A DNA stretch of 64,000 nucleotides from Bacteroidetes bacterium GWF2_35_48 (GTDB lineage Bacteria > Bacteroidota > Bacteroidia > Bacteroidales > GWF2-35-48). The notes below the pieces were generated by a model, which searched no databases, was not told the DNA's origin, and saw only the letters and a program-made list of their open reading frames with translations. Below, in pieces: positions 1-64,000 of this stretch. The position numbers and the translations under genes are program-made. Position 1 is the stretch's first letter. Each line of letters begins with the position of its first letter. The DNA is taken from NCBI GenBank assembly GCA_001769125.1, contig MEOG01000115.1, positions 1 through 64,000 of the forward strand, given 5' to 3'.

Positions 1-1842
1 AGCAGTACATATACTAATGCAGCTCTCTCGGATGCAGATGGAATTTATTGTGTGCTAACATCTGATGAAACCTGCGCAACAGGAAGTCCTGCCACATCAA
101 ACACTGTTGCAATGACTGTCAGCCCGGATGTCCCTGTGCTTCTTGTTACGGATCCAGTGCCTTCATGCAGTATTGCAATTGACATTACAGATGCGGCAAT
201 AACATCTGGCAGTTCCTTCATTTTAACTCTATCCTACTGGACTGATGCAGGAGCAACAATTCCGGTCAGTAACCCAAATGCGATAACAATATCCGGCACT
301 TATTACATTGTTGCAGAAAATGGCTGTGGAAGCGATACAGCAGATGTAAATGTATATTATAATACTTCTGCTCCATCCCTTGTTATTAACAACCCCGATC
401 CTGTTTGCAATGCTCTTGTTGATATAACAGCAGCAGAAGTAACCGCTGGAAGCAATGGTATTGTTTCTATTTCTTACTGGACAGATGCCGGTGCGCTTAA
501 TCCGCTTGTAAATCCTGATTCTATTAATTTGTCAGGCACATATTACATACAGGCAAGTAATGGATGCGGAACAGACATTGAAGCAGTGAATGTAACTATA
601 ACTACAGGATTACCCTTACTTACCATTAACAACCCTGCTCCAGTATGCGCCCCATTATTTGTTGACTTAACAGACCCTGCTGTAACAAGCGGAAGCACAC
701 AAATCGGAACATTGAGTTATTGGGCAAACAGTACTTTAAATATTCCCTTAAACAACCCTGATAGTGTTACAATAAGCGGTATTTATTATGTTCTGGCAAG
801 CAATACCTGTGGAACAGATACTATGCCTGTAGCTGTATATGTATTCCCATCCGCGCCAGAATTAGTTATTACGTTACCTGCCACAGTTTGTTCTCCATCA
901 CTGGTTGATTTAACAGCAGATACCATTATTTCAGGAAGTACAGGAATATATTCCATATCTTATTGGATGGATGCAGGTGCAACAGTTCCTTTGGCAAATC
1001 CACAAGCTGTTTCACAAAGCGGAATATATTACATACAAGCTACAAATACATGCGGAACAGATATTGAATCTGTAACAGTAAATATCAGCACAGCGCCACC
1101 GGTTCTCACTATACATAATCCAGGTGTTGTTTGCTCAGGGGGGTCAATAAATCTCACTTCTTCAGTTATTACTTCGGGTAGTTCAAATGTATTGGAGTTA
1201 AGTTACTGGATGGATAATTCAGCTTTAGTCCCACTAACGAATCCCTCAAATGTAACATCTGATGGAACATATTTTATCATGGCATGGAATGGCTGTGGCA
1301 GCGATATTCAGCCGGTACAGGTAATGGTGTCAACAGTAATACAAATTACAGCTACTATAGGCAATGAAACCTGCGAAAGTGGAAGTGATGGCAGATTGGT
1401 ACTTGTTGTTACCGGAGGTACTGCACCCTATTTATATACATGGAGCAATGGAGAAACTACTGCAACAATCAGCTCTCTCGCATCAGGCGCATATACAGTA
1501 ACCGTAACAGACGAATCGAATTGCAGCGAAACTGAACCATTCACTATTGACGCATCAACAGTTCCCTGTAATGAATTGTTTATTCCCACTATATTCACAC
1601 CTGACGGCAATGGAGAAAATGATGTTTTATATGCACGAGGCAAACGAATAGTAGAACTCGACATGATGATTTTTGACCGCATCGGAAACAAAGTTTTTGA
1701 AACAAAAGACAAAAATATAGGCTGGGATGGCAATTATAAAGACAAGCCTTTAAACTCTGCTGTTTTTGTGTATTACGTAAAAGCTATATTTGAAAATGGA
1801 GAAGTGATTGAGAAAAAAGGAGATGTTACATTGATTAGATAA
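1..1842 (+). CDS. Large T9SS-secreted surface protein, C-terminal part (CHU_C domain)
   Basis: This is the C-terminal part of a large exported adhesin-like protein; the reading frame is open from base 1, so the true start lies upstream. It holds five tandem repeats of about 80 residues, each with a PVC segment, a SGS turn, a LSYW motif, SGTYYI and a CGTD ending. One SprB-like repeat follows (TGGTAPYLYTWSNG). The last ~90 residues begin FIPTIFTPDGNGENDV and end in a short basic tail, which matches the gliding-motility-associated C-terminal (CHU_C, type B sorting) domain. Proteins of this class cross the outer membrane by the type IX secretion system and usually sit beside a PorP/SprF gene, as here. 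The paired cysteines in each repeat suggest disulfide-stabilised Ig-like folds (inference). Ligand and exact role are unknown. Confidence 0.88.
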   Translation, partial: SSTYTNAALSDADGIYCVLTSDETCATGSPATSNTVAMTVSPDVPVLLVTDPVPSCSIAIDITDAAITSGSSFILTLSYWTDAGATIPVSNPNAITISGTYYIVAENGCGSDTADVNVYYNTSAPSLVINNPDPVCNALVDITAAEVTAGSNGIVSISYWTDAGALNPLVNPDSINLSGTYYIQASNGCGTDIEAVNVTITTGLPLLTINNPAPVCAPLFVDLTDPAVTSGSTQIGTLSYWANSTLNIPLNNPDSVTISGIYYVLASNTCGTDTMPVAVYVFPSAPELVITLPATVCSPSLVDLTADTIISGSTGIYSISYWMDAGATVPLANPQAVSQSGIYYIQATNTCGTDIESVTVNISTAPPVLTIHNPGVVCSGGSINLTSSVITSGSSNVLELSYWMDNSALVPLTNPSNVTSDGTYFIMAWNGCGSDIQPVQVMVSTVIQITATIGNETCESGSDGRLVLVVTGGTAPYLYTWSNGETTATISSLASGAYTVTVTDESNCSETEPFTIDASTVPCNELFIPTIFTPDGNGENDVLYARGKRIVELDMMIFDRIGNKVFETKDKNIGWDGNYKDKPLNSAVFVYYVKAIFENGEVIEKKGDVTLIR

Positions 1843-1847
1843 AGTCA

Positions 1848-1904
1848 AACCGGGGCTTCGGCTCCGCTCAGCCACCGGTTGGGTGTCGCTCAGCCACCGA
1901 TTTG
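1848..1904. repeat. GC-rich hairpin and 22-bp-period direct repeat after the adhesin gene
   Basis: Directly after the stop codon, AACCGG and CCGGTT arms flank a GC-rich loop. The 18-base segment CGCTCAGCCACCGRTTKG then occurs twice, at 1865-1882 and 1887-1904. No T-run follows, so a standard terminator is not supported. The loop word GCTTCGGCTC recurs in the terminator-like hairpin at 30538-30603. Confidence 0.5.
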
Positions 1905-1918
1905 AATGTGTCAGCAAT

Positions 1919-1964
1919 AACCTGCGAGGTCTCTGTTGGCACGTGGGGTGCGTCCTCGGAGGTT
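1919..1964. repeat. Family B palindrome, copy 1
   Basis: AACCTGCGAGG and CCTCGGAGGTT form an 11-bp inverted repeat with one mismatch around a 24-base loop. It resembles the elements at 23813-23864 and 56980-57028, whose arms are CCTGTGAGG and CCTCACAGG. The C-G pair here replaces a T-A pair there, so pairing is kept while sequence changes. It lies between the adhesin gene and its PorP/SprF partner. Confidence 0.5.
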
Positions 1965-2009
1965 TGAGCGATATAGTAAAGAATAAAAATATTAAAAAAA
2001 ATCACATAT

Positions 2010-3035
2010 ATGAAACAAATAATAACCAGTCTGTTTTTGCTAATGGCTATACTATCGCAGGCGCAGGACTTTCATTTTTCACAGTTTAATACCATCCCCT
2101 TAGCTTTAAATCCTGCATTAACAGGTACTTTGAAAGGCGATCAGCGGGCTATTTTAAATTACAGAAGCCAGTGGGGAAGCGTTGCATATCCGTATGAAAC
2201 AGCCTCTTTGTCTTTTGATGCGGGATTATTTAAAAATAAATTAAAAACAGGATTTTTGGGAGTAGGATTATTTGTGTTAAATGATAAAGCCGGAATCACG
2301 CAACTTACAACAAACATTGTTAGTTTATCGGTAGCCTATCATGCAAAAATATCGAGGGAGCATTATCTTACTGCTGGCATATCTTCGGGAATCATTCATA
2401 AAAATATTTCAACCGGAAATCTTACATGGGATAATCAATTTGACGGCAATGCATACAATGCCTCTCTCGCTCCCGGAGAAGCATTCGATTTTAACAGTTT
2501 TATTTTGGGAGATTTCAGCACAGGTATAGCATGGTCGTATTATTCCGTAATATTTGACGAGTCGAAAAACAAAGGAGTCCATTCACAGCTTGGTGTTTCA
2601 TGGCTACATGCAAATAAGCCGGATTTAAAATTTTATAGCAAAGAGCAAATGTACTCCAGATACGCGGTGTATGGCAAAGCATCTTTTGGCATAGGAATGT
2701 CGGGTGTTGCAATAATTCCTTCGGGCTATTTTACGAATCAGGGTCCGGCAAATGAGCTTGTAGCGGGCACTTCTGTTCGTTATGTGCCCAGAGAAAATAG
2801 AAGCGTGTATTCCAAAGTGAAAGGTTCTGCAGTATCATTAGGTTTTTATTACAGAAATCAGGATGCCGTAATTTTCTCTGTCGGTCTTGAGACCGGTCGT
2901 TTTGCCATGACATTTTCGTATGATATCAATATCTCTGATTTAAAAATTGCCACCAATAAAAACGGTGCTTTTGAAATTAGTTTGAGATATACAAATCCAA
3001 ATCCTTTTATGAATAGGGGGAGTAGTTTGTTGTAG
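2010..3035 (+). CDS. PorP/SprF family type IX secretion membrane protein
   Basis: This is a 341-residue outer-membrane protein of the PorP/SprF family, which helps deliver or anchor CHU_C-type T9SS cargo at the cell surface. It has a signal peptide (MKQIITSLFLLMAILSQAQ) followed by the family opening DFHFSQFNTIPLALNPALTGT and by alternating beta strands rich in aromatic and glycine residues, ending in FEISLRYTNPNPF. Length is normal for the family (about 300-350). It lies 167 bp downstream of the adhesin fragment on the same strand, the usual pairing for SprB-like adhesins and their SprF partners. Because these genomes carry many paralogues, the partnership rests on position rather than sequence. 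Confidence 0.9.
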   Translation: MKQIITSLFLLMAILSQAQDFHFSQFNTIPLALNPALTGTLKGDQRAILNYRSQWGSVAYPYETASLSFDAGLFKNKLKTGFLGVGLFVLNDKAGITQLTTNIVSLSVAYHAKISREHYLTAGISSGIIHKNISTGNLTWDNQFDGNAYNASLAPGEAFDFNSFILGDFSTGIAWSYYSVIFDESKNKGVHSQLGVSWLHANKPDLKFYSKEQMYSRYAVYGKASFGIGMSGVAIIPSGYFTNQGPANELVAGTSVRYVPRENRSVYSKVKGSAVSLGFYYRNQDAVIFSVGLETGRFAMTFSYDINISDLKIATNKNGAFEISLRYTNPNPFMNRGSSLL

Positions 3036-3355
3036 GGGGTTTACTGGTTAACTGCTCTAAATTTGAATCCACATAGAAAAACCTAATTTTTATTTTCCCG
3101 AATATTACACTGATTATGCAGAGCTTGATGCGCTTTCGCAGAATCAAATTGCTGAAAATATTTCACGTTTTTTAGCTCTTCATAACTCATTCTTTTGTAT
3201 ACATTCATCTTTACATTTTTTTTACAAAGTTGCATTGGATTTCTGAATTCAGGCTCGCAATGCAAAAATATCAAAGCGAACATTCCCTTCCACAAAATTG
3301 TCAGTATATATGCCATGCTGACATTTTTTGTTTATATTTTATAATAGAATACGTC
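3036..3355. other. Gene-poor spacer with one weak reverse ORF
   Basis: The only open frame is a 77-codon reverse ORF (3316 to 3083). It has no promoter box, no recognisable domain and a composition like the surrounding AT-rich DNA, so I do not call it a gene. No hairpin terminator is obvious after the PorP/SprF stop codon. Confidence 0.5.
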
Positions 3356-3476
3356 AATTTTTGTCAGAGTTATGACAAAATTTAATTTTTCCCATCAAAT
3401 ATTATATCCTATAAATCAATGATTTGTCGCTAATCAATTAACTTTTCTTATCTTTTTGGCACAGATTATGACAAAG
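3356..3476 (+). promoter_or_regulatory. Candidate double operator/promoter region of groES-groEL
   Basis: Two related sites lie upstream of groES. Site 1 (3356-3383) is an almost perfect inverted repeat: AATTTTTGTCA, a 6-base spacer, then TGACAAAATTT (10 of 11 pairs). Site 2 (3454-3476) repeats its core as TTTTGGCACAGATTATGACA. Site 2 also has GG and GA dinucleotides spaced like the -24/-12 boxes of a sigma-54 promoter, although the -12 box is imperfect. Neither site is the classical CIRCE element. Together they suggest a heat-shock control region of unknown regulator. The ATG lies 44 bases after site 2. Confidence 0.5.
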
Positions 3477-3520
3477 CCCAAGAGCGTTTAAAAAATGTTA
3501 AACCTTAATTAATATAAATT

Positions 3521-3799
3521 ATGAGCAAAGTAAAAATTAAACCCCTGGCAGACCGGGTTCTGGTTGAACCACAGGAAGCAGAAATGAAAACCGCAAGCGG
3601 TATTTACATCCCCGACACAGCAAAAGAAAAACCCTTAAAAGGAAAAGTTATTGCTGTTGGAGGTGGTACAAAAGATGAAAAAATGGAAGTTGCTGTTAAC
3701 GACATTGTGTTGTATGGTAAATATGCCGGCACTGAATTATCCATTGAAGGAAAAGATTATCTTATCATGAGACAATCAGATATCCTAGCTATTGTGTAA
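3521..3799 (+). CDS. groES: GroES co-chaperonin
   Basis: The 92-residue protein forms the heptameric lid of the GroEL folding chamber in the cytoplasm. Family hallmarks are visible in order: [16 protein letters not shown] at the N terminus, the mobile-loop region [16 protein letters not shown]-like (here [16 protein letters not shown]), GKVIAVGGG, and the C-terminal [12 protein letters not shown]. Length is typical for a short bacterial GroES. It is followed after 68 bases by groEL on the same strand, forming the standard groESL operon, with only a low-complexity AATTC-rich spacer between them. The upstream inverted repeats (3356-3476) probably control both genes. Confidence 0.97.
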
Positions 3800-3819
3800 C
3801 AATATTATTTATTCAAAAT

Positions 3820-3863
3820 AATTCATAATTCATAATTCTAAATTCGTAATTCTAAATTCTAAA
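3820..3863 (+). repeat. AATTC-based short tandem repeats between groES and groEL
   Basis: The spacer is built from imperfect copies of a 7-10 base unit (ATAATTC, TAAATTC, GTAATTC). It looks like simple-sequence expansion similar in style to the ATTAAGG and GGAGTA strings elsewhere in this window. It ends five bases before the groEL start. Confidence 0.6.
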
Positions 3864-3867
3864 GTAT

Positions 3868-5601
3868 ATGGCATCAAAAGAAATTAAATACAATCTCGAA
3901 GCTCGCGACCTCTTAAAAAAAGGTGTTGACGCTTTGGCAAATGCAGTAAAAGTTACATTAGGACCCAAAGGTCGCAATGTTATTATTGAAAAAAAATACG
4001 GCGCACCACAAGTAACTAAAGATGGTGTTACTGTAGCAAAAGAAATTGAACTGGCTGATGCAAATGAAAACGTTGGCGCACAAATGGTAAAAGAAGTTGC
4101 TTCTAAAACGGCTGATAAAGCAGGAGACGGAACAACAACTGCAACTGTTCTTGCACAATCAATCATTACCGTTGGTTTAAAAAATGTAACTGCCGGCGCA
4201 AATCCAATGGATTTAAAACGCGGTATTGACAAAGCTGTTGAAGCTGTTATTGAGCATCTCAACAAACAGAAAAAAGCTGTTAAAACCGACAACATTATTA
4301 AAAAAGCAGAAGTTCTTTTCAAAGAAGAAACTACTGAAGTAAGCGTTGCAGAAAAACATAAAATTTTACATGATATTATTGTAAAAGATGAGATTTCACA
4401 GGTTGGTTCCATCTCTGCAAATAATGACGTTGAAATAGGCGTAATGTTATCTTATGCTATGTCAAAAGTTGGACAGGAAGGCGTTATTACGGTTGAAGAA
4501 GCAAAAGGAATTAAAACCCATGTTGAAACCGTAGAAGGTATGAAATTCGACAGAGGATATATTTCTCCTTATTTCGTTACCAACACAGAAAAAATGGAAA
4601 CGGTTTTAGAAAACCCCTATATTCTGATTTTTGATAAAAAAGTTTCTGCCATGAAAGATTTGCTTCCATTACTTGAAGCATCTGTTCAGACAGGTCGTCC
4701 GCTGTTAATCATTGCAGAAGATGTAGACGGAGAAGCTCTCGCAACTTTAGTTGTAAATAAATTAAGAGGCTCTCTGAAAATCGCTGCTGTAAAAGCTCCG
4801 GGCTTTGGCGACAGAAGAAAAGAAATGCTTCAGGATATTGCTATTCTTACAGGTGGCACATTCATTACTGAAGACATGGGTTACAAGCTCGAAAACACAA
4901 CGCTTGAAATGTTAGGTCAGGCAGAAAAAGTTGTGATTGACAAAGACAATACAACCATTGTTAATGGTAAAGGAAAAAAAGCAGAAATCACAGGAAGAGT
5001 AAATCAGATCAAATCACAGATTGAAGCAACAAAATCTGATTATGATAAAGAAAAACTTCAGGAACGTCTTGCGAAACTTGCTGGTGGTGTAGCTGTTCTT
5101 TATATCGGCGCTGCAACAGAACTTGAAATGAAAGAAAAGAAAGACCGCGTTGACGATGCATTGAATGCTACAAAAGCTGCGATTGAAGAAGGTATTATCC
5201 CCGGTGGTGGTGTTGGTTACGTAAGAGCAATTGAAGCGCTCGAAAAACTGAAAGGCTCTAATGAAGATGAAACAACAGGTATCCAAATTATAAAACGCGC
5301 ACTCGAAGAACCGCTTCGTCAGATTGTTGAAAATGCAGGTCTCGAAGGCTCTGTTGTTGTTCAGAAAATCAAAGAAGGCAAAGACGATTTCGGATACAAT
5401 GCAAGCACAGACAAATACGAACCTCTCTACAAAGCTGGTGTTATTGACCCAACCAAAGTTGCTCGTATAGCACTTGAAAATGCAGCGTCTATTGCAGGAA
5501 TGTTCTTAACAACAGAATGTGTTATTGTTGAGAAAAAAGAAGATGCTCCTGCAATGCCAATGGGTAATCCGGGCATGGGCGGCATGGGTGGCATGATGTA
5601 A
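3868..5601 (+). CDS. groEL: GroEL chaperonin with an unusual ~31-residue insertion
   Basis: This is the 60-kDa chaperonin subunit, an ATP-driven protein-folding ring that works with GroES. Conserved parts include [24 protein letters not shown] (residues about 31-54), the ATPase segment [12 protein letters not shown] with Asp87, [28 protein letters not shown] near the C-terminal equatorial domain, and a GGM-rich tail. The protein has 577 residues where about 545 is usual. The excess lies at residues about 141-177, just before the conserved [14 protein letters not shown], where the family normally has about a dozen residues; here there are about 43, charged and probably helical. The frame stays open and flanking conservation resumes at once, so it is an in-frame insertion rather than a frameshift. 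A rho-independent terminator follows. Confidence 0.97.
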
Positions 5602-5626
5602 CAGAATAACCCTTATCCATATTGTA

Positions 5627-5684
5627 AAACCGAATAAAGAGGTGCATTTTGACAAGCTCAATGTCCCTTTTATTCGGTTTTTTT
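5627..5684 (+). terminator. groESL terminator with a family F repeat in its loop
   Basis: A 12-bp perfect inverted repeat (AAACCGAATAAA / TTTATTCGGTTT) ends in a run of T residues. The loop contains the segment TTTTGACAAGCTCAAT, which closely matches the small hairpin at 58405-58433 (TTTCGACAAGCTCAAT). Position and T-run make it a good terminator. Confidence 0.85.
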
Positions 5685-5716
5685 ATTTAAACCAAACGAC
5701 ATCGCAAATTAAAAAA

Positions 5717-5748
5717 TTTGATTTTTCGTTGGTATTTATATATTTTTG
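5717..5748 (+). promoter_or_regulatory. Bacteroidota-type promoter for the DUF433 gene
   Basis: A TTTG box at 5717-5720 and a TATTTTTG box (TAnnTTTG form) at 5741-5748 are separated by 20 bases, the spacing expected for the primary sigma factor of Bacteroidota. The start codon follows 15 bases after the second box. Confidence 0.6.
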
Positions 5749-5763
5749 TAAAAAGAATTTTTT

Positions 5764-6000
5764 ATGAATAATTCTATTGTAACAATAGACCCCGATATAC
5801 AAAGCGGAATCCCTGTCTTTACAGGCACCCGTGTACCTATAAAAAGTTTTTTTGATTATATCTCTACTGGAGAAAGCATAGAAACTTATTTACAAGACTA
5901 TCCATACGTGAATAAAGAGCAAATATATTCTTTGATTGCTTTTTTAGGGAACTGGTTTGAAAAATCAACTCATACTTTTCTAAATGAAAATCCTGCTTGA
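5764..6000 (+). CDS. DUF433 protein, likely antitoxin
   Basis: This 78-residue protein matches the DUF433 family: the opening VTIDPDIQSGIPVFTGTRVPIKSFFDYI and the later EQIYSLIAFL helix are characteristic. DUF433 proteins are small winged-helix-like DNA-binding proteins that usually precede a PIN-like DUF5615 gene and are regarded as antitoxins. Here the next gene overlaps the end of this one by 17 bases, so the two are translated as a unit. A promoter with both boxes lies just upstream. The antitoxin role comes from the family and arrangement, not from any experiment. Confidence 0.85.
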   Translation: MNNSIVTIDPDIQSGIPVFTGTRVPIKSFFDYISTGESIETYLQDYPYVNKEQIYSLIAFLGNWFEKSTHTFLNENPA

Positions 6001-6307
6001 CGAAAATCTACCAGTTAAACTTAAATTCAACCTGACAGAATTTGATACTTATACTGTCAGAGATATGTCTTGGAATAGCTATAAAAACGGAGCTCTATTA
6101 AAAGCAGCGGTAGAAAACGAATTTATTTGTTTTATCACATCCGATAAAAATATACAGTTTCAACATAAACTATCTGAACTTAACTTATCTTTTATAATTT
6201 TAAATATTAAACTTCTTAAGTGGGAGTACATTGAACCGTTAGTGGAGAAATTAAAAGAGACTATCAAAACAGCAGAAATCGGGAAAATTTATTCAATACA
6301 CAATTAG
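5984..6307 (+). CDS. DUF5615 PIN-like protein, likely toxin
   Basis: This 107-residue protein starts MKILLDENLPVKLK, the hallmark of the DUF5615 PIN-like family, where the first acidic residue (Asp6) belongs to the expected metal site. ITSDKN near residues 51-56 supplies a second acidic residue (Asp54). Related proteins are thought to be ribonuclease toxins controlled by the DUF433 partner encoded just upstream with a 17-base overlap. The PIN fold is shortened compared with VapC proteins, so ribonuclease activity is inferred. It is the last gene before a 365-bp gap holding a palindromic element. Confidence 0.85.
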   Translation: MKILLDENLPVKLKFNLTEFDTYTVRDMSWNSYKNGALLKAAVENEFICFITSDKNIQFQHKLSELNLSFIILNIKLLKWEYIEPLVEKLKETIKTAEIGKIYSIHN

Positions 6308-6325
6308 CTTCTTTTATTAACTGAT

Positions 6326-6503
6326 GTTACGCATATTTTGTTTTTGACACGAATTACACTAATTACACTAATTCTTTGATGCTACGTAGGGTCTGCTAAA
6401 AAAAGTTTGTCGTGCCAAACATAAACAAGTGAAAACTAATTGTTCATCCATATTTTTTATCGTTATAATTCGTAAAATTCGTGTCTTTCATTTTTTGCGT
6501 AAC
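6326..6503. repeat. MITE-like ~178-bp element with ~28-bp terminal inverted repeats
   Basis: The left end (GTTACGCA, then GACACGAATT at about 6346-6355) is mirrored at the right end (AATTCGTGTC at 6476-6485, then TGCGTAAC to 6503). Inside each arm the 9-base unit CACGAATTA recurs in degenerate tandem copies. The centre has no ORF and no flanking target-site duplication is obvious. It fills most of the gap between the DUF5615 gene and the PorU homologue. Confidence 0.6.
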
Positions 6504-6672
6504 GTAAATTATTAAAACAAAATAATAAACCTCAAACAATAAAAAAAAAAACTCCTCGTTTTTGATATTGTTTAAATAAAACTTCTATTGTAAATATCTA
6601 CCCATTTTCATCTTTTTAGCTGAAAAATCAATTCTCAGATTTATCGTTTTTTATTAACTTAAACCATTTAGT

Positions 6673-9660
6673 ATGAAAACATGGGTTTTATCTGTTTTGT
6701 TAGGAGTCATCGCAACTTCTTTTTCAAAGGCACAAACAACAACATCTGTCCTTTCTGAAGGAAACTGGTACAAAATTGCAGTAACTGAAACCGGGATTTA
6801 TAAAATATCCTTTTCATACCTGCAAACTTTAGGCATTAATCCCGCAAGCATTAATCCGCAACACATAAAATTATTTGGAAATGGTCCCGGAATGCTGCCC
6901 GAATTAAACTCCGCAAGCAGACCCGATGATCTCAATGAAATTTCAATAAAAGTTATTGGAGAAAACGATGGTGTTTTTGATGCAGATGACTACATCCTTT
7001 TTTATGGAGAATCGCCTGTGAAATGGAAACACGACACAATAGTAGATAAATTTGAACATACTGTAAATCTTTATGCAGACAACACTTGTTATTTTTTGAC
7101 CATTGATACTGATTCCGGCAAAAGAATTACAGAAAGAGCTTCTTCAACACTTACACCTACACACACTGTTACGAGCTTTGATGATTACTGGTATCACGAA
7201 ACAGAATTGTATAATTTCATTAAATCAGGAAAAAGCTGGTTCGGTGAAAAATTTAAGACCACACTGAGTTATACGTTCCCTGTTAATTTTCCAAATATTG
7301 TTACAAGCAGTCCTGTTAAGCTGTATGCTAGACTTGCAGCACGTTCAGCAAGTCCAACTCAATTTACTTTTTCTTCTAATTCACAAAATATTTTAACAGT
7401 AAATGTACCCGCTGTAAATATTGATAGTTATACCAATTCGTATGCAGCTTCAGCAAGCGGGAGTATCAGTTACACCTCTTTTTCAAACTCCATTGATTTA
7501 AACATTGCATATTCTCCAAGCGATACATCATCCACTGGATGGCTCGACTATATAACATTAAATGCAAGGAGAAATTTAAATTTTACCGGCTCTCAAATGA
7601 AATTCAGAGACACACAAAGCGTTGGTACGGGCAATGTTTCAAGATTTACAATTACTGATATTTCTTCAAACATAGAAATTTGGGATGTTACAAACAAACA
7701 GGAAATTTATTCACAACAGGAACAGACCCCTGTTATTAATGGAACATTTTCATTTTGTGTTCCTACAGATTCATTAAAAGAATTTATTGCTTTTGATAAT
7801 TCTGCATATCTGACACCTCAGTATATTGGCACTGTTCCAAACCAAAATCTTCACGGATTACCGGGCACAAATCTATTGATAATTACACCGCAACTATTTT
7901 TAAACGAAGCAACACAACTTGCAAATCATCACATTTCTCACGATAATATTTCAACGCATGTTATAACAACAGAACAAATTTACAATGAATTTTCATCGGG
8001 AGTACAAGACGTGACGGCCATCCGCGATTTTGCAAGATTTATTTATACAAAAGGAAGCGAGACAACAGATTCTTTGCGGTTTGTTCTTTTATTCGGAGAT
8101 GCTTCGTATGATTATAAAAACAGAATTTTGGGAAATACGAATTTTGTTCCCTCCTTTCAAAGTTTAAATTCTTTTGATCCGACACAAAATTATACAACCG
8201 ATGATTTTTTCACCTTGCTTGATGCTAATGAAGGAACAGTATCAGGACAAGAAACAATGGATATTGGTATTGGCAGAATCCCTGTGAAGACCCAACCCGA
8301 AGCGCAAAATGCAGTTACTAAAATTATAAATTATTCTACAAATCAAAATGCAACCGGAAACTGGCGTACTGATGTCTGTTTTATTGCAGACGATGCGGAA
8401 GATGTTACCAGCCATCAAACACAGGCAGAATATCTGGCAGATGAATTTGACACACTTAATCCATGTTTTAATATTAATAAAATTTATCTTGATGATTTTA
8501 ATCAGGTAACAAATGGAACTGAAGCAAGCTACCCTGATGCAACAACTGCTATTAATAATCAGGTTCAGGAAGGAGCATTAATCGTAAACTATACAGGTCA
8601 TGGTAATGAATACAGACTATCTCACGAAAATGTTCTTACAATACCGGATATTCAATCCTGGCAAAACGCAAGCAAACTTCCTTTATTTATAACGGCTACC
8701 AGTCAATTCGGAAGGTTTGACAACCCGGAATTTTTATCAGCAGGAGAACATCTTGTTTTGCATACAAACGGTGGAGGAATTGGATTATTGACACAAACAA
8801 GACTGACGTATTCTACTCCGAATTTCTTGTTAAACCAAAGCATTTTAAAACATTTATCAAATTATAATCATACGCTGGGAGATGTTATTCGTTTGGCAAA
8901 AAACGACCCTGTTACCGGAGCATCACTAAACAAAAGAATGTTTATTCTGTTTGGTGATCCGGCGATGAAGCTCACCGCCCCGAAATTTGAAGTTTTTACA
9001 ACACATATTAATGGCGTAGATGTTCAATATCCGCATGATTCTTTGATAAGCGGACAAAATGTAAGTATAAGTGGATTTGTAGCTGATAACAACGGACAAA
9101 TTCTTACAGGATTTAATGGCGATTTGCATTACAGATTGTACGATGTAGAGCGCATGGATACTACACTCGGCAATGATGGAAATACGCCTTTAATTTTCAA
9201 TCGGCAGGATAGCGTATTAATCGAAGGTACAAGCAATGTTATTAATGGAGAATTTACGATTAATTTAACAGGACCGGCTTATTCTAATGTTTCGTATGGC
9301 AATGCAAGATTAAGCTATTATGCCTCAAACAGCACAGAAGACGCAATGGGCTGCTACGACGATCTTGTGATAGGAAACCCGCTTGCCAGTTCGTCAAATC
9401 TCTCAGCGAGCACGATTGAAGCTACGGTATATCCGACAATTGTCAGCGATTACATTCATTGCAACATAAGTGATTCTAAAAATGAAAATGGATGGATTAG
9501 CATCACAGACATATCCGGAAGAAATTTATACAACGAGCAATTTAATTTTTCAGAAACTAAATCCATACAAATATCAATGGAGAATTATACAGCCGGAATG
9601 TATATTTTAAGCATTAATACAGCCAATGGAAGTGTATCAAAAAAAATTATTAAAAATTGA
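6673..9660 (+). CDS. porU: PorU-like C25 (gingipain family) protein, catalytic Cys replaced by Ser
   Basis: PorU is the cell-surface sortase of the type IX secretion system, which removes C-terminal sorting domains and attaches cargo to A-LPS. This 995-residue protein has a signal peptide (about residues 1-20), an N-terminal beta region (YKIAVTETGIYKIS, ILFYGES), a C25 peptidase domain at roughly residues 400-760, and a C-terminal sorting-like domain (last ~80 residues, MYILSINTANGSVSKKIIKN). The catalytic-histidine motif NYTGHGNE is present (His643). The cysteine motif, normally TATCEF, reads TATSQFGRFD, with Ser677 (AGT, 8701-8703) in the cysteine position. One base change separates AGT from TGT. 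The protein may therefore be inactive or a paralogue; alternatively this is a base-calling error. The gene stands alone, without the porV often found next to it. Confidence 0.82.
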   Translation: MKTWVLSVLLGVIATSFSKAQTTTSVLSEGNWYKIAVTETGIYKISFSYLQTLGINPASINPQHIKLFGNGPGMLPELNSASRPDDLNEISIKVIGENDGVFDADDYILFYGESPVKWKHDTIVDKFEHTVNLYADNTCYFLTIDTDSGKRITERASSTLTPTHTVTSFDDYWYHETELYNFIKSGKSWFGEKFKTTLSYTFPVNFPNIVTSSPVKLYARLAARSASPTQFTFSSNSQNILTVNVPAVNIDSYTNSYAASASGSISYTSFSNSIDLNIAYSPSDTSSTGWLDYITLNARRNLNFTGSQMKFRDTQSVGTGNVSRFTITDISSNIEIWDVTNKQEIYSQQEQTPVINGTFSFCVPTDSLKEFIAFDNSAYLTPQYIGTVPNQNLHGLPGTNLLIITPQLFLNEATQLANHHISHDNISTHVITTEQIYNEFSSGVQDVTAIRDFARFIYTKGSETTDSLRFVLLFGDASYDYKNRILGNTNFVPSFQSLNSFDPTQNYTTDDFFTLLDANEGTVSGQETMDIGIGRIPVKTQPEAQNAVTKIINYSTNQNATGNWRTDVCFIADDAEDVTSHQTQAEYLADEFDTLNPCFNINKIYLDDFNQVTNGTEASYPDATTAINNQVQEGALIVNYTGHGNEYRLSHENVLTIPDIQSWQNASKLPLFITATSQFGRFDNPEFLSAGEHLVLHTNGGGIGLLTQTRLTYSTPNFLLNQSILKHLSNYNHTLGDVIRLAKNDPVTGASLNKRMFILFGDPAMKLTAPKFEVFTTHINGVDVQYPHDSLISGQNVSISGFVADNNGQILTGFNGDLHYRLYDVERMDTTLGNDGNTPLIFNRQDSVLIEGTSNVINGEFTINLTGPAYSNVSYGNARLSYYASNSTEDAMGCYDDLVIGNPLASSSNLSASTIEATVYPTIVSDYIHCNISDSKNENGWISITDISGRNLYNEQFNFSETKSIQISMENYTAGMYILSINTANGSVSKKIIKN

Positions 9661-9681
9661 GTTTGCTTTAAAAACACTTCT

Positions 9682-9751
9682 GCCACAGATTACGCAGATT
9701 TTCGCAGATTCTTGATTCATAAAATCTGTGTAAATCTGTGCAATCTGTGGC
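9682..9751. repeat. Long palindrome built from 10-bp CRCAGATT units
   Basis: Two 30-base arms pair at 25 positions around a 10-base centre. Each arm is itself three tandem 10-base units of the form CRCAGATTN. It sits just after the porU-like stop codon. The design parallels the element at 6326-6503, which uses a 9-base CACGAATTA unit. It has no T-run and no ORF. Confidence 0.7.
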
Positions 9752-9839
9752 AAATAAAAACACTACTTTGTCGAGAAGATTCAAAATATTTTTTCTGATT
9801 TCCGGTTTTTCCTTACCTTTAAAGCCTTATTTCATAAAA

Positions 9840-11255
9840 ATGAAATTTATCACATACATAACATTTTTTTCGTTGCTTCTTGCGCTATTTTTTTCATGCA
9901 AGAAAGATAACTTTATTACAGACAGCTCTGCAAAACTTGAATTTTCAACAGACACAGTGATGTTCGATACTGTTTTCACAACCATTGGCAGCACAACGCA
10001 GCAATTCAAAATCTACAATCGGCATAATGAATTTGTGAAAGTATCTTCCATATATCTTGCAAATGGCAACACCACAAAATTCAGACTCAACATAAACGGC
10101 ATCCGCGCTACAAAAATCGAAAACGTAGAAATTCCACCCAAAGACAGTCTTTTTATTTTTGTGGAAGTAACCCTTGACCCGAATAACACGAATAATCCAC
10201 TCGCTATTATTGACTCGATGGTGTGTGTTACAAATGGAAATGTGCAGGATGTAAAGTTAGTCGCTTTCGGACAGGATGTACACCTTATCAAAGGACAAAT
10301 CATTCAATCGCAAACATGGAACAACGATAAACCTTATCTGGTTTATAATTCCATGCTGGTTGATTCGCTTCATACGCTTACAATTAATGCGGGAACAAAA
10401 ATTTATTTCCATCGTGGTTCTACGATGTATGTAAAAGGAAATTTGGTTGTGAATGGCACAAAAGACAATCCGGTTATTTTCAGGAACGACCGACTGGAGC
10501 ATGTTTACGATGATATTCCCAGCCAATGGAATGGAATACTTCTTTTTTCAGGTAGCAATAATAACAACATTGAATATGCAGAAATAAAAAATGCTGTGAT
10601 TGGCTTGCAGGTTGGCAATATTGAACATTCAGGAGGCGCAATACTTGAATTAAAAAATTCAAAAATTGAGAACAACAGCTACGCAGGCGTGTTTGCCATT
10701 GCATCTGATATCAAAGCCTACAATTGTGTTTTTGCAAATGCAGGATATTACACAACTGCAATTATCGCAGGAGGAAGTTATGAATTTTATCACTGCACAT
10801 TTGCCAATTACTGGACATCTACACGCTCTGAGCCTAGTGTTATTTTATCGAACAATGTAACGATTGGAGAAACCATGTATCTTGGAAATCTCACAAAATC
10901 GTATTTCGGAAATTGCATTATCTGGGGAAATAATTCAAATGAAATTGGTTTTTCAAATGAAGAAGGTGTTGATTTCAATTATAAGTTTGACCACTGCGTT
11001 CTGAAAATTGATGCAGCAGTAAACACGAGTGATGAAGCCAATTATCTGAATATTTTAAAAAATCAAGATCCAAAATTCAAATCAACATATAAAAATTTTG
11101 ATTTTCAGTTAGACACGCTCTCTCCGGTAATAGATAAAGGAAATATCTCCATTGTAAACCTGTTTCCGGCGTTTTTAAATACAGATATAAATCAAAATTA
11201 CAGGAACAATGACGCAGCACCTGATCCGGGAGCTTATGAACGTAAAGAAAATTAA
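9840..11255 (+). CDS. Outer-surface lipoprotein with a right-handed beta-helix
   Basis: The best start is the ATG at 9840, because MKFITYITFFSLLLALFFSCKKD is a lipoprotein signal with the lipobox ending at Cys; an upstream in-frame ATG at 9738 would bury it. The mature protein has an N-terminal beta domain (FSTDTVMFDTVFTTIGSTTQQFKIYN) and then a parallel beta-helix (LTINAGTKIYFHRGSTMYVKGNLVVNGTKDNPVIF, IKNAVIGLQV, LKNSKIENNSYAGVFA). Its end, PVIDKGN...DINQNYRNNDAAPDPGAYE, is common in Bacteroidota polysaccharide-associated beta-helix proteins. The lysines right after the Cys do not form a clear export signal. Substrate is unknown. The next gene starts 12 bases later, so the two are probably cotranscribed. 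Confidence 0.8.
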   Translation: MKFITYITFFSLLLALFFSCKKDNFITDSSAKLEFSTDTVMFDTVFTTIGSTTQQFKIYNRHNEFVKVSSIYLANGNTTKFRLNINGIRATKIENVEIPPKDSLFIFVEVTLDPNNTNNPLAIIDSMVCVTNGNVQDVKLVAFGQDVHLIKGQIIQSQTWNNDKPYLVYNSMLVDSLHTLTINAGTKIYFHRGSTMYVKGNLVVNGTKDNPVIFRNDRLEHVYDDIPSQWNGILLFSGSNNNNIEYAEIKNAVIGLQVGNIEHSGGAILELKNSKIENNSYAGVFAIASDIKAYNCVFANAGYYTTAIIAGGSYEFYHCTFANYWTSTRSEPSVILSNNVTIGETMYLGNLTKSYFGNCIIWGNNSNEIGFSNEEGVDFNYKFDHCVLKIDAAVNTSDEANYLNILKNQDPKFKSTYKNFDFQLDTLSPVIDKGNISIVNLFPAFLNTDINQNYRNNDAAPDPGAYERKEN

Positions 11256-11267
11256 GACACAAAACTT

Positions 11268-12368
11268 ATGAAAAAATACTACTCAATTTTTCTATCAGGA
11301 TTTTTCTTAATAAGCCTGAATATGTTTTTCTTAAACGGATACGGTCAGAAAAAAGAAACCGAGCCTGATTCACTTTTATTAAATAAAAAGGATGATAACA
11401 AAGGGTATTTTCGAATTATGTTCTATAATGTTGAGAATTTATTTGACACAGAAAATGATCCTATTAAAAACGATGATGAATTTCTTCCGGAAGGAGCGCG
11501 ACACTGGACTCCCGATAAATATAAAGAAAAACTGAAAAACATTGCAAAGGTTATTGTGGCAGTGGGCGGCTGGAATCCTCCTGCAGTAGTAGGATTGTGC
11601 GAAATAGAAAACAGAAAAGTTTTGGAAGACCTCACGAAAAAAACACCACTCTCCGAACTTAAATATTCAATCATTCATTACGAGTCTCCCGATTTCAGAG
11701 GAATTGACGTAGCCATGCTATACAGAAAAGAAGAGTTCAAACCTGTTTACAGCAGACCCATTCCACTTAATTTTGAAGATGGAAGAAAATCCAGAGATAT
11801 ATTATATGTAAAAGGAATAACGAGCAAAAATGACACTTTGCATATTTTTGTGAATCACTGGCCGTCTAAATACGGTGGCGCAATGGAAACAGAACCGAAA
11901 CGGTATTTCACTGCTGAAGTGATAAAGAAAACATGCGATTCTATTTTTAATTCAAATCTTTACGCAAACATTATTATTATGGGAGACCTTAATGATACAC
12001 CTGAAGATGTAAGTGTTCGGGAGAAACTCAAAGCGCATACAAGTTATCATTATTTTGCAAGCACAGAATTATACAATCTTACCTATAACACGCATTACAA
12101 ATATGGTCTGGGTTCTCATAAATATCAGGGAGAATGGAGTCTGATTGATAATATTATTGTTTCAGGAGCATTGCTGAATAAAAAAAATAAAATTTACACA
12201 ACCGTTGAAGATGCAAAAGTTTTCAATGCTCCTTTTCTTCTAAAAAAAGATGAAAGAAATGTAGGATTTCAGCCCTTCAGAACCTATATGGGATTTACCT
12301 ATCAGGGTGGGTTTGCAGATCATCTTCCGGTTTTTCTTGACTTGAGAACAACAGGCGCAGAAAATTAA
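11268..12368 (+). CDS. Exported endonuclease/exonuclease/phosphatase-fold protein
   Basis: The 366-residue protein has a signal peptide (about residues 1-26, ending NGYGQ) and the DNase I-like fold. Visible active-site motifs in order are MFYNVENLFDTEND (metal-binding Asn and Glu), VVGLCEIENRKVL (catalytic Glu), FVNHWPSK, IIMGDLNDTPED (the GDxN motif) and FADHLPVFLDL (the final Asp-His). All catalytic positions look intact. Members of this family in Bacteroidota are secreted or periplasmic enzymes acting on nucleic acids or phosphoesters; the substrate cannot be read from sequence. It follows the lipoprotein gene by 12 bases and converges with dusB. Confidence 0.87.
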   Translation: MKKYYSIFLSGFFLISLNMFFLNGYGQKKETEPDSLLLNKKDDNKGYFRIMFYNVENLFDTENDPIKNDDEFLPEGARHWTPDKYKEKLKNIAKVIVAVGGWNPPAVVGLCEIENRKVLEDLTKKTPLSELKYSIIHYESPDFRGIDVAMLYRKEEFKPVYSRPIPLNFEDGRKSRDILYVKGITSKNDTLHIFVNHWPSKYGGAMETEPKRYFTAEVIKKTCDSIFNSNLYANIIIMGDLNDTPEDVSVREKLKAHTSYHYFASTELYNLTYNTHYKYGLGSHKYQGEWSLIDNIIVSGALLNKKNKIYTTVEDAKVFNAPFLLKKDERNVGFQPFRTYMGFTYQGGFADHLPVFLDLRTTGAEN

Positions 12369-12380
12369 AATCAATTCCCG

Positions 12381-13370
12381 TCAACATTCCTTTTCGCCCC
12401 ATTTATCGCGTATTTCATGCAATAAACCAAAAATTTCATCAGGTTCTTTTGATGTTACCAATTTCAACCGGGTTTCTTTAAAATGAGAAAGTCCTTTGAA
12501 ATAGAGCGAAAAATGCCTTCTCATTTCAAAAATCCCTTTCATGCCATCTTTCCATTCAAGGCTTCTGCTGAACTGTTCCTCTGCAAGAGCCACTGTTTCA
12601 TTAACTGTGAGTGGTGGAAGTATTTCTCCGGTATCTAAAAAATGTCGGATTTCTTTAAAAATCCAAGGTCTGCCCACACTTGCTCTTCCTATCATAATTC
12701 CATCAACACCATACGTATCGAACATTTGTTTTGCGGTTTGCGCATCCTTGATATCTCCATTTCCTATTATTGGAATTTTTATCCGGGGATTATTTTTTAT
12801 TTCTCCGATAAGCGTCCAATCAGCACTGCCTTTATACAACTGGCTTCTCGTTCTGCCATGAATAGTGAGTGCCTTTATTCCGGTATCCTGTAGCTGCTCT
12901 GCGATTTCTGCTATAATTTTTGATTCTTCATCCCAGCCAAGTCTTGTTTTTACTGTAACCGGCAATTTCACAGCCTTCACAATGGCTTGTGTCATCTCAA
13001 TCATCAAAGGAATATTTTTTAAAATTCCAGAACCCGCTCCACGGTTTGCAATTTTTTTAACGGGGCAGCCGAAATTAATATCAATAAGTTCGGGACCTGC
13101 TTCCTCAGCGCGTTTTGCAGCTTCAACCATCGCATCAATCAGGTGTCCGTAAATCTGAATTCCAATAGGTCTTTCGTAATCATAAATATCAAGCTTCGCC
13201 AAACTTTTTTTCGCATCTCGAATCAAACCATCAGAGGAAATAAACTCAGTGTACATTAAATCTGCGCCGAAACGCTTGCATATATAACGAAATGAAGGAT
13301 CTGTAACATCCTCCATGGGCGCAAGTAAAAGGGGTTTGTCTCTTAATTCTATGTTTCCGATTTTTACCAA
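12381..13370 (-). CDS. dusB: tRNA-dihydrouridine synthase DusB
   Basis: This flavoenzyme reduces uridine to dihydrouridine in tRNA. Motifs include LLLAPMEDVTDPSFRYICKRFGADL at the N terminus, DINFGCPVKKI (the catalytic-cysteine region is FGCP), TVKTRLGWDE, ALTIHGRTRSQLYKGSADW and IIGNGDI. I choose the TTG start at 13370 (MVKIGNIELRDKP), giving 329 residues. An in-frame ATG at 13412 is unlikely because a TATCTTTG promoter box (13389-13396) lies between it and the TTG. The gene is transcribed divergently from era, with about 95 bp between the two starts, and ends 12 bases from the convergent upstream gene. Confidence 0.93.
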   Translation of the reverse strand: MVKIGNIELRDKPLLLAPMEDVTDPSFRYICKRFGADLMYTEFISSDGLIRDAKKSLAKLDIYDYERPIGIQIYGHLIDAMVEAAKRAEEAGPELIDINFGCPVKKIANRGAGSGILKNIPLMIEMTQAIVKAVKLPVTVKTRLGWDEESKIIAEIAEQLQDTGIKALTIHGRTRSQLYKGSADWTLIGEIKNNPRIKIPIIGNGDIKDAQTAKQMFDTYGVDGIMIGRASVGRPWIFKEIRHFLDTGEILPPLTVNETVALAEEQFSRSLEWKDGMKGIFEMRRHFSLYFKGLSHFKETRLKLVTSKEPDEIFGLLHEIRDKWGEKEC

Positions 13371-13388
13371 AATACAATAAATTTGCTG

Positions 13389-13396
13389 CAAAGATA
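13389..13396 (-). promoter_or_regulatory. -7 promoter box of dusB
   Basis: Read on the reverse strand this is TATCTTTG, fitting the TAnnTTTG box of Bacteroidota. It lies 18 bases upstream of the TTG start and decides against the longer reading frame. No convincing -33 box was found. Confidence 0.6.
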
Positions 13397-13443
13397 ATAT
13401 ATCCACCAACATCCGAATTAAAAAATATATCCAACAAAAATCC

Positions 13444-13451
13444 TATATTTG
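13444..13451 (+). promoter_or_regulatory. -7 promoter box of era
   Basis: TATATTTG fits TAnnTTTG and ends 14 bases before the era ATG. Together with the reverse-strand box at 13389-13396 it makes a divergent promoter pair. No clear -33 box is seen. Confidence 0.55.
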
Positions 13452-13465
13452 TACAAATTTTCAAT

Positions 13466-14347
13466 ATGGCACACAAAGCAGGTTTTGTAAATATTATAGG
13501 CAATCCCAATGCAGGAAAATCAACGCTGATGAATGCGCTGGTTGGGGATAAACTGTCTATTATAACATCCAAAGCTCAAACCACGAGGCACAGGATTCTG
13601 GGTATTCTGAACGGCGAAGATTTTCAGGTTGTATTTTCAGATACTCCGGGTATTATAACTCCAAGGTATAAGCTTCAGGAATCCATGATGCGTTTTGTCG
13701 GAATCGCATTAACAGATGCAGACATTCTTTTATACGTGGCTGATGTAACAGACAAAATTCAAGTTGATGAAAATATCTCTACCAAAATTCTCAATGCAAA
13801 AGTACCTCTGATTATTGCGCTCAATAAAATAGACCTTATTGATAAAGAAATCCTGCTTACGTATAAAAATGAATACAAAGCTCTGTTTCCAGACTCCGAA
13901 ATATTTGAAATTTCTGCGCTGAACGGAAAAAATATCCCTTCGCTCATGAAAAGAATTTTAGCTTTGCTGCCAGAAAGTGAACCCTATTATCCAAAAGATG
14001 AATTAACAGATAAACCCGAGCGCTTTTTTGTTTCAGAAATTATCAGAGAAAAAATTTTACTGTGTTACAGAAATGAAATCCCCTATTGCTCAGAAGTTGT
14101 TATTGAAGAATTCAAAGAAGATGATAAGATAATCAGAATCCGCGCTATTATTCACGTTGCAAGAGACTCTCAAAAAGGAATTATTATCGGACATCAGGGA
14201 AAAGCTTTGAAAAAAGTAGGCATCACAGCAAGAAAAGATATTGAAAAATTCTTTGGCAAACAGGTGTATCTGGAAACATTCGTGAAGGTTACAAAAGATT
14301 GGAGAGATAGTGATAAATTCCTGAAACATTTCGGATATTCACAATAA
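13466..14347 (+). CDS. era: GTPase Era, 16S rRNA/30S maturation factor
   Basis: Era is an essential GTPase that binds the 3' end of 16S rRNA during small-subunit assembly. The 293-residue protein has the P-loop GNPNAGKST (about residues 12-20), DTPG (G3), NKIDLID (G4) and SALNGKN (G5), then a C-terminal KH domain with IRIRAIIHVARDSQKGIIIGHQGKALKKVG. Length is normal. It shares a divergent promoter region with dusB and is followed by der after 60 bases, a common Bacteroidota order of two ribosome-assembly GTPases. Confidence 0.97.
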   Translation: MAHKAGFVNIIGNPNAGKSTLMNALVGDKLSIITSKAQTTRHRILGILNGEDFQVVFSDTPGIITPRYKLQESMMRFVGIALTDADILLYVADVTDKIQVDENISTKILNAKVPLIIALNKIDLIDKEILLTYKNEYKALFPDSEIFEISALNGKNIPSLMKRILALLPESEPYYPKDELTDKPERFFVSEIIREKILLCYRNEIPYCSEVVIEEFKEDDKIIRIRAIIHVARDSQKGIIIGHQGKALKKVGITARKDIEKFFGKQVYLETFVKVTKDWRDSDKFLKHFGYSQ

Positions 14348-14348
14348 C

Positions 14349-14393
14349 GCCATGCCCCTTTGCATGGCAACATCGTGCTATGGTGCGATGCTT
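14349..14393 (+). other. Two small hairpins between era and der
   Basis: The first is a perfect 7-bp hairpin (GCCATGC / GCATGGC, 6-base loop) immediately after the era stop codon. The second has CATCG / CGATG arms. Neither has a T-run, so they may be processing or stability elements within an era-der transcript, or small repeats, rather than terminators. Confidence 0.5.
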
Positions 14394-14407
14394 ATATACT
14401 AAAAAAT

Positions 14408-15712
14408 ATGTCAAATATAGTAGCAATAGTAGGCCGTCCGAATGTTGGAAAATCTACCCTTTTTAATCGGTTAACAAAAACACGCACAGCGATCGTTAAT
14501 GAAACAGCAGGCGTAACCCGCGACAGGCATTATGGATTTTCTGACTGGAACGGCATTGAATTTTCTGTAATAGATACCGGAGGTTATGTAATAAATTCCG
14601 CAGATATTTTTGAGCAGGAAATAAGACGACAAGTAGAATTGGCTATTCAGGAAACAGATGTCATTATTTTTCTCGTTGATGTTGAAAACGGAATTACAGA
14701 CATGGATATTTCTGTTGCAGGAATGTTACGAAAATCAAATAAAAAAGTACTGCTTGCTGTTAACAAAGTAGACAATCATGAAAGATATCAGGAGATTTCT
14801 GAATTCTATTCTTTAGGATTAGGCGAATTTTACAGCATCTCATCCATAAGCGGTTCGGGAACAGGAGAACTTCTTGATGCAGTTGTAGAATCTTTCACAA
14901 AAACCAAAAGTGAGGGAGCGTTGGATTTGCCAAAATTTTCAATCATTGGAAGACCCAATGTTGGCAAGTCTTCATTGCTGAATGCGCTTATTGGAGAAGA
15001 CCGCCACATTGTTACTCCTATTGCAGGAACAACACGCGACTCCATTTTCACACGCTACAATAAATTCAACCATGACTTCTACCTTGTTGATACAGCGGGA
15101 ATCCGTAAAAAAAGTAAGGTTAGCGAAGACATCGAATTTTACTCGGTGATGCGCGCTATACGTTCCATTGAAAATTCAGATGTTTGCATTTTATTACTTG
15201 ATGCAACAATGGGCTTCGAGGCACAGGATATGAATATTTTTCAACTGGCAGCATCCAATAACAAAGGGATTGTCGTTGTTGTTAATAAATGGGATTTAGT
15301 AGAAAAAGAAACCAATTCACTTAAACAATACGAAGAATATATAAAGAAAAAATTAGCTCCCTTCAATGATGTTCCCTTTGTATTCACATCAGTTATAAAC
15401 AAGCAGCGCATACACAAGGTACTTGAAGTTGCGATTAAAGTATATGAAAACAGATCTATTCATATCCCAACATCAGAGCTGAATGAATACTTGCTGAAAG
15501 TGATAGAAGCCTATCAGCCTCCGTCAATAAAGGGAAAGTTTGTAAAAATAAAGTTTGTAACCCAACTGCCCATGCACTATCCATGCTTTGCATTTTACTG
15601 CAATCTGCCACAATATGTAAAAGAACCCTATAAAAGATTCCTTGAAAATAAAATCAGGGAGAAATTTGATTTTACAGGTGTTCCGATAAAAATCTTTATG
15701 AGAGGGAAGTAA
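14408..15712 (+). CDS. der: Ribosome-associated GTPase Der (EngA)
   Basis: Der has two tandem GTPase domains and acts in 50S ribosome assembly. The first domain shows [16 protein letters not shown] and NKVDNHE; the second shows [26 protein letters not shown] and [10 protein letters not shown]-terminal KH-like domain ends [13 protein letters not shown]. The start is the ATG at 14408 ([14 protein letters not shown]), which gives the normal 434 residues; an upstream in-frame ATG at 14360 would add 16 residues from the hairpin region. A strong bidirectional terminator follows at 15732-15766. Confidence 0.97.
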
Positions 15713-15731
15713 TCAAAAAAGTATTGCATAG

Positions 15732-15766
15732 AAAAAAGCCACAGGTAAAAAATCTGTGGCTTTTTT
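15732..15766. terminator. Bidirectional terminator between der and the PKD/SprB gene
   Basis: AAAAAAGCCACAG and CTGTGGCTTTTTT form a 13-bp perfect inverted repeat with a 9-base loop. It has A and T runs on both sides, so it can serve der on the forward strand and the convergent surface-protein gene on the reverse strand. Confidence 0.92.
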
Positions 15767-15784
15767 GTTAAATTTTAAATTTCA

Positions 15785-18700
15785 TTACTCAATAATAATT
15801 TTTCCTCTGAATGATTTTTCGCCTTTTAACTCAATAGTATAAAATCCCGGTAACAAATTTCCTTTATTCAAAACAAAATAATTTCCTGTAATATTTTCTT
15901 TTTCATACACTACTTTTCCTGTAATATCTGTAACAAATAAACAGTAGGGCTTGTTTTCAGTATTTGTAAAATAGACAGAAGTTTTTTCATTAAAAGGATT
16001 CGGCCAAATAGAAATACCTGAATGATTCGTTTCATTCGCATTAACCACATCAATAATTCCATTGTCTTCTATATTCGAAAGGCTCTGACTGAATGGCCCG
16101 GCCATATCTTTTGCATTACCGCTTGCCCAGCAGCTATCGCTTTTCATTACGGCAATTCTGTAATAAAATGCGCCCACCGGCTGATAATCTGTAAACGTTG
16201 TCAGGTTGCTTTGTATCGCGCCAATAGGTAACATAAAATCGGGACTTGTACCTCTGTAAATAGTATAAGAAGGAAACGTAAATCCCTCATAATTTTCCCA
16301 TATTAAATTATAAACTCCGACTCCTGTGTTTACCGTTAAATGCATTGTTTTGTGAGCTTCGCTTAAATCAGATTCATTTCCGCAGGTATCAATAAGAGAT
16401 ATTTTATATCGGTCTGATTGCTGCGCAGGATTTGATTCTGTATCAATATACATCGTCATTGCAGAATAGGGAATTGTTGCAAGAAGTTCATAAACATTAC
16501 TAGCGGTGGTTTCCTTATACAATTTATACATTACGATCCCTGATTCAGATTCAGGTTTTTCCCAAATTATCTTATTAAAATTTAAACTGTCAACAGTAAC
16601 CAAACATAAATCCTGCTGAGAATAAGGATGTGCAACATTCACATATATAGAATCCACTCCATAACTGTTGCTTCCGGTGCAACTAACAGAATAATATCCA
16701 GATTCTGCCGCAGTAGTAGTTTGTGTTGTTACGCCATTCGACCATTGGTATTGAAGATACCCGTTTCCTGCATCAAGTTGAACACTTTCTCCATAACAAA
16801 AAACAGTTGAGCCCGTTGAACTTATTGTTACATTCAATGGAGTCGGCTGCCCGACAACAAAACTTGCATTCGCGGTACAATTATTCGCGTCCTGAATAGT
16901 TACACTATAAGTTCCTGCAGCTAATTGTTCGATATCCTGAATTTGCGCTCCATTCGACCATGTATAGGTATAAGGAGGTGTTCCTCCCGTTGGAGTTAAG
17001 TCAATAGTGCCATTTGATAAACCATAAAAAGTTACATCCTGTATAGAAGAAGTAGCTGTTATCTGTGGAGGATTCTGTAAGGTAACACTGGCTGTTTCGG
17101 TACACATATTTGCATCCGACACTGTTACAGAATATGTGTTTGCATTTCTGTTCAATAACGAAGCATAAGGAGAACCATTATTCCAATGATAGGTATAAGG
17201 CTGCGTGCCACCGCTAACATTTGTTATTGCATTTCCATTATAACTACCAAAACAAAGTGGATCACTATGGGTCATATTAATTTGCAGTTGGGCTGGTTCA
17301 AAAACCTGAAAAGAATCTACAACAAAACAATTCAATTGATCTGTTATAGTAACAGAATACATTCCCGCACTAAGATTTTGTGCCATATAATTCGTCTGAA
17401 TAGGATTTGTGCTCCACGCCACAGATAAAGGAGCATCTGGTGAACCTGCTGAAATAGTAGCATACCCGTTATTCCCTCCAAAACAATTTGGCGAATAAAC
17501 AATTAAACTAGTGATATACGTATTAGATGGATTACTTATCGTAATAAATTCGTTAACACTGCATCCTGTATTTGTATTTGTAACTGATACCTGATAATAA
17601 CCGGCAGGAATATTAAATGCTGTATCATTTTGCTGATGAATCTGATCATTCCAAATATAGCTGTATTGTCCCACATCTGGAGGATTTATACTGCTAACCC
17701 ATACTCTCCCATCAGAATTACCACAAGAGGGTGCGATAGAACCGATATTAATATTTTGAATGATTTCATTATTTGGGCTAATATTGACAGTAAGCAAATT
17801 AGAAAACACGCAGCCATTATTATCTGTAACAGTTACAAACAGGGTATCAAAACCAGAAGCAAGATTTGAAACAACATTGCCTGTTGCAGAATTAGCCCAT
17901 AAGTAAGTATAAGGAGAAGCCCCCCCTGTAACATTTGCTGTAGCTGTTCCATCATTTCCACAAACTTCATCTGTTGCAGTGAGGCTAATATTTAGCGGGG
18001 CAGGATTTACAATTGTAAAATTTTCCGTAACAGAAATTCCATTTTGGTCTGTAACAACAACCTGATATGAGCCCTCGCTGTAACCCAAATTATAAAAAAC
18101 AATATCCTGAGAATTGCTTATCAGGTTGCCATAATAATACCACTTATAATTATATGGAGGTAAGCCACCTGTTGCTGTAATATCAATATATCCATCCATA
18201 GTATTCGCACATGTATTTGGATTTACAACCGAACTGAGGAATAAATCATTTACGTAAATAGTATCTGTGAAAGAAGAAGAACAACCAAACTGGTTCGTTG
18301 CAGTAAGAGAAACAGGATATATTCCTACAGTTGTATATAAATGTGAAGGATTTGCAGATGTACTGGTAGAACCATCTCCGAAATTCCATAAATAACTATT
18401 AGCATTTTGAGTAAGATTGGTAAATGTAACACTTGTATTTTCAGGAATCACATATTGCGAAGCCATAAAATTTGTTACAGGATTACGTACACGGATAAAT
18501 CGGAACGAAGAATCCCTTCCACAACCATTCTCTACAACTAATTTTACATTGTATTCGCCACCCTGTGCGAAAGCATGAGAAACATTCATGGTATTTGCAG
18601 TAGTTCCGTCTCTAAAATCCCAGAAGTAGGTGAAATAATTTGCAGCAAGATCCTGATCCGAATATTTAAAAAGAATCGGTTCTCCGGCGCAAATTTCGTC

Positions 18701-20596
18701 TGTATCAACATGAAACCATGGAGAGGGAGTATTTGTACTGCTAATTGTAACCGTTGTTTCAACTGTATCTATTCTGCCACATGCATTTGTAGCGACAACA
18801 TACGCATTAAAAATACCCGTATCCTGATAGGTGTGCAATGTGTAATTCTCAGTACTTGTAGCGCCATCTCCAAAGTGCCAAACATAAGAAGTACCACCCA
18901 CAATTCTGAATGTTACCGCATCTCCAAGGCATCCTGAATAATCTTGATTTCCATCATTTCCTTCAGTTGTGGAGTTATCTACATAATAAAATGTTTCATT
19001 AAGAGGATCATTTTCTACAACAATTGTATCTGTTAGCGTTTTGACATTCCCGCAGGCATTCGTTACAGTAAATGTAAAGATATAAGATCCTTCTTCAGGA
19101 TACTGATGAGAAACAACTTCAATCAGTGAATCAGAATATTCAGAAACATGCATTAATGAATCTCCATCACCAAACCAGATAGAATAATCATAACCACTTT
19201 CTAACATTCTGTTACCATCATCAAAGAAATAAACATTTTCTCCCGGACAAATAAGTCTAGGTATCGCATTAATATTTGATACAGGATAGGCATTGGGGTT
19301 TGCGATTACCCATTTTTTTACTGTATCCTTACCATTGCAATTGTTTGTTGCAATAAATTTAATTTCATGAACACCATTATTTAAAAAAGTATGAACAGGA
19401 TTTTTTTCATCGGAAAAAAAACCATCATCAAAATCCCATTGTGTAGTTATGCTCCCTTGTCCATTTACATAAGCTTGAAATGCAATTTCTTCCCCAGTAC
19501 AAATGTACATAGTGTCTTCATCCCAGTTGTTATTTAAAAAACCAGCCATTGCATAAGGCAAGTCAGAAGGATTGTAGCCAATGGTAATCGTTTGCTGTGA
19601 AGTATCAGAATTTCCACAACCATTGCTAACAATAAGCGTAGATGTGTATGTTCCGGTATCTCCGTATAAATATTTTGTTTCCATTACAGAGGCTGTATTT
19701 CCATCGCCAAAATTCCATAAAAAATTTGTTCCACCAGATGCAGAAAAACGAATAGGTTCATTGGGACAAAATACTTGCTCGGGAATCGAAAAATCAGCAT
19801 TGGCTGGCACATTTTGGGCTATATCTATATTTGCAGAATAAGAATTAGAAATACCACAAATATTCATCACGGTTAGTGTTACATTTCTAAAACCTAATGA
19901 AGAATATGAATACACGGGATTTTGTTCAGAAGAAGTATAGCCGTCATCAAAATCCCAGGAGTAGGTATGATAAAAATTATTACTTGTAAAAGGTATTGCA
20001 TCGCCTGCACAAAACTGGAAACCTGAAGGATTAAAATATGGTTGATTTGGTATAGCAGAATTAGAAACAACGACCTGTTGTGTTACGGAATCATATCCGC
20101 ATTCGGTATAAGAATAAAGAGTAATATTGTAGATTCCTGGCGAATCAAAAGATATTGACGGCCAGTTATATGTGAAGTTTTCCGCATTCCCTAAATTCCA
20201 CCTTATAGAATCATATTGATTATTAATACCAACATTAAATACTTCATTCGGACAAACGGTGTCATTAGGATGTATCACAAATCTATTGGCTCCCTTAACA
20301 AATATATCTTTATGGTACTCTCCCAAATAATTCCCCATGGCATCATACACTTTTAGATCAACATTATAAGTACCTGAATAAAGAAAAGTGTGTGTGGTAT
20401 TTTCTGTTGCTGCAGTTTGACCATCGCCAAAATTCCAGTAGAAAAAAGTTCCTCCTGTTGAAGTATTCGTAAAAATAACCTCCAGCGGATAACATCCCTG
20501 AAAAACATTAACAGTAAATTCTACTTGAGAAAAAACTTTTTCGGTATTTATTATCAGAAATACTAATAATAAAAATAATAAATTTTTAATTTTCAT
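15785..20596 (-). CDS. Large T9SS-secreted PKD/SprB repeat surface protein
   Basis: The 1603-residue exported protein starts with a signal peptide (MKIKNLLFLLLVFLIINTEKVFSQ). About nine PKD-type domains follow (residues roughly 25-780), marked by WNFGDG or WDFDDG motifs. Next come about six SprB-like repeats (about 785-1260) with GG.PPY.Y.W signatures, an Ig-like segment with FCYGESVQLDAG, and two fibronectin-III-like domains (about 1330-1500). The end (ISIWPNPF... LPGFYTIELKGEKSFRGKIIIE) is a type A T9SS sorting domain. Such proteins are displayed on or released from the surface and may bind polysaccharide or act in adhesion. No catalytic domain was seen. It has its own terminator and no close operon partner. 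Confidence 0.9.
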   Translation of the reverse strand: MKIKNLLFLLLVFLIINTEKVFSQVEFTVNVFQGCYPLEVIFTNTSTGGTFFYWNFGDGQTAATENTTHTFLYSGTYNVDLKVYDAMGNYLGEYHKDIFVKGANRFVIHPNDTVCPNEVFNVGINNQYDSIRWNLGNAENFTYNWPSISFDSPGIYNITLYSYTECGYDSVTQQVVVSNSAIPNQPYFNPSGFQFCAGDAIPFTSNNFYHTYSWDFDDGYTSSEQNPVYSYSSLGFRNVTLTVMNICGISNSYSANIDIAQNVPANADFSIPEQVFCPNEPIRFSASGGTNFLWNFGDGNTASVMETKYLYGDTGTYTSTLIVSNGCGNSDTSQQTITIGYNPSDLPYAMAGFLNNNWDEDTMYICTGEEIAFQAYVNGQGSITTQWDFDDGFFSDEKNPVHTFLNNGVHEIKFIATNNCNGKDTVKKWVIANPNAYPVSNINAIPRLICPGENVYFFDDGNRMLESGYDYSIWFGDGDSLMHVSEYSDSLIEVVSHQYPEEGSYIFTFTVTNACGNVKTLTDTIVVENDPLNETFYYVDNSTTEGNDGNQDYSGCLGDAVTFRIVGGTSYVWHFGDGATSTENYTLHTYQDTGIFNAYVVATNACGRIDTVETTVTISSTNTPSPWFHVDTDEICAGEPILFKYSDQDLAANYFTYFWDFRDGTTANTMNVSHAFAQGGEYNVKLVVENGCGRDSSFRFIRVRNPVTNFMASQYVIPENTSVTFTNLTQNANSYLWNFGDGSTSTSANPSHLYTTVGIYPVSLTATNQFGCSSSFTDTIYVNDLFLSSVVNPNTCANTMDGYIDITATGGLPPYNYKWYYYGNLISNSQDIVFYNLGYSEGSYQVVVTDQNGISVTENFTIVNPAPLNISLTATDEVCGNDGTATANVTGGASPYTYLWANSATGNVVSNLASGFDTLFVTVTDNNGCVFSNLLTVNISPNNEIIQNINIGSIAPSCGNSDGRVWVSSINPPDVGQYSYIWNDQIHQQNDTAFNIPAGYYQVSVTNTNTGCSVNEFITISNPSNTYITSLIVYSPNCFGGNNGYATISAGSPDAPLSVAWSTNPIQTNYMAQNLSAGMYSVTITDQLNCFVVDSFQVFEPAQLQINMTHSDPLCFGSYNGNAITNVSGGTQPYTYHWNNGSPYASLLNRNANTYSVTVSDANMCTETASVTLQNPPQITATSSIQDVTFYGLSNGTIDLTPTGGTPPYTYTWSNGAQIQDIEQLAAGTYSVTIQDANNCTANASFVVGQPTPLNVTISSTGSTVFCYGESVQLDAGNGYLQYQWSNGVTTQTTTAAESGYYSVSCTGSNSYGVDSIYVNVAHPYSQQDLCLVTVDSLNFNKIIWEKPESESGIVMYKLYKETTASNVYELLATIPYSAMTMYIDTESNPAQQSDRYKISLIDTCGNESDLSEAHKTMHLTVNTGVGVYNLIWENYEGFTFPSYTIYRGTSPDFMLPIGAIQSNLTTFTDYQPVGAFYYRIAVMKSDSCWASGNAKDMAGPFSQSLSNIEDNGIIDVVNANETNHSGISIWPNPFNEKTSVYFTNTENKPYCLFVTDITGKVVYEKENITGNYFVLNKGNLLPGFYTIELKGEKSFRGKIIIE

Positions 20597-20738
20597 TGTT
20601 TTTTAGTTTTAAAATTTGATAGTAAAGAGGCTGTAAAGATAAATAAAATAACGCAGAAAAAGAGAAATAAAAAAGAATTAAATACCCAAAAAATAAATTC
20701 TTACAATTACCCGTTTTTCGCTCATATCCGCACGTTAA

Positions 20739-20779
20739 CACTCGTCTCCGGGTAATGCTTTGTGGGGAGGGGACGAGTG
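20739..20779. repeat. Family E hairpin, copy 1
   Basis: CACTCGTC and GACGAGTG form a perfect 8-bp stem. The loop CCGGGTAATGC...GGGGAGG is shared with the copies at 20996-21046 and 44872-44988. It stands immediately beside family A copy 1, in the 459-bp gap between the PKD/SprB gene and mutS. Confidence 0.65.
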
Positions 20780-20795
20780 CGCTTGTTTGTAATTA

Positions 20796-20958
20796 GTGTC
20801 AGCAAGAAAACTCATGTTTTTTGCTCACAATGTATGTGCCTGATAAGAAAACGTCAAGTTCAAGGCTTGCGAAGACCTGAAAATTAGGAGTGTACTAATG
20901 TACATGACTACTTTTCAGGTTAAGCGTAACGATGAAATTGGCGTTTTCTTGCAGGCAC
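20796..20958 (-). repeat. Family A nested palindrome, copy 1 (reverse orientation)
   Basis: Read on the reverse strand it matches the copy at 57113-57300 almost base for base. Outer arms are GTGCCTG...CAGGCAC, the middle stem is ACCTGAAAA / TTTTCAGGT, and the tip is TGTAC-ATTA-GTACA. A second small hairpin with AGCAA / TTGCT arms lies at the 20796 side. There is no ORF. It lacks the extra loop insert found in copies 2 and 3. See the finding on compensatory changes. Confidence 0.85.
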
Positions 20959-20995
20959 TAATTATTTGTTTTTAGAAACAAGCCCTATTTTCCCC

Positions 20996-21046
20996 CGTTC
21001 GCGCTCGTCTCCGGGTAATGCATTGCTGGGAGGGGATGCGTGCGAA
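20996..21046. repeat. Family E hairpin, copy 2, abutting the mutS stop
   Basis: TTCGCGCTCGTC pairs with GATGCGTGCGAA at 11 of 12 positions, two of them G-T. The loop CTCCGGGTAATGCATTGC resembles copy 1. It lies about 10 bases beyond the mutS stop codon and so could serve as a 3' hairpin for mutS, although no T-run follows. Confidence 0.6.
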
Positions 21047-21055
21047 TCTTTGCAA

Positions 21056-23683
21056 TCAGATTCCCGAAATTTTCTTAATTTCATTCAACTTGTTCAAAGC
21101 CTCTATAGGAGTAAGATTGTTTACATCAAGATTTTTTATTTCATCGCGAATTTGTTTCAGAACAGGATCTTCAAGCTGAAAAAAACTAAGCTGATAACCC
21201 TCTCTGTGACTTGCAATGTCGGCAACAGGCTTTGTCAAAGTTTTTTTCTGATGCGATTCCTCCAATTCTTTTAATATTTCATTCGCCCTGCTGACAACAC
21301 TTTTGGGCATTCCGGCCATACGCGCCACATGAATACCGAAGCTGTGTTCACTGCCTCCCCTGACTAATTTTCTTAAGAAAATAACTTTATTGTTGTATTC
21401 TTTTACTGTAACATTATAATTTTTTATTCTTGAAAAATTATTTTCCATTTCATTCAGTTCATGATAATGGGTTGCAAAAAGTGTTTTTGCTTTTGCAGCC
21501 GGATGCTCGTGAATATATTCTGCAATGGCCCATGCAATAGAAATGCCGTCATACGTACTGGTGCCTCTTCCGAGCTCGTCTAATAAAATCAGGCTGCGCG
21601 AAGAAAGATTATTCAAAATACTTGCAGCTTCATTCATTTCAACCATAAACGTAGATTCGCCGAGCGAAATATTATCAGAAGCCCCAACACGTGTAAATAT
21701 TTTATCAACGACTCCAATCTTTGCAGAAGAAGCAGGAACATACGAACCCATTTGCGCCATCAGCGTAATCAAAGCAATCTGACGCAATAGGGCAGATTTT
21801 CCTGCCATATTCGGTCCTGTTATAATAATTATCTGCTGCTCATCTGTATCCAAAAAAACATCGTTCGGGATATACTCTTCCCCAATGGGCAATTGCTTTT
21901 CAATTACCGGATGCCGACCATTTTTAATATCAATAATTAATGAATCATTAATTTCCGGTTTTGTATAATTATTCTGCAAGGCAATTGTAGAAAAAGAAAG
22001 CATGCAATCGAGCCGTGCAATTAAACTTGCATTGTATTGTACAGGCGCAATAAAATCAGAAATGTACAGAACAAGATCGTTAAATATTTTTTGCTCCAGA
22101 GTAAGAATTTTTTCCTCAGCTCCTAAAATTTTTGTTTCGTATTCTTTCAATTCTTCGTTGATATATCGCTCTGCGCCTACTAATGTTTGCTTACGTATCC
22201 ATTCCTGTGGGACCTTGTCTTTATGTGTATTTCTGACTTCAAAATAATAACCGAAAACACTGTTAAAACCAATTTTAAGGGAGCTGATTCCCGTTCTTTC
22301 TGTTTCCTGTTGCTGCATCTGTAAAAGATAATCTTTACCGGAATAAGCAATGACACGCAATTCATCGAGTTCCGCATTTATCCCTTCTGAAATCACACCG
22401 CCTTTTAACATCTGTGCAGGAGGTTCAGCTATTATTTCACGTTCAATTCTTTCTTTAACAGTATTGCAGGGATTAAGCTGCTCACCGATTTTTTTCAGCG
22501 TATCATTTGAAGAAGCCAGACATTGCTCTCTGACAGGAGCTATAGCAGACAGCGCATTTTTCAGTTGAACGATTTCTCTGGGAGAAACTCTTAATGTTGC
22601 AACTTTTGAAATGATACGCTCCAGATCGCCAATCTGCTTAATATACGATTCTATTTCTGATTTTACTTCATCATGCGAATTAAAAAAATCAACAACGCTC
22701 AAGCGTTCATTAATAGGGCGTATATCTTTAAGCGGAAGAGAAATCCACTTCTTAAGCATTCTCGCCCCCATAGGGGAAATAGTACGATCAATAACATCAA
22801 TAAGGGTTTTGGCACCTTCATGCAGGGAATAAAAAAGCTCAAGATTTCTTACGGTAAACTTATCGAGCCAAACGTAACGGTCTTCTTCAATTCTTGAAAT
22901 TTTCGTAATATGATTCAGCTTGTCGTGCTCGGTAAGATCCAGATAACATAATACTGCCCCGGCAGCAATAATGCCGAAATTCAGGTTTTGAATTCCAAAA
23001 CCTTTCAATGAATTTGTTTCAAACTGTTTGAGTAAACGGCTGCTCGCATTTTCTTCTGTGAAAACCCAGTCTTCAAGCGTATAGGAATAAAATTTTTTTC
23101 CGAAAATTTCAAAAAATAATTGTTGCTTATTGCGCTCGTAAACCACCTCTTTCGGTTGAAAATTCTGAAGCAGTTTTTCAATATACTCAAAAGAACCTTC
23201 CGATGTATAAAACTCTCCTGTTGATATATCAAGAAATGCTACACCTGCAATTTTTTTATCAATATGCACGGCAGCAAGAAAATTATTTTCATTATGCTCA
23301 AGCACATTATCATTAAGAGAAACACCGGGAGTAACAAGTTCGGTAACGCCACGTTTTACTATGTTTTTAGTAAGTTTCGGGTCTTCTAATTGTTCACAGA
23401 TAGCAACACGCTGACCTGCGCGAACGAGCTTTGGAAGATACGTATCAAGCGCATGATAAGGAAATCCGGCTAAATCAATAAAAGAAGCAGAACCATTCGC
23501 ACGTTTGGTTAATACAATGCCAAGTATTTCTGAAGTTTTTACAGCATCGGGACCGAATGTTTCATAAAAATCGCCGACACGAAAAAGCAATATAGCATCA
23601 GGATGTTTCGTCTTAATTGCATTGTACTGCTTCATTAATGGCGTTTCAACATCCATACCGTTCATTGCTTCCTTTTTTGCCAT
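21056..23683 (-). CDS. mutS: DNA mismatch repair ATPase MutS
   Basis: MutS recognises mismatches and starts repair with MutL. The 875-residue protein has the mismatch-binding motif VGDFYETFG near the N terminus (the Phe-x-Glu pair is FYE), the connector and lever domains, and the ATPase domain with Walker [15 protein letters not shown], the segment [18 protein letters not shown], Walker [17 protein letters not shown] and the FATHYHEL histidine motif. Length is normal for full MutS1. The ATG gives [20 protein letters not shown]; the mature mismatch domain starts at [11 protein letters not shown]. It stands alone, with repeat-rich spacers on both sides. Confidence 0.97.
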
Positions 23684-23739
23684 AATTGCTATTGTATTGT
23701 AAATAAATTAAAATCATTCTATTCTTCCTACTCCTACTC

Positions 23740-23767
23740 CCTGCCTGCTTGACGCAGTCTGGCAGGC
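23740..23767. repeat. Family D palindrome, copy 1
   Basis: CTGCCTG and CTGGCAG-type arms flank TTGACGCAGT. Its reverse complement (CCTGCCAGACTGCGTCAAGC) matches the element at 55436-55479 except for an 18-base insertion there. It is embedded in TCCTAC repeats. Confidence 0.55.
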
Positions 23768-23812
23768 TACTCCTACTCCTACTCCTTAATCTATATATTA
23801 TATTTCTCCCGC

Positions 23813-23864
23813 AAACCTGTGAGGATAGCCTCCGCACAAGCTTTCCCGCGATACCTCACAGGAT
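23813..23864. repeat. Family B palindrome, copy 2
   Basis: CCTGTGAGG and CCTCACAGG form a 9-bp perfect stem. The loop contains CGCACAAGC, also present in the copy at 56980-57028. The rest of the loop differs between copies. Confidence 0.65.
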
Positions 23865-24256
23865 TGCTTAAATTTTCGATTAAGGATTAAGGATGAGGAT
23901 TAAGGATTAAAGAGCGAGACAGAGTATTCCTACACCTAATCCTACTCCTACTCCTAAATCCTAAATCCCTATCAACCACTCTCACCAAAAAACAAAAATA
24001 CAATTATCTCCCGCTTTTAAAATATAAGTTGATTGATTGTTGAAAAATTGATTTCAGACGGAATAAAAGATGTATAATTATCATTAATGATGAGTTGAAA
24101 GTTGCAAGTTGTAACCAATAACCTGTAACCTGCAACTATAAACTGCCATAAAAACACTCCTACTAAAAATATGATATACCTCATATATTAACATTTATCA
24201 GTATAATCCACGATGCAGAATAATATACAAACCTGATATTCGCAAAAAAAAATGAT

Positions 24257-26275
24257 ATGATGATAACTTCAACGCAAAATAAGCTGGCTAATGAGAAGAG
24301 CCTCTATTTACGACAACATGCTGAAAATCTCGTGAACTGGCATCCATGGGGAAATGAAGTGCTTGAAAAAGCAAAGTCGGAAAACAAGCCCATTCTTATT
24401 AGCATTGGCTATTCATCGTGTCACTGGTGTCATGTTATGGAGCGTGAATCCTTCATGGATAAAAAAATTGCAGAATTCATGAATGAACATTTTGTTAATA
24501 TCAAGGCAGACCGTGAAGAGCGACCGGATATAGACCAGTTATATATGAATGCTGCTATTGTTTCAAGCGGAAGAAGTGGCTGGCCTTTAAATTGTTTTGC
24601 ATTGCCTGATGGAACTCCATTTTATGGTACAAGTTATATGCCGCCTCAGGAGTGGTTGCAATTTATTTCGAGCATTTCTGACACCTGGAAAAACAAACCT
24701 GAGCTGATACAAGAATCTGCACTACAATTAGCTGATGGCGTAAATAGTATGATTTGGCCGATTAAAAATGAAAACGCTTCTGATATCAGCATAGCAGAAA
24801 TTAAGGAAATGTACGAAAATTGGAAAAAAGAACTGGATATGATAAATGGAGGAGCACTATATACACCAAAATTTCCAATGCCGGTAAATTATCAATTTTT
24901 TCTTCGCTATACTTCATTTTTCAAAGATGAAACATTAGAAGAACACATTACAAAAACATTATTAAACATTGCTAAAGGTGGCATTTACGACCACATTTTA
25001 GGAGGTTTTGCACGCTACGCAACGGATGAAAAATGGATGATTCCTCATTTCGAGAAAATGCTGTATGATAATGCTCAGCTTGTGAGTCTCTATAGTGAAG
25101 CATATAAACAAAATCCAAATCCTTTTTACAAACAGGCTGTTTACGAAACTCTTTGTTTTATCAAATCAGAAATGACATCGCCTGAAGGAGGCTTTTATTC
25201 TTCCATTGATGCTGACAGTGATGGAATAGAAGGCAAATTTTATTTATGGAAATACAATGAAATTACTCATGTTCTCGGGAAAAATGCCGAATTATTTTGT
25301 GAATATTTTTCTATAACAAAACAGGGAAATTTTGAAGAAACAAACATACTTCATATACAAAAAGAACCTGAAATGATTGCTGCTAAATACGGCATGAATA
25401 CAGACCCCTTCATTCAAATCATTACTCAATGCAAACGTCTGCTGATAGAAGAACGAGAAAAACGGATAAAGCCTGTTACTGATAAAAAAATTATCACAGC
25501 ATGGAATGCATTAATGATAAAAGCATATATTGATGCATATAAAACTTTCGGGGAAGATTTATTTATCGAATGGGCAATTGCAGGTGCTGAATTTCTGGAA
25601 GAAAATCTAATTTCTAAAGATGGTATACTAAAGCACATTTTTAATAATGAAATTGCCGTCAATAAAGCATTTTTAGATGATTATGCATTTACAGCAGATG
25701 CATTCATCGCAATTTATCAGGCTACTTTTGATGAGAAATGGCTGATACTATCAAAACAAATTACAGATGTTGCAATCAATCATTTTTATGACGAACAGAC
25801 TCAGTTGTTCTTTTATTCTTCAAAAAATTCCGAAAAACTATTTACAAGAAATATAGAAATAACAGACAATGTTATACCTTCTTCAAACTCTGAAATGGCG
25901 CGTGTTCTGTTTACTCTTTCAATATATTTTCGAAACAATGCGTATGAAAAAATATCAAAAGAAATGCTTGTACGGATAAAAGACAAATTACTGGGAAGCG
26001 GTTCATTCCATGCTAACTGGGGAATTCTTGCTCTTGAACAATTGATGCCTTTTTACGAAATTACAATTACAGGAAAAAACACGTATGAAGAACGAAAAAA
26101 ACTGAATAAATTATTTTTTCCAAATGCTGTTACCGGAGGCGCAGATACTACGAGCAAACTGCCTTTATCAGAGGGAAAAGATTACAATTCAGAAATAAGC
26201 ATACAAGCCTGTTTTGATAATTCTTGTTTGAAGCCTGTAGGTTCAGTTGAGGCGTTGTTAGAACTCATAAAATAA
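24257..26275 (+). CDS. DUF255 thioredoxin-like protein (YyaL/SSP411 family)
   Basis: The 672-residue cytoplasmic protein starts with the DUF255 domain: [25 protein letters not shown], then the CxxC pair in [14 protein letters not shown] (Cys55 and Cys58), then [14 protein letters not shown] and [23 protein letters not shown]. The rest forms an alpha/alpha-toroid typical of the family, with [35 protein letters not shown] and [15 protein letters not shown]. Relatives are widely conserved and have been linked to redox or glycoside-type chemistry, but no reaction is firmly established. Length is normal. No operon partner is adjacent. Confidence 0.9.
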
Positions 26276-26354
26276 GGGGGCATGTAAAATGTGTCTTCGA
26301 CAAGCCCAGGCGTCGCTAATGCTCAGATACTGCTATCCAATTATATATTGCGCA

Positions 26355-27104
26355 TTACAAATTCAAAGCTGCTTTCAAAAGCTTATAACCTGAATTACTA
26401 GCCCGCAGCGATTGATTATTTTTCATAATTACGACATAGCTATCTTTATCATAATGCTCAAGTCTGGCTATTTCAGATATGTTTGCTATGAATGACCTGT
26501 GAACTCTGATAAATTTCTTCGGATCAAGATGCGATTCAAGGTACTTCATGGTTTTTTCTTTCAGAAATTTTCCATCTTTGGTATGAATCATCACATAATC
26601 GCCTTCTGCCTCAAAATAAAAAATATCTTCTACCGGAATAACATGAATTTTTGATTTTGTTTTTACTGCAATTCTATAGATATATTCTTCTTTCTCGTCT
26701 ATTGTATTAATAATATTTTTTGCGAATACACCAGAAGAAAAACCGGAATTTAATTTTTCCAAAGCTTTAGAAACCGCAGCAGTAAAGCGATCTCTGGAAT
26801 AAGGCTTTAACAGATAATCAACAGCATTTGCCTCAAAAGCTTTAATCGCGTACTGATCGTAAGCTGTAGAAAACACGACAAGTGGTTTGTGATCCAGCAA
26901 ATCGAGTACTTCAAAACCTGTTAATTTGGGCATTTGAACATCCAGAAAAACTAGATCGGGCTTCAACTCATTTATTGTTTTAACAGCAGTAAATCCATCT
27001 GAACATTCTGCTATCAGATCAAGTTCAGAAATATCCTGAAGATAATTTTTCAATAAAATTCTTGCAGGCTCTTCATCTTCAATTATCATTATTTTGTAAG
27101 CCAT
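26355..27104 (-). CDS. LytTR-family response regulator
   Basis: The 249-residue protein has an N-terminal receiver domain with the phospho-acceptor Asp55 in LVFLDVQMPKLTG and the conserved lysine in YLLKPYSRDRF. A C-terminal LytTR DNA-binding domain follows, with IHVIPVEDIFYFEAEGDYVMIHT, KFIRVHRSFIANISEI and a final helix-rich tail. LytTR regulators bind pairs of direct repeats spaced about two helical turns apart; a matching arrangement lies upstream of this operon at 28181-28243. Its kinase is encoded immediately upstream, the kinase stop and this ATG being adjacent, so translation is probably coupled. Confidence 0.95.
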   Translation of the reverse strand: MAYKIMIIEDEEPARILLKNYLQDISELDLIAECSDGFTAVKTINELKPDLVFLDVQMPKLTGFEVLDLLDHKPLVVFSTAYDQYAIKAFEANAVDYLLKPYSRDRFTAAVSKALEKLNSGFSSGVFAKNIINTIDEKEEYIYRIAVKTKSKIHVIPVEDIFYFEAEGDYVMIHTKDGKFLKEKTMKYLESHLDPKKFIRVHRSFIANISEIARLEHYDKDSYVVIMKNNQSLRASNSGYKLLKAALNL

Positions 27105-28154
27105 TTATTCCTGAGGTATTAATAGTTTCACACAAAAATTATTTTCAATAATACTTGTTTTCAATAACAATTCATTTCCATAAATTAACTTCAAGCGATC
27201 GCTTATATTTTTCAATCCCATCCCCGCTCCTTTTCTGCTTTTCACTTCCGGATCAAAATTATTTATTATCTCAATATTCAATATATTTCCCAGCAGAAAA
27301 ACATTCGTGATTATTCGAACCGGCTCTGTACTTTCGTGAACACCATGTTTTACAGCGTTCTCGTAAATAGGCTGAAGAATCATCAGAGGGATTACTGCGC
27401 TATTCGTATTTTCTGCAATATTATATTCAAACAATAAACGGCTGCCAAAACGCACTTGTTCAATTTCGAGATAACGAGAAATATTCTCAAGTTCTGTTTT
27501 TAAATCAGATATATTCTGACCTGATTGCTTTATGGAATAACGTAAAAAATCAGAAAGCTTTACAATCATATTCTGCGCTTTTTCAGGGCTTGTAAGTGTA
27601 AGCGAGCTTATTGAATTCAGACTGTTAAAAAGAAAATGCGGGTTGATTTGTGATTTCAGCAAATTCAGTTCAGCTTCTTTAACCATCTCTGTGAGCCTTT
27701 TTTCAGCATTTAATTTTTCCTGAAGATTGTTGTAATAAATAATCAGATAATAAATCAAAACAAAAAGGAGGTAAAATATAGATCCATCAATAATTCTCCA
27801 AGGAATAGACTTGTAAAGAAATGCAACAAAAGCAGGGTCACTGTCAGATATAAATTGCAAAAGACCTATACTTGCAGAAATCCACAGTGCGATAAAAACT
27901 ACAGCAGACGTTATATGGCTGAAAAAAATATTAAAATAGGAACTTTTCTGAGGCTGGCTGTATTGAATCACATACCACAAGGCAAGCGAAAACAAGGCAA
28001 GCAGAAATTCAAAAACAAGGGCATCTGCGATAGCGAGGGCTATATCATCAATAACATAAGCATACGTGGATATGGCATGAATAGCCGCAATAAGCGTCCA
28101 TACAGCAACAAACCCAAGGATAAATTTAATATTTTTTAGGAGTGGGTGGTTCAT
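27105..28154 (-). CDS. LytS/YehU-type membrane sensor histidine kinase
   Basis: The 349-residue kinase has four predicted membrane segments (about residues 10-30, 40-62, 78-100 and 122-142), a short linker, and the His_kinase domain with the phospho-accepting His173 in LLKSQINPHFLFNSLNSISSL. The ATPase region contains VIPLMILQPIYENAVKHGV (N box) and GAGMGLKNISDRLKLIYG (G box). It lacks an extracytoplasmic sensor domain, so the membrane segments probably do the sensing (inference). It is cotranscribed with the LytTR regulator downstream and preceded by a LiaF-like gene and a candidate operator. Confidence 0.94.
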   Translation of the reverse strand: MNHPLLKNIKFILGFVAVWTLIAAIHAISTYAYVIDDIALAIADALVFEFLLALFSLALWYVIQYSQPQKSSYFNIFFSHITSAVVFIALWISASIGLLQFISDSDPAFVAFLYKSIPWRIIDGSIFYLLFVLIYYLIIYYNNLQEKLNAEKRLTEMVKEAELNLLKSQINPHFLFNSLNSISSLTLTSPEKAQNMIVKLSDFLRYSIKQSGQNISDLKTELENISRYLEIEQVRFGSRLLFEYNIAENTNSAVIPLMILQPIYENAVKHGVHESTEPVRIITNVFLLGNILNIEIINNFDPEVKSRKGAGMGLKNISDRLKLIYGNELLLKTSIIENNFCVKLLIPQE

Positions 28155-28180
28155 TTGGTAAATGGTAATTGGTAACGTAT

Positions 28181-28243
28181 AATCGTTCCATGGAACGATT
28201 GTACATTACAGGGTGGAACGATTGTACATTACAGAGTGGAATC
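28181..28243 (-). promoter_or_regulatory. Perfect 20-bp palindrome plus 23-bp direct repeats upstream of lytS-lytTR
   Basis: Positions 28181-28200 are a perfect palindrome (half-site AATCGTTCCA). The forward-strand unit TGGAACGATTGTACATTACA plus GGG or GAG is then repeated in tandem at 28191-28213 and 28214-28236, followed by a partial third TGGAATC. A 23-bp direct-repeat period suits LytTR-domain dimers. The block lies between the LiaF-like gene and the kinase gene, so autoregulation is plausible (inference). Confidence 0.6.
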
Positions 28244-28245
28244 TA

Positions 28246-28944
28246 TCAGGCACTTTTTATTTCGCCGCCGCCAAAAACAGCTTTGCCTCTAATGTATAAC
28301 TCACGTTTTGGGTCCTGAGTATTGGGCTGAATGTTCATTCTCTTGTCTGCAAAACCTCCCATAACAGAAGTAACTTCAACATTAACAATCCAGTCTGACG
28401 GGACAATAAGGCTTACACCTCCAAAAACAAGATCAACTTCCAATACATTTTTTCCTTCTGCAAGGCGCGCTCTTGAAAGGTCTAATTCTGATCCACCAAA
28501 TACAGAACTGATTTTTCCTCCTTTAAATTCAACATCTGCAATTTTATGTTTTCCACCGCTAAAAACATTTGTCTGATTAATAAAACCCGACTCCATTTCC
28601 ATTTTATTATGCATTCTGCCTATGTGATTTTTTCCATGAAAAAAAGCTACTTTTGTTACAAGATGGATACCAATGGCTATTAAGATAACAGGCCAAAACA
28701 ACTTGTAGAAATTAAAATCAAAATCAAAAACTTTGGGTAGTAAAAAAAATGAACCCACGGAAATTAAAATTACACCCAACACACGACTTTCTTTCTGAAA
28801 AACATTAACTAATCCGATAGCAATTAAAAGAACCTGCCAGTTAAAAAGAGTCCGAAAAATTGAATCGGGAAGTATACCAATATTGTGCAGCATCAGAAGG
28901 ACACCCGCTGCAATAATAATTATTCCAAAAAAAACTTTTTTCAT
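28246..28944 (-). CDS. LiaF-like membrane protein (cell-envelope response family)
   Basis: With the ATG at 28944 (MKKVFFGIIIIAAGVLLMLHNIGIL) the protein has 232 residues. The N-terminal half carries about four short hydrophobic segments of the LiaI/LiaF type (GILPDSIF, LLIAIGLVN, VLGVILISVGSFFLLP, LFWPVILIAIGIHL). The C-terminal half is a soluble beta domain with the repeated FGG motif (SSVFGGSELDL, VDLVFGGVSLIVPSDW, GKAVFGGGEIK), typical of the cell-wall-active-antibiotic response family. A longer start at 28983 would add 13 residues without hydrophobic character. In Firmicutes LiaF represses a two-component system; a similar role toward the downstream LytS/LytTR pair is inferred. Confidence 0.88.
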   Translation of the reverse strand: MKKVFFGIIIIAAGVLLMLHNIGILPDSIFRTLFNWQVLLIAIGLVNVFQKESRVLGVILISVGSFFLLPKVFDFDFNFYKLFWPVILIAIGIHLVTKVAFFHGKNHIGRMHNKMEMESGFINQTNVFSGGKHKIADVEFKGGKISSVFGGSELDLSRARLAEGKNVLEVDLVFGGVSLIVPSDWIVNVEVTSVMGGFADKRMNIQPNTQDPKRELYIRGKAVFGGGEIKSA

Positions 28945-29271
28945 ACTTTTATGATTAGAAAAAACAGTACAATAGGTTTCCATAATTCACGATTTAAAAT
29001 TAGTAATTAATTTTTATTCGGAACAAATGTAAGCCTCTAAATAAGCACTTTTCAACATGAAATCGTTAAATGGTGGAATTATCACGATGAATGGGAGAAG
29101 AGAGGGGGATTTGCTTTAGAGGCACTTGTTAGAAAGGAGCAACAACAGAAATTTACAGTCGGCACGGATTACAAATCCGTGCTAACAGAGGGAATTTTAA
29201 CTCCATCTTTTAGTATTTTTTCTGGCATTTATAGTTTTTAAATCAGTTCTGTATATCGTTATTATCAGAGT
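28945..29271. other. Spacer with a perfect 9-bp hairpin at 29162-29182
   Basis: The only clear structure is GCACGGATT-ACA-AATCCGTGC, a perfect hairpin without a T-run. The rest is AT-rich with no plausible ORF. The hairpin may be a terminal structure for nothing visible or another dispersed repeat; only one copy is present in this window. Confidence 0.5.
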
Positions 29272-30462
29272 TCAATATAAAAAACCAAACAACCAAAGCG
29301 GTATTTCATTTTTAAAACCTGTTTCAATATCGTCTAATACCAGATATGAATCTTTGATGTTTTTAATTTGTCTAAAAGTTTTATTCTGCCCACCTACTTC
29401 AAAAGTATATTTTCCTGAAACAAAAAAATCACCCTGCACAGGATAATGAACCGATAAAACATTCCCTACCTGATTCAAGAAAAAAGTTTCCCTTAAAGTT
29501 CCCTTGTTTTCATTTTCACGCGCTATTGCATACATTAAATTAGGATGATGTAAATAAACTTTTTCCGGTTTTGTCAACAAGCTTACACCTTTATTGTGTG
29601 GATATAATGTGTATATAATTTTTGCTTCTGATAAATAATGAAAATATAATTTAAGGGTATTCCTGCTTATGCCTGTTCTTTCACTGATTTTTTGAATATT
29701 CGGTTTAAACGGAACACTCGCTCCTATGATATATAACAATTGTCTTATTTTTTCGATATTCCCAATATTTAATTGCGTTGCATGAGGAATATCTGACTTA
29801 AGAATCAAATTAACAGATTCTGCCAGTTTAAACGAATAGGTATAAATATTATCTAAAAAAAATGGATAATAACCGTATGTAATGTACTCATTATATTTCT
29901 GAACAGGCTTAATTTTCTTTCTTATTGTGTTTGCAATTTTTTGGTGGTTTTCCAAAATATCAAGCAGCTCAAACTTACTGAAACTTGTTCCTTCAGTTAA
30001 ATTTATATACTCTCTGAGCGATAGTCCATTCAGATTATACATATACATACGTCTTGCCAGGTCGCCTTTCGATTTTCTAATATGCAATAACGATGAACCT
30101 GTGAAAACAACCTTTAACTCAGGATACCTGTCATAAATTAATTTGAGTTCCTTCGACCAATTCAGATAATGATGCACCTCATCCACAAATAAAAATTTTC
30201 CCCCATTTTTAACAAAAGAATCTGCAAAATCAATTAATCTGTTATCTGAAAAATACAAATCCTCTAAAGTGATATATACCCCGCTTTGTTGAAAATTTTT
30301 TATTTTAAGATATTGCAACAGTAATGTTGTTTTCCCCGCGCCTCTGCTGCCTTTAATTCCTATCATGCGATCCTTTCCATCTATCACAGATATGCAATCT
30401 CTTACATAGGTCAAAGGGGTCTGATCAATTAGCCTCGCTGATAATTCATACAATGTTCTCAT
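29272..30462 (-). CDS. AAA-type ATPase with DUF4143 C-terminal domain
   Basis: The 396-residue protein has an N-terminal AAA_14 ATPase domain with Walker A GIKGSRGAGKTTLL (residues about 36-48), Walker B FLFVDEVHHYLNW (about 90-102) and sensor segment VVFTGSSLLHI. A winged helix (KISERTGISRNTLKLYFHYLSEAKIIYTLYPH) and the DUF4143 nuclease-like region (YLHHPNLMYAIA, ETFFLNQVG, YTFEVGGQNKTFRQIKN) follow. Such proteins are common, often single genes of unknown role, and have been linked to mobile or defence contexts without firm proof. Its upstream region has a palindrome and a repeated box (30467-30524). Confidence 0.9.
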   Translation of the reverse strand: MRTLYELSARLIDQTPLTYVRDCISVIDGKDRMIGIKGSRGAGKTTLLLQYLKIKNFQQSGVYITLEDLYFSDNRLIDFADSFVKNGGKFLFVDEVHHYLNWSKELKLIYDRYPELKVVFTGSSLLHIRKSKGDLARRMYMYNLNGLSLREYINLTEGTSFSKFELLDILENHQKIANTIRKKIKPVQKYNEYITYGYYPFFLDNIYTYSFKLAESVNLILKSDIPHATQLNIGNIEKIRQLLYIIGASVPFKPNIQKISERTGISRNTLKLYFHYLSEAKIIYTLYPHNKGVSLLTKPEKVYLHHPNLMYAIARENENKGTLRETFFLNQVGNVLSVHYPVQGDFFVSGKYTFEVGGQNKTFRQIKNIKDSYLVLDDIETGFKNEIPLWLFGFLY

Positions 30463-30524
30463 AAATAAAATGGTTTATACAAAAACCAAAAATAAACAAA
30501 AAATGGTTTATACGCAAACCATTT
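30463..30524 (-). promoter_or_regulatory. Palindromic, repeated box upstream of the DUF4143 ATPase
   Basis: The 14-mer AAAATGGTTTATAC occurs at 30467-30480 and again at 30500-30513, a 33-bp period. The second copy is half of a perfect palindrome, AAATGGTTT-6 bases-AAACCATTT (30501-30524); the first is followed by a partial mirror half. The first copy is only 5 bases from the start codon, so binding there would block expression. An autoregulatory site is likely (inference). Confidence 0.55.
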
Positions 30525-30537
30525 TTAAAAAAAGTAT

Positions 30538-30603
30538 AAAAAAACGGTAATTTCGATGCTTCGGCTCTGCTCAGCAGCCCCAAACTCAATCACCGTTTTT
30601 TTT
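30538..30603 (-). terminator. Terminator-like hairpin downstream of the giant surface-protein gene
   Basis: AAAAAAACGGT and ACCGTTTTTTTT flank a 43-base loop that contains a GCTCTGCTCAGC inner hairpin. T-runs flank both strands. It begins about 55 bases after the reverse-strand stop codon at 30659. The loop shares GCTTCGGCTC with the hairpin at 1848. Confidence 0.7.
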
Positions 30604-30658
30604 GTTATTGTAAAACTATTTTCCGTGCAATAGTTTTGAATATTATTTTCTTATGTCA

Positions 30659-33600
30659 TTAATAAACAATCTTCCTCACGTGCCTTTCGCCTTTTGATTC
30701 AACAACAATAAAGTAAGCACCGGCAGCAAAGTGGTGCATGTTGTAACGGAAGCTGTTATAGCCTTTTTGTACATTTACTTTCCGGATTCCGAGTTCACGC
30801 CCGAGACAATCATAGAGCTTTAATGATAACCCTTCTTCTACTTCTGTTGATAGTTGAACCACTATATCTCTGTTATCTGCATCATAATAGGCATTGAAAA
30901 AAGTGCCTTGTGCAGTTATTTCCTGTGAACAGGAAGCTGAAACAACCTGAGAAATCGTAGCATTACCATCGTAATCTGTTTGAATTAAGCGGTAGTAATT
31001 TATCGCGGGGTTTGCCTGTAAATCATAATACGAATACAGCTTAATTTCGTTGCTGTTACCTGCGCCTGTTACATTTGCTATGGTAGTCCAGTTTGACATA
31101 TCCTCGCTTTTCTGAATGAGGAAATACGCATTATTGATTTCAGTAAATGTAGTCCATTTAACCTCTATATTTCCATTTTGACATTCAGCCATCAGACCAG
31201 CCATTTCAACAGGGAGAGGATTTTTTCCGGTTTTTGAGCCGAAAGTAATGGGGGAATAAGTTGTGAATGTAGTCCCGGTAAGATGACCTTTGTTCGCACC
31301 ATCAGAAACCCATGCATTATCTCCTTTTTTATCCCAAAGTGCTCCTCCGTAGTGACCAACAGCAATATCTGAAACTTCTGATGCATTCATACCGCTTCTT
31401 GTCATATCCAATGTATAGATAGTAACATCGCGGGTTTGCGGTGCTCCACCTGAAGCTTCAATATTCCAGTACTCAACACTGCTAACATGGTGCAAGCCTG
31501 CTTCCATAACATTTGACCAGAAAGGGACATTCAAATCCAGCAAAGTAGAGCGGTGCTTGTAACGCGCAGTATATTCATGCGTAACCAAACCGGCAGAATT
31601 ATTCATGTTGACAGGTCCGCATGCCTTAACAGTTCCCTGTACATTACCTGTAGGAAATGTGAAATTATCATTTCCGATCTTCTTAACTGTAGCATCCACA
31701 AAAGAATTGTCTGAATACCCTGAAGTTGTCGCTTGATCTCTGAATATTACAGTCTTTGCAAGACTAGGGTTCAAGAAACCGGAACGGTCGAAAATAAAGC
31801 GCATATTCGGTCTTAAAAATGACCTGCCACCATAATTAGGAGGCGTAACTGCATCAGCATATCCATAAGACATCATATAATTTCCGGTAGCAGTAAAATC
31901 AGTTGAATTAACCTTGAAATAATTTTGCTCCGCACAATAAGTACCATTATCTCCCCATGTAATTTCAACAATCAGATTTCTTGTTCCGTCATATATAAAA
32001 TCATCCACATCAAATACAATCCAACCTGCTTCTGCAGGCATTGAATAAGGATTTGCGCTGAAAACCGGTGCTGCTGCTATAATCGTAAATGCTGCATTTG
32101 GCAACGAATTCAGCACAGTGTGGTCAACTTTAATCGTAAAATTATTAAAACTTCTGTGTGCAACTGTAGTTGTAAACTGACTTACATCAATTGCAAGATG
32201 TGTTATTTTCTTTACATTACCAAGTTCAGCATTTGTGTACAACATTTGTGTTTTGTTGTTTTCATAATAGTTATAGAAAGGACCTGTTGCTCCGGCGTTG
32301 ACAATGCCTGTTCCTGCTGTTAATACAGAGCCATTCATTATACCATAAGACAAAGACATATTAGTTTTAATATCTATATCATCACTTATATAAATAGTTC
32401 CCGGAACATTTGACCCGTTTTTATTATCCAAAGAAATGTTTTCAAAAAATTGAGAACCGACTTTATTTGAATGAACAATCTGGGTATTGCCTGTTCCTAA
32501 TAATTTAATAACAGGTGTTGTATTTGCCCAAGTAATTGTTCCCAAATTTGTCCAATCTTTCAGACATTCAACAGCAGTATTTCCAGTAAGACTTAATGTT
32601 GTACCGCTGTTAATCTGCATATTTTTGGTTTTGTATGTTTTACCCGTAACAATTTCAAAAACACTGTTAGAAACTTCTGTTTCTGCAATACTTCCACTGC
32701 TTACAGTTGCATTAAATTGGGCTGTAGGTGTTCCGGAACCAAAGGGGTGGAATTTAAACTTCGCATTTGTATAAGTTCCTGAACCTAAAATATGCCCTTT
32801 TGCACCGTCAGTTGTTGAGCCAATCACAATAATTTTATTATTATCATCGGTCATAATCAGTGTTCCGTTATTGGTAATATCTCCGGTAACCATAATGCCT
32901 GAATGGTCGGGGGCTTTTAAGATATCCACATCATCAAAAGAGGCAGGGCAGGAGGCAGATGTAATTGTCCATCTTAATGTATTCAACCCGTTTGCCAAGC
33001 CATTAACGGTAGCTGCCGGAGATGCATTATTCGGATTATAACTTGAAACTGTACCCAAAATTACACTCCATGCTCCTGTACCAACAGTTGGCGTATTTGC
33101 AGCCATAACAGCAGAATTGCCTGAAAGAAGGGTTTGATCGAGACCTGCATCAGCAATAGTAGGCATCACATTTGTTATTACCACCTGATCTGAAGATACG
33201 CAACCATTGTGCGTCATTGTCCATGTTAATGTATTTGCACCACTATTTAAATCAGAAACCGTTGTGTTGTTAAGATTTGGGTCAGCAAATGTTCCTGTTC
33301 CTGTCCAAGCTCCTGTACCCGCAGGAGGCGCATTTCCGGCCAATGTAACATTTGGATTCGGGCAAGCTGTGGGCTGATCGGGACCTGCATTCGCATAATT
33401 CGGAGTTACATAGCAACTGCGTGTTGCCTGAACCGTGTTTCCATAACATCCCTGGTTAATCTTTCCACCATTGTAATCCTGCTCATTTGCATAAGCATCT
33501 GCTGTATTCCCTTTATCAATACAAGAAGAGTAGAAACCTGCATAAGAAGACCATGAACCGCCAGTCTCATTATATGGAGGCCAACTTCCACCTGCATAAG

Positions 33601-36600
33601 TACTGCTGTTTGCCATAGATTTCAAATGGAAATCTGTTCCTGGATTAACAAATTGCGGATTTGTAACACAATCGCTGTTTCCATAAGAGGTATTATTCCA
33701 AGTGATGGAATCGGAATAATTAACTGCTGTGTGTTTAACAAAATTTGTATTCCCATTTTTAAAATATGTATTAAACCCTGAAGAAGTACTTATATTCACA
33801 TCCGAACGCATTGCATAATATTGATCTCCTGAACCCGTATTGGCTACAAAAATATTATTTTGCACCAAATGACCTGAACCAGCAGCAATATATAAACCTG
33901 AACCATTATAAGAATAAGAAGGAGCTGTTGCATAAGTAATACTGAGTTCCCAGTTAACTATTGTACCAACATCAGAACCAGCACCATCGCAAACAAGTAA
34001 TTTCCAAGTACCATTTGTATTCTTTCCATTAAGAGCAGAAAGTGCTTCCACCGGAATATAAGTTCCTGTAAATGGTGCAACTCCTGCAGAAATATGTGTG
34101 GCAGCCTGATCATCAAACCATGTGTCTGTAAAATTATCTCCAGAACTGCCGTTGTTAACAGCCAATCCTACCTGTGTGCCATCAGGATGCCTGAGGTATA
34201 TCTTTAAATCCCAATCATAAGTATGATTAATTTTAATTCTGACATTTACATCCTGAATAATTTGAGACTGCGTTACAGATATATTACTTTCAGTGAATGT
34301 AGGACAAGCACCATCTGGGATTGCAATATTTACAGTTCCCGAAGTCGGATTAGGAGCAATAACAGCACTGCCTCCCGTTACCGTTGACGAACCATTTCCA
34401 TAGCAAGTATTATTCTTTATGGTAGAAGTTGCAGTATTCGTAATATAAATCCCATGATCTTTGTGGTTGTAACATAAGTTATTCTTAATGGTAACACTAT
34501 TAATCCCGGTCTGAAGTTCAATACCATATTTTGCAGTATTATAGCACTTGTTGTATTCAATAACAGAAGTTGCAGAAGTTCCACTTTGACGAATGTTTGT
34601 AGTGCCACAATCGTGTATAATATTTGAAGAAATAGTATCATTAGTCCCAACTGTCCAGATACCAACTATTGTAGCATTTTTTATTTCAAATCCTTTAACA
34701 GTAACATAATCAATTGCACCAGCAGCATCGTTAATATACAATCCATAATTAAAACCGGTAGCATCAATAACAGGAGCAGCACCCGGAGCAGCTTCAAAAC
34801 GAAGTCTGTTTGCAGCAGTAGGATTAAAATTCTTATTTATATCTAATCCTTCGCTGTAACTGCCATCAAAAACACGGATTGTTTTATTTGCATCGAAATT
34901 TGTTGCACCCCACCATGCCCAAAGACCGTTAACAGCACTTGTAATTGTCGGATGATCATCTTCTGAAGGATTTTGCTGTTTAACAGGGATAATATTGCGC
35001 GTTGCAATTGTAACAATATTATTACTGGTAGCATTTGGTGTAACGCCATTGCTTACAACCAAAGTATTATTCGGATAATTTCCTGCAGGGAATGTAAATG
35101 AAGCTGAAACGAAATTGGCAGCAACCAAAGTTCCTGAAATACCCCCAAGGGTTGCAGTGGGGTCAATTAGATTCGTTCCCTGAATAGTAACAGTTCTGCC
35201 CCTGTCTTTATAGAGTGTAACCTGATTCCCGGCTCCCGGATCTTCAATTGTTGGTGCTTCCTTTGATTTAGATGCTTGAGAAGTACCTCCATAACACCCG
35301 ATATTAACAATACTTTTATTCGGAGCAGGTTCGTCAGAAACAGCATCAGAAGGATTCCCGGCATCAAGATTTGGGGAGTCTTCTGTATCATAAGTCCATG
35401 TTCCACCTATTTGTGATAATGGAGGCCATTCTCCACCCGTGTAAGATCCTGCTTTTGAATTGAGATGGAAATCAACTCCGGTATTTATAAATTTTGAATC
35501 AGCGCAAATATTATTGGCAACAACAGCATTCCATGCTGCAATGGTTGCATAAGGTGTACCATTATATTTAACAACATTCGTATTTCCGTTATTATATATA
35601 TTATTGTATCCCGAACTGCCGGTATTAATGGTTGTAGCAGTCTGAAAAGCGGTAAACTGGTCGCCGCTACCGGAACGAGCCTGAAGCATATTGTTTTTCA
35701 CAATTGTTCCTGTACCAGACTGCACGTACAAAGCATTTGCTCCATTGGGGGCAATGTTTCCTGTAATAACTACATCATCAATATTCCACCCGCAGTATGT
35801 TACAGAAGCATCTGTAACACCTAACCCGAAGCGGAATTTAAAACTTGCATTCGCGTAAGCACTCACGTCAAAATCCTGATACAGCCAAGAGTAATCAGCA
35901 ACAGAACTTGTATTCTGCCAAATATTTACCCATGAAGATCCGTTCCATACATCTATATATACATGATCCCAGGTAGGACTTTCAATTCCAAGCCAGCGAT
36001 AGAAGGTTAGGTGTTGATTTGTATAACCAGTAAGATTAATTGTAGGAGAAGTTGCATAATACGTGGATGTCATATCATTTGCATAGCAACCACCAAGAAT
36101 ATACCCCAAAACGTAATTATCACCAGTTGGTGAATTATCATTTGCAGGATCCTGAGAACCTGAACAGCTAGACGAACCGGTAGTAGAACCTCTTGCCCAG
36201 TTCGTACCAAGAGTCCAGCCTGTTGCTGTACTGAAATCATCGCTCCAAATACTTGCTGCTGCGCCCCCTGAACCGTTATTAACAGAACTATTGTTCTGAA
36301 CAACCGTATTGGTAGAACTCACAACATGGATACCATGCGAGCCATTATTGTAACAAAGGTTATGGTGTATCCCAGACTGGGTTCCTGAATTTATCAAATA
36401 AATCCCCGTGGCTCCCGAGTTATAACACTTATTATAACCGATTTCATTGCTGCTGCCGTTTACATATATATTAGATGTAGTAGCCCCATAAACCGTAAAG
36501 CCCTGAATTTTAACATAAGTTTCTGAAATGTTGAATCCATAAGCATTCCCTGTGGCATTAATTATCGGTGTTTCATTGGCTGCCGCTTCAAAAACAAGCC

Positions 36601-39600
36601 TGCCTGAAGAAGTTGGAACAAGCGCTGAATTTGGTGCTACTATTCCGGTATAATTTCCGCCCGAATAGGTATAAACCCGAACAATAACATCATTATCAAA
36701 GGGTGTAGTGCCCCAAACCGTATAAACATCGGCAATAGCGGCTGTTATTGAAAGGTATTGCTGTCCTCCGTCTCCATCTACAGTAAACAGATATTTTCTT
36801 GTCCATGTGGAAATGGTGTTTGAATTCAGGGTCGTTCCGCAGCCAGCAGTAGTTGCGCGAACCCTGTAGAAATACTGCGTGTTTGCGGTCAACCCTGTAA
36901 CCGGGTAAGTGGTAACCAATCCAACATTGAGATTATTATATCCAGCCACAAATGATGAGAAACTGCTGTTGGTAGAAACATCTAAATAATATGCTGTTGC
37001 CCCAGTGAGTGTATTCCAGTTGGCATTAAATGATGTACTGGTCTGTCCTGTACCATTTGTAGCTACAGGTCCATCGTTTGGAATAACCGTTATGACAAGA
37101 TTAGCACAGGTTGTGATATTACAATCGCCTTCTGCATACGCATAATAGGTAGCACTGGTTGTTGGCGAAACCGTAGCCGGGCTTCCCTGTGTAGCGGTTA
37201 GAGAAATATAATCTATTTCCATGTTTACACCGGTGTTACCGCACCAGTCGAACCTCCAGCCTGTAATATTTCCACCCAAGGTATAATCCGGATCACTTCC
37301 CATATTGACATTTGCTACGTGCCATGCTCCGTCACTTACCAAGGCAGCAGAAGCAGATTCACCGCCAACAGCACCACCATGAGCAGTGTTATAGAAAAAA
37401 ATCTCAACGGTTCCGGCTGTTCCTGAAACAACCCGGTAACGCATTTGCACATATTTATAAATAGAGGGGTCAAATGAACCGAGACCGCTCATATAGATCA
37501 TCGGGTCACCATTAAAAGATGTAACATTTAATATTCCACCGGAAGAATTTACAGTTGTCCCATCTGTACCATAAGGCTGCGAATTCCAAGGCTGAATAAA
37601 TACCGGACCACATGTATTATAGCCAAATTTCCATACAGCACCGCTTCCCAATGAACCGCCATTCACGGTTAAGTTGGTAGAATTGCCTGCGCATATCGGG
37701 TTAGTAGATGCAGAAATGCTGGTGGGAGCGGTTGAATTGGATTTTACGGTAACAGCCAATGTACGAGCAGCACTAGTTCCGCATATACCTGTTGCCGTTA
37801 CAGAAATATTGCCATTTTGACCTGCAGCACCTGTTGTTACAATAATGGAAGTAGTACCACCACCTGCAGTGATTGACCAGCCAGTAGGAACTGACCAGTT
37901 ATACGTTGTGGCATAAGTAACTGCTGAAATACTGTAAGTCTGGCTTGTGAGAGCCGGACACTGATTTGGAATACCTGTAATAGCACCCGGTTGTGCAGGT
38001 GTTGCAACAACCGTTACCGCCTTTGTCTGTGCAGCACTTGTTCCACAAGAATTACCTGCAGTTACGGTTATGTTTCCGTTCTGACCACCACTTCCAGTTG
38101 TAACAGAAATTGATGTTGTACCTTGACCGGAATTAATTGTCCAACCTGCGGGTACATTCCAATTATAAGTGCTCGCATTAGGAACAGCAGAAATACTATA
38201 TGTTTGACCTGATAATCCCGCACACTGTGCTGCCGTGCCACTAATTGCTCCGGGTGTAGCAGGAGTTGCAGGACTGACGGTTACTCCAACTGATGTTCTT
38301 GATACAGAAACACAACCTGAAGAGGCATAGGTTATTTTTGTATACCCATTATCAATTTTTCCAACCATTGTACCACCGACAGGATTTGGCATAGATGAAT
38401 TTCCGTCTATAGTTGTCCCATTAGTTACACCACCTATATATCCTGAACCTCCACCCCCACCTTGTGTATCTGTACCTGTTGAACCAGAGGAAAGTGTTCC
38501 ACCACCGTAATAACCGCCCCCTCCACCGCCACCATCTCCAAAATTGGTGCTACCTCCGTAACCAAGTCCCCCTCCTGATCCTGCTGCGCTTTGAGTTGCA
38601 TCGTAAGTAGCATAACCAACACCAGTTGTTCCACCTCCATGCCCATAGCTATCTCCAGAATCTTCGCCACCGCCGCCGCCTCCACCTGCAATAATAACCC
38701 GATTTGCATATGCTGTACCACCGTATCTTACATCCGTTGCGCCGCCACCGCCATTGCCTGGCTCAGTTGCATCAAAGGCATATCCGCTACCTCCACCATT
38801 ATATCCACCGGCGGCAATGCCACTAGTTGAAGATGCTCCATATCCTCCTACATAAATATAAACAGTATTGCCGGGAGTAACAGCTAGTGTTCCTCTAGAG
38901 TATCCACCTTTTCCACCATATCCACTTGAGGTATTCCCACTCAGCCGTTGTCCTCCTCCTTCAGCTCCCCAAACTTCAAAATCAAGGCTTGTTACGCCAG
39001 CCGGTACAACAAATGTCTGCTGTCCCCCTGTAAAATTATAAGTCTGGGTTTGTGCTGATATAGCTTCGGCATAATAGGTTGTTGTACTTCCTGGTGAAAC
39101 ATTGTAATTTACACCGCTGGCACTGTTTCCAATAGGTGTTCCCCCAGTAGAAACTGTATACCAATTTATTGTATTACCCGCAGATGTGCCATTCAGATTT
39201 GAAGAATTACTCGGGCAAATCGTCCCCGGAGTAGCTGTTACTGCGGTAGGTGATGCCAAGCCAGATGTTACAGCCTTCGTAGAAGCGGCACTGATCCCGC
39301 ATGAATTCTGAGCAGTTACTGTAATATTTCCATTTTGCCCACAAGCACCTGTTGTTACGGTTATTGAGGTCGTACCACTTCCCGCCGTAATACTCCAACC
39401 TGTAGGTACATTCCAATTATATGTAGTGGCATTTGGAACTGCCGAAATACTATATACCTGACCAGCAAGATTTGCAAATTGTGCAGCAGTGCCACTTATC
39501 GCTCCCGGTGTAGCCGGGGTACCTGGATTAACGGTTACTGCTTTAGTTTGAGCAGAACTGGTACCGCAGGTATTACCGGCTGTTACTGCTATATTGCCAT

Positions 39601-41899
39601 TTTGCCCTGCTGTACCTGTTGTAACTGATATAGAAGTGGTTCCATTACCTGAATTTATTGTCCAACCTGCAGGTACGGTCCATGTATACGAACTTGCATA
39701 GGTTACTGCTGCAATACTGTAAGTCTGTCCTGCTAATCCCGGGCACTGGGGAGTGGTACCTGTTATGACTCCCGGAGTAGCCGGGGTGGCTATGACCGTA
39801 ACAGCAAGGGTTCGAGCAGCACTTGTTCCACAAGAATTTCCTGCAGTTACACTTATGTTTCCGTTTGCACCAGTTCCCCCTGTTGTAACAGAAATTGATG
39901 TTGTGCCATTACCTGAATTGATAGTCCACCCTGCGGGTACTGTCCAATTGTAGGAAGTTGCATTTGTAACAGCAGAAATACTATACGTTTGCCCACTGAC
40001 ACTGGGGCATAGCGTTGTATTACCGCTAATTACTCCCGGAGTAGCAGGAGTAGCAGGCAAAGTTGCTTGTGTGATTGTATTTGAATTACTGCTGGCACAA
40101 CTAACAAAAGACCTTACCCTATAATAATATGTTACACCCGCCGTAAGACCAGTTACGCTATAAGAAGTTACATTCCCCACATTCAAATTATTATAGCCAC
40201 CCAGAGGAGATGAAAAATCAGAGTTATTATCAACATCAAGATAATATGCAGTAGCACCACCAACTGCGTTCCAGTTGGCTGTAAATGAGGTGCAGCCTGC
40301 ACCGGTGGCTGCATTAGCTGTTGGGGCTGCTGGTGGGGTACAAGGAGTATATGTAACAGATAGCACTGGAAAATTATAAGGATGACCATCCATTTCACCC
40401 CAGTCAGAGTCATTCCATGTCATACCAATTCCGAGACCAAACCAAGTAGGATGACTATTTATATCTGCATCAGCAGTAGTACCCAAATCAATACCAGAAT
40501 ATTGAGTATATTGACTGTATGAGCCAGATGTATAAAGTGTTGTATAAAGATTATTGTAAATATTAGCAGCACTTTCAGTCAAAGGATCGGTTGTCATTTT
40601 GTAAAATCCAACAGAACTCGAGCCATAAGAATCATTATCAGTATATATTTTCAATGTAACATTAGTTACAGTATTTGTAACTCCAGTCAATGTCCATCGC
40701 GCCCAACCTCTCTGACTACGATAATCGCCATACCAAATTTCTCCAGTTGTTTTAGTAGAACCATCTGTCCATCCTGTATGGTAAGTTGTATTTGCAGTAT
40801 TAAAATCTGTCGTTATGGGGTCAACAATAATAGGAAATACACGGTTATTGTCTTTTAAATAATTTACTGGAACAAGTTTTTTAATGATATAACCACCGTT
40901 GACAGCCTGTACCTGAAATTCTGCAAAAATCACATTATTCGAGTTATTTGAAGGAATCTTTTTTTCTGATTCAATGACAGCTTTTTTAATGTAAGAATCA
41001 TAAACTTTTGGAGGTCTAATCTGCATCACTGTCTTTCCGTTACCATCAACAAAAGATAAACGGTTAATAATATTTATGTCATCATTTTTTGAACCGGGTG
41101 TTCTTACATGTTCTTGTTTGATAATCCAATCAGAAGGAATTTCGATTTTCTCTGAAAACACAAGATATTCTGATTCATCAGGTGCATTATTTAACAACTG
41201 ATTATTTTGCATAATGTAATTCAATTTTTTTCCGGTGTAAAGTTGAATCACCTGAACGTCAATTCCAGGATAAGCCTCATGGTAAATAAGTTGATTCTTT
41301 ATCGGTAATGCCAGAACATTATTTACAGTATTCAGAGTAACATAATTTCCATCATTTTTTATTATACCAACTTCAGGGTTTAGCCAATCTTTTACAAAAT
41401 CATCATTCATCTTCATTAAAAAACCACCTTGTGTAGATTCTGAAAAATAACAACTAAATGAATTGTATGGAGTATAATATTTATAGTCAGTAAAAGTATT
41501 TGATGTATTGGTGATAATCTCTGTACTTATATCTGCCCAATTCCCATCAATTGCCTTATAATGAATAGGGGCAGTTGAAACAACGGCAGTATTACTTCCG
41601 TCCTCATTTTTAAAATGTTTTGAATAAGCATTGCGTAATGATAAATCCTCTTTTTCACGTTCATAACCTTTAAAAATACCTCCTTTAGAATTTCCACCTT
41701 CTATAACAGAATGCTTATTCTCAAGGGATGACAATGAAGTACTCTTTTGAGCATAACAAATATTAGTAAAAAGCAGAAATAATAAAAAGCAGAAAATTTT
41801 ACATTTTCTCAGCTGGTAATGATTATAAACCATCAGGAAGATATGCTTGATCAGAGGTATATTTGGTTTCATATTGGTATGAGTTATCAATGGTTTCAT
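30659..41899 (-). CDS. Giant T9SS-secreted multidomain surface protein (3746 residues)
   Basis: The frame starts at 41899, but the signal peptide KCKIFCFLLFLLFTNICYAQ fits starts at 41872 or 41833 better. Order of domains, by approximate residue: a leading region (50-370) with a DNRLRE-like segment to about 500; a fibronectin-III-like domain (about 525-620); three PKD-like repeats of ~86 residues (626-885); an Ig-like domain; a glycine-rich domain (955-1170) with GGGGGATDVR and RVIIAGGGGGGG as in the ALK/LTK-type family; two more PKD-like repeats (1220-1386); a second Fn3-like domain; beta-helix repeats (about 1780-1876); a choice-of-anchor-J-like module (about 1883-2046); more beta-helix (2346-2506); a proprotein-convertase P-type domain (about 2510-2656); Ig-like repeats; and a type A T9SS sorting domain (last ~80). 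No catalytic domain is evident, so it is probably structural or adhesive. It is the last gene of a three-gene block. Confidence 0.9.
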   Translation of the reverse strand: MKPLITHTNMKPNIPLIKHIFLMVYNHYQLRKCKIFCFLLFLLFTNICYAQKSTSLSSLENKHSVIEGGNSKGGIFKGYEREKEDLSLRNAYSKHFKNEDGSNTAVVSTAPIHYKAIDGNWADISTEIITNTSNTFTDYKYYTPYNSFSCYFSESTQGGFLMKMNDDFVKDWLNPEVGIIKNDGNYVTLNTVNNVLALPIKNQLIYHEAYPGIDVQVIQLYTGKKLNYIMQNNQLLNNAPDESEYLVFSEKIEIPSDWIIKQEHVRTPGSKNDDINIINRLSFVDGNGKTVMQIRPPKVYDSYIKKAVIESEKKIPSNNSNNVIFAEFQVQAVNGGYIIKKLVPVNYLKDNNRVFPIIVDPITTDFNTANTTYHTGWTDGSTKTTGEIWYGDYRSQRGWARWTLTGVTNTVTNVTLKIYTDNDSYGSSSVGFYKMTTDPLTESAANIYNNLYTTLYTSGSYSQYTQYSGIDLGTTADADINSHPTWFGLGIGMTWNDSDWGEMDGHPYNFPVLSVTYTPCTPPAAPTANAATGAGCTSFTANWNAVGGATAYYLDVDNNSDFSSPLGGYNNLNVGNVTSYSVTGLTAGVTYYYRVRSFVSCASSNSNTITQATLPATPATPGVISGNTTLCPSVSGQTYSISAVTNATSYNWTVPAGWTINSGNGTTSISVTTGGTGANGNISVTAGNSCGTSAARTLAVTVIATPATPGVITGTTPQCPGLAGQTYSIAAVTYASSYTWTVPAGWTINSGNGTTSISVTTGTAGQNGNIAVTAGNTCGTSSAQTKAVTVNPGTPATPGAISGTAAQFANLAGQVYSISAVPNATTYNWNVPTGWSITAGSGTTSITVTTGACGQNGNITVTAQNSCGISAASTKAVTSGLASPTAVTATPGTICPSNSSNLNGTSAGNTINWYTVSTGGTPIGNSASGVNYNVSPGSTTTYYAEAISAQTQTYNFTGGQQTFVVPAGVTSLDFEVWGAEGGGQRLSGNTSSGYGGKGGYSRGTLAVTPGNTVYIYVGGYGASSTSGIAAGGYNGGGSGYAFDATEPGNGGGGATDVRYGGTAYANRVIIAGGGGGGGEDSGDSYGHGGGTTGVGYATYDATQSAAGSGGGLGYGGSTNFGDGGGGGGGYYGGGTLSSGSTGTDTQGGGGGSGYIGGVTNGTTIDGNSSMPNPVGGTMVGKIDNGYTKITYASSGCVSVSRTSVGVTVSPATPATPGAISGTAAQCAGLSGQTYSISAVPNASTYNWNVPAGWTINSGQGTTSISVTTGSGGQNGNITVTAGNSCGTSAAQTKAVTVVATPAQPGAITGIPNQCPALTSQTYSISAVTYATTYNWSVPTGWSITAGGGTTSIIVTTGAAGQNGNISVTATGICGTSAARTLAVTVKSNSTAPTSISASTNPICAGNSTNLTVNGGSLGSGAVWKFGYNTCGPVFIQPWNSQPYGTDGTTVNSSGGILNVTSFNGDPMIYMSGLGSFDPSIYKYVQMRYRVVSGTAGTVEIFFYNTAHGGAVGGESASAALVSDGAWHVANVNMGSDPDYTLGGNITGWRFDWCGNTGVNMEIDYISLTATQGSPATVSPTTSATYYAYAEGDCNITTCANLVITVIPNDGPVATNGTGQTSTSFNANWNTLTGATAYYLDVSTNSSFSSFVAGYNNLNVGLVTTYPVTGLTANTQYFYRVRATTAGCGTTLNSNTISTWTRKYLFTVDGDGGQQYLSITAAIADVYTVWGTTPFDNDVIVRVYTYSGGNYTGIVAPNSALVPTSSGRLVFEAAANETPIINATGNAYGFNISETYVKIQGFTVYGATTSNIYVNGSSNEIGYNKCYNSGATGIYLINSGTQSGIHHNLCYNNGSHGIHVVSSTNTVVQNNSSVNNGSGGAAASIWSDDFSTATGWTLGTNWARGSTTGSSSCSGSQDPANDNSPTGDNYVLGYILGGCYANDMTSTYYATSPTINLTGYTNQHLTFYRWLGIESPTWDHVYIDVWNGSSWVNIWQNTSSVADYSWLYQDFDVSAYANASFKFRFGLGVTDASVTYCGWNIDDVVITGNIAPNGANALYVQSGTGTIVKNNMLQARSGSGDQFTAFQTATTINTGSSGYNNIYNNGNTNVVKYNGTPYATIAAWNAVVANNICADSKFINTGVDFHLNSKAGSYTGGEWPPLSQIGGTWTYDTEDSPNLDAGNPSDAVSDEPAPNKSIVNIGCYGGTSQASKSKEAPTIEDPGAGNQVTLYKDRGRTVTIQGTNLIDPTATLGGISGTLVAANFVSASFTFPAGNYPNNTLVVSNGVTPNATSNNIVTIATRNIIPVKQQNPSEDDHPTITSAVNGLWAWWGATNFDANKTIRVFDGSYSEGLDINKNFNPTAANRLRFEAAPGAAPVIDATGFNYGLYINDAAGAIDYVTVKGFEIKNATIVGIWTVGTNDTISSNIIHDCGTTNIRQSGTSATSVIEYNKCYNTAKYGIELQTGINSVTIKNNLCYNHKDHGIYITNTATSTIKNNTCYGNGSSTVTGGSAVIAPNPTSGTVNIAIPDGACPTFTESNISVTQSQIIQDVNVRIKINHTYDWDLKIYLRHPDGTQVGLAVNNGSSGDNFTDTWFDDQAATHISAGVAPFTGTYIPVEALSALNGKNTNGTWKLLVCDGAGSDVGTIVNWELSITYATAPSYSYNGSGLYIAAGSGHLVQNNIFVANTGSGDQYYAMRSDVNISTSSGFNTYFKNGNTNFVKHTAVNYSDSITWNNTSYGNSDCVTNPQFVNPGTDFHLKSMANSSTYAGGSWPPYNETGGSWSSYAGFYSSCIDKGNTADAYANEQDYNGGKINQGCYGNTVQATRSCYVTPNYANAGPDQPTACPNPNVTLAGNAPPAGTGAWTGTGTFADPNLNNTTVSDLNSGANTLTWTMTHNGCVSSDQVVITNVMPTIADAGLDQTLLSGNSAVMAANTPTVGTGAWSVILGTVSSYNPNNASPAATVNGLANGLNTLRWTITSASCPASFDDVDILKAPDHSGIMVTGDITNNGTLIMTDDNNKIIVIGSTTDGAKGHILGSGTYTNAKFKFHPFGSGTPTAQFNATVSSGSIAETEVSNSVFEIVTGKTYKTKNMQINSGTTLSLTGNTAVECLKDWTNLGTITWANTTPVIKLLGTGNTQIVHSNKVGSQFFENISLDNKNGSNVPGTIYISDDIDIKTNMSLSYGIMNGSVLTAGTGIVNAGATGPFYNYYENNKTQMLYTNAELGNVKKITHLAIDVSQFTTTVAHRSFNNFTIKVDHTVLNSLPNAAFTIIAAAPVFSANPYSMPAEAGWIVFDVDDFIYDGTRNLIVEITWGDNGTYCAEQNYFKVNSTDFTATGNYMMSYGYADAVTPPNYGGRSFLRPNMRFIFDRSGFLNPSLAKTVIFRDQATTSGYSDNSFVDATVKKIGNDNFTFPTGNVQGTVKACGPVNMNNSAGLVTHEYTARYKHRSTLLDLNVPFWSNVMEAGLHHVSSVEYWNIEASGGAPQTRDVTIYTLDMTRSGMNASEVSDIAVGHYGGALWDKKGDNAWVSDGANKGHLTGTTFTTYSPITFGSKTGKNPLPVEMAGLMAECQNGNIEVKWTTFTEINNAYFLIQKSEDMSNWTTIANVTGAGNSNEIKLYSYYDLQANPAINYYRLIQTDYDGNATISQVVSASCSQEITAQGTFFNAYYDADNRDIVVQLSTEVEEGLSLKLYDCLGRELGIRKVNVQKGYNSFRYNMHHFAAGAYFIVVESKGERHVRKIVY

Positions 41900-41919
41900 A
41901 TCTTATAAAAATTATCTCA

Positions 41920-43920
41920 TTAATTATTTCTAACTGTTCTCATAGTTTTGCCGGAATTAATAATAATGTCGTTAGCATTTACTCTGTATCCGGGGCTGAC
42001 TTGAGCACCGCTGTAATAGAAAGCTGCATCTGTTCCGTCAATTATTAAATTCCAGAAAGAATAGGTGCGGGTTAAGCCATTGTTTATCTGCTGGGTTGCT
42101 GAACCGTTAAATGTTACGGTACTTGTTCCTTTTACAAAGCCACCTAAAGTTCCTTCACTCCAGTTTCCTGAAACAAAAATCTGGTTTTTATTGGTAGCAT
42201 TACTTCCGCAGGTTAGAGTATAAGCGCTTCCGCTACGAATTGTAAGATTACCTGTAATTGTGAATTGAGCAGCCCCTGCAGCAGTAGATTGCAGCGTAAT
42301 AGATTTTGCATTATCTCCGGCTGTGCCTCCAATAATGATATTACCTGTTTTGGTTGGCCAATAGGTTACTCCAGATGCAGGTATGATTACATTAACTGTC
42401 TGATCGGGAATTTTTCCTTTTCCCCAGTTACGGCAATTGTCCCAATCGCTGCTTATATCTCCGTACCATAATCCAAAATACCCGGCATCGTGGTAGGGTA
42501 TTATTTGTTGAGTTGTAGTAACAGAATTGCTGCATACATCGGTAATGGTAACAGAATAAATAGTACTTATAGCAGGATTCGCAGTAGGGTTGAAAATATC
42601 TGTTGCGCTTAAACCGGCAGAAGGAGACCATGCATAAGTATAACTTCCATCGTTTAACCAACCTCCTGCACCTGCTGCATTTAATGTAACACCACCCGTA
42701 TAACAGGCATAATCAGGGTCAGAATTGGTAACATTTGCAGTAATTGCATCTCTGTTTTTTATCGTTAAATTTCTTGTTATTGTTTCTGAACTACAACTCT
42801 TAAGGTCAATTGTAATTGAAATTGTTTCATCGGGTTCAGCAGCCCCATCATAGAGCGCAGTAACAAGAATATCCCGATAAGTCATTCCTTCGAGAACTGT
42901 AACATACCATTTGGAGCCATCCCAAACAGGAGTAGGAGAAATAGTATAATCTGTGATATAAGTCGCTGTTCCTGCAAGAGAAAATTTCACTTTACAACCT
43001 CCGGGACCGGCAGGGCAGGAAAGATTTATTCTTGCAGTACCGACATTACAGCCCTCTACCGCATTACTTCCGGCAGCAGTAGGAGAATACAAGCAATCAA
43101 AATCTTCTACAGTAGGACTGACAAGACTATTTTTTTCAAAGAACACCCATGAGTCATAAACATGATCAAAGGCATCCCCTAAAATTAATTTAAGTCTGTA
43201 CCTTTTACAGGGCATTACTGCTACAGAAGCAGTAAGTACTTTCGTGTATCCATCGGGTTCAATGGCTGCACTCGGAGACATTTCAAAATAAGTATTATTA
43301 GTAGTTTTATTAACATTGTTTATTGAAACAACCGTAGCTGTCCCAGGAATCGTTGCAATATTTTCTTTGTTGTAGTTATATCCATCTGCTTCAAGACTGG
43401 TTAAGTAAAAAGCAAAACCATCGTTAAATGCAGAACCCACGTATTCATCGTACTCATCAGAACCCCAAACATATCTGAAACTGGCAATATTTCCTTCAGG
43501 AACAAATTCAAACTGAAAGCCAATTGCATCGTAGGTTTGGACTCCTAATGACGTGGTAAGATCGGCATCCCCACCCGTATTAAAGTTCATGGTATTGGAA
43601 CCCGAATTGTTTGTAGGCACATCTGCAACATTCCCACTGGAAATAACAATCCCGTTTGCAATACCGAGAGAACTTGTTCCATTATAAAAATACCCGCGAT
43701 TTCCCTGACTACCGGCAGAAGCGTCTGAAGCACTTGTTGACTGAAAACAAGTACCTACCCAAATTGCATTGGAAACAGTTACGCCAACTCCGCAAAGCTC
43801 TTGAGCAAGAAGCAAGGCACCTGCACTTGTAGCATCAAACATAGGGTTTATTACTATTTGTCCCCTGCCTGCCGATGCGGCAATCAGAAATAACAGCAGT
43901 AGTGTATATATTTTTCTCAT
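41920..43920 (-). CDS. Choice-of-anchor L domain surface protein, no sorting domain seen
   Basis: The 666-residue exported protein has a signal peptide (about residues 1-20, MRKIYTLLLLFLIAASAGRGQ) and a choice-of-anchor L domain (about 25-260), recognisable from GIVISSGNVADVPTNNSGSNTM, DADLTTSLGVQTYDAIGFQFEF and YVWGSDEYDEYVGSAFNDGFAFYLT. A beta-sandwich region, an Ig-like segment (TLNAAGAGGWLNDGSYTYAWSPSAGLS) and an adhesin-like repeat region (YWPTKTGNIIIGG, NQIFVSGNWSEGTLGG) follow. It stops at MRTVRNN without a T9SS sorting domain, although close relatives usually have one. The gene may be truncated, or the two genes may once have been one; the giant gene starts only 20 bases beyond its stop codon. 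Confidence 0.83.
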   Translation of the reverse strand: MRKIYTLLLLFLIAASAGRGQIVINPMFDATSAGALLLAQELCGVGVTVSNAIWVGTCFQSTSASDASAGSQGNRGYFYNGTSSLGIANGIVISSGNVADVPTNNSGSNTMNFNTGGDADLTTSLGVQTYDAIGFQFEFVPEGNIASFRYVWGSDEYDEYVGSAFNDGFAFYLTSLEADGYNYNKENIATIPGTATVVSINNVNKTTNNTYFEMSPSAAIEPDGYTKVLTASVAVMPCKRYRLKLILGDAFDHVYDSWVFFEKNSLVSPTVEDFDCLYSPTAAGSNAVEGCNVGTARINLSCPAGPGGCKVKFSLAGTATYITDYTISPTPVWDGSKWYVTVLEGMTYRDILVTALYDGAAEPDETISITIDLKSCSSETITRNLTIKNRDAITANVTNSDPDYACYTGGVTLNAAGAGGWLNDGSYTYAWSPSAGLSATDIFNPTANPAISTIYSVTITDVCSNSVTTTQQIIPYHDAGYFGLWYGDISSDWDNCRNWGKGKIPDQTVNVIIPASGVTYWPTKTGNIIIGGTAGDNAKSITLQSTAAGAAQFTITGNLTIRSGSAYTLTCGSNATNKNQIFVSGNWSEGTLGGFVKGTSTVTFNGSATQQINNGLTRTYSFWNLIIDGTDAAFYYSGAQVSPGYRVNANDIIINSGKTMRTVRNN

Positions 43921-43926
43921 AAGAGT

Positions 43927-44367
43927 TTATTTTACTTGGTTCTTGTTAGGTTCAATTTTTACTACACTTACATCGGCAAATTCAATTTTTGTTAAATTAC
44001 TTTTATTGAATTTTTTTAAAATTTGCATGCCATCTTTGTCTATAAAAGAATAATCATGCTCAAACTTTCCGTTTGCCAGAATTTTAATTTTTTTAAAATA
44101 AAAGTTATCGGGTTCTTTAACCATGCACGAACGGCAATTTCCATTATACCATAAATGATAAATCCATTCAACTTCAACTTCCCACGCGTTAGAATTAATA
44201 ATTCTTACAGCCAAAGGTTGTTTCCCATCTGCTTCCTGCAAATTTTCATTAACAAAAAAGCTTACACCTTCTTTAGACATGAGCTGTTTATAGTTACTCT
44301 GCGCAAATATCATAGTTGCAGAAAAAAAGAATATAAGTAGACCGGTTAATAAAATTTTGTTTTTCAT
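43927..44367 (-). CDS. Small exported protein of unknown function
   Basis: The 146-residue protein has a signal peptide (about residues 1-22, MKNKILLTGLLIFFFSATMIFAQ). The mature part has a beta-rich pattern with a CRSC pair (WYNGNCRSCMVKEPDN) and no family I recognise. It starts a three-gene reverse block and ends 6 bases before the choice-of-anchor L gene, so it is very likely cotranscribed with the two large surface proteins and may assist their export or display (inference from position only). Confidence 0.75.
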   Translation of the reverse strand: MKNKILLTGLLIFFFSATMIFAQSNYKQLMSKEGVSFFVNENLQEADGKQPLAVRIINSNAWEVEVEWIYHLWYNGNCRSCMVKEPDNFYFKKIKILANGKFEHDYSFIDKDGMQILKKFNKSNLTKIEFADVSVVKIEPNKNQVK

Positions 44368-44871
44368 GGTTTTATATATTATTATAAAAATAATTATACG
44401 ATGAAATTTATATTTTGTTTCAATAATTTATATTTTTCAAATTAACCTATTCGATTGTACGAATATATGTTCTGCTTTGTTATAGTTTTTCAATAGGTAT
44501 TTTCACTCATTTTAACTTCGGCACAACAAGTATTCAATCTGCTTATAATACTTATGAAAAGAATACAACAATATCCCTAAACAATACAGAAAACAAATAA
44601 AAAATTAAAATTTTACGGGTAACGCAATTCACAAATATAATTAAAGAATAGATACTTACAATAGCTGAAGTCTGTACATTTGATTTTTTTTTTAACAATT
44701 TATTAATAAAAATTGAATTTGTTACGGATTTAAGAGGATGGAGAAAAGGTTTTTATCCATGATGGGCATTTATTGTATTAAAAAACAGATAGTTAAAAAT
44801 ACATAACTTTGTTGTTTTGTTAAAAAAATAAGATTCAGAAAAATGGGTATAAATACCCACATAAAAACAAC
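44368..44871. other. AT-rich spacer without a gene
   Basis: No supportable ORF, promoter box or strong terminator was seen. It contains small palindromes, such as TATTCG / CGAATA at 44448-44465 and the near-symmetric TGGGTAT-AA-ATACCCA near 44844. It separates the reverse surface-protein block from the forward polysaccharide block and should hold promoters for both. Confidence 0.4.
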
Positions 44872-44988
44872 AAACACGCTCGTCCGCTTCCCGCAAGGCA
44901 TTTCCCGAAGACAAGTGCGAACATGGAGTAAATCTCAATGCACACTCGTCCGCTTCACGCAAGACTTGCCCGGAGACGAGCGCGAACA
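44872..44988. repeat. Family E hairpins, tandem copies 3 and 4
   Basis: Two copies in the opposite orientation to copies 1 and 2 lie at about 44872-44923 and 44937-44988. Each has a CTCGTC arm, a loop with GGCATTTCCCG or GACTTGCCCGG (reverse complements CGGGAAATGCC and CCGGGCAAGTC) and a matching GACRAG arm. The repeats generate spurious ORFs on both strands of up to 99 codons. Confidence 0.6.
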
Positions 44989-45075
44989 AGGGTCGAACAA
45001 AAAGTTTACAATTTTTAAAATAATTTTTTACAATTGGCAATTTGCAAACCATTCAAGTTTGAAAATATATAAAAA

Positions 45076-45083
45076 TATCTTTG
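45076..45083 (+). promoter_or_regulatory. -7 promoter box for the TPR glycosyltransferase gene
   Basis: TATCTTTG fits TAnnTTTG and lies 28 bases before the TTG start codon. The -33 region is not convincing: a TTTG at 45058 is only 14 bases upstream. Confidence 0.45.
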
Positions 45084-45111
45084 TAGTTTTGAAGAAAATT
45101 TTCCAAGCGTT

Positions 45112-47865
45112 TTGAAAAAGAAGAAAAAAAACATAATTAAACCATCTGAACTTTTTAGTTGGGTAAAAAAGCAAAAAGTTGTTTTACTCCTGATACTGAT
45201 ACTTGCAGCAGGATTTTCTTATTATTACAAAACAACCGGATTTGATCTTCTGACCTGGGATGACGACAAACAAATCATCAATAATCATGAGATAAAATCT
45301 TTAGATAAAGGAACTTTTCTCAGGCTTTACCATTTTGACAAGCACACATCGCTTACGCTGTTTACATTTGCATTAAATTTTGATAAACACAGAAACCATC
45401 CTCGTATTTACCACCTTCACAATGTTTATCTACATGTTTTAAATATTTTATTAGTATTTATTCTGATAAAAAAAATATTCAGGAAGAACTCCGTAGCACT
45501 TATTTGCGCTGTACTTTTTGCATTTCATCCTTCGCGAATAGAATCTGTTGCCTGGGTTTCTGAAAGAAAAGACCTTCTTTTTACCTTTTTTTCATTATCC
45601 GCATTATTAATTTACATACAATATTTGAACGGAAAATTTAAACTTTTTTTTCTGTTTCTTTTTTTATTAACAGCATACCTTGCCGGTTTGTCTAAAATTC
45701 AGGGAATAGCAATTATTCCACTAACTTTTTTATTTGACTGGTTTTATAGAAGGGAAATTTCTGTCCTGATGTTTTTTGAAAAATTTGCATTATTCTTCCT
45801 GATTTTCGTTTTTTATATTGATTTCATTTTCAGTTTTCAATTGCTAAAACCAACTATTTGTGTATTGTTATTATTAATTTTGGCATTTATTTCAGAAAAA
45901 ATAAAAAAAACATTTAAGATTAAAAGCCTACTGGGATTTTTCTTTGTTTTATTTTGGTATCTGACCGGTTATAAACTCATGCTTTTACCTTTCCTTGCAT
46001 GGTTTTTATTCAGCTTATTTTTAGAGGATAAAATGTCCGACATCCATATTCCAAAAGCATTTATTATAAAATATAAAAATTACCTGATAATTGTAGCAAG
46101 TTTTATTTTAATATTAGCAGGATTTTTCTTACAGAAAAAGTTTGCTTTCTGGTCTCCCGAGAGCGATCCAACAGTTGACTATCATTTCACTGATAGAATT
46201 TTTCTAGGGGCAGCATCCTTATTGTTTTATTTAAATCTTTTTATTTTTCCTTTTAACCTGAATGCTATACACCCGTATCCTCCGAAGGCAGAAGGATTGT
46301 TACCTTTGGAATATTATGCTTCTTTCTTTATTTGTTTAGTAATAATTGGAGTAATTTCATACTTTCTTTTCAAAAAGAAATTTTCCTATAAAAAAGAAAT
46401 GATATTTCTAATAATATTTTTTCTGATCAATATTTCAATGGTTCTTCATATTATACCTATTCAGGGGCGATTGATTTATGCAGACCGATATCCTTATTTC
46501 GGATTTATAGGACTTTTTGCTCTCATAGGAATACTGTATGAAGAAAAAAAGCAATGGTTTCAAAAAAAAAAATGGACATATATAATTGCATTGATATATT
46601 TACTTTCAATGTCTGTTTATGGTTATTCCCGAATGAATACATGGGCGAACAGTGAAATTCTTTTTTCAGAAGTTCTTGAAAAAAATCCTGACGTTTCAAT
46701 AGCGCATAATAATCTGGGAGCAGCAATGCTGAAATATAAAAAGAAAGATAAATGCATGTACCACCTGAATCGGTCAATTGCGTTAGACACCAACTTCAAT
46801 CTTGCCTATTACAACCGCGCAATGGCATATTATAAATTTGATGAATTTGAGAAAGCAGAGAAAGACCTTCGGCTTTTAATAAGAAGGCAAAGAGATTCAT
46901 TAGATCAGGCATTAAATTACAACGATTTAGGCATGACGCTTTTGCAAATGGGAAAAAAAGATGATGCGCTCGAATATATAGAAAAAGCAAGGCTTCTTAA
47001 TCCGCGGTTTGATAAAACATTTAATAATCTCGGATGGATAAAATACCTTGATAAGGATTTTCCGGAAGCAATAAAAATGTTTAACAAAGCACTTGAAGTA
47101 AACCCAAATATGGATGAAGCGCTTACAAACCGTGGTTGGTGCAAATTGCAATCAGGAGACGGATACGGAGCAATTGATGATTTTAATAAAGCAGTAGAAA
47201 TAAATCCATATAATGAAAAAGCCTTGTCGAATAGAGGCGCATTGCGAACTAATATCAAAGATTTTGATGGTGCTATTGATGATATCAGCAGAGCGATAGA
47301 GATCAATCCCGGTTTTGAGGTTGCTTATGCAAACCGCGCGTATGCTTTTTTCAATAAAGGAGACCTTCAAAATACAATCAGAGACTACGCTTCAGCGATT
47401 AAACTGAATCCGAAAAATACTGAACATTATCTAAATCGGGGCTGGGCATTATTTATGTCAGGAAAATATAATGAAGCTTTAGCAGATTATGAAAAAGGAA
47501 TATCGCTCAAAGAACCCGATGCCTCTGCATTAACGAACATTGGAATTATAAGGCATAAAGCAGGATACTCTGAAAAAGGACTTAAAGACCTTGACAGTGC
47601 GCTTTCATTAAATGCGAAATTATGGAAAACCTATTTTTATAAAGGAATTATTCTTTATGATAAGTCTGAATATAAAAAAGCTGAAAAACCTCTTCAGAAA
47701 TCAATAGAATTAAATAATAGAAATGCCGAAACATATTTGTATTTAGCAAAAACATACTTTACTATAAACAACAAAACTGAGGGGTGTAAAGCTCTTGAGC
47801 AAGCTGTTAAATTGGGCAATAGTCAGGCAAAAAATCTCTTTGATAAGGAATGTGCAAAAAAATAG
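45112..47865 (+). CDS. TMTC-like membrane protein with C-terminal TPR array (putative GT-C glycosyltransferase)
   Basis: The 917-residue protein (TTG start) has an acidic loop after the first membrane segment, LTWDDDKQIINNHEIKS (Asp50-52), followed by the HLHNVYLHVLNILLVF and AFHPSRIESVAWVSERKDLLF signatures typical of TMTC/GT-C proteins. About ten to twelve further membrane segments reach to about residue 500. The last ~400 residues are TPR repeats (ALEVNPNMDEALTNRGWCKLQSGDGYGAIDDFNKAVEINPYNEKAL pattern). Related proteins are lipid-linked O-mannosyl-type transferases; donor and acceptor here are unknown. It precedes polysaccharide export genes on the same strand. Confidence 0.85.
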   Translation: MKKKKKNIIKPSELFSWVKKQKVVLLLILILAAGFSYYYKTTGFDLLTWDDDKQIINNHEIKSLDKGTFLRLYHFDKHTSLTLFTFALNFDKHRNHPRIYHLHNVYLHVLNILLVFILIKKIFRKNSVALICAVLFAFHPSRIESVAWVSERKDLLFTFFSLSALLIYIQYLNGKFKLFFLFLFLLTAYLAGLSKIQGIAIIPLTFLFDWFYRREISVLMFFEKFALFFLIFVFYIDFIFSFQLLKPTICVLLLLILAFISEKIKKTFKIKSLLGFFFVLFWYLTGYKLMLLPFLAWFLFSLFLEDKMSDIHIPKAFIIKYKNYLIIVASFILILAGFFLQKKFAFWSPESDPTVDYHFTDRIFLGAASLLFYLNLFIFPFNLNAIHPYPPKAEGLLPLEYYASFFICLVIIGVISYFLFKKKFSYKKEMIFLIIFFLINISMVLHIIPIQGRLIYADRYPYFGFIGLFALIGILYEEKKQWFQKKKWTYIIALIYLLSMSVYGYSRMNTWANSEILFSEVLEKNPDVSIAHNNLGAAMLKYKKKDKCMYHLNRSIALDTNFNLAYYNRAMAYYKFDEFEKAEKDLRLLIRRQRDSLDQALNYNDLGMTLLQMGKKDDALEYIEKARLLNPRFDKTFNNLGWIKYLDKDFPEAIKMFNKALEVNPNMDEALTNRGWCKLQSGDGYGAIDDFNKAVEINPYNEKALSNRGALRTNIKDFDGAIDDISRAIEINPGFEVAYANRAYAFFNKGDLQNTIRDYASAIKLNPKNTEHYLNRGWALFMSGKYNEALADYEKGISLKEPDASALTNIGIIRHKAGYSEKGLKDLDSALSLNAKLWKTYFYKGIILYDKSEYKKAEKPLQKSIELNNRNAETYLYLAKTYFTINNKTEGCKALEQAVKLGNSQAKNLFDKECAKK

Positions 47866-47873
47866 TATTTTTG
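47866..47873 (+). promoter_or_regulatory. -7 promoter box of the polysaccharide ABC exporter operon
   Basis: TATTTTTG fits TAnnTTTG and starts right at the stop codon of the upstream gene. A TTTG lies at 47839-47842, 23 bases before it, slightly beyond the usual 19-20 spacing. Its position supports the GTG start at 47912 over the upstream ATG at 47795, which would overlap the preceding gene by 71 bases. Confidence 0.5.
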
Positions 47874-47911
47874 CAAGACACAATTTGCATAAAAACGAGA
47901 AAAGAAAACCA

Positions 47912-48727
47912 GTGGCAAAAACTATTATTAATGCGAATAACAACAGTCTGTGGTTGTCTTTAAAACAACTGTTCAAGCACCGGAGGCTGATTCTGCTTTT
48001 TACAATCAGAGATGTATGCGTTAAATATTCGCAAACCTATCTTGGAGTAATGTGGAGTCTTATTCAACCTGTTTTTGGAGTTGTTATTTTTACTTACATT
48101 TTTGGAAAGCTTTTAAATGTGGGCACAGATGGTTCTCCCTACCCAATCTTTGTATTAACAGGATTGGCACCCTGGTATTATTTTTCTTACATTGTGGCAT
48201 ATTCCGGAGTTTCACTTATAGAGTCGCAGCATATTATCCGCAAGATTTATTTTCCGAAACTTGTTCTTCCTCTTTCTAAATCTTTGACAGGGCTGATAGA
48301 TTTTTCAATCTGGACATTTCTTATAATACTTCTTATGATTTTTTACGGAGTTATTCCCACGTACAAAATTTTGTTTTATCCCATTTTTGTTTTGTTAACT
48401 GCAATTTCAGGGTTAACGATTGGAATTTGGTTAAGCGCTTTAACCTATCGTAAGCGTGATTTTATGCATATTATTCCTTATCTTATCGGATTCAGTATTT
48501 TTATAACACCGGTCTTTTTTCCAACATTAATTATTCCTGAAAAATATCATTATCTTGTATATGCAAATCCTATGGCAGGAATTATTCAGGGAATAAGGTG
48601 GTGTCTTCTGGGACAAACCGATTTTTCACTAAAATATTTAACCGGAATTATTCCAATGCTTATATTTTTTATAGGCTCTCTGTTTTATTTTTCAAAAGTT
48701 GAACAAAAAATAGCAGATCAGGTGTAA
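47912..48727 (+). CDS. wzm: Polysaccharide ABC exporter, permease (Wzm type)
   Basis: This ABC-2 family permease moves undecaprenyl-linked O-antigen or similar polysaccharide across the inner membrane. From the GTG at 47912 the protein has about 271 residues. Signatures include LIRDVCVKYSQTYLGVMWSLIQPVFGVVIFTYIFGK near the N terminus (here LFTIRDVCVKYSQT) and VYANPMAGIIQGIRWCLLGQ near the C terminus, with six predicted membrane segments. The stop codon overlaps the ATG of the ATPase gene by one base (TAATG), so the two are translationally coupled. Confidence 0.93.
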   Translation: MAKTIINANNNSLWLSLKQLFKHRRLILLFTIRDVCVKYSQTYLGVMWSLIQPVFGVVIFTYIFGKLLNVGTDGSPYPIFVLTGLAPWYYFSYIVAYSGVSLIESQHIIRKIYFPKLVLPLSKSLTGLIDFSIWTFLIILLMIFYGVIPTYKILFYPIFVLLTAISGLTIGIWLSALTYRKRDFMHIIPYLIGFSIFITPVFFPTLIIPEKYHYLVYANPMAGIIQGIRWCLLGQTDFSLKYLTGIIPMLIFFIGSLFYFSKVEQKIADQV

Positions 48728-50001
48728 TGGATAATTGCTCTATCAATATAAAATCACTTTGTAAAGTATATGCCAAAAAAGGGCTTTTTACTTCAAAAAG
48801 GAGCCATACTCACTGGCTTCATCGCATCAATCCGTTTCGCTTTGCCAACATTTCAGTTTCGCCTCAAAATGCCGATAAATTCTATGCTTTAAACAATATT
48901 AATATTGAAATACTAAAAGGAGAAACAATTGGAATTATTGGAAGAAACGGAAGCGGAAAAAGTACGCTGCTGAAAATTTTGGGGCAGGTAATTCAACCCA
49001 GCAAAGGCGAAGTTGAGATTGACGGGTCTGTTGCGACGGTCTTAGATATTGGTCTTGGGTTTCATCCTGAACTTACAGGAATTGAAAATATTTTTCTCAG
49101 CGGAACTCTTTTGGGAATGAAAAAAATAAAAATCGAACAAAAAATTCCTCAAATAATTGCTTTCAGTGAATTGGAAGATTCCATTCATTCAGTTGTGAAA
49201 AATTATTCTAACGGAATGTATCTCCGGCTTGCTTTTTCCATTGCACTACATCTGGAAGCAGATATTTTGCTATTTGATGAAATCCTTGCAGCAGGCGATC
49301 TGGAATTTCGGATCAAAGCAATGAATGCTATAAAAAAAGCTGTAAATGAAAGAAAAACTACTGTTTTAATGGTATCCCATAATCTTACTGAAATTATGGA
49401 ACTTTGCGATAGAGTTCTATGGCTGGAAAATGGAAAAATAAAGAAAACCGGTACCCCTCTACAAATCGTTGCAGAATATATAGAAGACTCTGCTGTCATA
49501 GAAGAAGCCAATCCTCAACCCAAAAATGAAAATAATATCAAAGATATTATTATACAAGATATAAAAATTCATTCAAAAGAAAGAGGGAATAATGCTTTTC
49601 TTTATAATACGGACACGATACAAATTTGCATCAATTATTCTACGCAAATAAACGATATTGCCATTGATATTGGAATAACTCTTTTTGACAGCAGCTCAAA
49701 TCCTGTTTTTTTCTCATCTACTGCTTTCAGCACTGTTGAGAAAACATGTCAAAAAGGAAATTATACGGCAGTATGCGAAATTCCTCCAGAACTTTTAAAT
49801 GCAGGAACTTTTCTTGTTAGTGTGCTTGCATTAAAAGACAAAAAAGATATTATTTTAAGATTGCCTAAAACAACTATTTTCAAAGTTGAAATAAACGAAA
49901 ATGATCCTGCAAAATTATGGGAAAATAAAATTCCCGGACCACTCAAACCAAATTTAAAATGGCAAATACACAACAAAAAAAATGATAATTCCATTTCATA
50001 A
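48727..50001 (+). CDS. wzt: Polysaccharide ABC exporter, ATPase with carbohydrate-binding tail (Wzt type)
   Basis: The 424-residue ATPase powers the permease encoded just upstream. It has Walker A GIIGRNGSGKSTLLKIL (about residues 70-86), signature VKNYSNGMYLRLAFSIAL, Walker B DILLFDEILAAGD and the switch histidine in VLMVSHNL. Residues about 265-400 form a C-terminal beta domain like the Wzt polysaccharide-binding domain (IQICINYSTQINDIAIDIGITLFDSS... FLVSVLALKDK), which in characterised systems recognises the chain terminus before export. The extended N terminus (residues 15-50) is typical of this subfamily. The next gene overlaps by 20 bases. Confidence 0.93.
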   Translation: MDNCSINIKSLCKVYAKKGLFTSKRSHTHWLHRINPFRFANISVSPQNADKFYALNNINIEILKGETIGIIGRNGSGKSTLLKILGQVIQPSKGEVEIDGSVATVLDIGLGFHPELTGIENIFLSGTLLGMKKIKIEQKIPQIIAFSELEDSIHSVVKNYSNGMYLRLAFSIALHLEADILLFDEILAAGDLEFRIKAMNAIKKAVNERKTTVLMVSHNLTEIMELCDRVLWLENGKIKKTGTPLQIVAEYIEDSAVIEEANPQPKNENNIKDIIIQDIKIHSKERGNNAFLYNTDTIQICINYSTQINDIAIDIGITLFDSSSNPVFFSSTAFSTVEKTCQKGNYTAVCEIPPELLNAGTFLVSVLALKDKKDIILRLPKTTIFKVEINENDPAKLWENKIPGPLKPNLKWQIHNKKNDNSIS

Positions 50002-51088
50002 TATTCAGCGATTTTTTTTAAAAAATCAAGAGCAGATTCAGAAACTTTCTCTAAAAATCTATTCCACAGGAAAAGTTGTTGCCGGCAAAGAAACCGAAGA
50101 ACTTGAAAAAAACCTTTGCGCTTTGAACGGTAGAAAATACGCAGTTACAACGGGAAGTTGCACAGATGCTCTCTATTTTGCATTATATGCGACAGGATTA
50201 AAACCCAAAGATGAAATTTTTATTCCCGCATTTTCTTTTATAGCATCATTATCGTCTGTTGTACGAGCAGGACTTGTTCCAGTATTCTGCGATATCAATT
50301 CAAAAAGTTTTATGCTGAACCTGCAGGATGCAGAAAATAAAATTACCAAAAAAACAAAAGCCATTCTTGCCGTTAATCTTTTTGGCGCTACACTGAATAA
50401 ATTTGAACTTGAAAATTTTGCTAAAAAGAATAATTTGCTACTGATTGAAGATGCAGCGCAATCGCTCGGAAACCCACATCAGGAGTTTAAATGGGGCTCT
50501 ATAGGCAAGGCAAGCTGCCTGAGTTTTGATCCGACAAAAATTGTTGGAGTATATGGAAGCGGAGGCGCAGTTTTAACTGATGATGGAGCAATTTATGAAA
50601 CAGTTAAAAAATTACGCTATCATGGAAAAGATATGAATACAGGACAATTTACCTGCTTAGGATACAACAGTCAGATTTCAGAATTCGATGCTGCTTTACT
50701 GAATTATCAGTTGAATTTTTTAGACAAAATTGTAGAAGAAAGGAATAAAATAGCTTCAATTTATTGCAATGAGCTTTCAAATATTCCGGAAATTATTCTG
50801 CCTGAAATCAACTCAAATCCTTCGAGTTTTCATAAATTTGTTATTCGTGTTTCGTTTCGGGATAAACTTGAAAAAGTCTTATCGGAAGCAGGAATTCAGA
50901 CGATGAAGCATTTTTCATACACCTTAGATGAAGCAAATTTTCTGAAAGAATTTTCTCATAAGGCTGAAAATATTAAAATAGCGCAACAAATAAAAAATCA
51001 GGTTCTTTCATTACCCATTTATCCTGAACTGACAGAGCAGGAAATTCGATTTGTTTGTGCGAGTATTAAAAAAATATTTAAAAAATAA
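49982..51088 (+). CDS. DegT/DnrJ/EryC1/StrS sugar aminotransferase
   Basis: This PLP enzyme transfers an amino group to a keto-sugar nucleotide for surface polysaccharide synthesis. The 368-residue protein shows GSCTDALYFALYATG (cofactor phosphate site), IPAFSFIASLSSVVRAGLVPVFCDI, LLIEDAAQSLG (PLP-ring Asp) and the catalytic lysine in SFDPTKIVGVYGSGGAVLT (Lys186). It overlaps the Wzt gene by 20 bases and is followed after 4 bases by an acyltransferase of the kind that often acts on the resulting amine. Together they suggest an N-acylated amino sugar such as a dideoxy-acetamido-hexose. Confidence 0.94.
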   Translation: MIIPFHNIQRFFLKNQEQIQKLSLKIYSTGKVVAGKETEELEKNLCALNGRKYAVTTGSCTDALYFALYATGLKPKDEIFIPAFSFIASLSSVVRAGLVPVFCDINSKSFMLNLQDAENKITKKTKAILAVNLFGATLNKFELENFAKKNNLLLIEDAAQSLGNPHQEFKWGSIGKASCLSFDPTKIVGVYGSGGAVLTDDGAIYETVKKLRYHGKDMNTGQFTCLGYNSQISEFDAALLNYQLNFLDKIVEERNKIASIYCNELSNIPEIILPEINSNPSSFHKFVIRVSFRDKLEKVLSEAGIQTMKHFSYTLDEANFLKEFSHKAENIKIAQQIKNQVLSLPIYPELTEQEIRFVCASIKKIFKK

Positions 51089-51092
51089 AGTT

Positions 51093-51683
51093 ATGCTGAT
51101 AATAGGTACAGGTGGTCTCGGAAAAGAAATTCTGGGAATATTAATAGAAGACAATTATCCAAACGAAATTATTTTTTTTGACGAAGATAAAAATGCACCC
51201 TGCATGCTTTATGATAAATTTCAGGTCATAAAATCTGAAAAAAAATTGAAAGCATTACTTAAGAAAAATGCAGAATTTATAACAGGCGTGGGGCATCCGA
51301 GAATGAGAGAAAAAGTTACATTGAGGCTTGAAAAAATGGGAGGAATTCTAACACCGATAATTTCAAAACGCACTTCCATTTTTCCATTTAATGAAAAATA
51401 TGAAGGCATCATTATTCAGCCGGGGGTGGGCATTTCGCATAATGCAAAATTTGGAAAATGTTGTGCAGTACACATAAACTCTACTATCGGGCACAGTTGT
51501 GAAATCGGAAATTTTGTGAATATCGGACCAAATGTTTCTATAATAGGACCGGTTTGCATTGGAGATTATTCATACATAAGCGCACAAGCAACTATTTTGC
51601 CACATCTCACTTTAGGGAAAAATGTTGTGGTAACTGCGGGAAAAGTAGTTAATAGAAATCTTAATGACTTTGAGACGTTTTAA
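51093..51683 (+). CDS. NeuD/PglD-type sugar O/N-acetyltransferase
   Basis: From the ATG at 51093 (MLIIGTGGLGKEILGILIEDN) the protein has 196 residues. The N-terminal half is the PglD-type nucleotide-sugar-binding region with a GTGGLGKE loop; the C-terminal half is a left-handed beta-helix of hexapeptide repeats (IIQPGVGISHNAKFGKCCAVHINSTIGHSCEIGNFVNIGPNVSI) with the likely catalytic His in STIGHSC. An upstream in-frame start at 51051 would overlap the aminotransferase gene. The tandem with the aminotransferase is the usual order for making acetamido sugars. The last base lies beside a repeat-rich spacer. Confidence 0.9.
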   Translation: MLIIGTGGLGKEILGILIEDNYPNEIIFFDEDKNAPCMLYDKFQVIKSEKKLKALLKKNAEFITGVGHPRMREKVTLRLEKMGGILTPIISKRTSIFPFNEKYEGIIIQPGVGISHNAKFGKCCAVHINSTIGHSCEIGNFVNIGPNVSIIGPVCIGDYSYISAQATILPHLTLGKNVVVTAGKVVNRNLNDFETF

Positions 51684-52203
51684 TTTAGGGATTAAGGATT
51701 AAGAAGTAGGAGTAAAATAATATTATGAGATACGGAAATTTCATTCATTAATTCGTGTACAAAAATATTATACTTTCCAAATGACAAATTATTTGATATC
51801 AAAACCTTAACAAGTCATTAATAATAAAGTAAGACAAATTAAAAATAATTGAACCAATACAATTTATTACAAGAATAAATCAAGAAATAAAAATTTAGTT
51901 TTTCCCAACTGCACAGGATTAGATACCTAACGCACATTTGCCCATTCAAAAACTTTTGCCAAAATGTTGATGGCAACAGAAAAATTTTTGAAAGAGCTAA
52001 TATTGCAAACGCTCAAAAAAAATTTGATTACAATTATAATTTCTCAAATAATATTTTTAAATTTGGAAATAACAAAAAATGATAATTTAGTTTCTTTTTA
52101 AAAATATAGAAATTATAAAAAAAGTGGAGTCCATAATCCACAATAAAAAACGGGGCGTCACTGAAAAGCCATAAGAGTAAGAAAAATTTTAACTCAAATT
52201 AAT
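51684..52203. other. Repeat-bearing spacer after the polysaccharide cluster
   Basis: It begins with ATTAAGG and GTAGGAGT units (51688-51713). A small hairpin TTGCCA / TGGCAA (51956-51976) lies in the middle. The rest is AT-rich with no supportable ORF, terminator or TAnnTTTG box near the next start that I trust. Confidence 0.5.
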
Positions 52204-53772
52204 ATGAAAAGGCAAGTTATTTTATTATCAATCCTGTTCGCTTTATTTGGCTGGAGCAATTGTTTGCATGCACAAAAACTTGTTCTTGAAAAAACCTATG
52301 AAATAGATAAAAAAGCTAAAAAGGGATATTTAAATTCGGTTACTACAAACACCGGAGACAAAACCACCACTCTTTCTTTTGTTACTAAGTCTAATTCAAA
52401 AAAAGTAATGTATCAGAACTACATCTTCGATAAAGAATATAACTTTATCAAAAAGGAAGAAAAAGAAGATGTTTTTACAAATGCAAAATATAAATCTGAA
52501 AAAGGTGAGAAATATGTAGTGGATGGGGTCACTTTAGAACAAGGGTTTAGTCTAAATATTAAGAAAAGGAGAATTGAGTATTCATGGAGCTGGATTAACT
52601 TTCGTTATGAGAAAAAAATTACACTTCTTGATAAAGTGAAGCTGAAAGACGAGGAAGGGAACAAATATTGGTTGGTTAAACAGTTTGAAAATGACCAGAC
52701 CGGTGACATTTATGCCATGGTAATAGCAAGTGGAAAAACAGCAACCCCGAATGAATATACTTTAATAAAAATTGGTCAGGACTTAAAAGTTGAAATTACC
52801 GACAAAATTTCCTTCAAAAAACAAAAAGGGTTTCGCGGTTCTTTTTACATACCCGTTGAAAACCCTAACGAAACAAATGACGATGATGGCGAAACTGAAA
52901 ATGATATGTCAAATTCTGATCTGTGTTTTATTTTTGCAGCCGAATTCACTCCCGATAAAGACAGATTAGGAGAAAATACCGATTTTGAGATGATCCGTGT
53001 TTCTAAAGAAGGAAAAGTTATCAAAAGGATAGAATTTAAAGTTAAATCAAGCGAATGGAATATCATTAATGTTACTGCAAATGCCGGAAGTTTATATTTC
53101 ATCGGTCCTGCTAACGAAGGCAAGCCATTAGGGGCATCTAAAGTTTCTGTTTCCTTTGGCGAAAACACCAAATATAATTTTTATCAAATTGCGAAAATTA
53201 CCGGGGATAATGTTGATTATGTAACATCTACCAAACTTGATGAATTTGAAGCAAAACTTAAAAAACCCGCTTCGCAGAAGAAGAGTCCGGAATATAAAGG
53301 AAAAAAATTTACTATCAGAAATATTTCTGTTGCTAAAGATGGTGCCGTATTTATTTATGGCCAAAATTTCAGTGGAGAAAAATGGGACGATATTTTAATG
53401 TTTTATTTTGACAAAACCGGTGTCCTTAAAGCTCAATATGGGGTACGCTTAGAAGAAAGAAATGATTTCTCCGAAAAAAGAATGGCAAGGCAGTTTATCA
53501 AACTTACCGATGCCAATGCTTACTGGGAAATATGGGAATTAGAAGATATTGACGATGGAAGGGCATTGCAATATCCGAATATTTCAAAAATTAATTTAGC
53601 TACGGGTGATATCAGCGATTTTCAAAAATTCGGAACTGTAAAAGATAAACCTACTTATTATTTGCAGAATTCTTACCCATGTATTATTAACCCTGAAGAC
53701 AATTCCCTGATTTATCTTGGGCAAAATAAGAAAAGCAATATTTTGTGGTTTGGTAAAATTGTGGTGGAATAA
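52204..53772 (+). CDS. Exported protein of unknown function (522 residues)
   Basis: It has a signal peptide (about residues 1-24, ending CLHAQK). The mature protein is lysine-rich and beta-rich, with segments such as DQTGDIYAMVIASGKTATPNEY, MIRVSKEGKVIKRIEFKVKSSEW, ISVAKDGAVFIYGQNFSGEKWDDILMFYFDKTG and the closing LIYLGQNKKSNILWFGKIVVE. The alternating strands suggest a beta-propeller (inference). No catalytic motif, repeat of defined length or sorting domain was seen, so it is probably periplasmic. It stands alone, followed by a hairpin at 53801-53836. Confidence 0.75.
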   Translation: MKRQVILLSILFALFGWSNCLHAQKLVLEKTYEIDKKAKKGYLNSVTTNTGDKTTTLSFVTKSNSKKVMYQNYIFDKEYNFIKKEEKEDVFTNAKYKSEKGEKYVVDGVTLEQGFSLNIKKRRIEYSWSWINFRYEKKITLLDKVKLKDEEGNKYWLVKQFENDQTGDIYAMVIASGKTATPNEYTLIKIGQDLKVEITDKISFKKQKGFRGSFYIPVENPNETNDDDGETENDMSNSDLCFIFAAEFTPDKDRLGENTDFEMIRVSKEGKVIKRIEFKVKSSEWNIINVTANAGSLYFIGPANEGKPLGASKVSVSFGENTKYNFYQIAKITGDNVDYVTSTKLDEFEAKLKKPASQKKSPEYKGKKFTIRNISVAKDGAVFIYGQNFSGEKWDDILMFYFDKTGVLKAQYGVRLEERNDFSEKRMARQFIKLTDANAYWEIWELEDIDDGRALQYPNISKINLATGDISDFQKFGTVKDKPTYYLQNSYPCIINPEDNSLIYLGQNKKSNILWFGKIVVE

Positions 53773-53792
53773 TAAAATTTAAAAAAAAATAA

Positions 53793-53836
53793 TATTTTTG
53801 TAAATGGTGGTTGAGGCTTTCGAAGCCACCATTTAT
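53793..53836 (+). other. Promoter-like box followed by a double hairpin
   Basis: TATTTTTG (53793-53800) fits the TAnnTTTG promoter box and is followed directly by AAATGGTG...CACCATTT arms enclosing GGCTTTCGAAGCC. The hairpin can be the terminator of the upstream gene (its T-run is weak), or the leader of the TPR gene at 53901. The two readings cannot be separated by sequence alone. Confidence 0.45.
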
Positions 53837-53900
53837 TAATTTATAATTTACCGGTAACTTCGAGAATCTCAATTACCATTTCCCTTAAATCGAAAAATTT

Positions 53901-55121
53901 ATGAAAAAACTTTACATTCCTGCGATACTAATGTTTTTCATTATTTCCGCATTGGGTCAAAATGCTTATTTGACTTACAACAAAGCCTATGGTCAGCTCC
54001 TATATGAAAATTATGAAGGCGCAATAGCACTTTTCACCCAGGCAATAAATGAAAAACCGGATATTGCCGATGCTTATTCATTCCGTGGGCTTTCTTATCA
54101 CAAGCTTGGACAGCTTGACAAAGCCATTGAAGATTATATTAAAGATAATTCATTTAAAAAAGATAGAAGCAGCTATAATCTGGCTTGTGCTTATGCCCTT
54201 CAGGGAAAAAAAGATGATGCTTTCAGATTATTGGAGCAGAGTCAGAAATCGGAATATAAAAAACAAGCCAACATCATCGAAAGTGATACTGATTTTGAGA
54301 AACTGAAATCGGATCCCAGATGGAAAAATTTATTAACAGCAGATGTCCTCACGCCTTACGACAAATTAATGGTTGAGGTAAATGAAAAATTCGGAGCAAA
54401 AAATTTTGAAGGCTCTATTCAGGCATGCGAAAAAGCAATCGGAATAGATAAAGCCGATAAACGTGCATGGATATCCAAAGCATACATTTTATCGCAGTTA
54501 GAAAAAAATGATGAGTCCATTGCAGAATATGATAAACTTATCGGGATTGATGCTAGCGATTTTGAAGGTTATGCCGGAAAAGCAAATGTGTATTTTAAAT
54601 TGCAGAAATATTCACAGGCATTGCCCTTATATGAGACGGCCGCTGCTAAAAATCCATACTACATGCCTTTGTATGAAATGGGAATGTGCAAATTTGGTAC
54701 AGGTAAAAAAGATGCAGGAATCGAGGATATTAAAAAATATTGTGAAATTTTCACCAAAGACGACATGACTCTGTATACCTGCGGACGATTTTTGTATGAT
54801 ATGGAACGCGATAACGAAGCCCTTATATATGCAGAAAAAGCAATTGCGCTCAATAAATCTATTCCTGAATACTTTATGCTAAGGGCCTATGTGAACCATG
54901 TTAAAAAAAATTGGGATACCGCAATATCCGATTATTCACAGGTAATCGTCGCTAACGACAAGAACGCAGGAGAAGCCTATTATAAAAGGGGACTTTGCAA
55001 AGCGGAAAAATTTGCTATTTCAAAAAATGCATCTGATAAATCCGGATTCTGTTCAGATATGAAATCAGCAATAAAACACGGAATTACTGAAGCAGCACAG
55101 TACACGAAATTGTGTGAATAG
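53901..55121 (+). CDS. Exported tetratricopeptide-repeat protein
   Basis: The 406-residue protein has a short signal peptide (about residues 1-19, ending SALGQN) and about eight TPR units, for example YGQLLYENYEGAIALFTQAINEKPDIADAYSFRGLSYHKLGQLDKAIEDY and ALPLYETAAAKNPYYMPLYEMG. No membrane segment follows, so it is probably periplasmic and works as a protein-protein scaffold. A cysteine-containing segment near the end (KSGFCSDMKSAIKHGITEAAQYTKLCE) is typical of Bacteroidota TPR proteins. Partner proteins are unknown. A family A repeat begins 7 bases after its stop codon. Confidence 0.85.
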   Translation: MKKLYIPAILMFFIISALGQNAYLTYNKAYGQLLYENYEGAIALFTQAINEKPDIADAYSFRGLSYHKLGQLDKAIEDYIKDNSFKKDRSSYNLACAYALQGKKDDAFRLLEQSQKSEYKKQANIIESDTDFEKLKSDPRWKNLLTADVLTPYDKLMVEVNEKFGAKNFEGSIQACEKAIGIDKADKRAWISKAYILSQLEKNDESIAEYDKLIGIDASDFEGYAGKANVYFKLQKYSQALPLYETAAAKNPYYMPLYEMGMCKFGTGKKDAGIEDIKKYCEIFTKDDMTLYTCGRFLYDMERDNEALIYAEKAIALNKSIPEYFMLRAYVNHVKKNWDTAISDYSQVIVANDKNAGEAYYKRGLCKAEKFAISKNASDKSGFCSDMKSAIKHGITEAAQYTKLCE

Positions 55122-55127
55122 GTACTT

Positions 55128-55314
55128 AGTGCTTGCAAGAAAACGTCAATTTCTGCGTTACTCTCAACCTGAAAAACAGTCATGTACATTAGTACACTCC
55201 TGATTTTCAGGTCTTCGAAAGCCCTGCCTACCGGACAGGCAGGCTTGAACTTGACCTTTTCTTATCAAGCACTCACACTGTTAAGCAAAAAACAAGGGTT
55301 TTCTTGCTAACACT
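55128..55314 (+). repeat. Family A nested palindrome, copy 2
   Basis: The outer arms are GTGCTTG / CAAGCAC (a T-A pair where copies 1 and 3 have C-G), the middle stem ACCTGAAAA / TTTTCAGGT, the inner step CAG / CTG, and the tip TGTAC-ATTA-GTACA. A nested GC-rich hairpin (CCTGCC / GGCAGG) is inserted in the distal loop. The 3' hairpin with AGCAA / TTGCT arms is present. It follows the TPR gene directly. Confidence 0.85.
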
Positions 55315-55505
55315 ACTTACTGAAGTTTTTTTTGTCGTCAAAGATAATATTTATCAGTCCGGATTTGGGATAGTGAGTGAATACAATGTTCCTGATAAAT
55401 TCTATAATCCTTAATCCTTAATCACCATCCTTAACCTGCCAGACCTGCTTGCATCAGGCAAGCTGCGTCAAGCAGGCATGCCCTTAATCCAATAATATTT
55501 TTAAT
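55315..55505. other. Remaining spacer before the radical SAM gene, with a family D palindrome
   Basis: It carries ATTAAGG-type strings (55408-55425, 55479-55490) and the family D element at 55436-55479: CCTGCTTG / CAAGCAGG outer arms and an inner GCTTGC / GCAAGC hairpin. This element aligns with 23740-23767 apart from the inner hairpin. No ORF was seen. Confidence 0.55.
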
Positions 55506-56639
55506 CTACGACACATCAGGAGTCTGGTACATACCGCCGAATTTAGCCATGCGAACATAATTACGAAACTGCGCTTCAAATTCTATTTCCATAGCATGCA
55601 ACTCTTCTTCAGAAAGCTCATCAATAAAGCAGGTTGGATCTTCTCCGTATAAATCATTCCCTTGGAAATAAGCCATAGTACGGCAACCACCGCAGGTAAA
55701 ATTGTATTTGCATTTTCCACATTTACCAGAAAATTCATTGCGCCTTACTATTTTTTTAAAAATATCCGACTCAAATAAAATTTCTTTTAAATCTGTTTTT
55801 AAAACATTTCCTCCGCTTACATGATCGCCAAGTAAGGGGCATGGAGCAACTTCGCCATCAGGTGTTACAGAATAGAACGAACCGCACCAACAACCAACTG
55901 AAGGATTTGTCGGCACATTGTATTCCGCATTTGTCTGACCAGAATATTTTGCGTGAGCATCCGGGTTCAGAAAAAAGGGAACAAAACTTACGTACCCATG
56001 AAAGTATTTTCTTAAAGAAGGATGCAGCTTTTCCTTTAATATTTTTTTATCAAACATTAAATCATAATTGCAGGAATTACGAGGAGAATAAGGAATTCTG
56101 TTGTGAGGCAATTTTAATTCACGTATTTTTTTTATTGTTTCAGCAAAATCATCAGCTGTATGTTTTCCCATTGTAACACAAATATTCATACGCACATGAT
56201 GCGTTTCAAGTCTTTGTATTACATCAAGGACTTTGTTGGTTTCAACGTCTCGAGTTTTTTTATTTTCCAAATCTTTAAAAGAATTCACACCAAGTGAAAT
56301 AAGAAGATTATCTCCCAGTAATTGTTTCAGAATTTTTATTTTTGAATCGTTTAATGTAGTCCCATTAGAAGCAATTCCAATTACAAAATTATTTTTTGAT
56401 GCAAATTCAAGTAAGTCTAAGGCATCCTTTCTTAATAGAAATTCACCCCCAGAAAATTCGATATAACGGGTTCCTATGTTAAAGGCTGGAATTAATATTC
56501 TGTTGCAAATATCATCATAACTTAATTCAGATACACCTTTCCATTTTTCTTTTAAATGCGAACCACTTGAGCAGTTATCACAGGCAAAATTGCACGTGCG
56601 TGTGGCTTCGAGATAGAGGGTGTGAAAATATGGGAGCAT
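55506..56639 (-). CDS. Radical SAM/SPASM domain protein
   Basis: The 377-residue protein has the radical SAM cluster motif CNFACDNC (Cys16, Cys20, Cys23), the SAM-binding GGE as SGGEFLL, and a C-terminal SPASM domain binding additional clusters (GCWCGSF, VAPCPLLGDH, then CGKCKYNFTCGGCRTMAYF and PTCF). The layout resembles peptide-maturing or PQQ/MoaA-like family members. No precursor peptide gene is evident nearby; a short ORF on either side would be needed to support RiPP maturation. It is preceded by repeat-rich DNA, and a second radical SAM-like gene starts at 63809. Confidence 0.88.
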   Translation of the reverse strand: MLPYFHTLYLEATRTCNFACDNCSSGSHLKEKWKGVSELSYDDICNRILIPAFNIGTRYIEFSGGEFLLRKDALDLLEFASKNNFVIGIASNGTTLNDSKIKILKQLLGDNLLISLGVNSFKDLENKKTRDVETNKVLDVIQRLETHHVRMNICVTMGKHTADDFAETIKKIRELKLPHNRIPYSPRNSCNYDLMFDKKILKEKLHPSLRKYFHGYVSFVPFFLNPDAHAKYSGQTNAEYNVPTNPSVGCWCGSFYSVTPDGEVAPCPLLGDHVSGGNVLKTDLKEILFESDIFKKIVRRNEFSGKCGKCKYNFTCGGCRTMAYFQGNDLYGEDPTCFIDELSEEELHAMEIEFEAQFRNYVRMAKFGGMYQTPDVS

Positions 56640-56653
56640 ATATTTTGTTTTTA

Positions 56654-56938
56654 GATTAAGGATTAAGGAGTAAGGAGTAGGAGTAAACTTTCCTTAATCT
56701 TTAATCCTAATTCTTAATCCATATTAATTATTTTTAGGAGTAGGAAAATCAGGATATCTGGATTTACTCTTAATATCTACTTTATACATCAAAGCCGAAC
56801 ACCTATTTCATAATCTCAAATGCTTATCAATAATTCAAATGTAAAGATAAAAATAATAACAGAACTACATTAATAAAATTTAAAATGTTATTCTTAATCT
56901 GAATTATTGATGTGTTTGTAGGAGTAGAAGTAGGAGAA
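56654..56938. repeat. ATTAAGG and GGAGTA strings upstream of the radical SAM gene
   Basis: AT-rich DNA with tandem ATTAAGG/GGAGTAAGGAGTAGGAGTA units (56654-56690, then further copies at about 56735 and 56920-56938). The pattern matches 23727-23980 and 51688-51713. No ORF was seen. Confidence 0.6.
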
Positions 56939-56979
56939 AAGATATCAAATAATTTAATAAACAAAACCACTTTTATGCA

Positions 56980-57028
56980 AACCTGTGAGGAGCTTACGCA
57001 CAAGCCTCCACTCGAAACCTCACAGGAT
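56980..57028. repeat. Family B palindrome, copy 3
   Basis: CCTGTGAGG / CCTCACAGG arms, a loop containing CGCACAAGC and an inner GCTT / AAGC hairpin. The arms match copy 2 and the loop word is shared, but the loop is otherwise different. Confidence 0.65.
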
Positions 57029-57112
57029 GGCATATCTATACTTTTTTCTCATTCTACTTATCATTCTATTAGTCCTTTTTCAACCTGATAGATTTAATAA
57101 CTTTGCAGAAAT

Positions 57113-57300
57113 AGTGCCTGCAAGAAAACGCCAATTTCATCGTTACGCTTGACCTGAAAAGTAGTCATGTACATTAGTACACTCCTAATTTTCAGATCTT
57201 CGCAAGCATTTCGGCAAGGTCAATGTATTACCTTGAACTTGACGTTTTCTTATCAGGCACACACATTGTGAGCAAAAAACATAAGTTTACTTGCAAACAC
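57113..57300 (+). repeat. Family A nested palindrome, copy 3
   Basis: Near-identical to copy 1, with a 23-base insertion in the distal loop. The right half of the middle stem has one mismatch (TTTTCAGAT). The 3' hairpin (AGCAA / TTGCA-like) is present. It ends 99 bases before the SDR gene start. Confidence 0.85.
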
Positions 57301-57365
57301 GAAATAGGAGCAATCCGATTTCACAAAACAAATTAAATTCGTTTTCAGAATTGAATAAAAATGAA

Positions 57366-57373
57366 TAAATTTG
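57366..57373 (+). promoter_or_regulatory. -7 promoter box upstream of the enoyl-reductase gene
   Basis: TAAATTTG fits TAnnTTTG, 26 bases before the ATG. The region 19-20 bases further upstream is only TTTT, so the -33 box is uncertain. Confidence 0.45.
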
Positions 57374-57399
57374 TATTTTACAAATAAATCCGGTTATTC

Positions 57400-58191
57400 A
57401 TGAAATGGGCTTTTATTATTGGCGCTTCAAGCGGGTTTGGTCTTGCTACTGCACGAAAATTAGGGAGCAAGGGATATAATTTGTTATTATTGCACAGAGA
57501 CAGAAGAGTTAAGTTGCCTGAAATAGAACAATGTTATGAAGAAATCCGTGCAACCGGAGTTCGGGTTCTCAGTTTAAATCTCAATGCATACGATCAAGCT
57601 ACCTTTGATACTGTTCGTGAAAAAATACAACAAGAAATTTTACCGGAGGGAAAAATCAATGTTTTTGTTCATTCGCTTGCAGATGGAAATATTGGAAAAA
57701 TTTCTGTTGAAGATCCCTCAAAAGAAAAGCAGCTTACAGACGAAGGCTTCAGGCGAACAATTGAAGCAATGGGTATAAGTTTTATTACATGGAGCAGGTA
57801 TCTAAAAGAGCAAAATTTCTTTGCAGAAAATGCACGGATTATCGGAATAACAAGTGAAGGAACAAAGCTCGTATTACCACTGTATGCTGCTGTTGCTGTA
57901 GCTAAATCGGTATTAGAAACTTCCGTAAAATATCTTGCAGTAGAGTTTGCTTCATTTAAAATAACAACAAATTTAATTTGCGCCGGCGTGTCTGATACCA
58001 ACGCATTGAAAGTATTTCCCGATTATCAGAAATTATTAGAAACGTATAAAAAAAGAAATCCGTTTGGAAGGCTTACAACTCCGGAAGATGTGGCAAATGC
58101 GATATATCTTTTAAGTATGGACGAAGCAGCATGGATTAACGGCGCAACTATTAGGGTTGATGGGGGAGAACAAATAGCCGGAGTAATATGA
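57400..58191 (+). CDS. Enoyl-ACP-reductase-like SDR (FabI/FabL type)
   Basis: The 263-residue short-chain dehydrogenase has the nucleotide-binding motif GASSGFG (residues 8-14) and the catalytic pair spaced as Tyr162-x6-Lys169 (YAAVAVAK). The x6 spacing is typical of enoyl-ACP reductases (FabI and FabL), while classic SDRs use YxxxK. The C-terminal segment NGATIRVDGGEQI is also as in enoyl reductases. It is the likely last reduction step of the acyl module encoded downstream, although family A repeats lie on both sides of it. Specificity for chain length cannot be inferred. Confidence 0.85.
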   Translation: MKWAFIIGASSGFGLATARKLGSKGYNLLLLHRDRRVKLPEIEQCYEEIRATGVRVLSLNLNAYDQATFDTVREKIQQEILPEGKINVFVHSLADGNIGKISVEDPSKEKQLTDEGFRRTIEAMGISFITWSRYLKEQNFFAENARIIGITSEGTKLVLPLYAAVAVAKSVLETSVKYLAVEFASFKITTNLICAGVSDTNALKVFPDYQKLLETYKKRNPFGRLTTPEDVANAIYLLSMDEAAWINGATIRVDGGEQIAGVI

Positions 58192-58200
58192 TGTATTTGC

Positions 58201-58304
58201 CCAGAATGTCCGATAGCAGCGTTACTCTTGAATTGAAAACGGTCATTTACTCACGTAAACTCCCTGTTTTTCAATTCTGCGAAAGCCTTGCTCTCGAACA
58301 TTCT
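58201..58304 (+). repeat. Family A nested palindrome, copy 4 (diverged)
   Basis: The outer arms CAGAATGTCCGA / TCGAACATTCTG are unrelated in sequence to those of copies 1-3, yet pair with one mismatch. The middle stem is AATTGAAAA / TTTTCAATT and the tip TTTAC-TCAC-GTAAA. The unpaired segments GCGTTACTCT and GCGAAAGCC are kept. It begins 10 bases after the SDR stop codon. Confidence 0.75.
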
Positions 58305-58404
58305 GAATCAAACACATACTTTATAGTCGCTACGACAACAGCCACTATTAAACAAAACAGTATGGGAACAAAGAATAATATTGCAAGTTGCAGATTGCTT
58401 TAAT

Positions 58405-58433
58405 AGGGTGATTTCGACAAGCTCAATTACCCT
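58405..58433. repeat. Family F hairpin
   Basis: AGGGT / ACCCT arms enclose TGATTTCGACAAGCTCAATT. The internal segment matches the loop of the groESL terminator (5639-5667). A weaker relative (CTTCGACAAGCCCAG) lies near 26294. It precedes the dehydratase gene by about 75 bases. Confidence 0.5.
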
Positions 58434-58507
58434 GTAAAATGTAAAAAATAACAACAACATACAACATGCAACAAACTAAAATAATAAATTTAATTTAAAC
58501 AATTCTT

Positions 58508-58951
58508 GTGACAACAGAGCAAAAAATACTTTCTTCCCTACCCTACTGCGAACCATTTTTGTTTGTTGACAGAATAACAAATATTAATGAAAATAGCATA
58601 GCAGGAAGCTACACTTTTAATCCGGAAAGTTTTTTTTATAAAGGACATTTTAAAGACAAACCTGTAACACCGGGAGTAATTTTACTGGAATGTATGGGAC
58701 AAATCGGATTGGTTTGCTTTGGAATTTACTTATTGAATCTGCACGAAAAAAAAACAGATTTTTCAATTGTATTAAGTAATCTTGAATCAGATTTTTTTAA
58801 AATTGTTTATCCGGAAGAAACAGTCTTTGTTCATTCAGAAAAAATGTATTTGCGAAATAATATTTTAAAATGCAGAATTCGTTTATCTGACAATAATAAT
58901 GAAACAATAACGACAACTATTGCAAGCTGTAAATTCAAATTGGAATCATGA
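58508..58951 (+). CDS. FabZ-like 3-hydroxyacyl-ACP dehydratase
   Basis: This hotdog-fold protein (147 residues, GTG start) is of the FabA/FabZ type. The catalytic histidine is in YKGHFKDKPVTPG (His47) and the catalytic acid in LLECMGQ (Glu61). These enzymes remove water from 3-hydroxyacyl-ACP and feed an enoyl reductase. It overlaps the next gene, a ketosynthase, by four bases (ATGA), so they are translationally coupled. Compared with housekeeping FabZ it is divergent, which favours a specialised substrate. Confidence 0.88.
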   Translation: MTTEQKILSSLPYCEPFLFVDRITNINENSIAGSYTFNPESFFYKGHFKDKPVTPGVILLECMGQIGLVCFGIYLLNLHEKKTDFSIVLSNLESDFFKIVYPEETVFVHSEKMYLRNNILKCRIRLSDNNNETITTTIASCKFKLES

Positions 58952-60228
58952 AAAAACGGGTCGTAATAACAGGAATGGGTGTTGTAGCACCTAATGGTAC
59001 AGGAGTTGAAAATTTTCTGCATTCCATTCAAAACGGAGTATCGGGAATTCGTTTTATCGAAGAATTAAAAAATCTGAATTTTGGCTGTCAGATTGGCGGG
59101 ATACCGGAATTTAATGATTCTCCCTATTTACAGATTTTAGAACAATACGGACTCAATGGGTGCAGTAAAATAATAACATTATCATGCATTGCAGGGCTTG
59201 AAGCCTGGGAAGATGCCGGTTTTCAAATACCCGAAAGAGAAAGTGCAGTAGATTATGAAACGGGCATTATCATTGGAAGCGGTATTGGGAGCGCTGATAT
59301 TTTTGGAGAAAGAATAGTTCCTCTGACCAATGAAAAACAAATAAAAAAATTACGCAGCACAATTGTTGAACACAGCATGTTAAGTGGCCCTTCTGCAAAT
59401 CTTGCCGGTATTCTTGGTTTGGGAAATCAGATAACATTTAATTCATCCGCATGTTCAACCGGAACAGAAGCTATCCTTATGAGCTTTGAAAGAATCCGTT
59501 CAGGGCAGGCAATTAGTATGATAGCAGGCGCCGCAGACACATACTCTCCTTACTGCTGGTCTGGCTTTGACTCCATGAGGGTATTAACCCGCAAATACAA
59601 TGAAGAACCAGAAAAAGGAAGCAGACCCATGAGTGAATCGGCAAGCGGTTTTGTCCCGGGTGCAGGCGCAGGAATTATCATACTTGAAGAATACGAAACA
59701 GCAATTAAACGAAACGCTAAAATATATGGAGAAATAGTTGGTGGACACATAAATGCAGGAGGTCAGCGTAGTGGCGGCACCATGTCTGCTCCGAATTCAG
59801 AAGGAGTTATTCGTTGTATTAAAAATGCAATGAAAGACGCTTGTATTGAAAGCAAACAAATAGATTACATTTCCGGTCATCTTAGTTCAACAATGGCAGA
59901 CCCGATTGAAATCAAAAACTGGACAGAAGCATTAGGCAGACAAGGCAATGAATTTCCATATATTAATTCGCTGAAATCAATGACCGGTCATACTATAGGA
60001 GCTGCCGGAGCCATTGAAACTGTGGCTGCCCTTTTACAGATGAATCATAATTTTATTCATCCCAGCCTAAACTGCGAAGACTTACATCCTGAAATAAAAA
60101 AATTAGTTGCCCCTGAAAAAATACCTCATACAACAATCAATGATATAAAAATTAAGTATCTTGCAAAATCAAGCTTTGGTTTTGGAGATGTGAATGCATG
60201 TGTGATAATTAAAAATTTAAAAGATTAG
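58948..60228 (+). CDS. FabF-like beta-ketoacyl-ACP synthase
   Basis: The 426-residue condensing enzyme extends an acyl chain by two carbons. The catalytic Cys169 is in NSSACSTGTEA, the second catalytic histidine is His348 in KSMTGHTIGAAGA, and the first is His311. The usual NAHGTST motif around it reads SGHLSSTMADP, so the flanking residues are altered though the histidine remains. N-terminal KRVVITGMGVVAPNG is typical of KAS II. It overlaps the dehydratase gene and is followed after 3 bases by an acyl carrier protein gene. Divergence points to a specialised product rather than housekeeping membrane lipid. Confidence 0.9.
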   Translation: MKKRVVITGMGVVAPNGTGVENFLHSIQNGVSGIRFIEELKNLNFGCQIGGIPEFNDSPYLQILEQYGLNGCSKIITLSCIAGLEAWEDAGFQIPERESAVDYETGIIIGSGIGSADIFGERIVPLTNEKQIKKLRSTIVEHSMLSGPSANLAGILGLGNQITFNSSACSTGTEAILMSFERIRSGQAISMIAGAADTYSPYCWSGFDSMRVLTRKYNEEPEKGSRPMSESASGFVPGAGAGIIILEEYETAIKRNAKIYGEIVGGHINAGGQRSGGTMSAPNSEGVIRCIKNAMKDACIESKQIDYISGHLSSTMADPIEIKNWTEALGRQGNEFPYINSLKSMTGHTIGAAGAIETVAALLQMNHNFIHPSLNCEDLHPEIKKLVAPEKIPHTTINDIKIKYLAKSSFGFGDVNACVIIKNLKD

Positions 60229-60231
60229 TTT

Positions 60232-60477
60232 ATGGATACAATAAAAAATGAAGTGAAGGAAATTTTAAATAAGTATATTTTTGATAAAAAAATTTGGACA
60301 AATGCTCCAGAAAATCCGCGCATAATTCTGGATTTAAAAATAAATTCCGCACGAATTGTTGACATTGTTTTGGACGTAGAAGAAAAATACGGAATAGAGA
60401 TTGATGATAAAGCATTGGAAAAAATAATAACAGTAGAAGACGTTATCAATACGATTAAACTGAAAGCAGATAAGTAA
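60232..60477 (+). CDS. Acyl carrier protein (dedicated)
   Basis: The 81-residue carrier protein has the phosphopantetheine attachment region LDLKINSARIVDIVLDVEEKYGIEIDD. The usual DSL is replaced by NSA, with the attachment serine kept (Ser39). The length and the acidic helix fit the family. It is encoded between a ketosynthase and a phosphopantetheinyl transferase, which marks it as a dedicated carrier for this module. The Asn in place of the Asp before the serine may alter recognition by the general transferase and could explain the private activating enzyme next door (inference). Confidence 0.85.
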   Translation: MDTIKNEVKEILNKYIFDKKIWTNAPENPRIILDLKINSARIVDIVLDVEEKYGIEIDDKALEKIITVEDVINTIKLKADK

Positions 60478-60478
60478 A

Positions 60479-61057
60479 TTGATTGCCAATGATATCATAT
60501 CATTTATAAATATAGAAAGCAAATATCGTATTGCAAGCGATAAGGCTTTGAAAATTATTTTTCATCCCGATGAATATAATTTGTTAAATAACTATTCGCA
60601 GGTTTTACTTTCCTCTTTGCTTTGGACATGCAAAGAAAGCGCATACAAAATAATGATGAAGAACGGCTTTAGAAGAGCTTTTGCCCCTTCTCTTTATTGC
60701 GTTTCAATATCTGCTTCTGAAAATTCTATTTTTTCCGGAACAGTATCCTATAATAATTCTCATGTTTGTGCTTATTATTCCGGTGTAACAGATTCATTCA
60801 TTAATACCATAGCTGCTGTTAGTAAAAAATCGTTACCATTTATTTTTCATAAAATTTTTTCAGTAAATACATCTGAAGAAAAAGATGTGCGTATCTGTAA
60901 TGAAATAAGCAAATCATTAAATATTCCTGTTTCTAATATTGAATTGAAAAGAAATTATTGGGGAATTCCAGAATTAATAATTGATGGGAAAAAATCTAAT
61001 ATTGAAATTTCTCTCAGTAATGATGCCTCCTATATTTCACTCGCTTATTTGTCTTAA
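60479..61057 (+). CDS. 4'-phosphopantetheinyl transferase
   Basis: The 192-residue protein (TTG start) attaches the phosphopantetheine arm of CoA to carrier proteins. The Sfp/AcpS-type motif is visible as LLWTCKESAYKIMMK (Trp49, Lys52, Glu53, Lys57), and an acidic residue near the N terminus (Asp5 in NDIISF) may bind metal. The start lies immediately after the ACP stop codon. It almost certainly activates the adjacent acyl carrier protein; broader use cannot be excluded. Confidence 0.82.
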   Translation: MIANDIISFINIESKYRIASDKALKIIFHPDEYNLLNNYSQVLLSSLLWTCKESAYKIMMKNGFRRAFAPSLYCVSISASENSIFSGTVSYNNSHVCAYYSGVTDSFINTIAAVSKKSLPFIFHKIFSVNTSEEKDVRICNEISKSLNIPVSNIELKRNYWGIPELIIDGKKSNIEISLSNDASYISLAYLS

Positions 61058-61063
61058 TACACT

Positions 61064-62026
61064 ATGATGAATAATTTGACGGTCAGCATTGGAATTACAA
61101 CTCATAATCATGAGCTTTTTATTGCAGAAGCATTAGACAGCATTCTTTCTCAAAACACTAATTTTAGCTTTGAAATTGTTATTTGTGATGATGCATCATC
61201 AGATTCAACAATATCTATTATAGAAAAATATAAAGCTGCAAATCCTAATAAAATTAAAGTTTATTATTCTGATAAAAATATTGGTCCTTTCGAAAATGCA
61301 AAAAAATTATATGGAAATCTGAAAGGGAAATATATAGCATGGCTTGATGGAGATGATTACTGGACTAATTCAGAGAAGCTACATAAACAAATTATATTTC
61401 TTGAAGAAAATCCTGATTATGTCGGTTGTTTTCATGATGCATTAATCATAAGCAATATCCAAAATGATTCTAAAGCCGGAGATCAGGAAAAAAAACAAGC
61501 ATTACATCATTACAAATTTTATTCTCAATTTAACAGGTATTCATCTGATTTTTATCCATGGGATTTATTAGACAGAAATATAATTCCAACAGCATCTTTG
61601 CTTTTCAGAAACGGAGACTATAAAGAGTATTTTAACACATATAATAATATAAATATCTCACAAAACTGGCTGATTCATTTATACCTGATAAGAAACAGTA
61701 AATTTTATTATTTTAATGAAGCATGGTCTGTTTACAGAGATCATGCAGGAGGTATTTCAAAAACCATAGCGCAAAATTCTTTTAAGAAAAAGAATATTTA
61801 TATCTATAAAAAATTATTAAAAGATACGTATTACAAAAAACATCATGCAATTAAAATATTGTACGGAATTATTAATGAGTACAGACAAATTTTATACAAC
61901 GAGGCAACATATCAAAAAGAAAGAAAAATGTTTTACAGTTCTTTATTTTATTACGTTGGTAATATGATAAAGCTCTTTTTTAAGGAAGGAAAATATTTTA
62001 CAGGCAGATATCTAAAGAGACAATAA
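61064..62026 (+). CDS. Family 2 glycosyltransferase
   Basis: The 320-residue protein has a GT-A fold with VSIGITTHNHELFIAEALDSIL near the N terminus, ICDDASSDST (nucleotide binding), IAWLDGDDYW (DxD metal site) and a C-terminal region with NWLIHLYLIRN and VYRDHAGGISKT. The C terminus lacks predicted membrane segments. It transfers an unidentified sugar to an unidentified acceptor. It lies between the phosphopantetheinyl transferase and the asparagine synthetase, overlapping the latter by one base, and probably acts on the same product. Confidence 0.9.
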   Translation: MMNNLTVSIGITTHNHELFIAEALDSILSQNTNFSFEIVICDDASSDSTISIIEKYKAANPNKIKVYYSDKNIGPFENAKKLYGNLKGKYIAWLDGDDYWTNSEKLHKQIIFLEENPDYVGCFHDALIISNIQNDSKAGDQEKKQALHHYKFYSQFNRYSSDFYPWDLLDRNIIPTASLLFRNGDYKEYFNTYNNINISQNWLIHLYLIRNSKFYYFNEAWSVYRDHAGGISKTIAQNSFKKKNIYIYKKLLKDTYYKKHHAIKILYGIINEYRQILYNEATYQKERKMFYSSLFYYVGNMIKLFFKEGKYFTGRYLKRQ

Positions 62027-63807
62027 TGTGCGGAATCATTGGTCAGGTAAATAAAAATGCGACAATAATCTCTTCTGATTTTGAGCGGATGCGAGATACC
62101 CTTGCGCACAGAGGATCTGATGGCTTTGGTGCATGGTATTCGGAAGACAAAAAAACGGCATTTGGTCATCGCAGATTATCATTGATTGACCTTTCTGAAA
62201 AAGGAAAACAGCCCATGTGCAATGAAGACAGAACTTTATGGCTGACCTGTAATGGAGAAATATACAACTATAATGCATTGAAAAATGAGCTAATTCAGAA
62301 AGGACATGTGTTCTGTTCCGAAAGCGACAGCGAAGTTATTATTCACGGATATGAGGAGTGGGGTGCATCTGTGCTAGAGAAATTAGACGGTATGTTTGCT
62401 TTTGGCATTTATGATGAGAAAAATCAAAAGTTGTTTCTCGCCAGAGATCGTTTCGGAATAAAACCCTTATATTATTATTACGATTCTGAAACCTTAATTT
62501 TTGCTTCCGAAATAAAAGCAATAATAGCTTCTTCAATGGTTCCAAGAAAAATAAATTTTACTTCTTTTTGTAATTTTTTTACTTATAGATATATCCCTTC
62601 CCCAGATACAATATGGGAAAACATAAATAAATTATCACCCGCCACATATTTGATTTTTGACAAAATTAACGCTCCTATAGTTAAAGAATATTATTCTCCA
62701 GATTTTATAACCACTACTAATAATTATGAAAATATAACAGCAAAACTTGACAATCTTTTAGAGCAATCTGTAAGTTCTCATATTTTGTCGGATGTACAGG
62801 TAGGGTTTTTTCTGAGTGGGGGCTATGATAGCAGCACAATAGCTTACTATCTTAATAAAATCAAATATAATACACAGGCTTTTTCAATAGGTTTTGAAAA
62901 CTGGGAAAAAAGTGAACATTATTATGCCGCATTAGTCGCTAAAACATTTCAGCAGCCTTTGCAAACAACAATTATGGGTAATGATAATTTATCAGAATTA
63001 GAGGACCTTAGTTATTTTTACGATGAACCTCTTGCGGATATTTCAATCCTTCCAACTTACTTTGTAAGCAAATCGGCTGCATCAAAAGTTAAGGCTGTTT
63101 TGTCCGGTGAGGGAGCAGACGAAATTTTTGCCGGTTATACCTGGCATCGTGAAATTCCATTGAATCTTGACATACGGTCAAAAATATATTACCTTACTCA
63201 AAAAATTAAGAGAAAACACGCTCATTTTTCAGTAGAAAACTATAGTGAGGCAATGTCAATGGGATGTTTTGACAAAAAAGAACTCTGCAAACTTTTAAAC
63301 CCTGATTTATTTTCTTATATTCCTGAGGATACAAATTGGTTTTACAGAAAACATTTTAAAAAAGAATTGAGTGGCTTAAAAGCCTTTCAATATCTCGACA
63401 TAAAAACATTTATGGGAGAGCTTGTGCTGACAAAAGTTGACAGAGCAAGTATGGCAAACTCCCTTGAAGTGAGAGTTCCTTTTTTAAATCATCATCTTAC
63501 AGATTTTGTAACACAATTGCCTGAAGAAAAATATTTCAGCAAATCTCAAACAAAAATTTTATTGCAGAATACTATTAAAAATAAAATTCCCCAAGAAATA
63601 ATAAAGCGACCAAAGCAAGGATTTGTAGGTCCGGATACATACTATATGGATATTAGCTGGTATAAGAAAAATCTTGAAAACTGTAATTTAATCCGAGAAA
63701 AAATTATTCGCAAAGAAACAGTTGAAGGATATTTACAATCTAAAGATCATTGGCGCTTATGGAAAATACTTATCATGGAGAACTGGTATAAAAAATGGAT
63801 GATTTAA
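62026..63807 (+). CDS. asnB: Glutamine-dependent asparagine synthetase
   Basis: The 593-residue protein starts MCGIIGQVN, so Cys2 becomes the N-terminal nucleophile of the glutaminase domain after Met removal. Further motifs are LAHRGSDGFGAWY, FGHRRLSLIDLSEKGKQPM, CNGEIYNY, and in the synthetase domain SGGYDSSTIAYYL (ATP pyrophosphatase PP-loop), GEGADEIFAGY and DRASMANSLEVRVPFL. Such enzymes also amidate sugars or peptides in polysaccharide and natural-product clusters, so free asparagine need not be the product. It shares one base with the glycosyltransferase gene and is followed at once by a radical SAM-like gene. Confidence 0.93.
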   Translation: MCGIIGQVNKNATIISSDFERMRDTLAHRGSDGFGAWYSEDKKTAFGHRRLSLIDLSEKGKQPMCNEDRTLWLTCNGEIYNYNALKNELIQKGHVFCSESDSEVIIHGYEEWGASVLEKLDGMFAFGIYDEKNQKLFLARDRFGIKPLYYYYDSETLIFASEIKAIIASSMVPRKINFTSFCNFFTYRYIPSPDTIWENINKLSPATYLIFDKINAPIVKEYYSPDFITTTNNYENITAKLDNLLEQSVSSHILSDVQVGFFLSGGYDSSTIAYYLNKIKYNTQAFSIGFENWEKSEHYYAALVAKTFQQPLQTTIMGNDNLSELEDLSYFYDEPLADISILPTYFVSKSAASKVKAVLSGEGADEIFAGYTWHREIPLNLDIRSKIYYLTQKIKRKHAHFSVENYSEAMSMGCFDKKELCKLLNPDLFSYIPEDTNWFYRKHFKKELSGLKAFQYLDIKTFMGELVLTKVDRASMANSLEVRVPFLNHHLTDFVTQLPEEKYFSKSQTKILLQNTIKNKIPQEIIKRPKQGFVGPDTYYMDISWYKKNLENCNLIREKIIRKETVEGYLQSKDHWRLWKILIMENWYKKWMI

Positions 63808-63808
63808 A

Positions 63809-64000
63809 ATGTTAAAAAATATATTCAAAAAAATACCAAAAATAAAGGGAGTTCCCATATCTGATGTTAAACAATATTTCCATCAGCGCCCCTGTAGTAC
63901 GCTTGAATATTTTTGCGCTGCACCGTTCAAATCTATGCTGTTTATTCAAAACGGAGACGTTAAAGTTTGTCATTACAATCGTGGAATGTCAATTGGAAAT
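63809..64000 (+). CDS. Radical SAM/SPASM-like protein, N-terminal fragment (cut by window end)
   Basis: The frame starts ATG at 63809, one base after the asparagine synthetase stop codon, and runs to the end of the window, giving 64 residues. It reads ...CSTLEYFCAAPFKSMLFIQNGDVKVCHYNRGMSIGN, with a cysteine pattern like the N-terminal SPASM or twitch segment found in radical SAM proteins of polysaccharide clusters. The radical SAM domain itself would lie beyond the window, so the assignment is partial. Confidence 0.6.
   Translation, partial: MLKNIFKKIPKIKGVPISDVKQYFHQRPCSTLEYFCAAPFKSMLFIQNGDVKVCHYNRGMSIGN

Follow-up and report, generated by a model that had tools for sequence, protein, structure and literature searches.

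PorU is the one well-characterised sortase of the T9SS, where it trims and anchors exported surface proteins, and the gingipains RgpB and Kgp are C25 proteases among the cargo of such systems. The C690A mutant of PorU from P. gingivalis has been described as inactive (PMC5121618, PMC5562754). PorU is kept latent by dimerisation, a hairpin of one subunit blocking its partner (PMC10202324), and the PDB entry 6za2 is entitled as a dimeric latent PorU. PorU and PorZ retain their C-terminal sorting domains (CTDs) uncleaved (PMC10202324), and an extra hairpin is common to the CTDs of these two proteins and absent from the cleaved CTDs of cargo (PMC11285876).

The gene considered here lies in a window of 64,000 nucleotides from Bacteroidetes bacterium GWF2_35_48 (contig MEOG01000115.1), which is the whole stretch of DNA that was analysed. 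It is most probably (at a probability of roughly 0.8) a paralogue of PorU, the T9SS sortase, that has been maintained without a catalytic function. The gene, its relevant parts and its conserved neighbour are, in window coordinates:

3868-5601, forward strand: groEL, the upstream neighbour of the paralogue, conserved in the two species of the genus.
6673-9660, forward strand: short-form PorU paralogue (putative pseudo-sortase), 995 aa; open reading frame with matches to PF01364 and NF033707.
7876-8973, forward strand: Peptidase C25 domain, residues 402-767; PF01364 (353.1 bits) and model matches to RgpB and PorU 6za2.
8599-8601, forward strand: His643 of NYTGHG, the catalytic His position, retained as in all 12 short forms.
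8701-8703, forward strand: Ser677, codon AGT, at the catalytic Cys position in the alignment to P. gingivalis PorU.
8794-8796, forward strand: Gln708, which is Thr in 93% of full-length PorU and is changed in all 12 short forms.
9427-9657, forward strand: type A T9SS CTD, residues ~919-995; PF18962, TIGR04183 and length comparison.

In a phmmer alignment with P. gingivalis PorU (6za2), Ser677 (AGT), which lies within FITATSQFGRFDNP, falls on the Cys of TATCDF and thus on the column of the catalytic Cys690, and NYTGHG is aligned with NYAGHG, so that His643 takes the place of the catalytic His. The first-pass annotation had placed a serine at the catalytic Cys position of C25 sortases, had described the histidine motif as intact and had called for an alignment with characterised PorU sequences; this alignment bears out both observations. 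PF01364 (Peptidase_C25) scores 353.1 bits against a cut-off of 23, and the Cys-His dyad of Peptidase family C25 is incomplete, the Cys being absent; by analogy with the C690A mutant, catalytic activity would have been lost. The PorU model NF033707 matches with 1022.9 bits (curated cut-off 420), the match spanning only model positions 1-869 of 1095. Since the catalytic Cys was tested and is absent, the paralogue ought not to be classified among the PorU sortases. The CTD models PF18962 and TIGR04183 score 34.8 bits (cut-off 27) and 39.2 bits (cut-off 23), respectively, and the N-terminal segment MKTWVLSVLLGVIATSFSKAQ resembles a signal peptide, as judged by eye. A promoter and terminator scan yielded sites no more frequent than expected by chance.

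Residues 24-903 are homologous to the PorU sortase (NF033707, 6za2), with which the paralogue shares the C25 domain, the His and a T9SS CTD. It differs from PorU in lacking the catalytic Cys and the long-form N-terminal domain NF052318, in having about 116 residues fewer before the CTD, and in a CTD of 76 instead of ~94 residues. Like the gingipains, it combines the C25 fold with a type A CTD that would direct the protein to the surface; unlike them, it has no nucleophile, and it is closer to PorU, phmmer having found PorU only. The homology to PorU2 (NF052324), a putative T9SS sortase, is weak, and an identity as PorU2 was rejected at 205.7 bits, far under the 450-bit cut-off. The AlphaFold model (mean pLDDT 72.4, pTM 0.72) matches RgpB with a Z score of 31.5 over 320 residues and PorU 6za2 with a Z score of 28.0 over 753 residues, which indicates that the PorU fold is retained; with a pLDDT of ~61-73 in that region, the model does not support conclusions on the geometry of the active site.

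AGT is one base away from TGT, so that a sequencing or assembly error at this base could in principle mimic the loss of the Cys, and the first-pass annotation had insisted that such an error be ruled out. However, in the second species of the genus the syntenic orthologue (L045, genome G001), which shares 54% identity with the window paralogue and likewise immediately follows groEL, carries Thr (codon ACC) in place of Ser677. An isolated base-call error is untenable in view of this orthologue from a second, independent assembly; moreover, the next residue is Gln and Leu in the two genes, whereas Glu, Asp or similar residues prevail here in full-length relatives, and further members of the clade described below are also without the Cys. 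As judged from these sequences, an error as the cause of the missing Cys is effectively excluded. In a third genome (SMBSF25, L123), the paralogue is represented by its first 111 residues only, ending with the contig short of the catalytic site. Between groEL and the paralogue, the window carries a DUF5615 gene (5984-6307, forward strand); in G001 the corresponding gap is ~250 bases, and no DUF5615 gene was seen there.

A search of the contigs of the genome (98% complete) gave eight C25 matches. The best of them is encoded on contig C69, has 1271 aa, carries the motif TATCEF and represents a full-length PorU; after it come a 422-aa protein read as PorV and then an IspF-like gene (names by sequence reading), and upstream lie a GldJ-like and a PorP/SprF-like gene (named in the same way, not by family search). 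The second species of the genus has a Cys-bearing canonical PorU in the same arrangement, adjoining porV; the window paralogue, unlike canonical PorU, is not adjacent to porV. The presence of a full-length, Cys-bearing PorU on another contig makes the window gene a second, paralogous copy. That the protein might be a pseudo-sortase or a paralogue, and that the true PorU might be encoded at another locus, had been among the readings offered initially, together with the suggestion to search the genome for a Cys-bearing copy, and the gene beside porV on C69 is such a copy. The genomes checked that contain a complete short form also carry full-length PorU. A recent duplication of the genus's own PorU was considered but found no support, as the canonical copy falls among full-length PorU, apart from the paralogue.

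In the genome from which the window comes, the type A sorting domain was matched at least 150 times. Further T9SS-related genes were seen in the window itself, namely a type B (CHU_C/SprB) cargo gene (52-3035, forward strand) with a PorP/SprF shuttle gene directly after it, and a gene (15785-20596, reverse strand) whose 1603-aa PKD/SprB product has a type A CTD. The window also contains a 3746-aa open reading frame (30659-41899, reverse strand).

The window paralogue falls into a clade of 12 short-form proteins from three Bacteroidales families, which has a support of 98/98 in a tree built without the catalytic columns (99 and 99/99 in earlier sequence sets). The members differ from full-length PorU in architecture: the conserved core is preceded by ~32-55 residues (median of 178 in full-length PorU), core and CTD are separated by 26-29 residues (27 in the window paralogue) versus 143, and the CTD, measured in 11 short forms, comprises 76 residues in all but one (74) versus a median of 94, the 76 residues of the window paralogue being counted from Tyr920. 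The initial reading as a paralogue is supported; what it had missed is that the short forms constitute a clade of their own, with another architecture.

In family f68, a third PorU of ~990 aa is present in most genomes beside a tandem full-length pair, and in family f110 the short form was found in one genome. At f68 loci (L157:11541-15788 and others) the short form adjoins a glycogen-phosphorylase-like gene (~1415 aa), which was found in most loci with enough sequence; the window genus has groEL instead. Genome G404 contains two short forms in tandem, L203:4587-7535 with Ser and L203:7699-10716 with Cys at the nucleophile position. It should be noted that the wide searches covered ~390 genomes and scored the best two candidates per genome, so that third-ranking short forms may have been missed; in the phylum-wide sample, no further match of full short-form length was present among the matches listed (to E 1e-230). 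No published description of a Cys-less short-form group was found in the literature searched, subscription papers being outside its scope.

Each of the 120 full-length PorU rows in the comparison has Cys in the catalytic column, and thus Ser677 is not a product of chance. Tandem PorU pairs occur in many relatives, with Cys in both copies wherever the site is covered; full-length pairs of this kind are common in the order (L050, L058, L060, L163-L168, L170-L172, L175, L176). A second, highly divergent kind of Cys-less PorU homologue was observed in family f14 (L100:87-2714, reverse strand; L213:1823-4753, forward strand; genomes G014 and G130), where it is a third copy beside the tandem full-length pair in each genome. 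It reads ISNG-IGDFF at the site and has a dN/dS of 0.155; in a quick tree its branch is long and lies outside the short-form clade.

Across the 12 short forms, the Cys position is occupied by S, T, C, S, G, G, G, C, C, G, A and S, and the Cys has thus been lost in nine. All 12 retain His643, Glu652 and Asp683, and all 12 have replaced Thr708 (present in 93% of full-length PorU). Under parsimony, the pattern takes a minimum of three changes if one loss was followed by two regains, and four losses of the Cys if regain is disallowed; parsimony does not separate these two histories, and repeated loss within the clade is tentatively favoured. The three short forms that retain the Cys (L157, L158 and L203_7699), which share architecture and clade with the window paralogue, imply that the clade is not uniformly dead, and these proteins may be active cargo peptidases.

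The residues found at this position also bear on whether the window protein could work as a serine or threonine peptidase, with Ser677 as nucleophile and His643 as base. Ser or Thr is found in four members (the window paralogue, L045, L203_4587 and L263), the His is universal in the clade, and the catalytic domain is well conserved. However, five members have Gly or Ala, which are incapable of acting as a nucleophile, the change of Thr708 extends to the whole clade, and we know of no C25 peptidase with a Ser nucleophile. An active Ser/Thr peptidase is therefore improbable.

The loss of the nucleophile might also mark a gene decaying on its way to a pseudogene. The window paralogue and L045 differ with pN 0.298 and pS 0.756, dS being saturated, so that dN/dS cannot be given for this pair and is unavailable as an argument against decay. 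Nevertheless, the open reading frame is intact and full-length in both species at 54% identity, with a signal-like N terminus and a CTD, and 54 (window) and 56 (L045) of 58 conserved catalytic-domain columns are kept. In addition, the one close pair of Cys-less short forms, L205 and L206, has a dN/dS of 0.21 and is under purifying selection. Decay thus appears very improbable, and a pseudo-sortase within the short-form PorU paralogue clade is the best reading.

As for the function of such a pseudo-sortase, the CTD of the short forms is cargo-like and falls short of the full-length PorU CTD by ~18 residues, which suggests an exported type A cargo processed by PorU. The paralogue would cross the outer membrane as a PorV-dependent T9SS type A cargo, and its CTD would be removed by the true PorU. 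As the nucleophile is absent, the protein most likely works by binding, and at the surface it would bind rather than cleave its ligand, for which a CTD or substrate peptide, LPS, or PorU itself are candidates.

One specific form of the non-catalytic reading is a regulator that acts on PorU in trans, either as a heterodimer partner or as a decoy for substrate or A-LPS. This would be in line with the latency of PorU by dimerisation (PMC10202324), with the co-occurrence of full-length PorU and complete short forms in the genomes checked, and with the retained fold. However, the compact, cargo-like CTD suggests release or anchoring and not residence with PorV. A role as a PorU regulator is possible but doubtful, and that of a surface binding or structural protein is somewhat more likely. 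It is rather unlikely, though conceivable, that in several Bacteroidales families a T9SS-secreted dead copy of the sortase regulates PorU in trans, as a heterodimer partner or decoy, and that the nucleophile has been lost repeatedly because binding is what is selected.

One practical consequence concerns annotation: Cys-less short forms lie far above the cut-off of the PorU equivalog model and would be named T9SS sortase PorU. For the biology of the family, the retention of the fold and of the His despite a probably repeated loss of the nucleophile suggests that the sortase scaffold serves a purpose other than catalysis.
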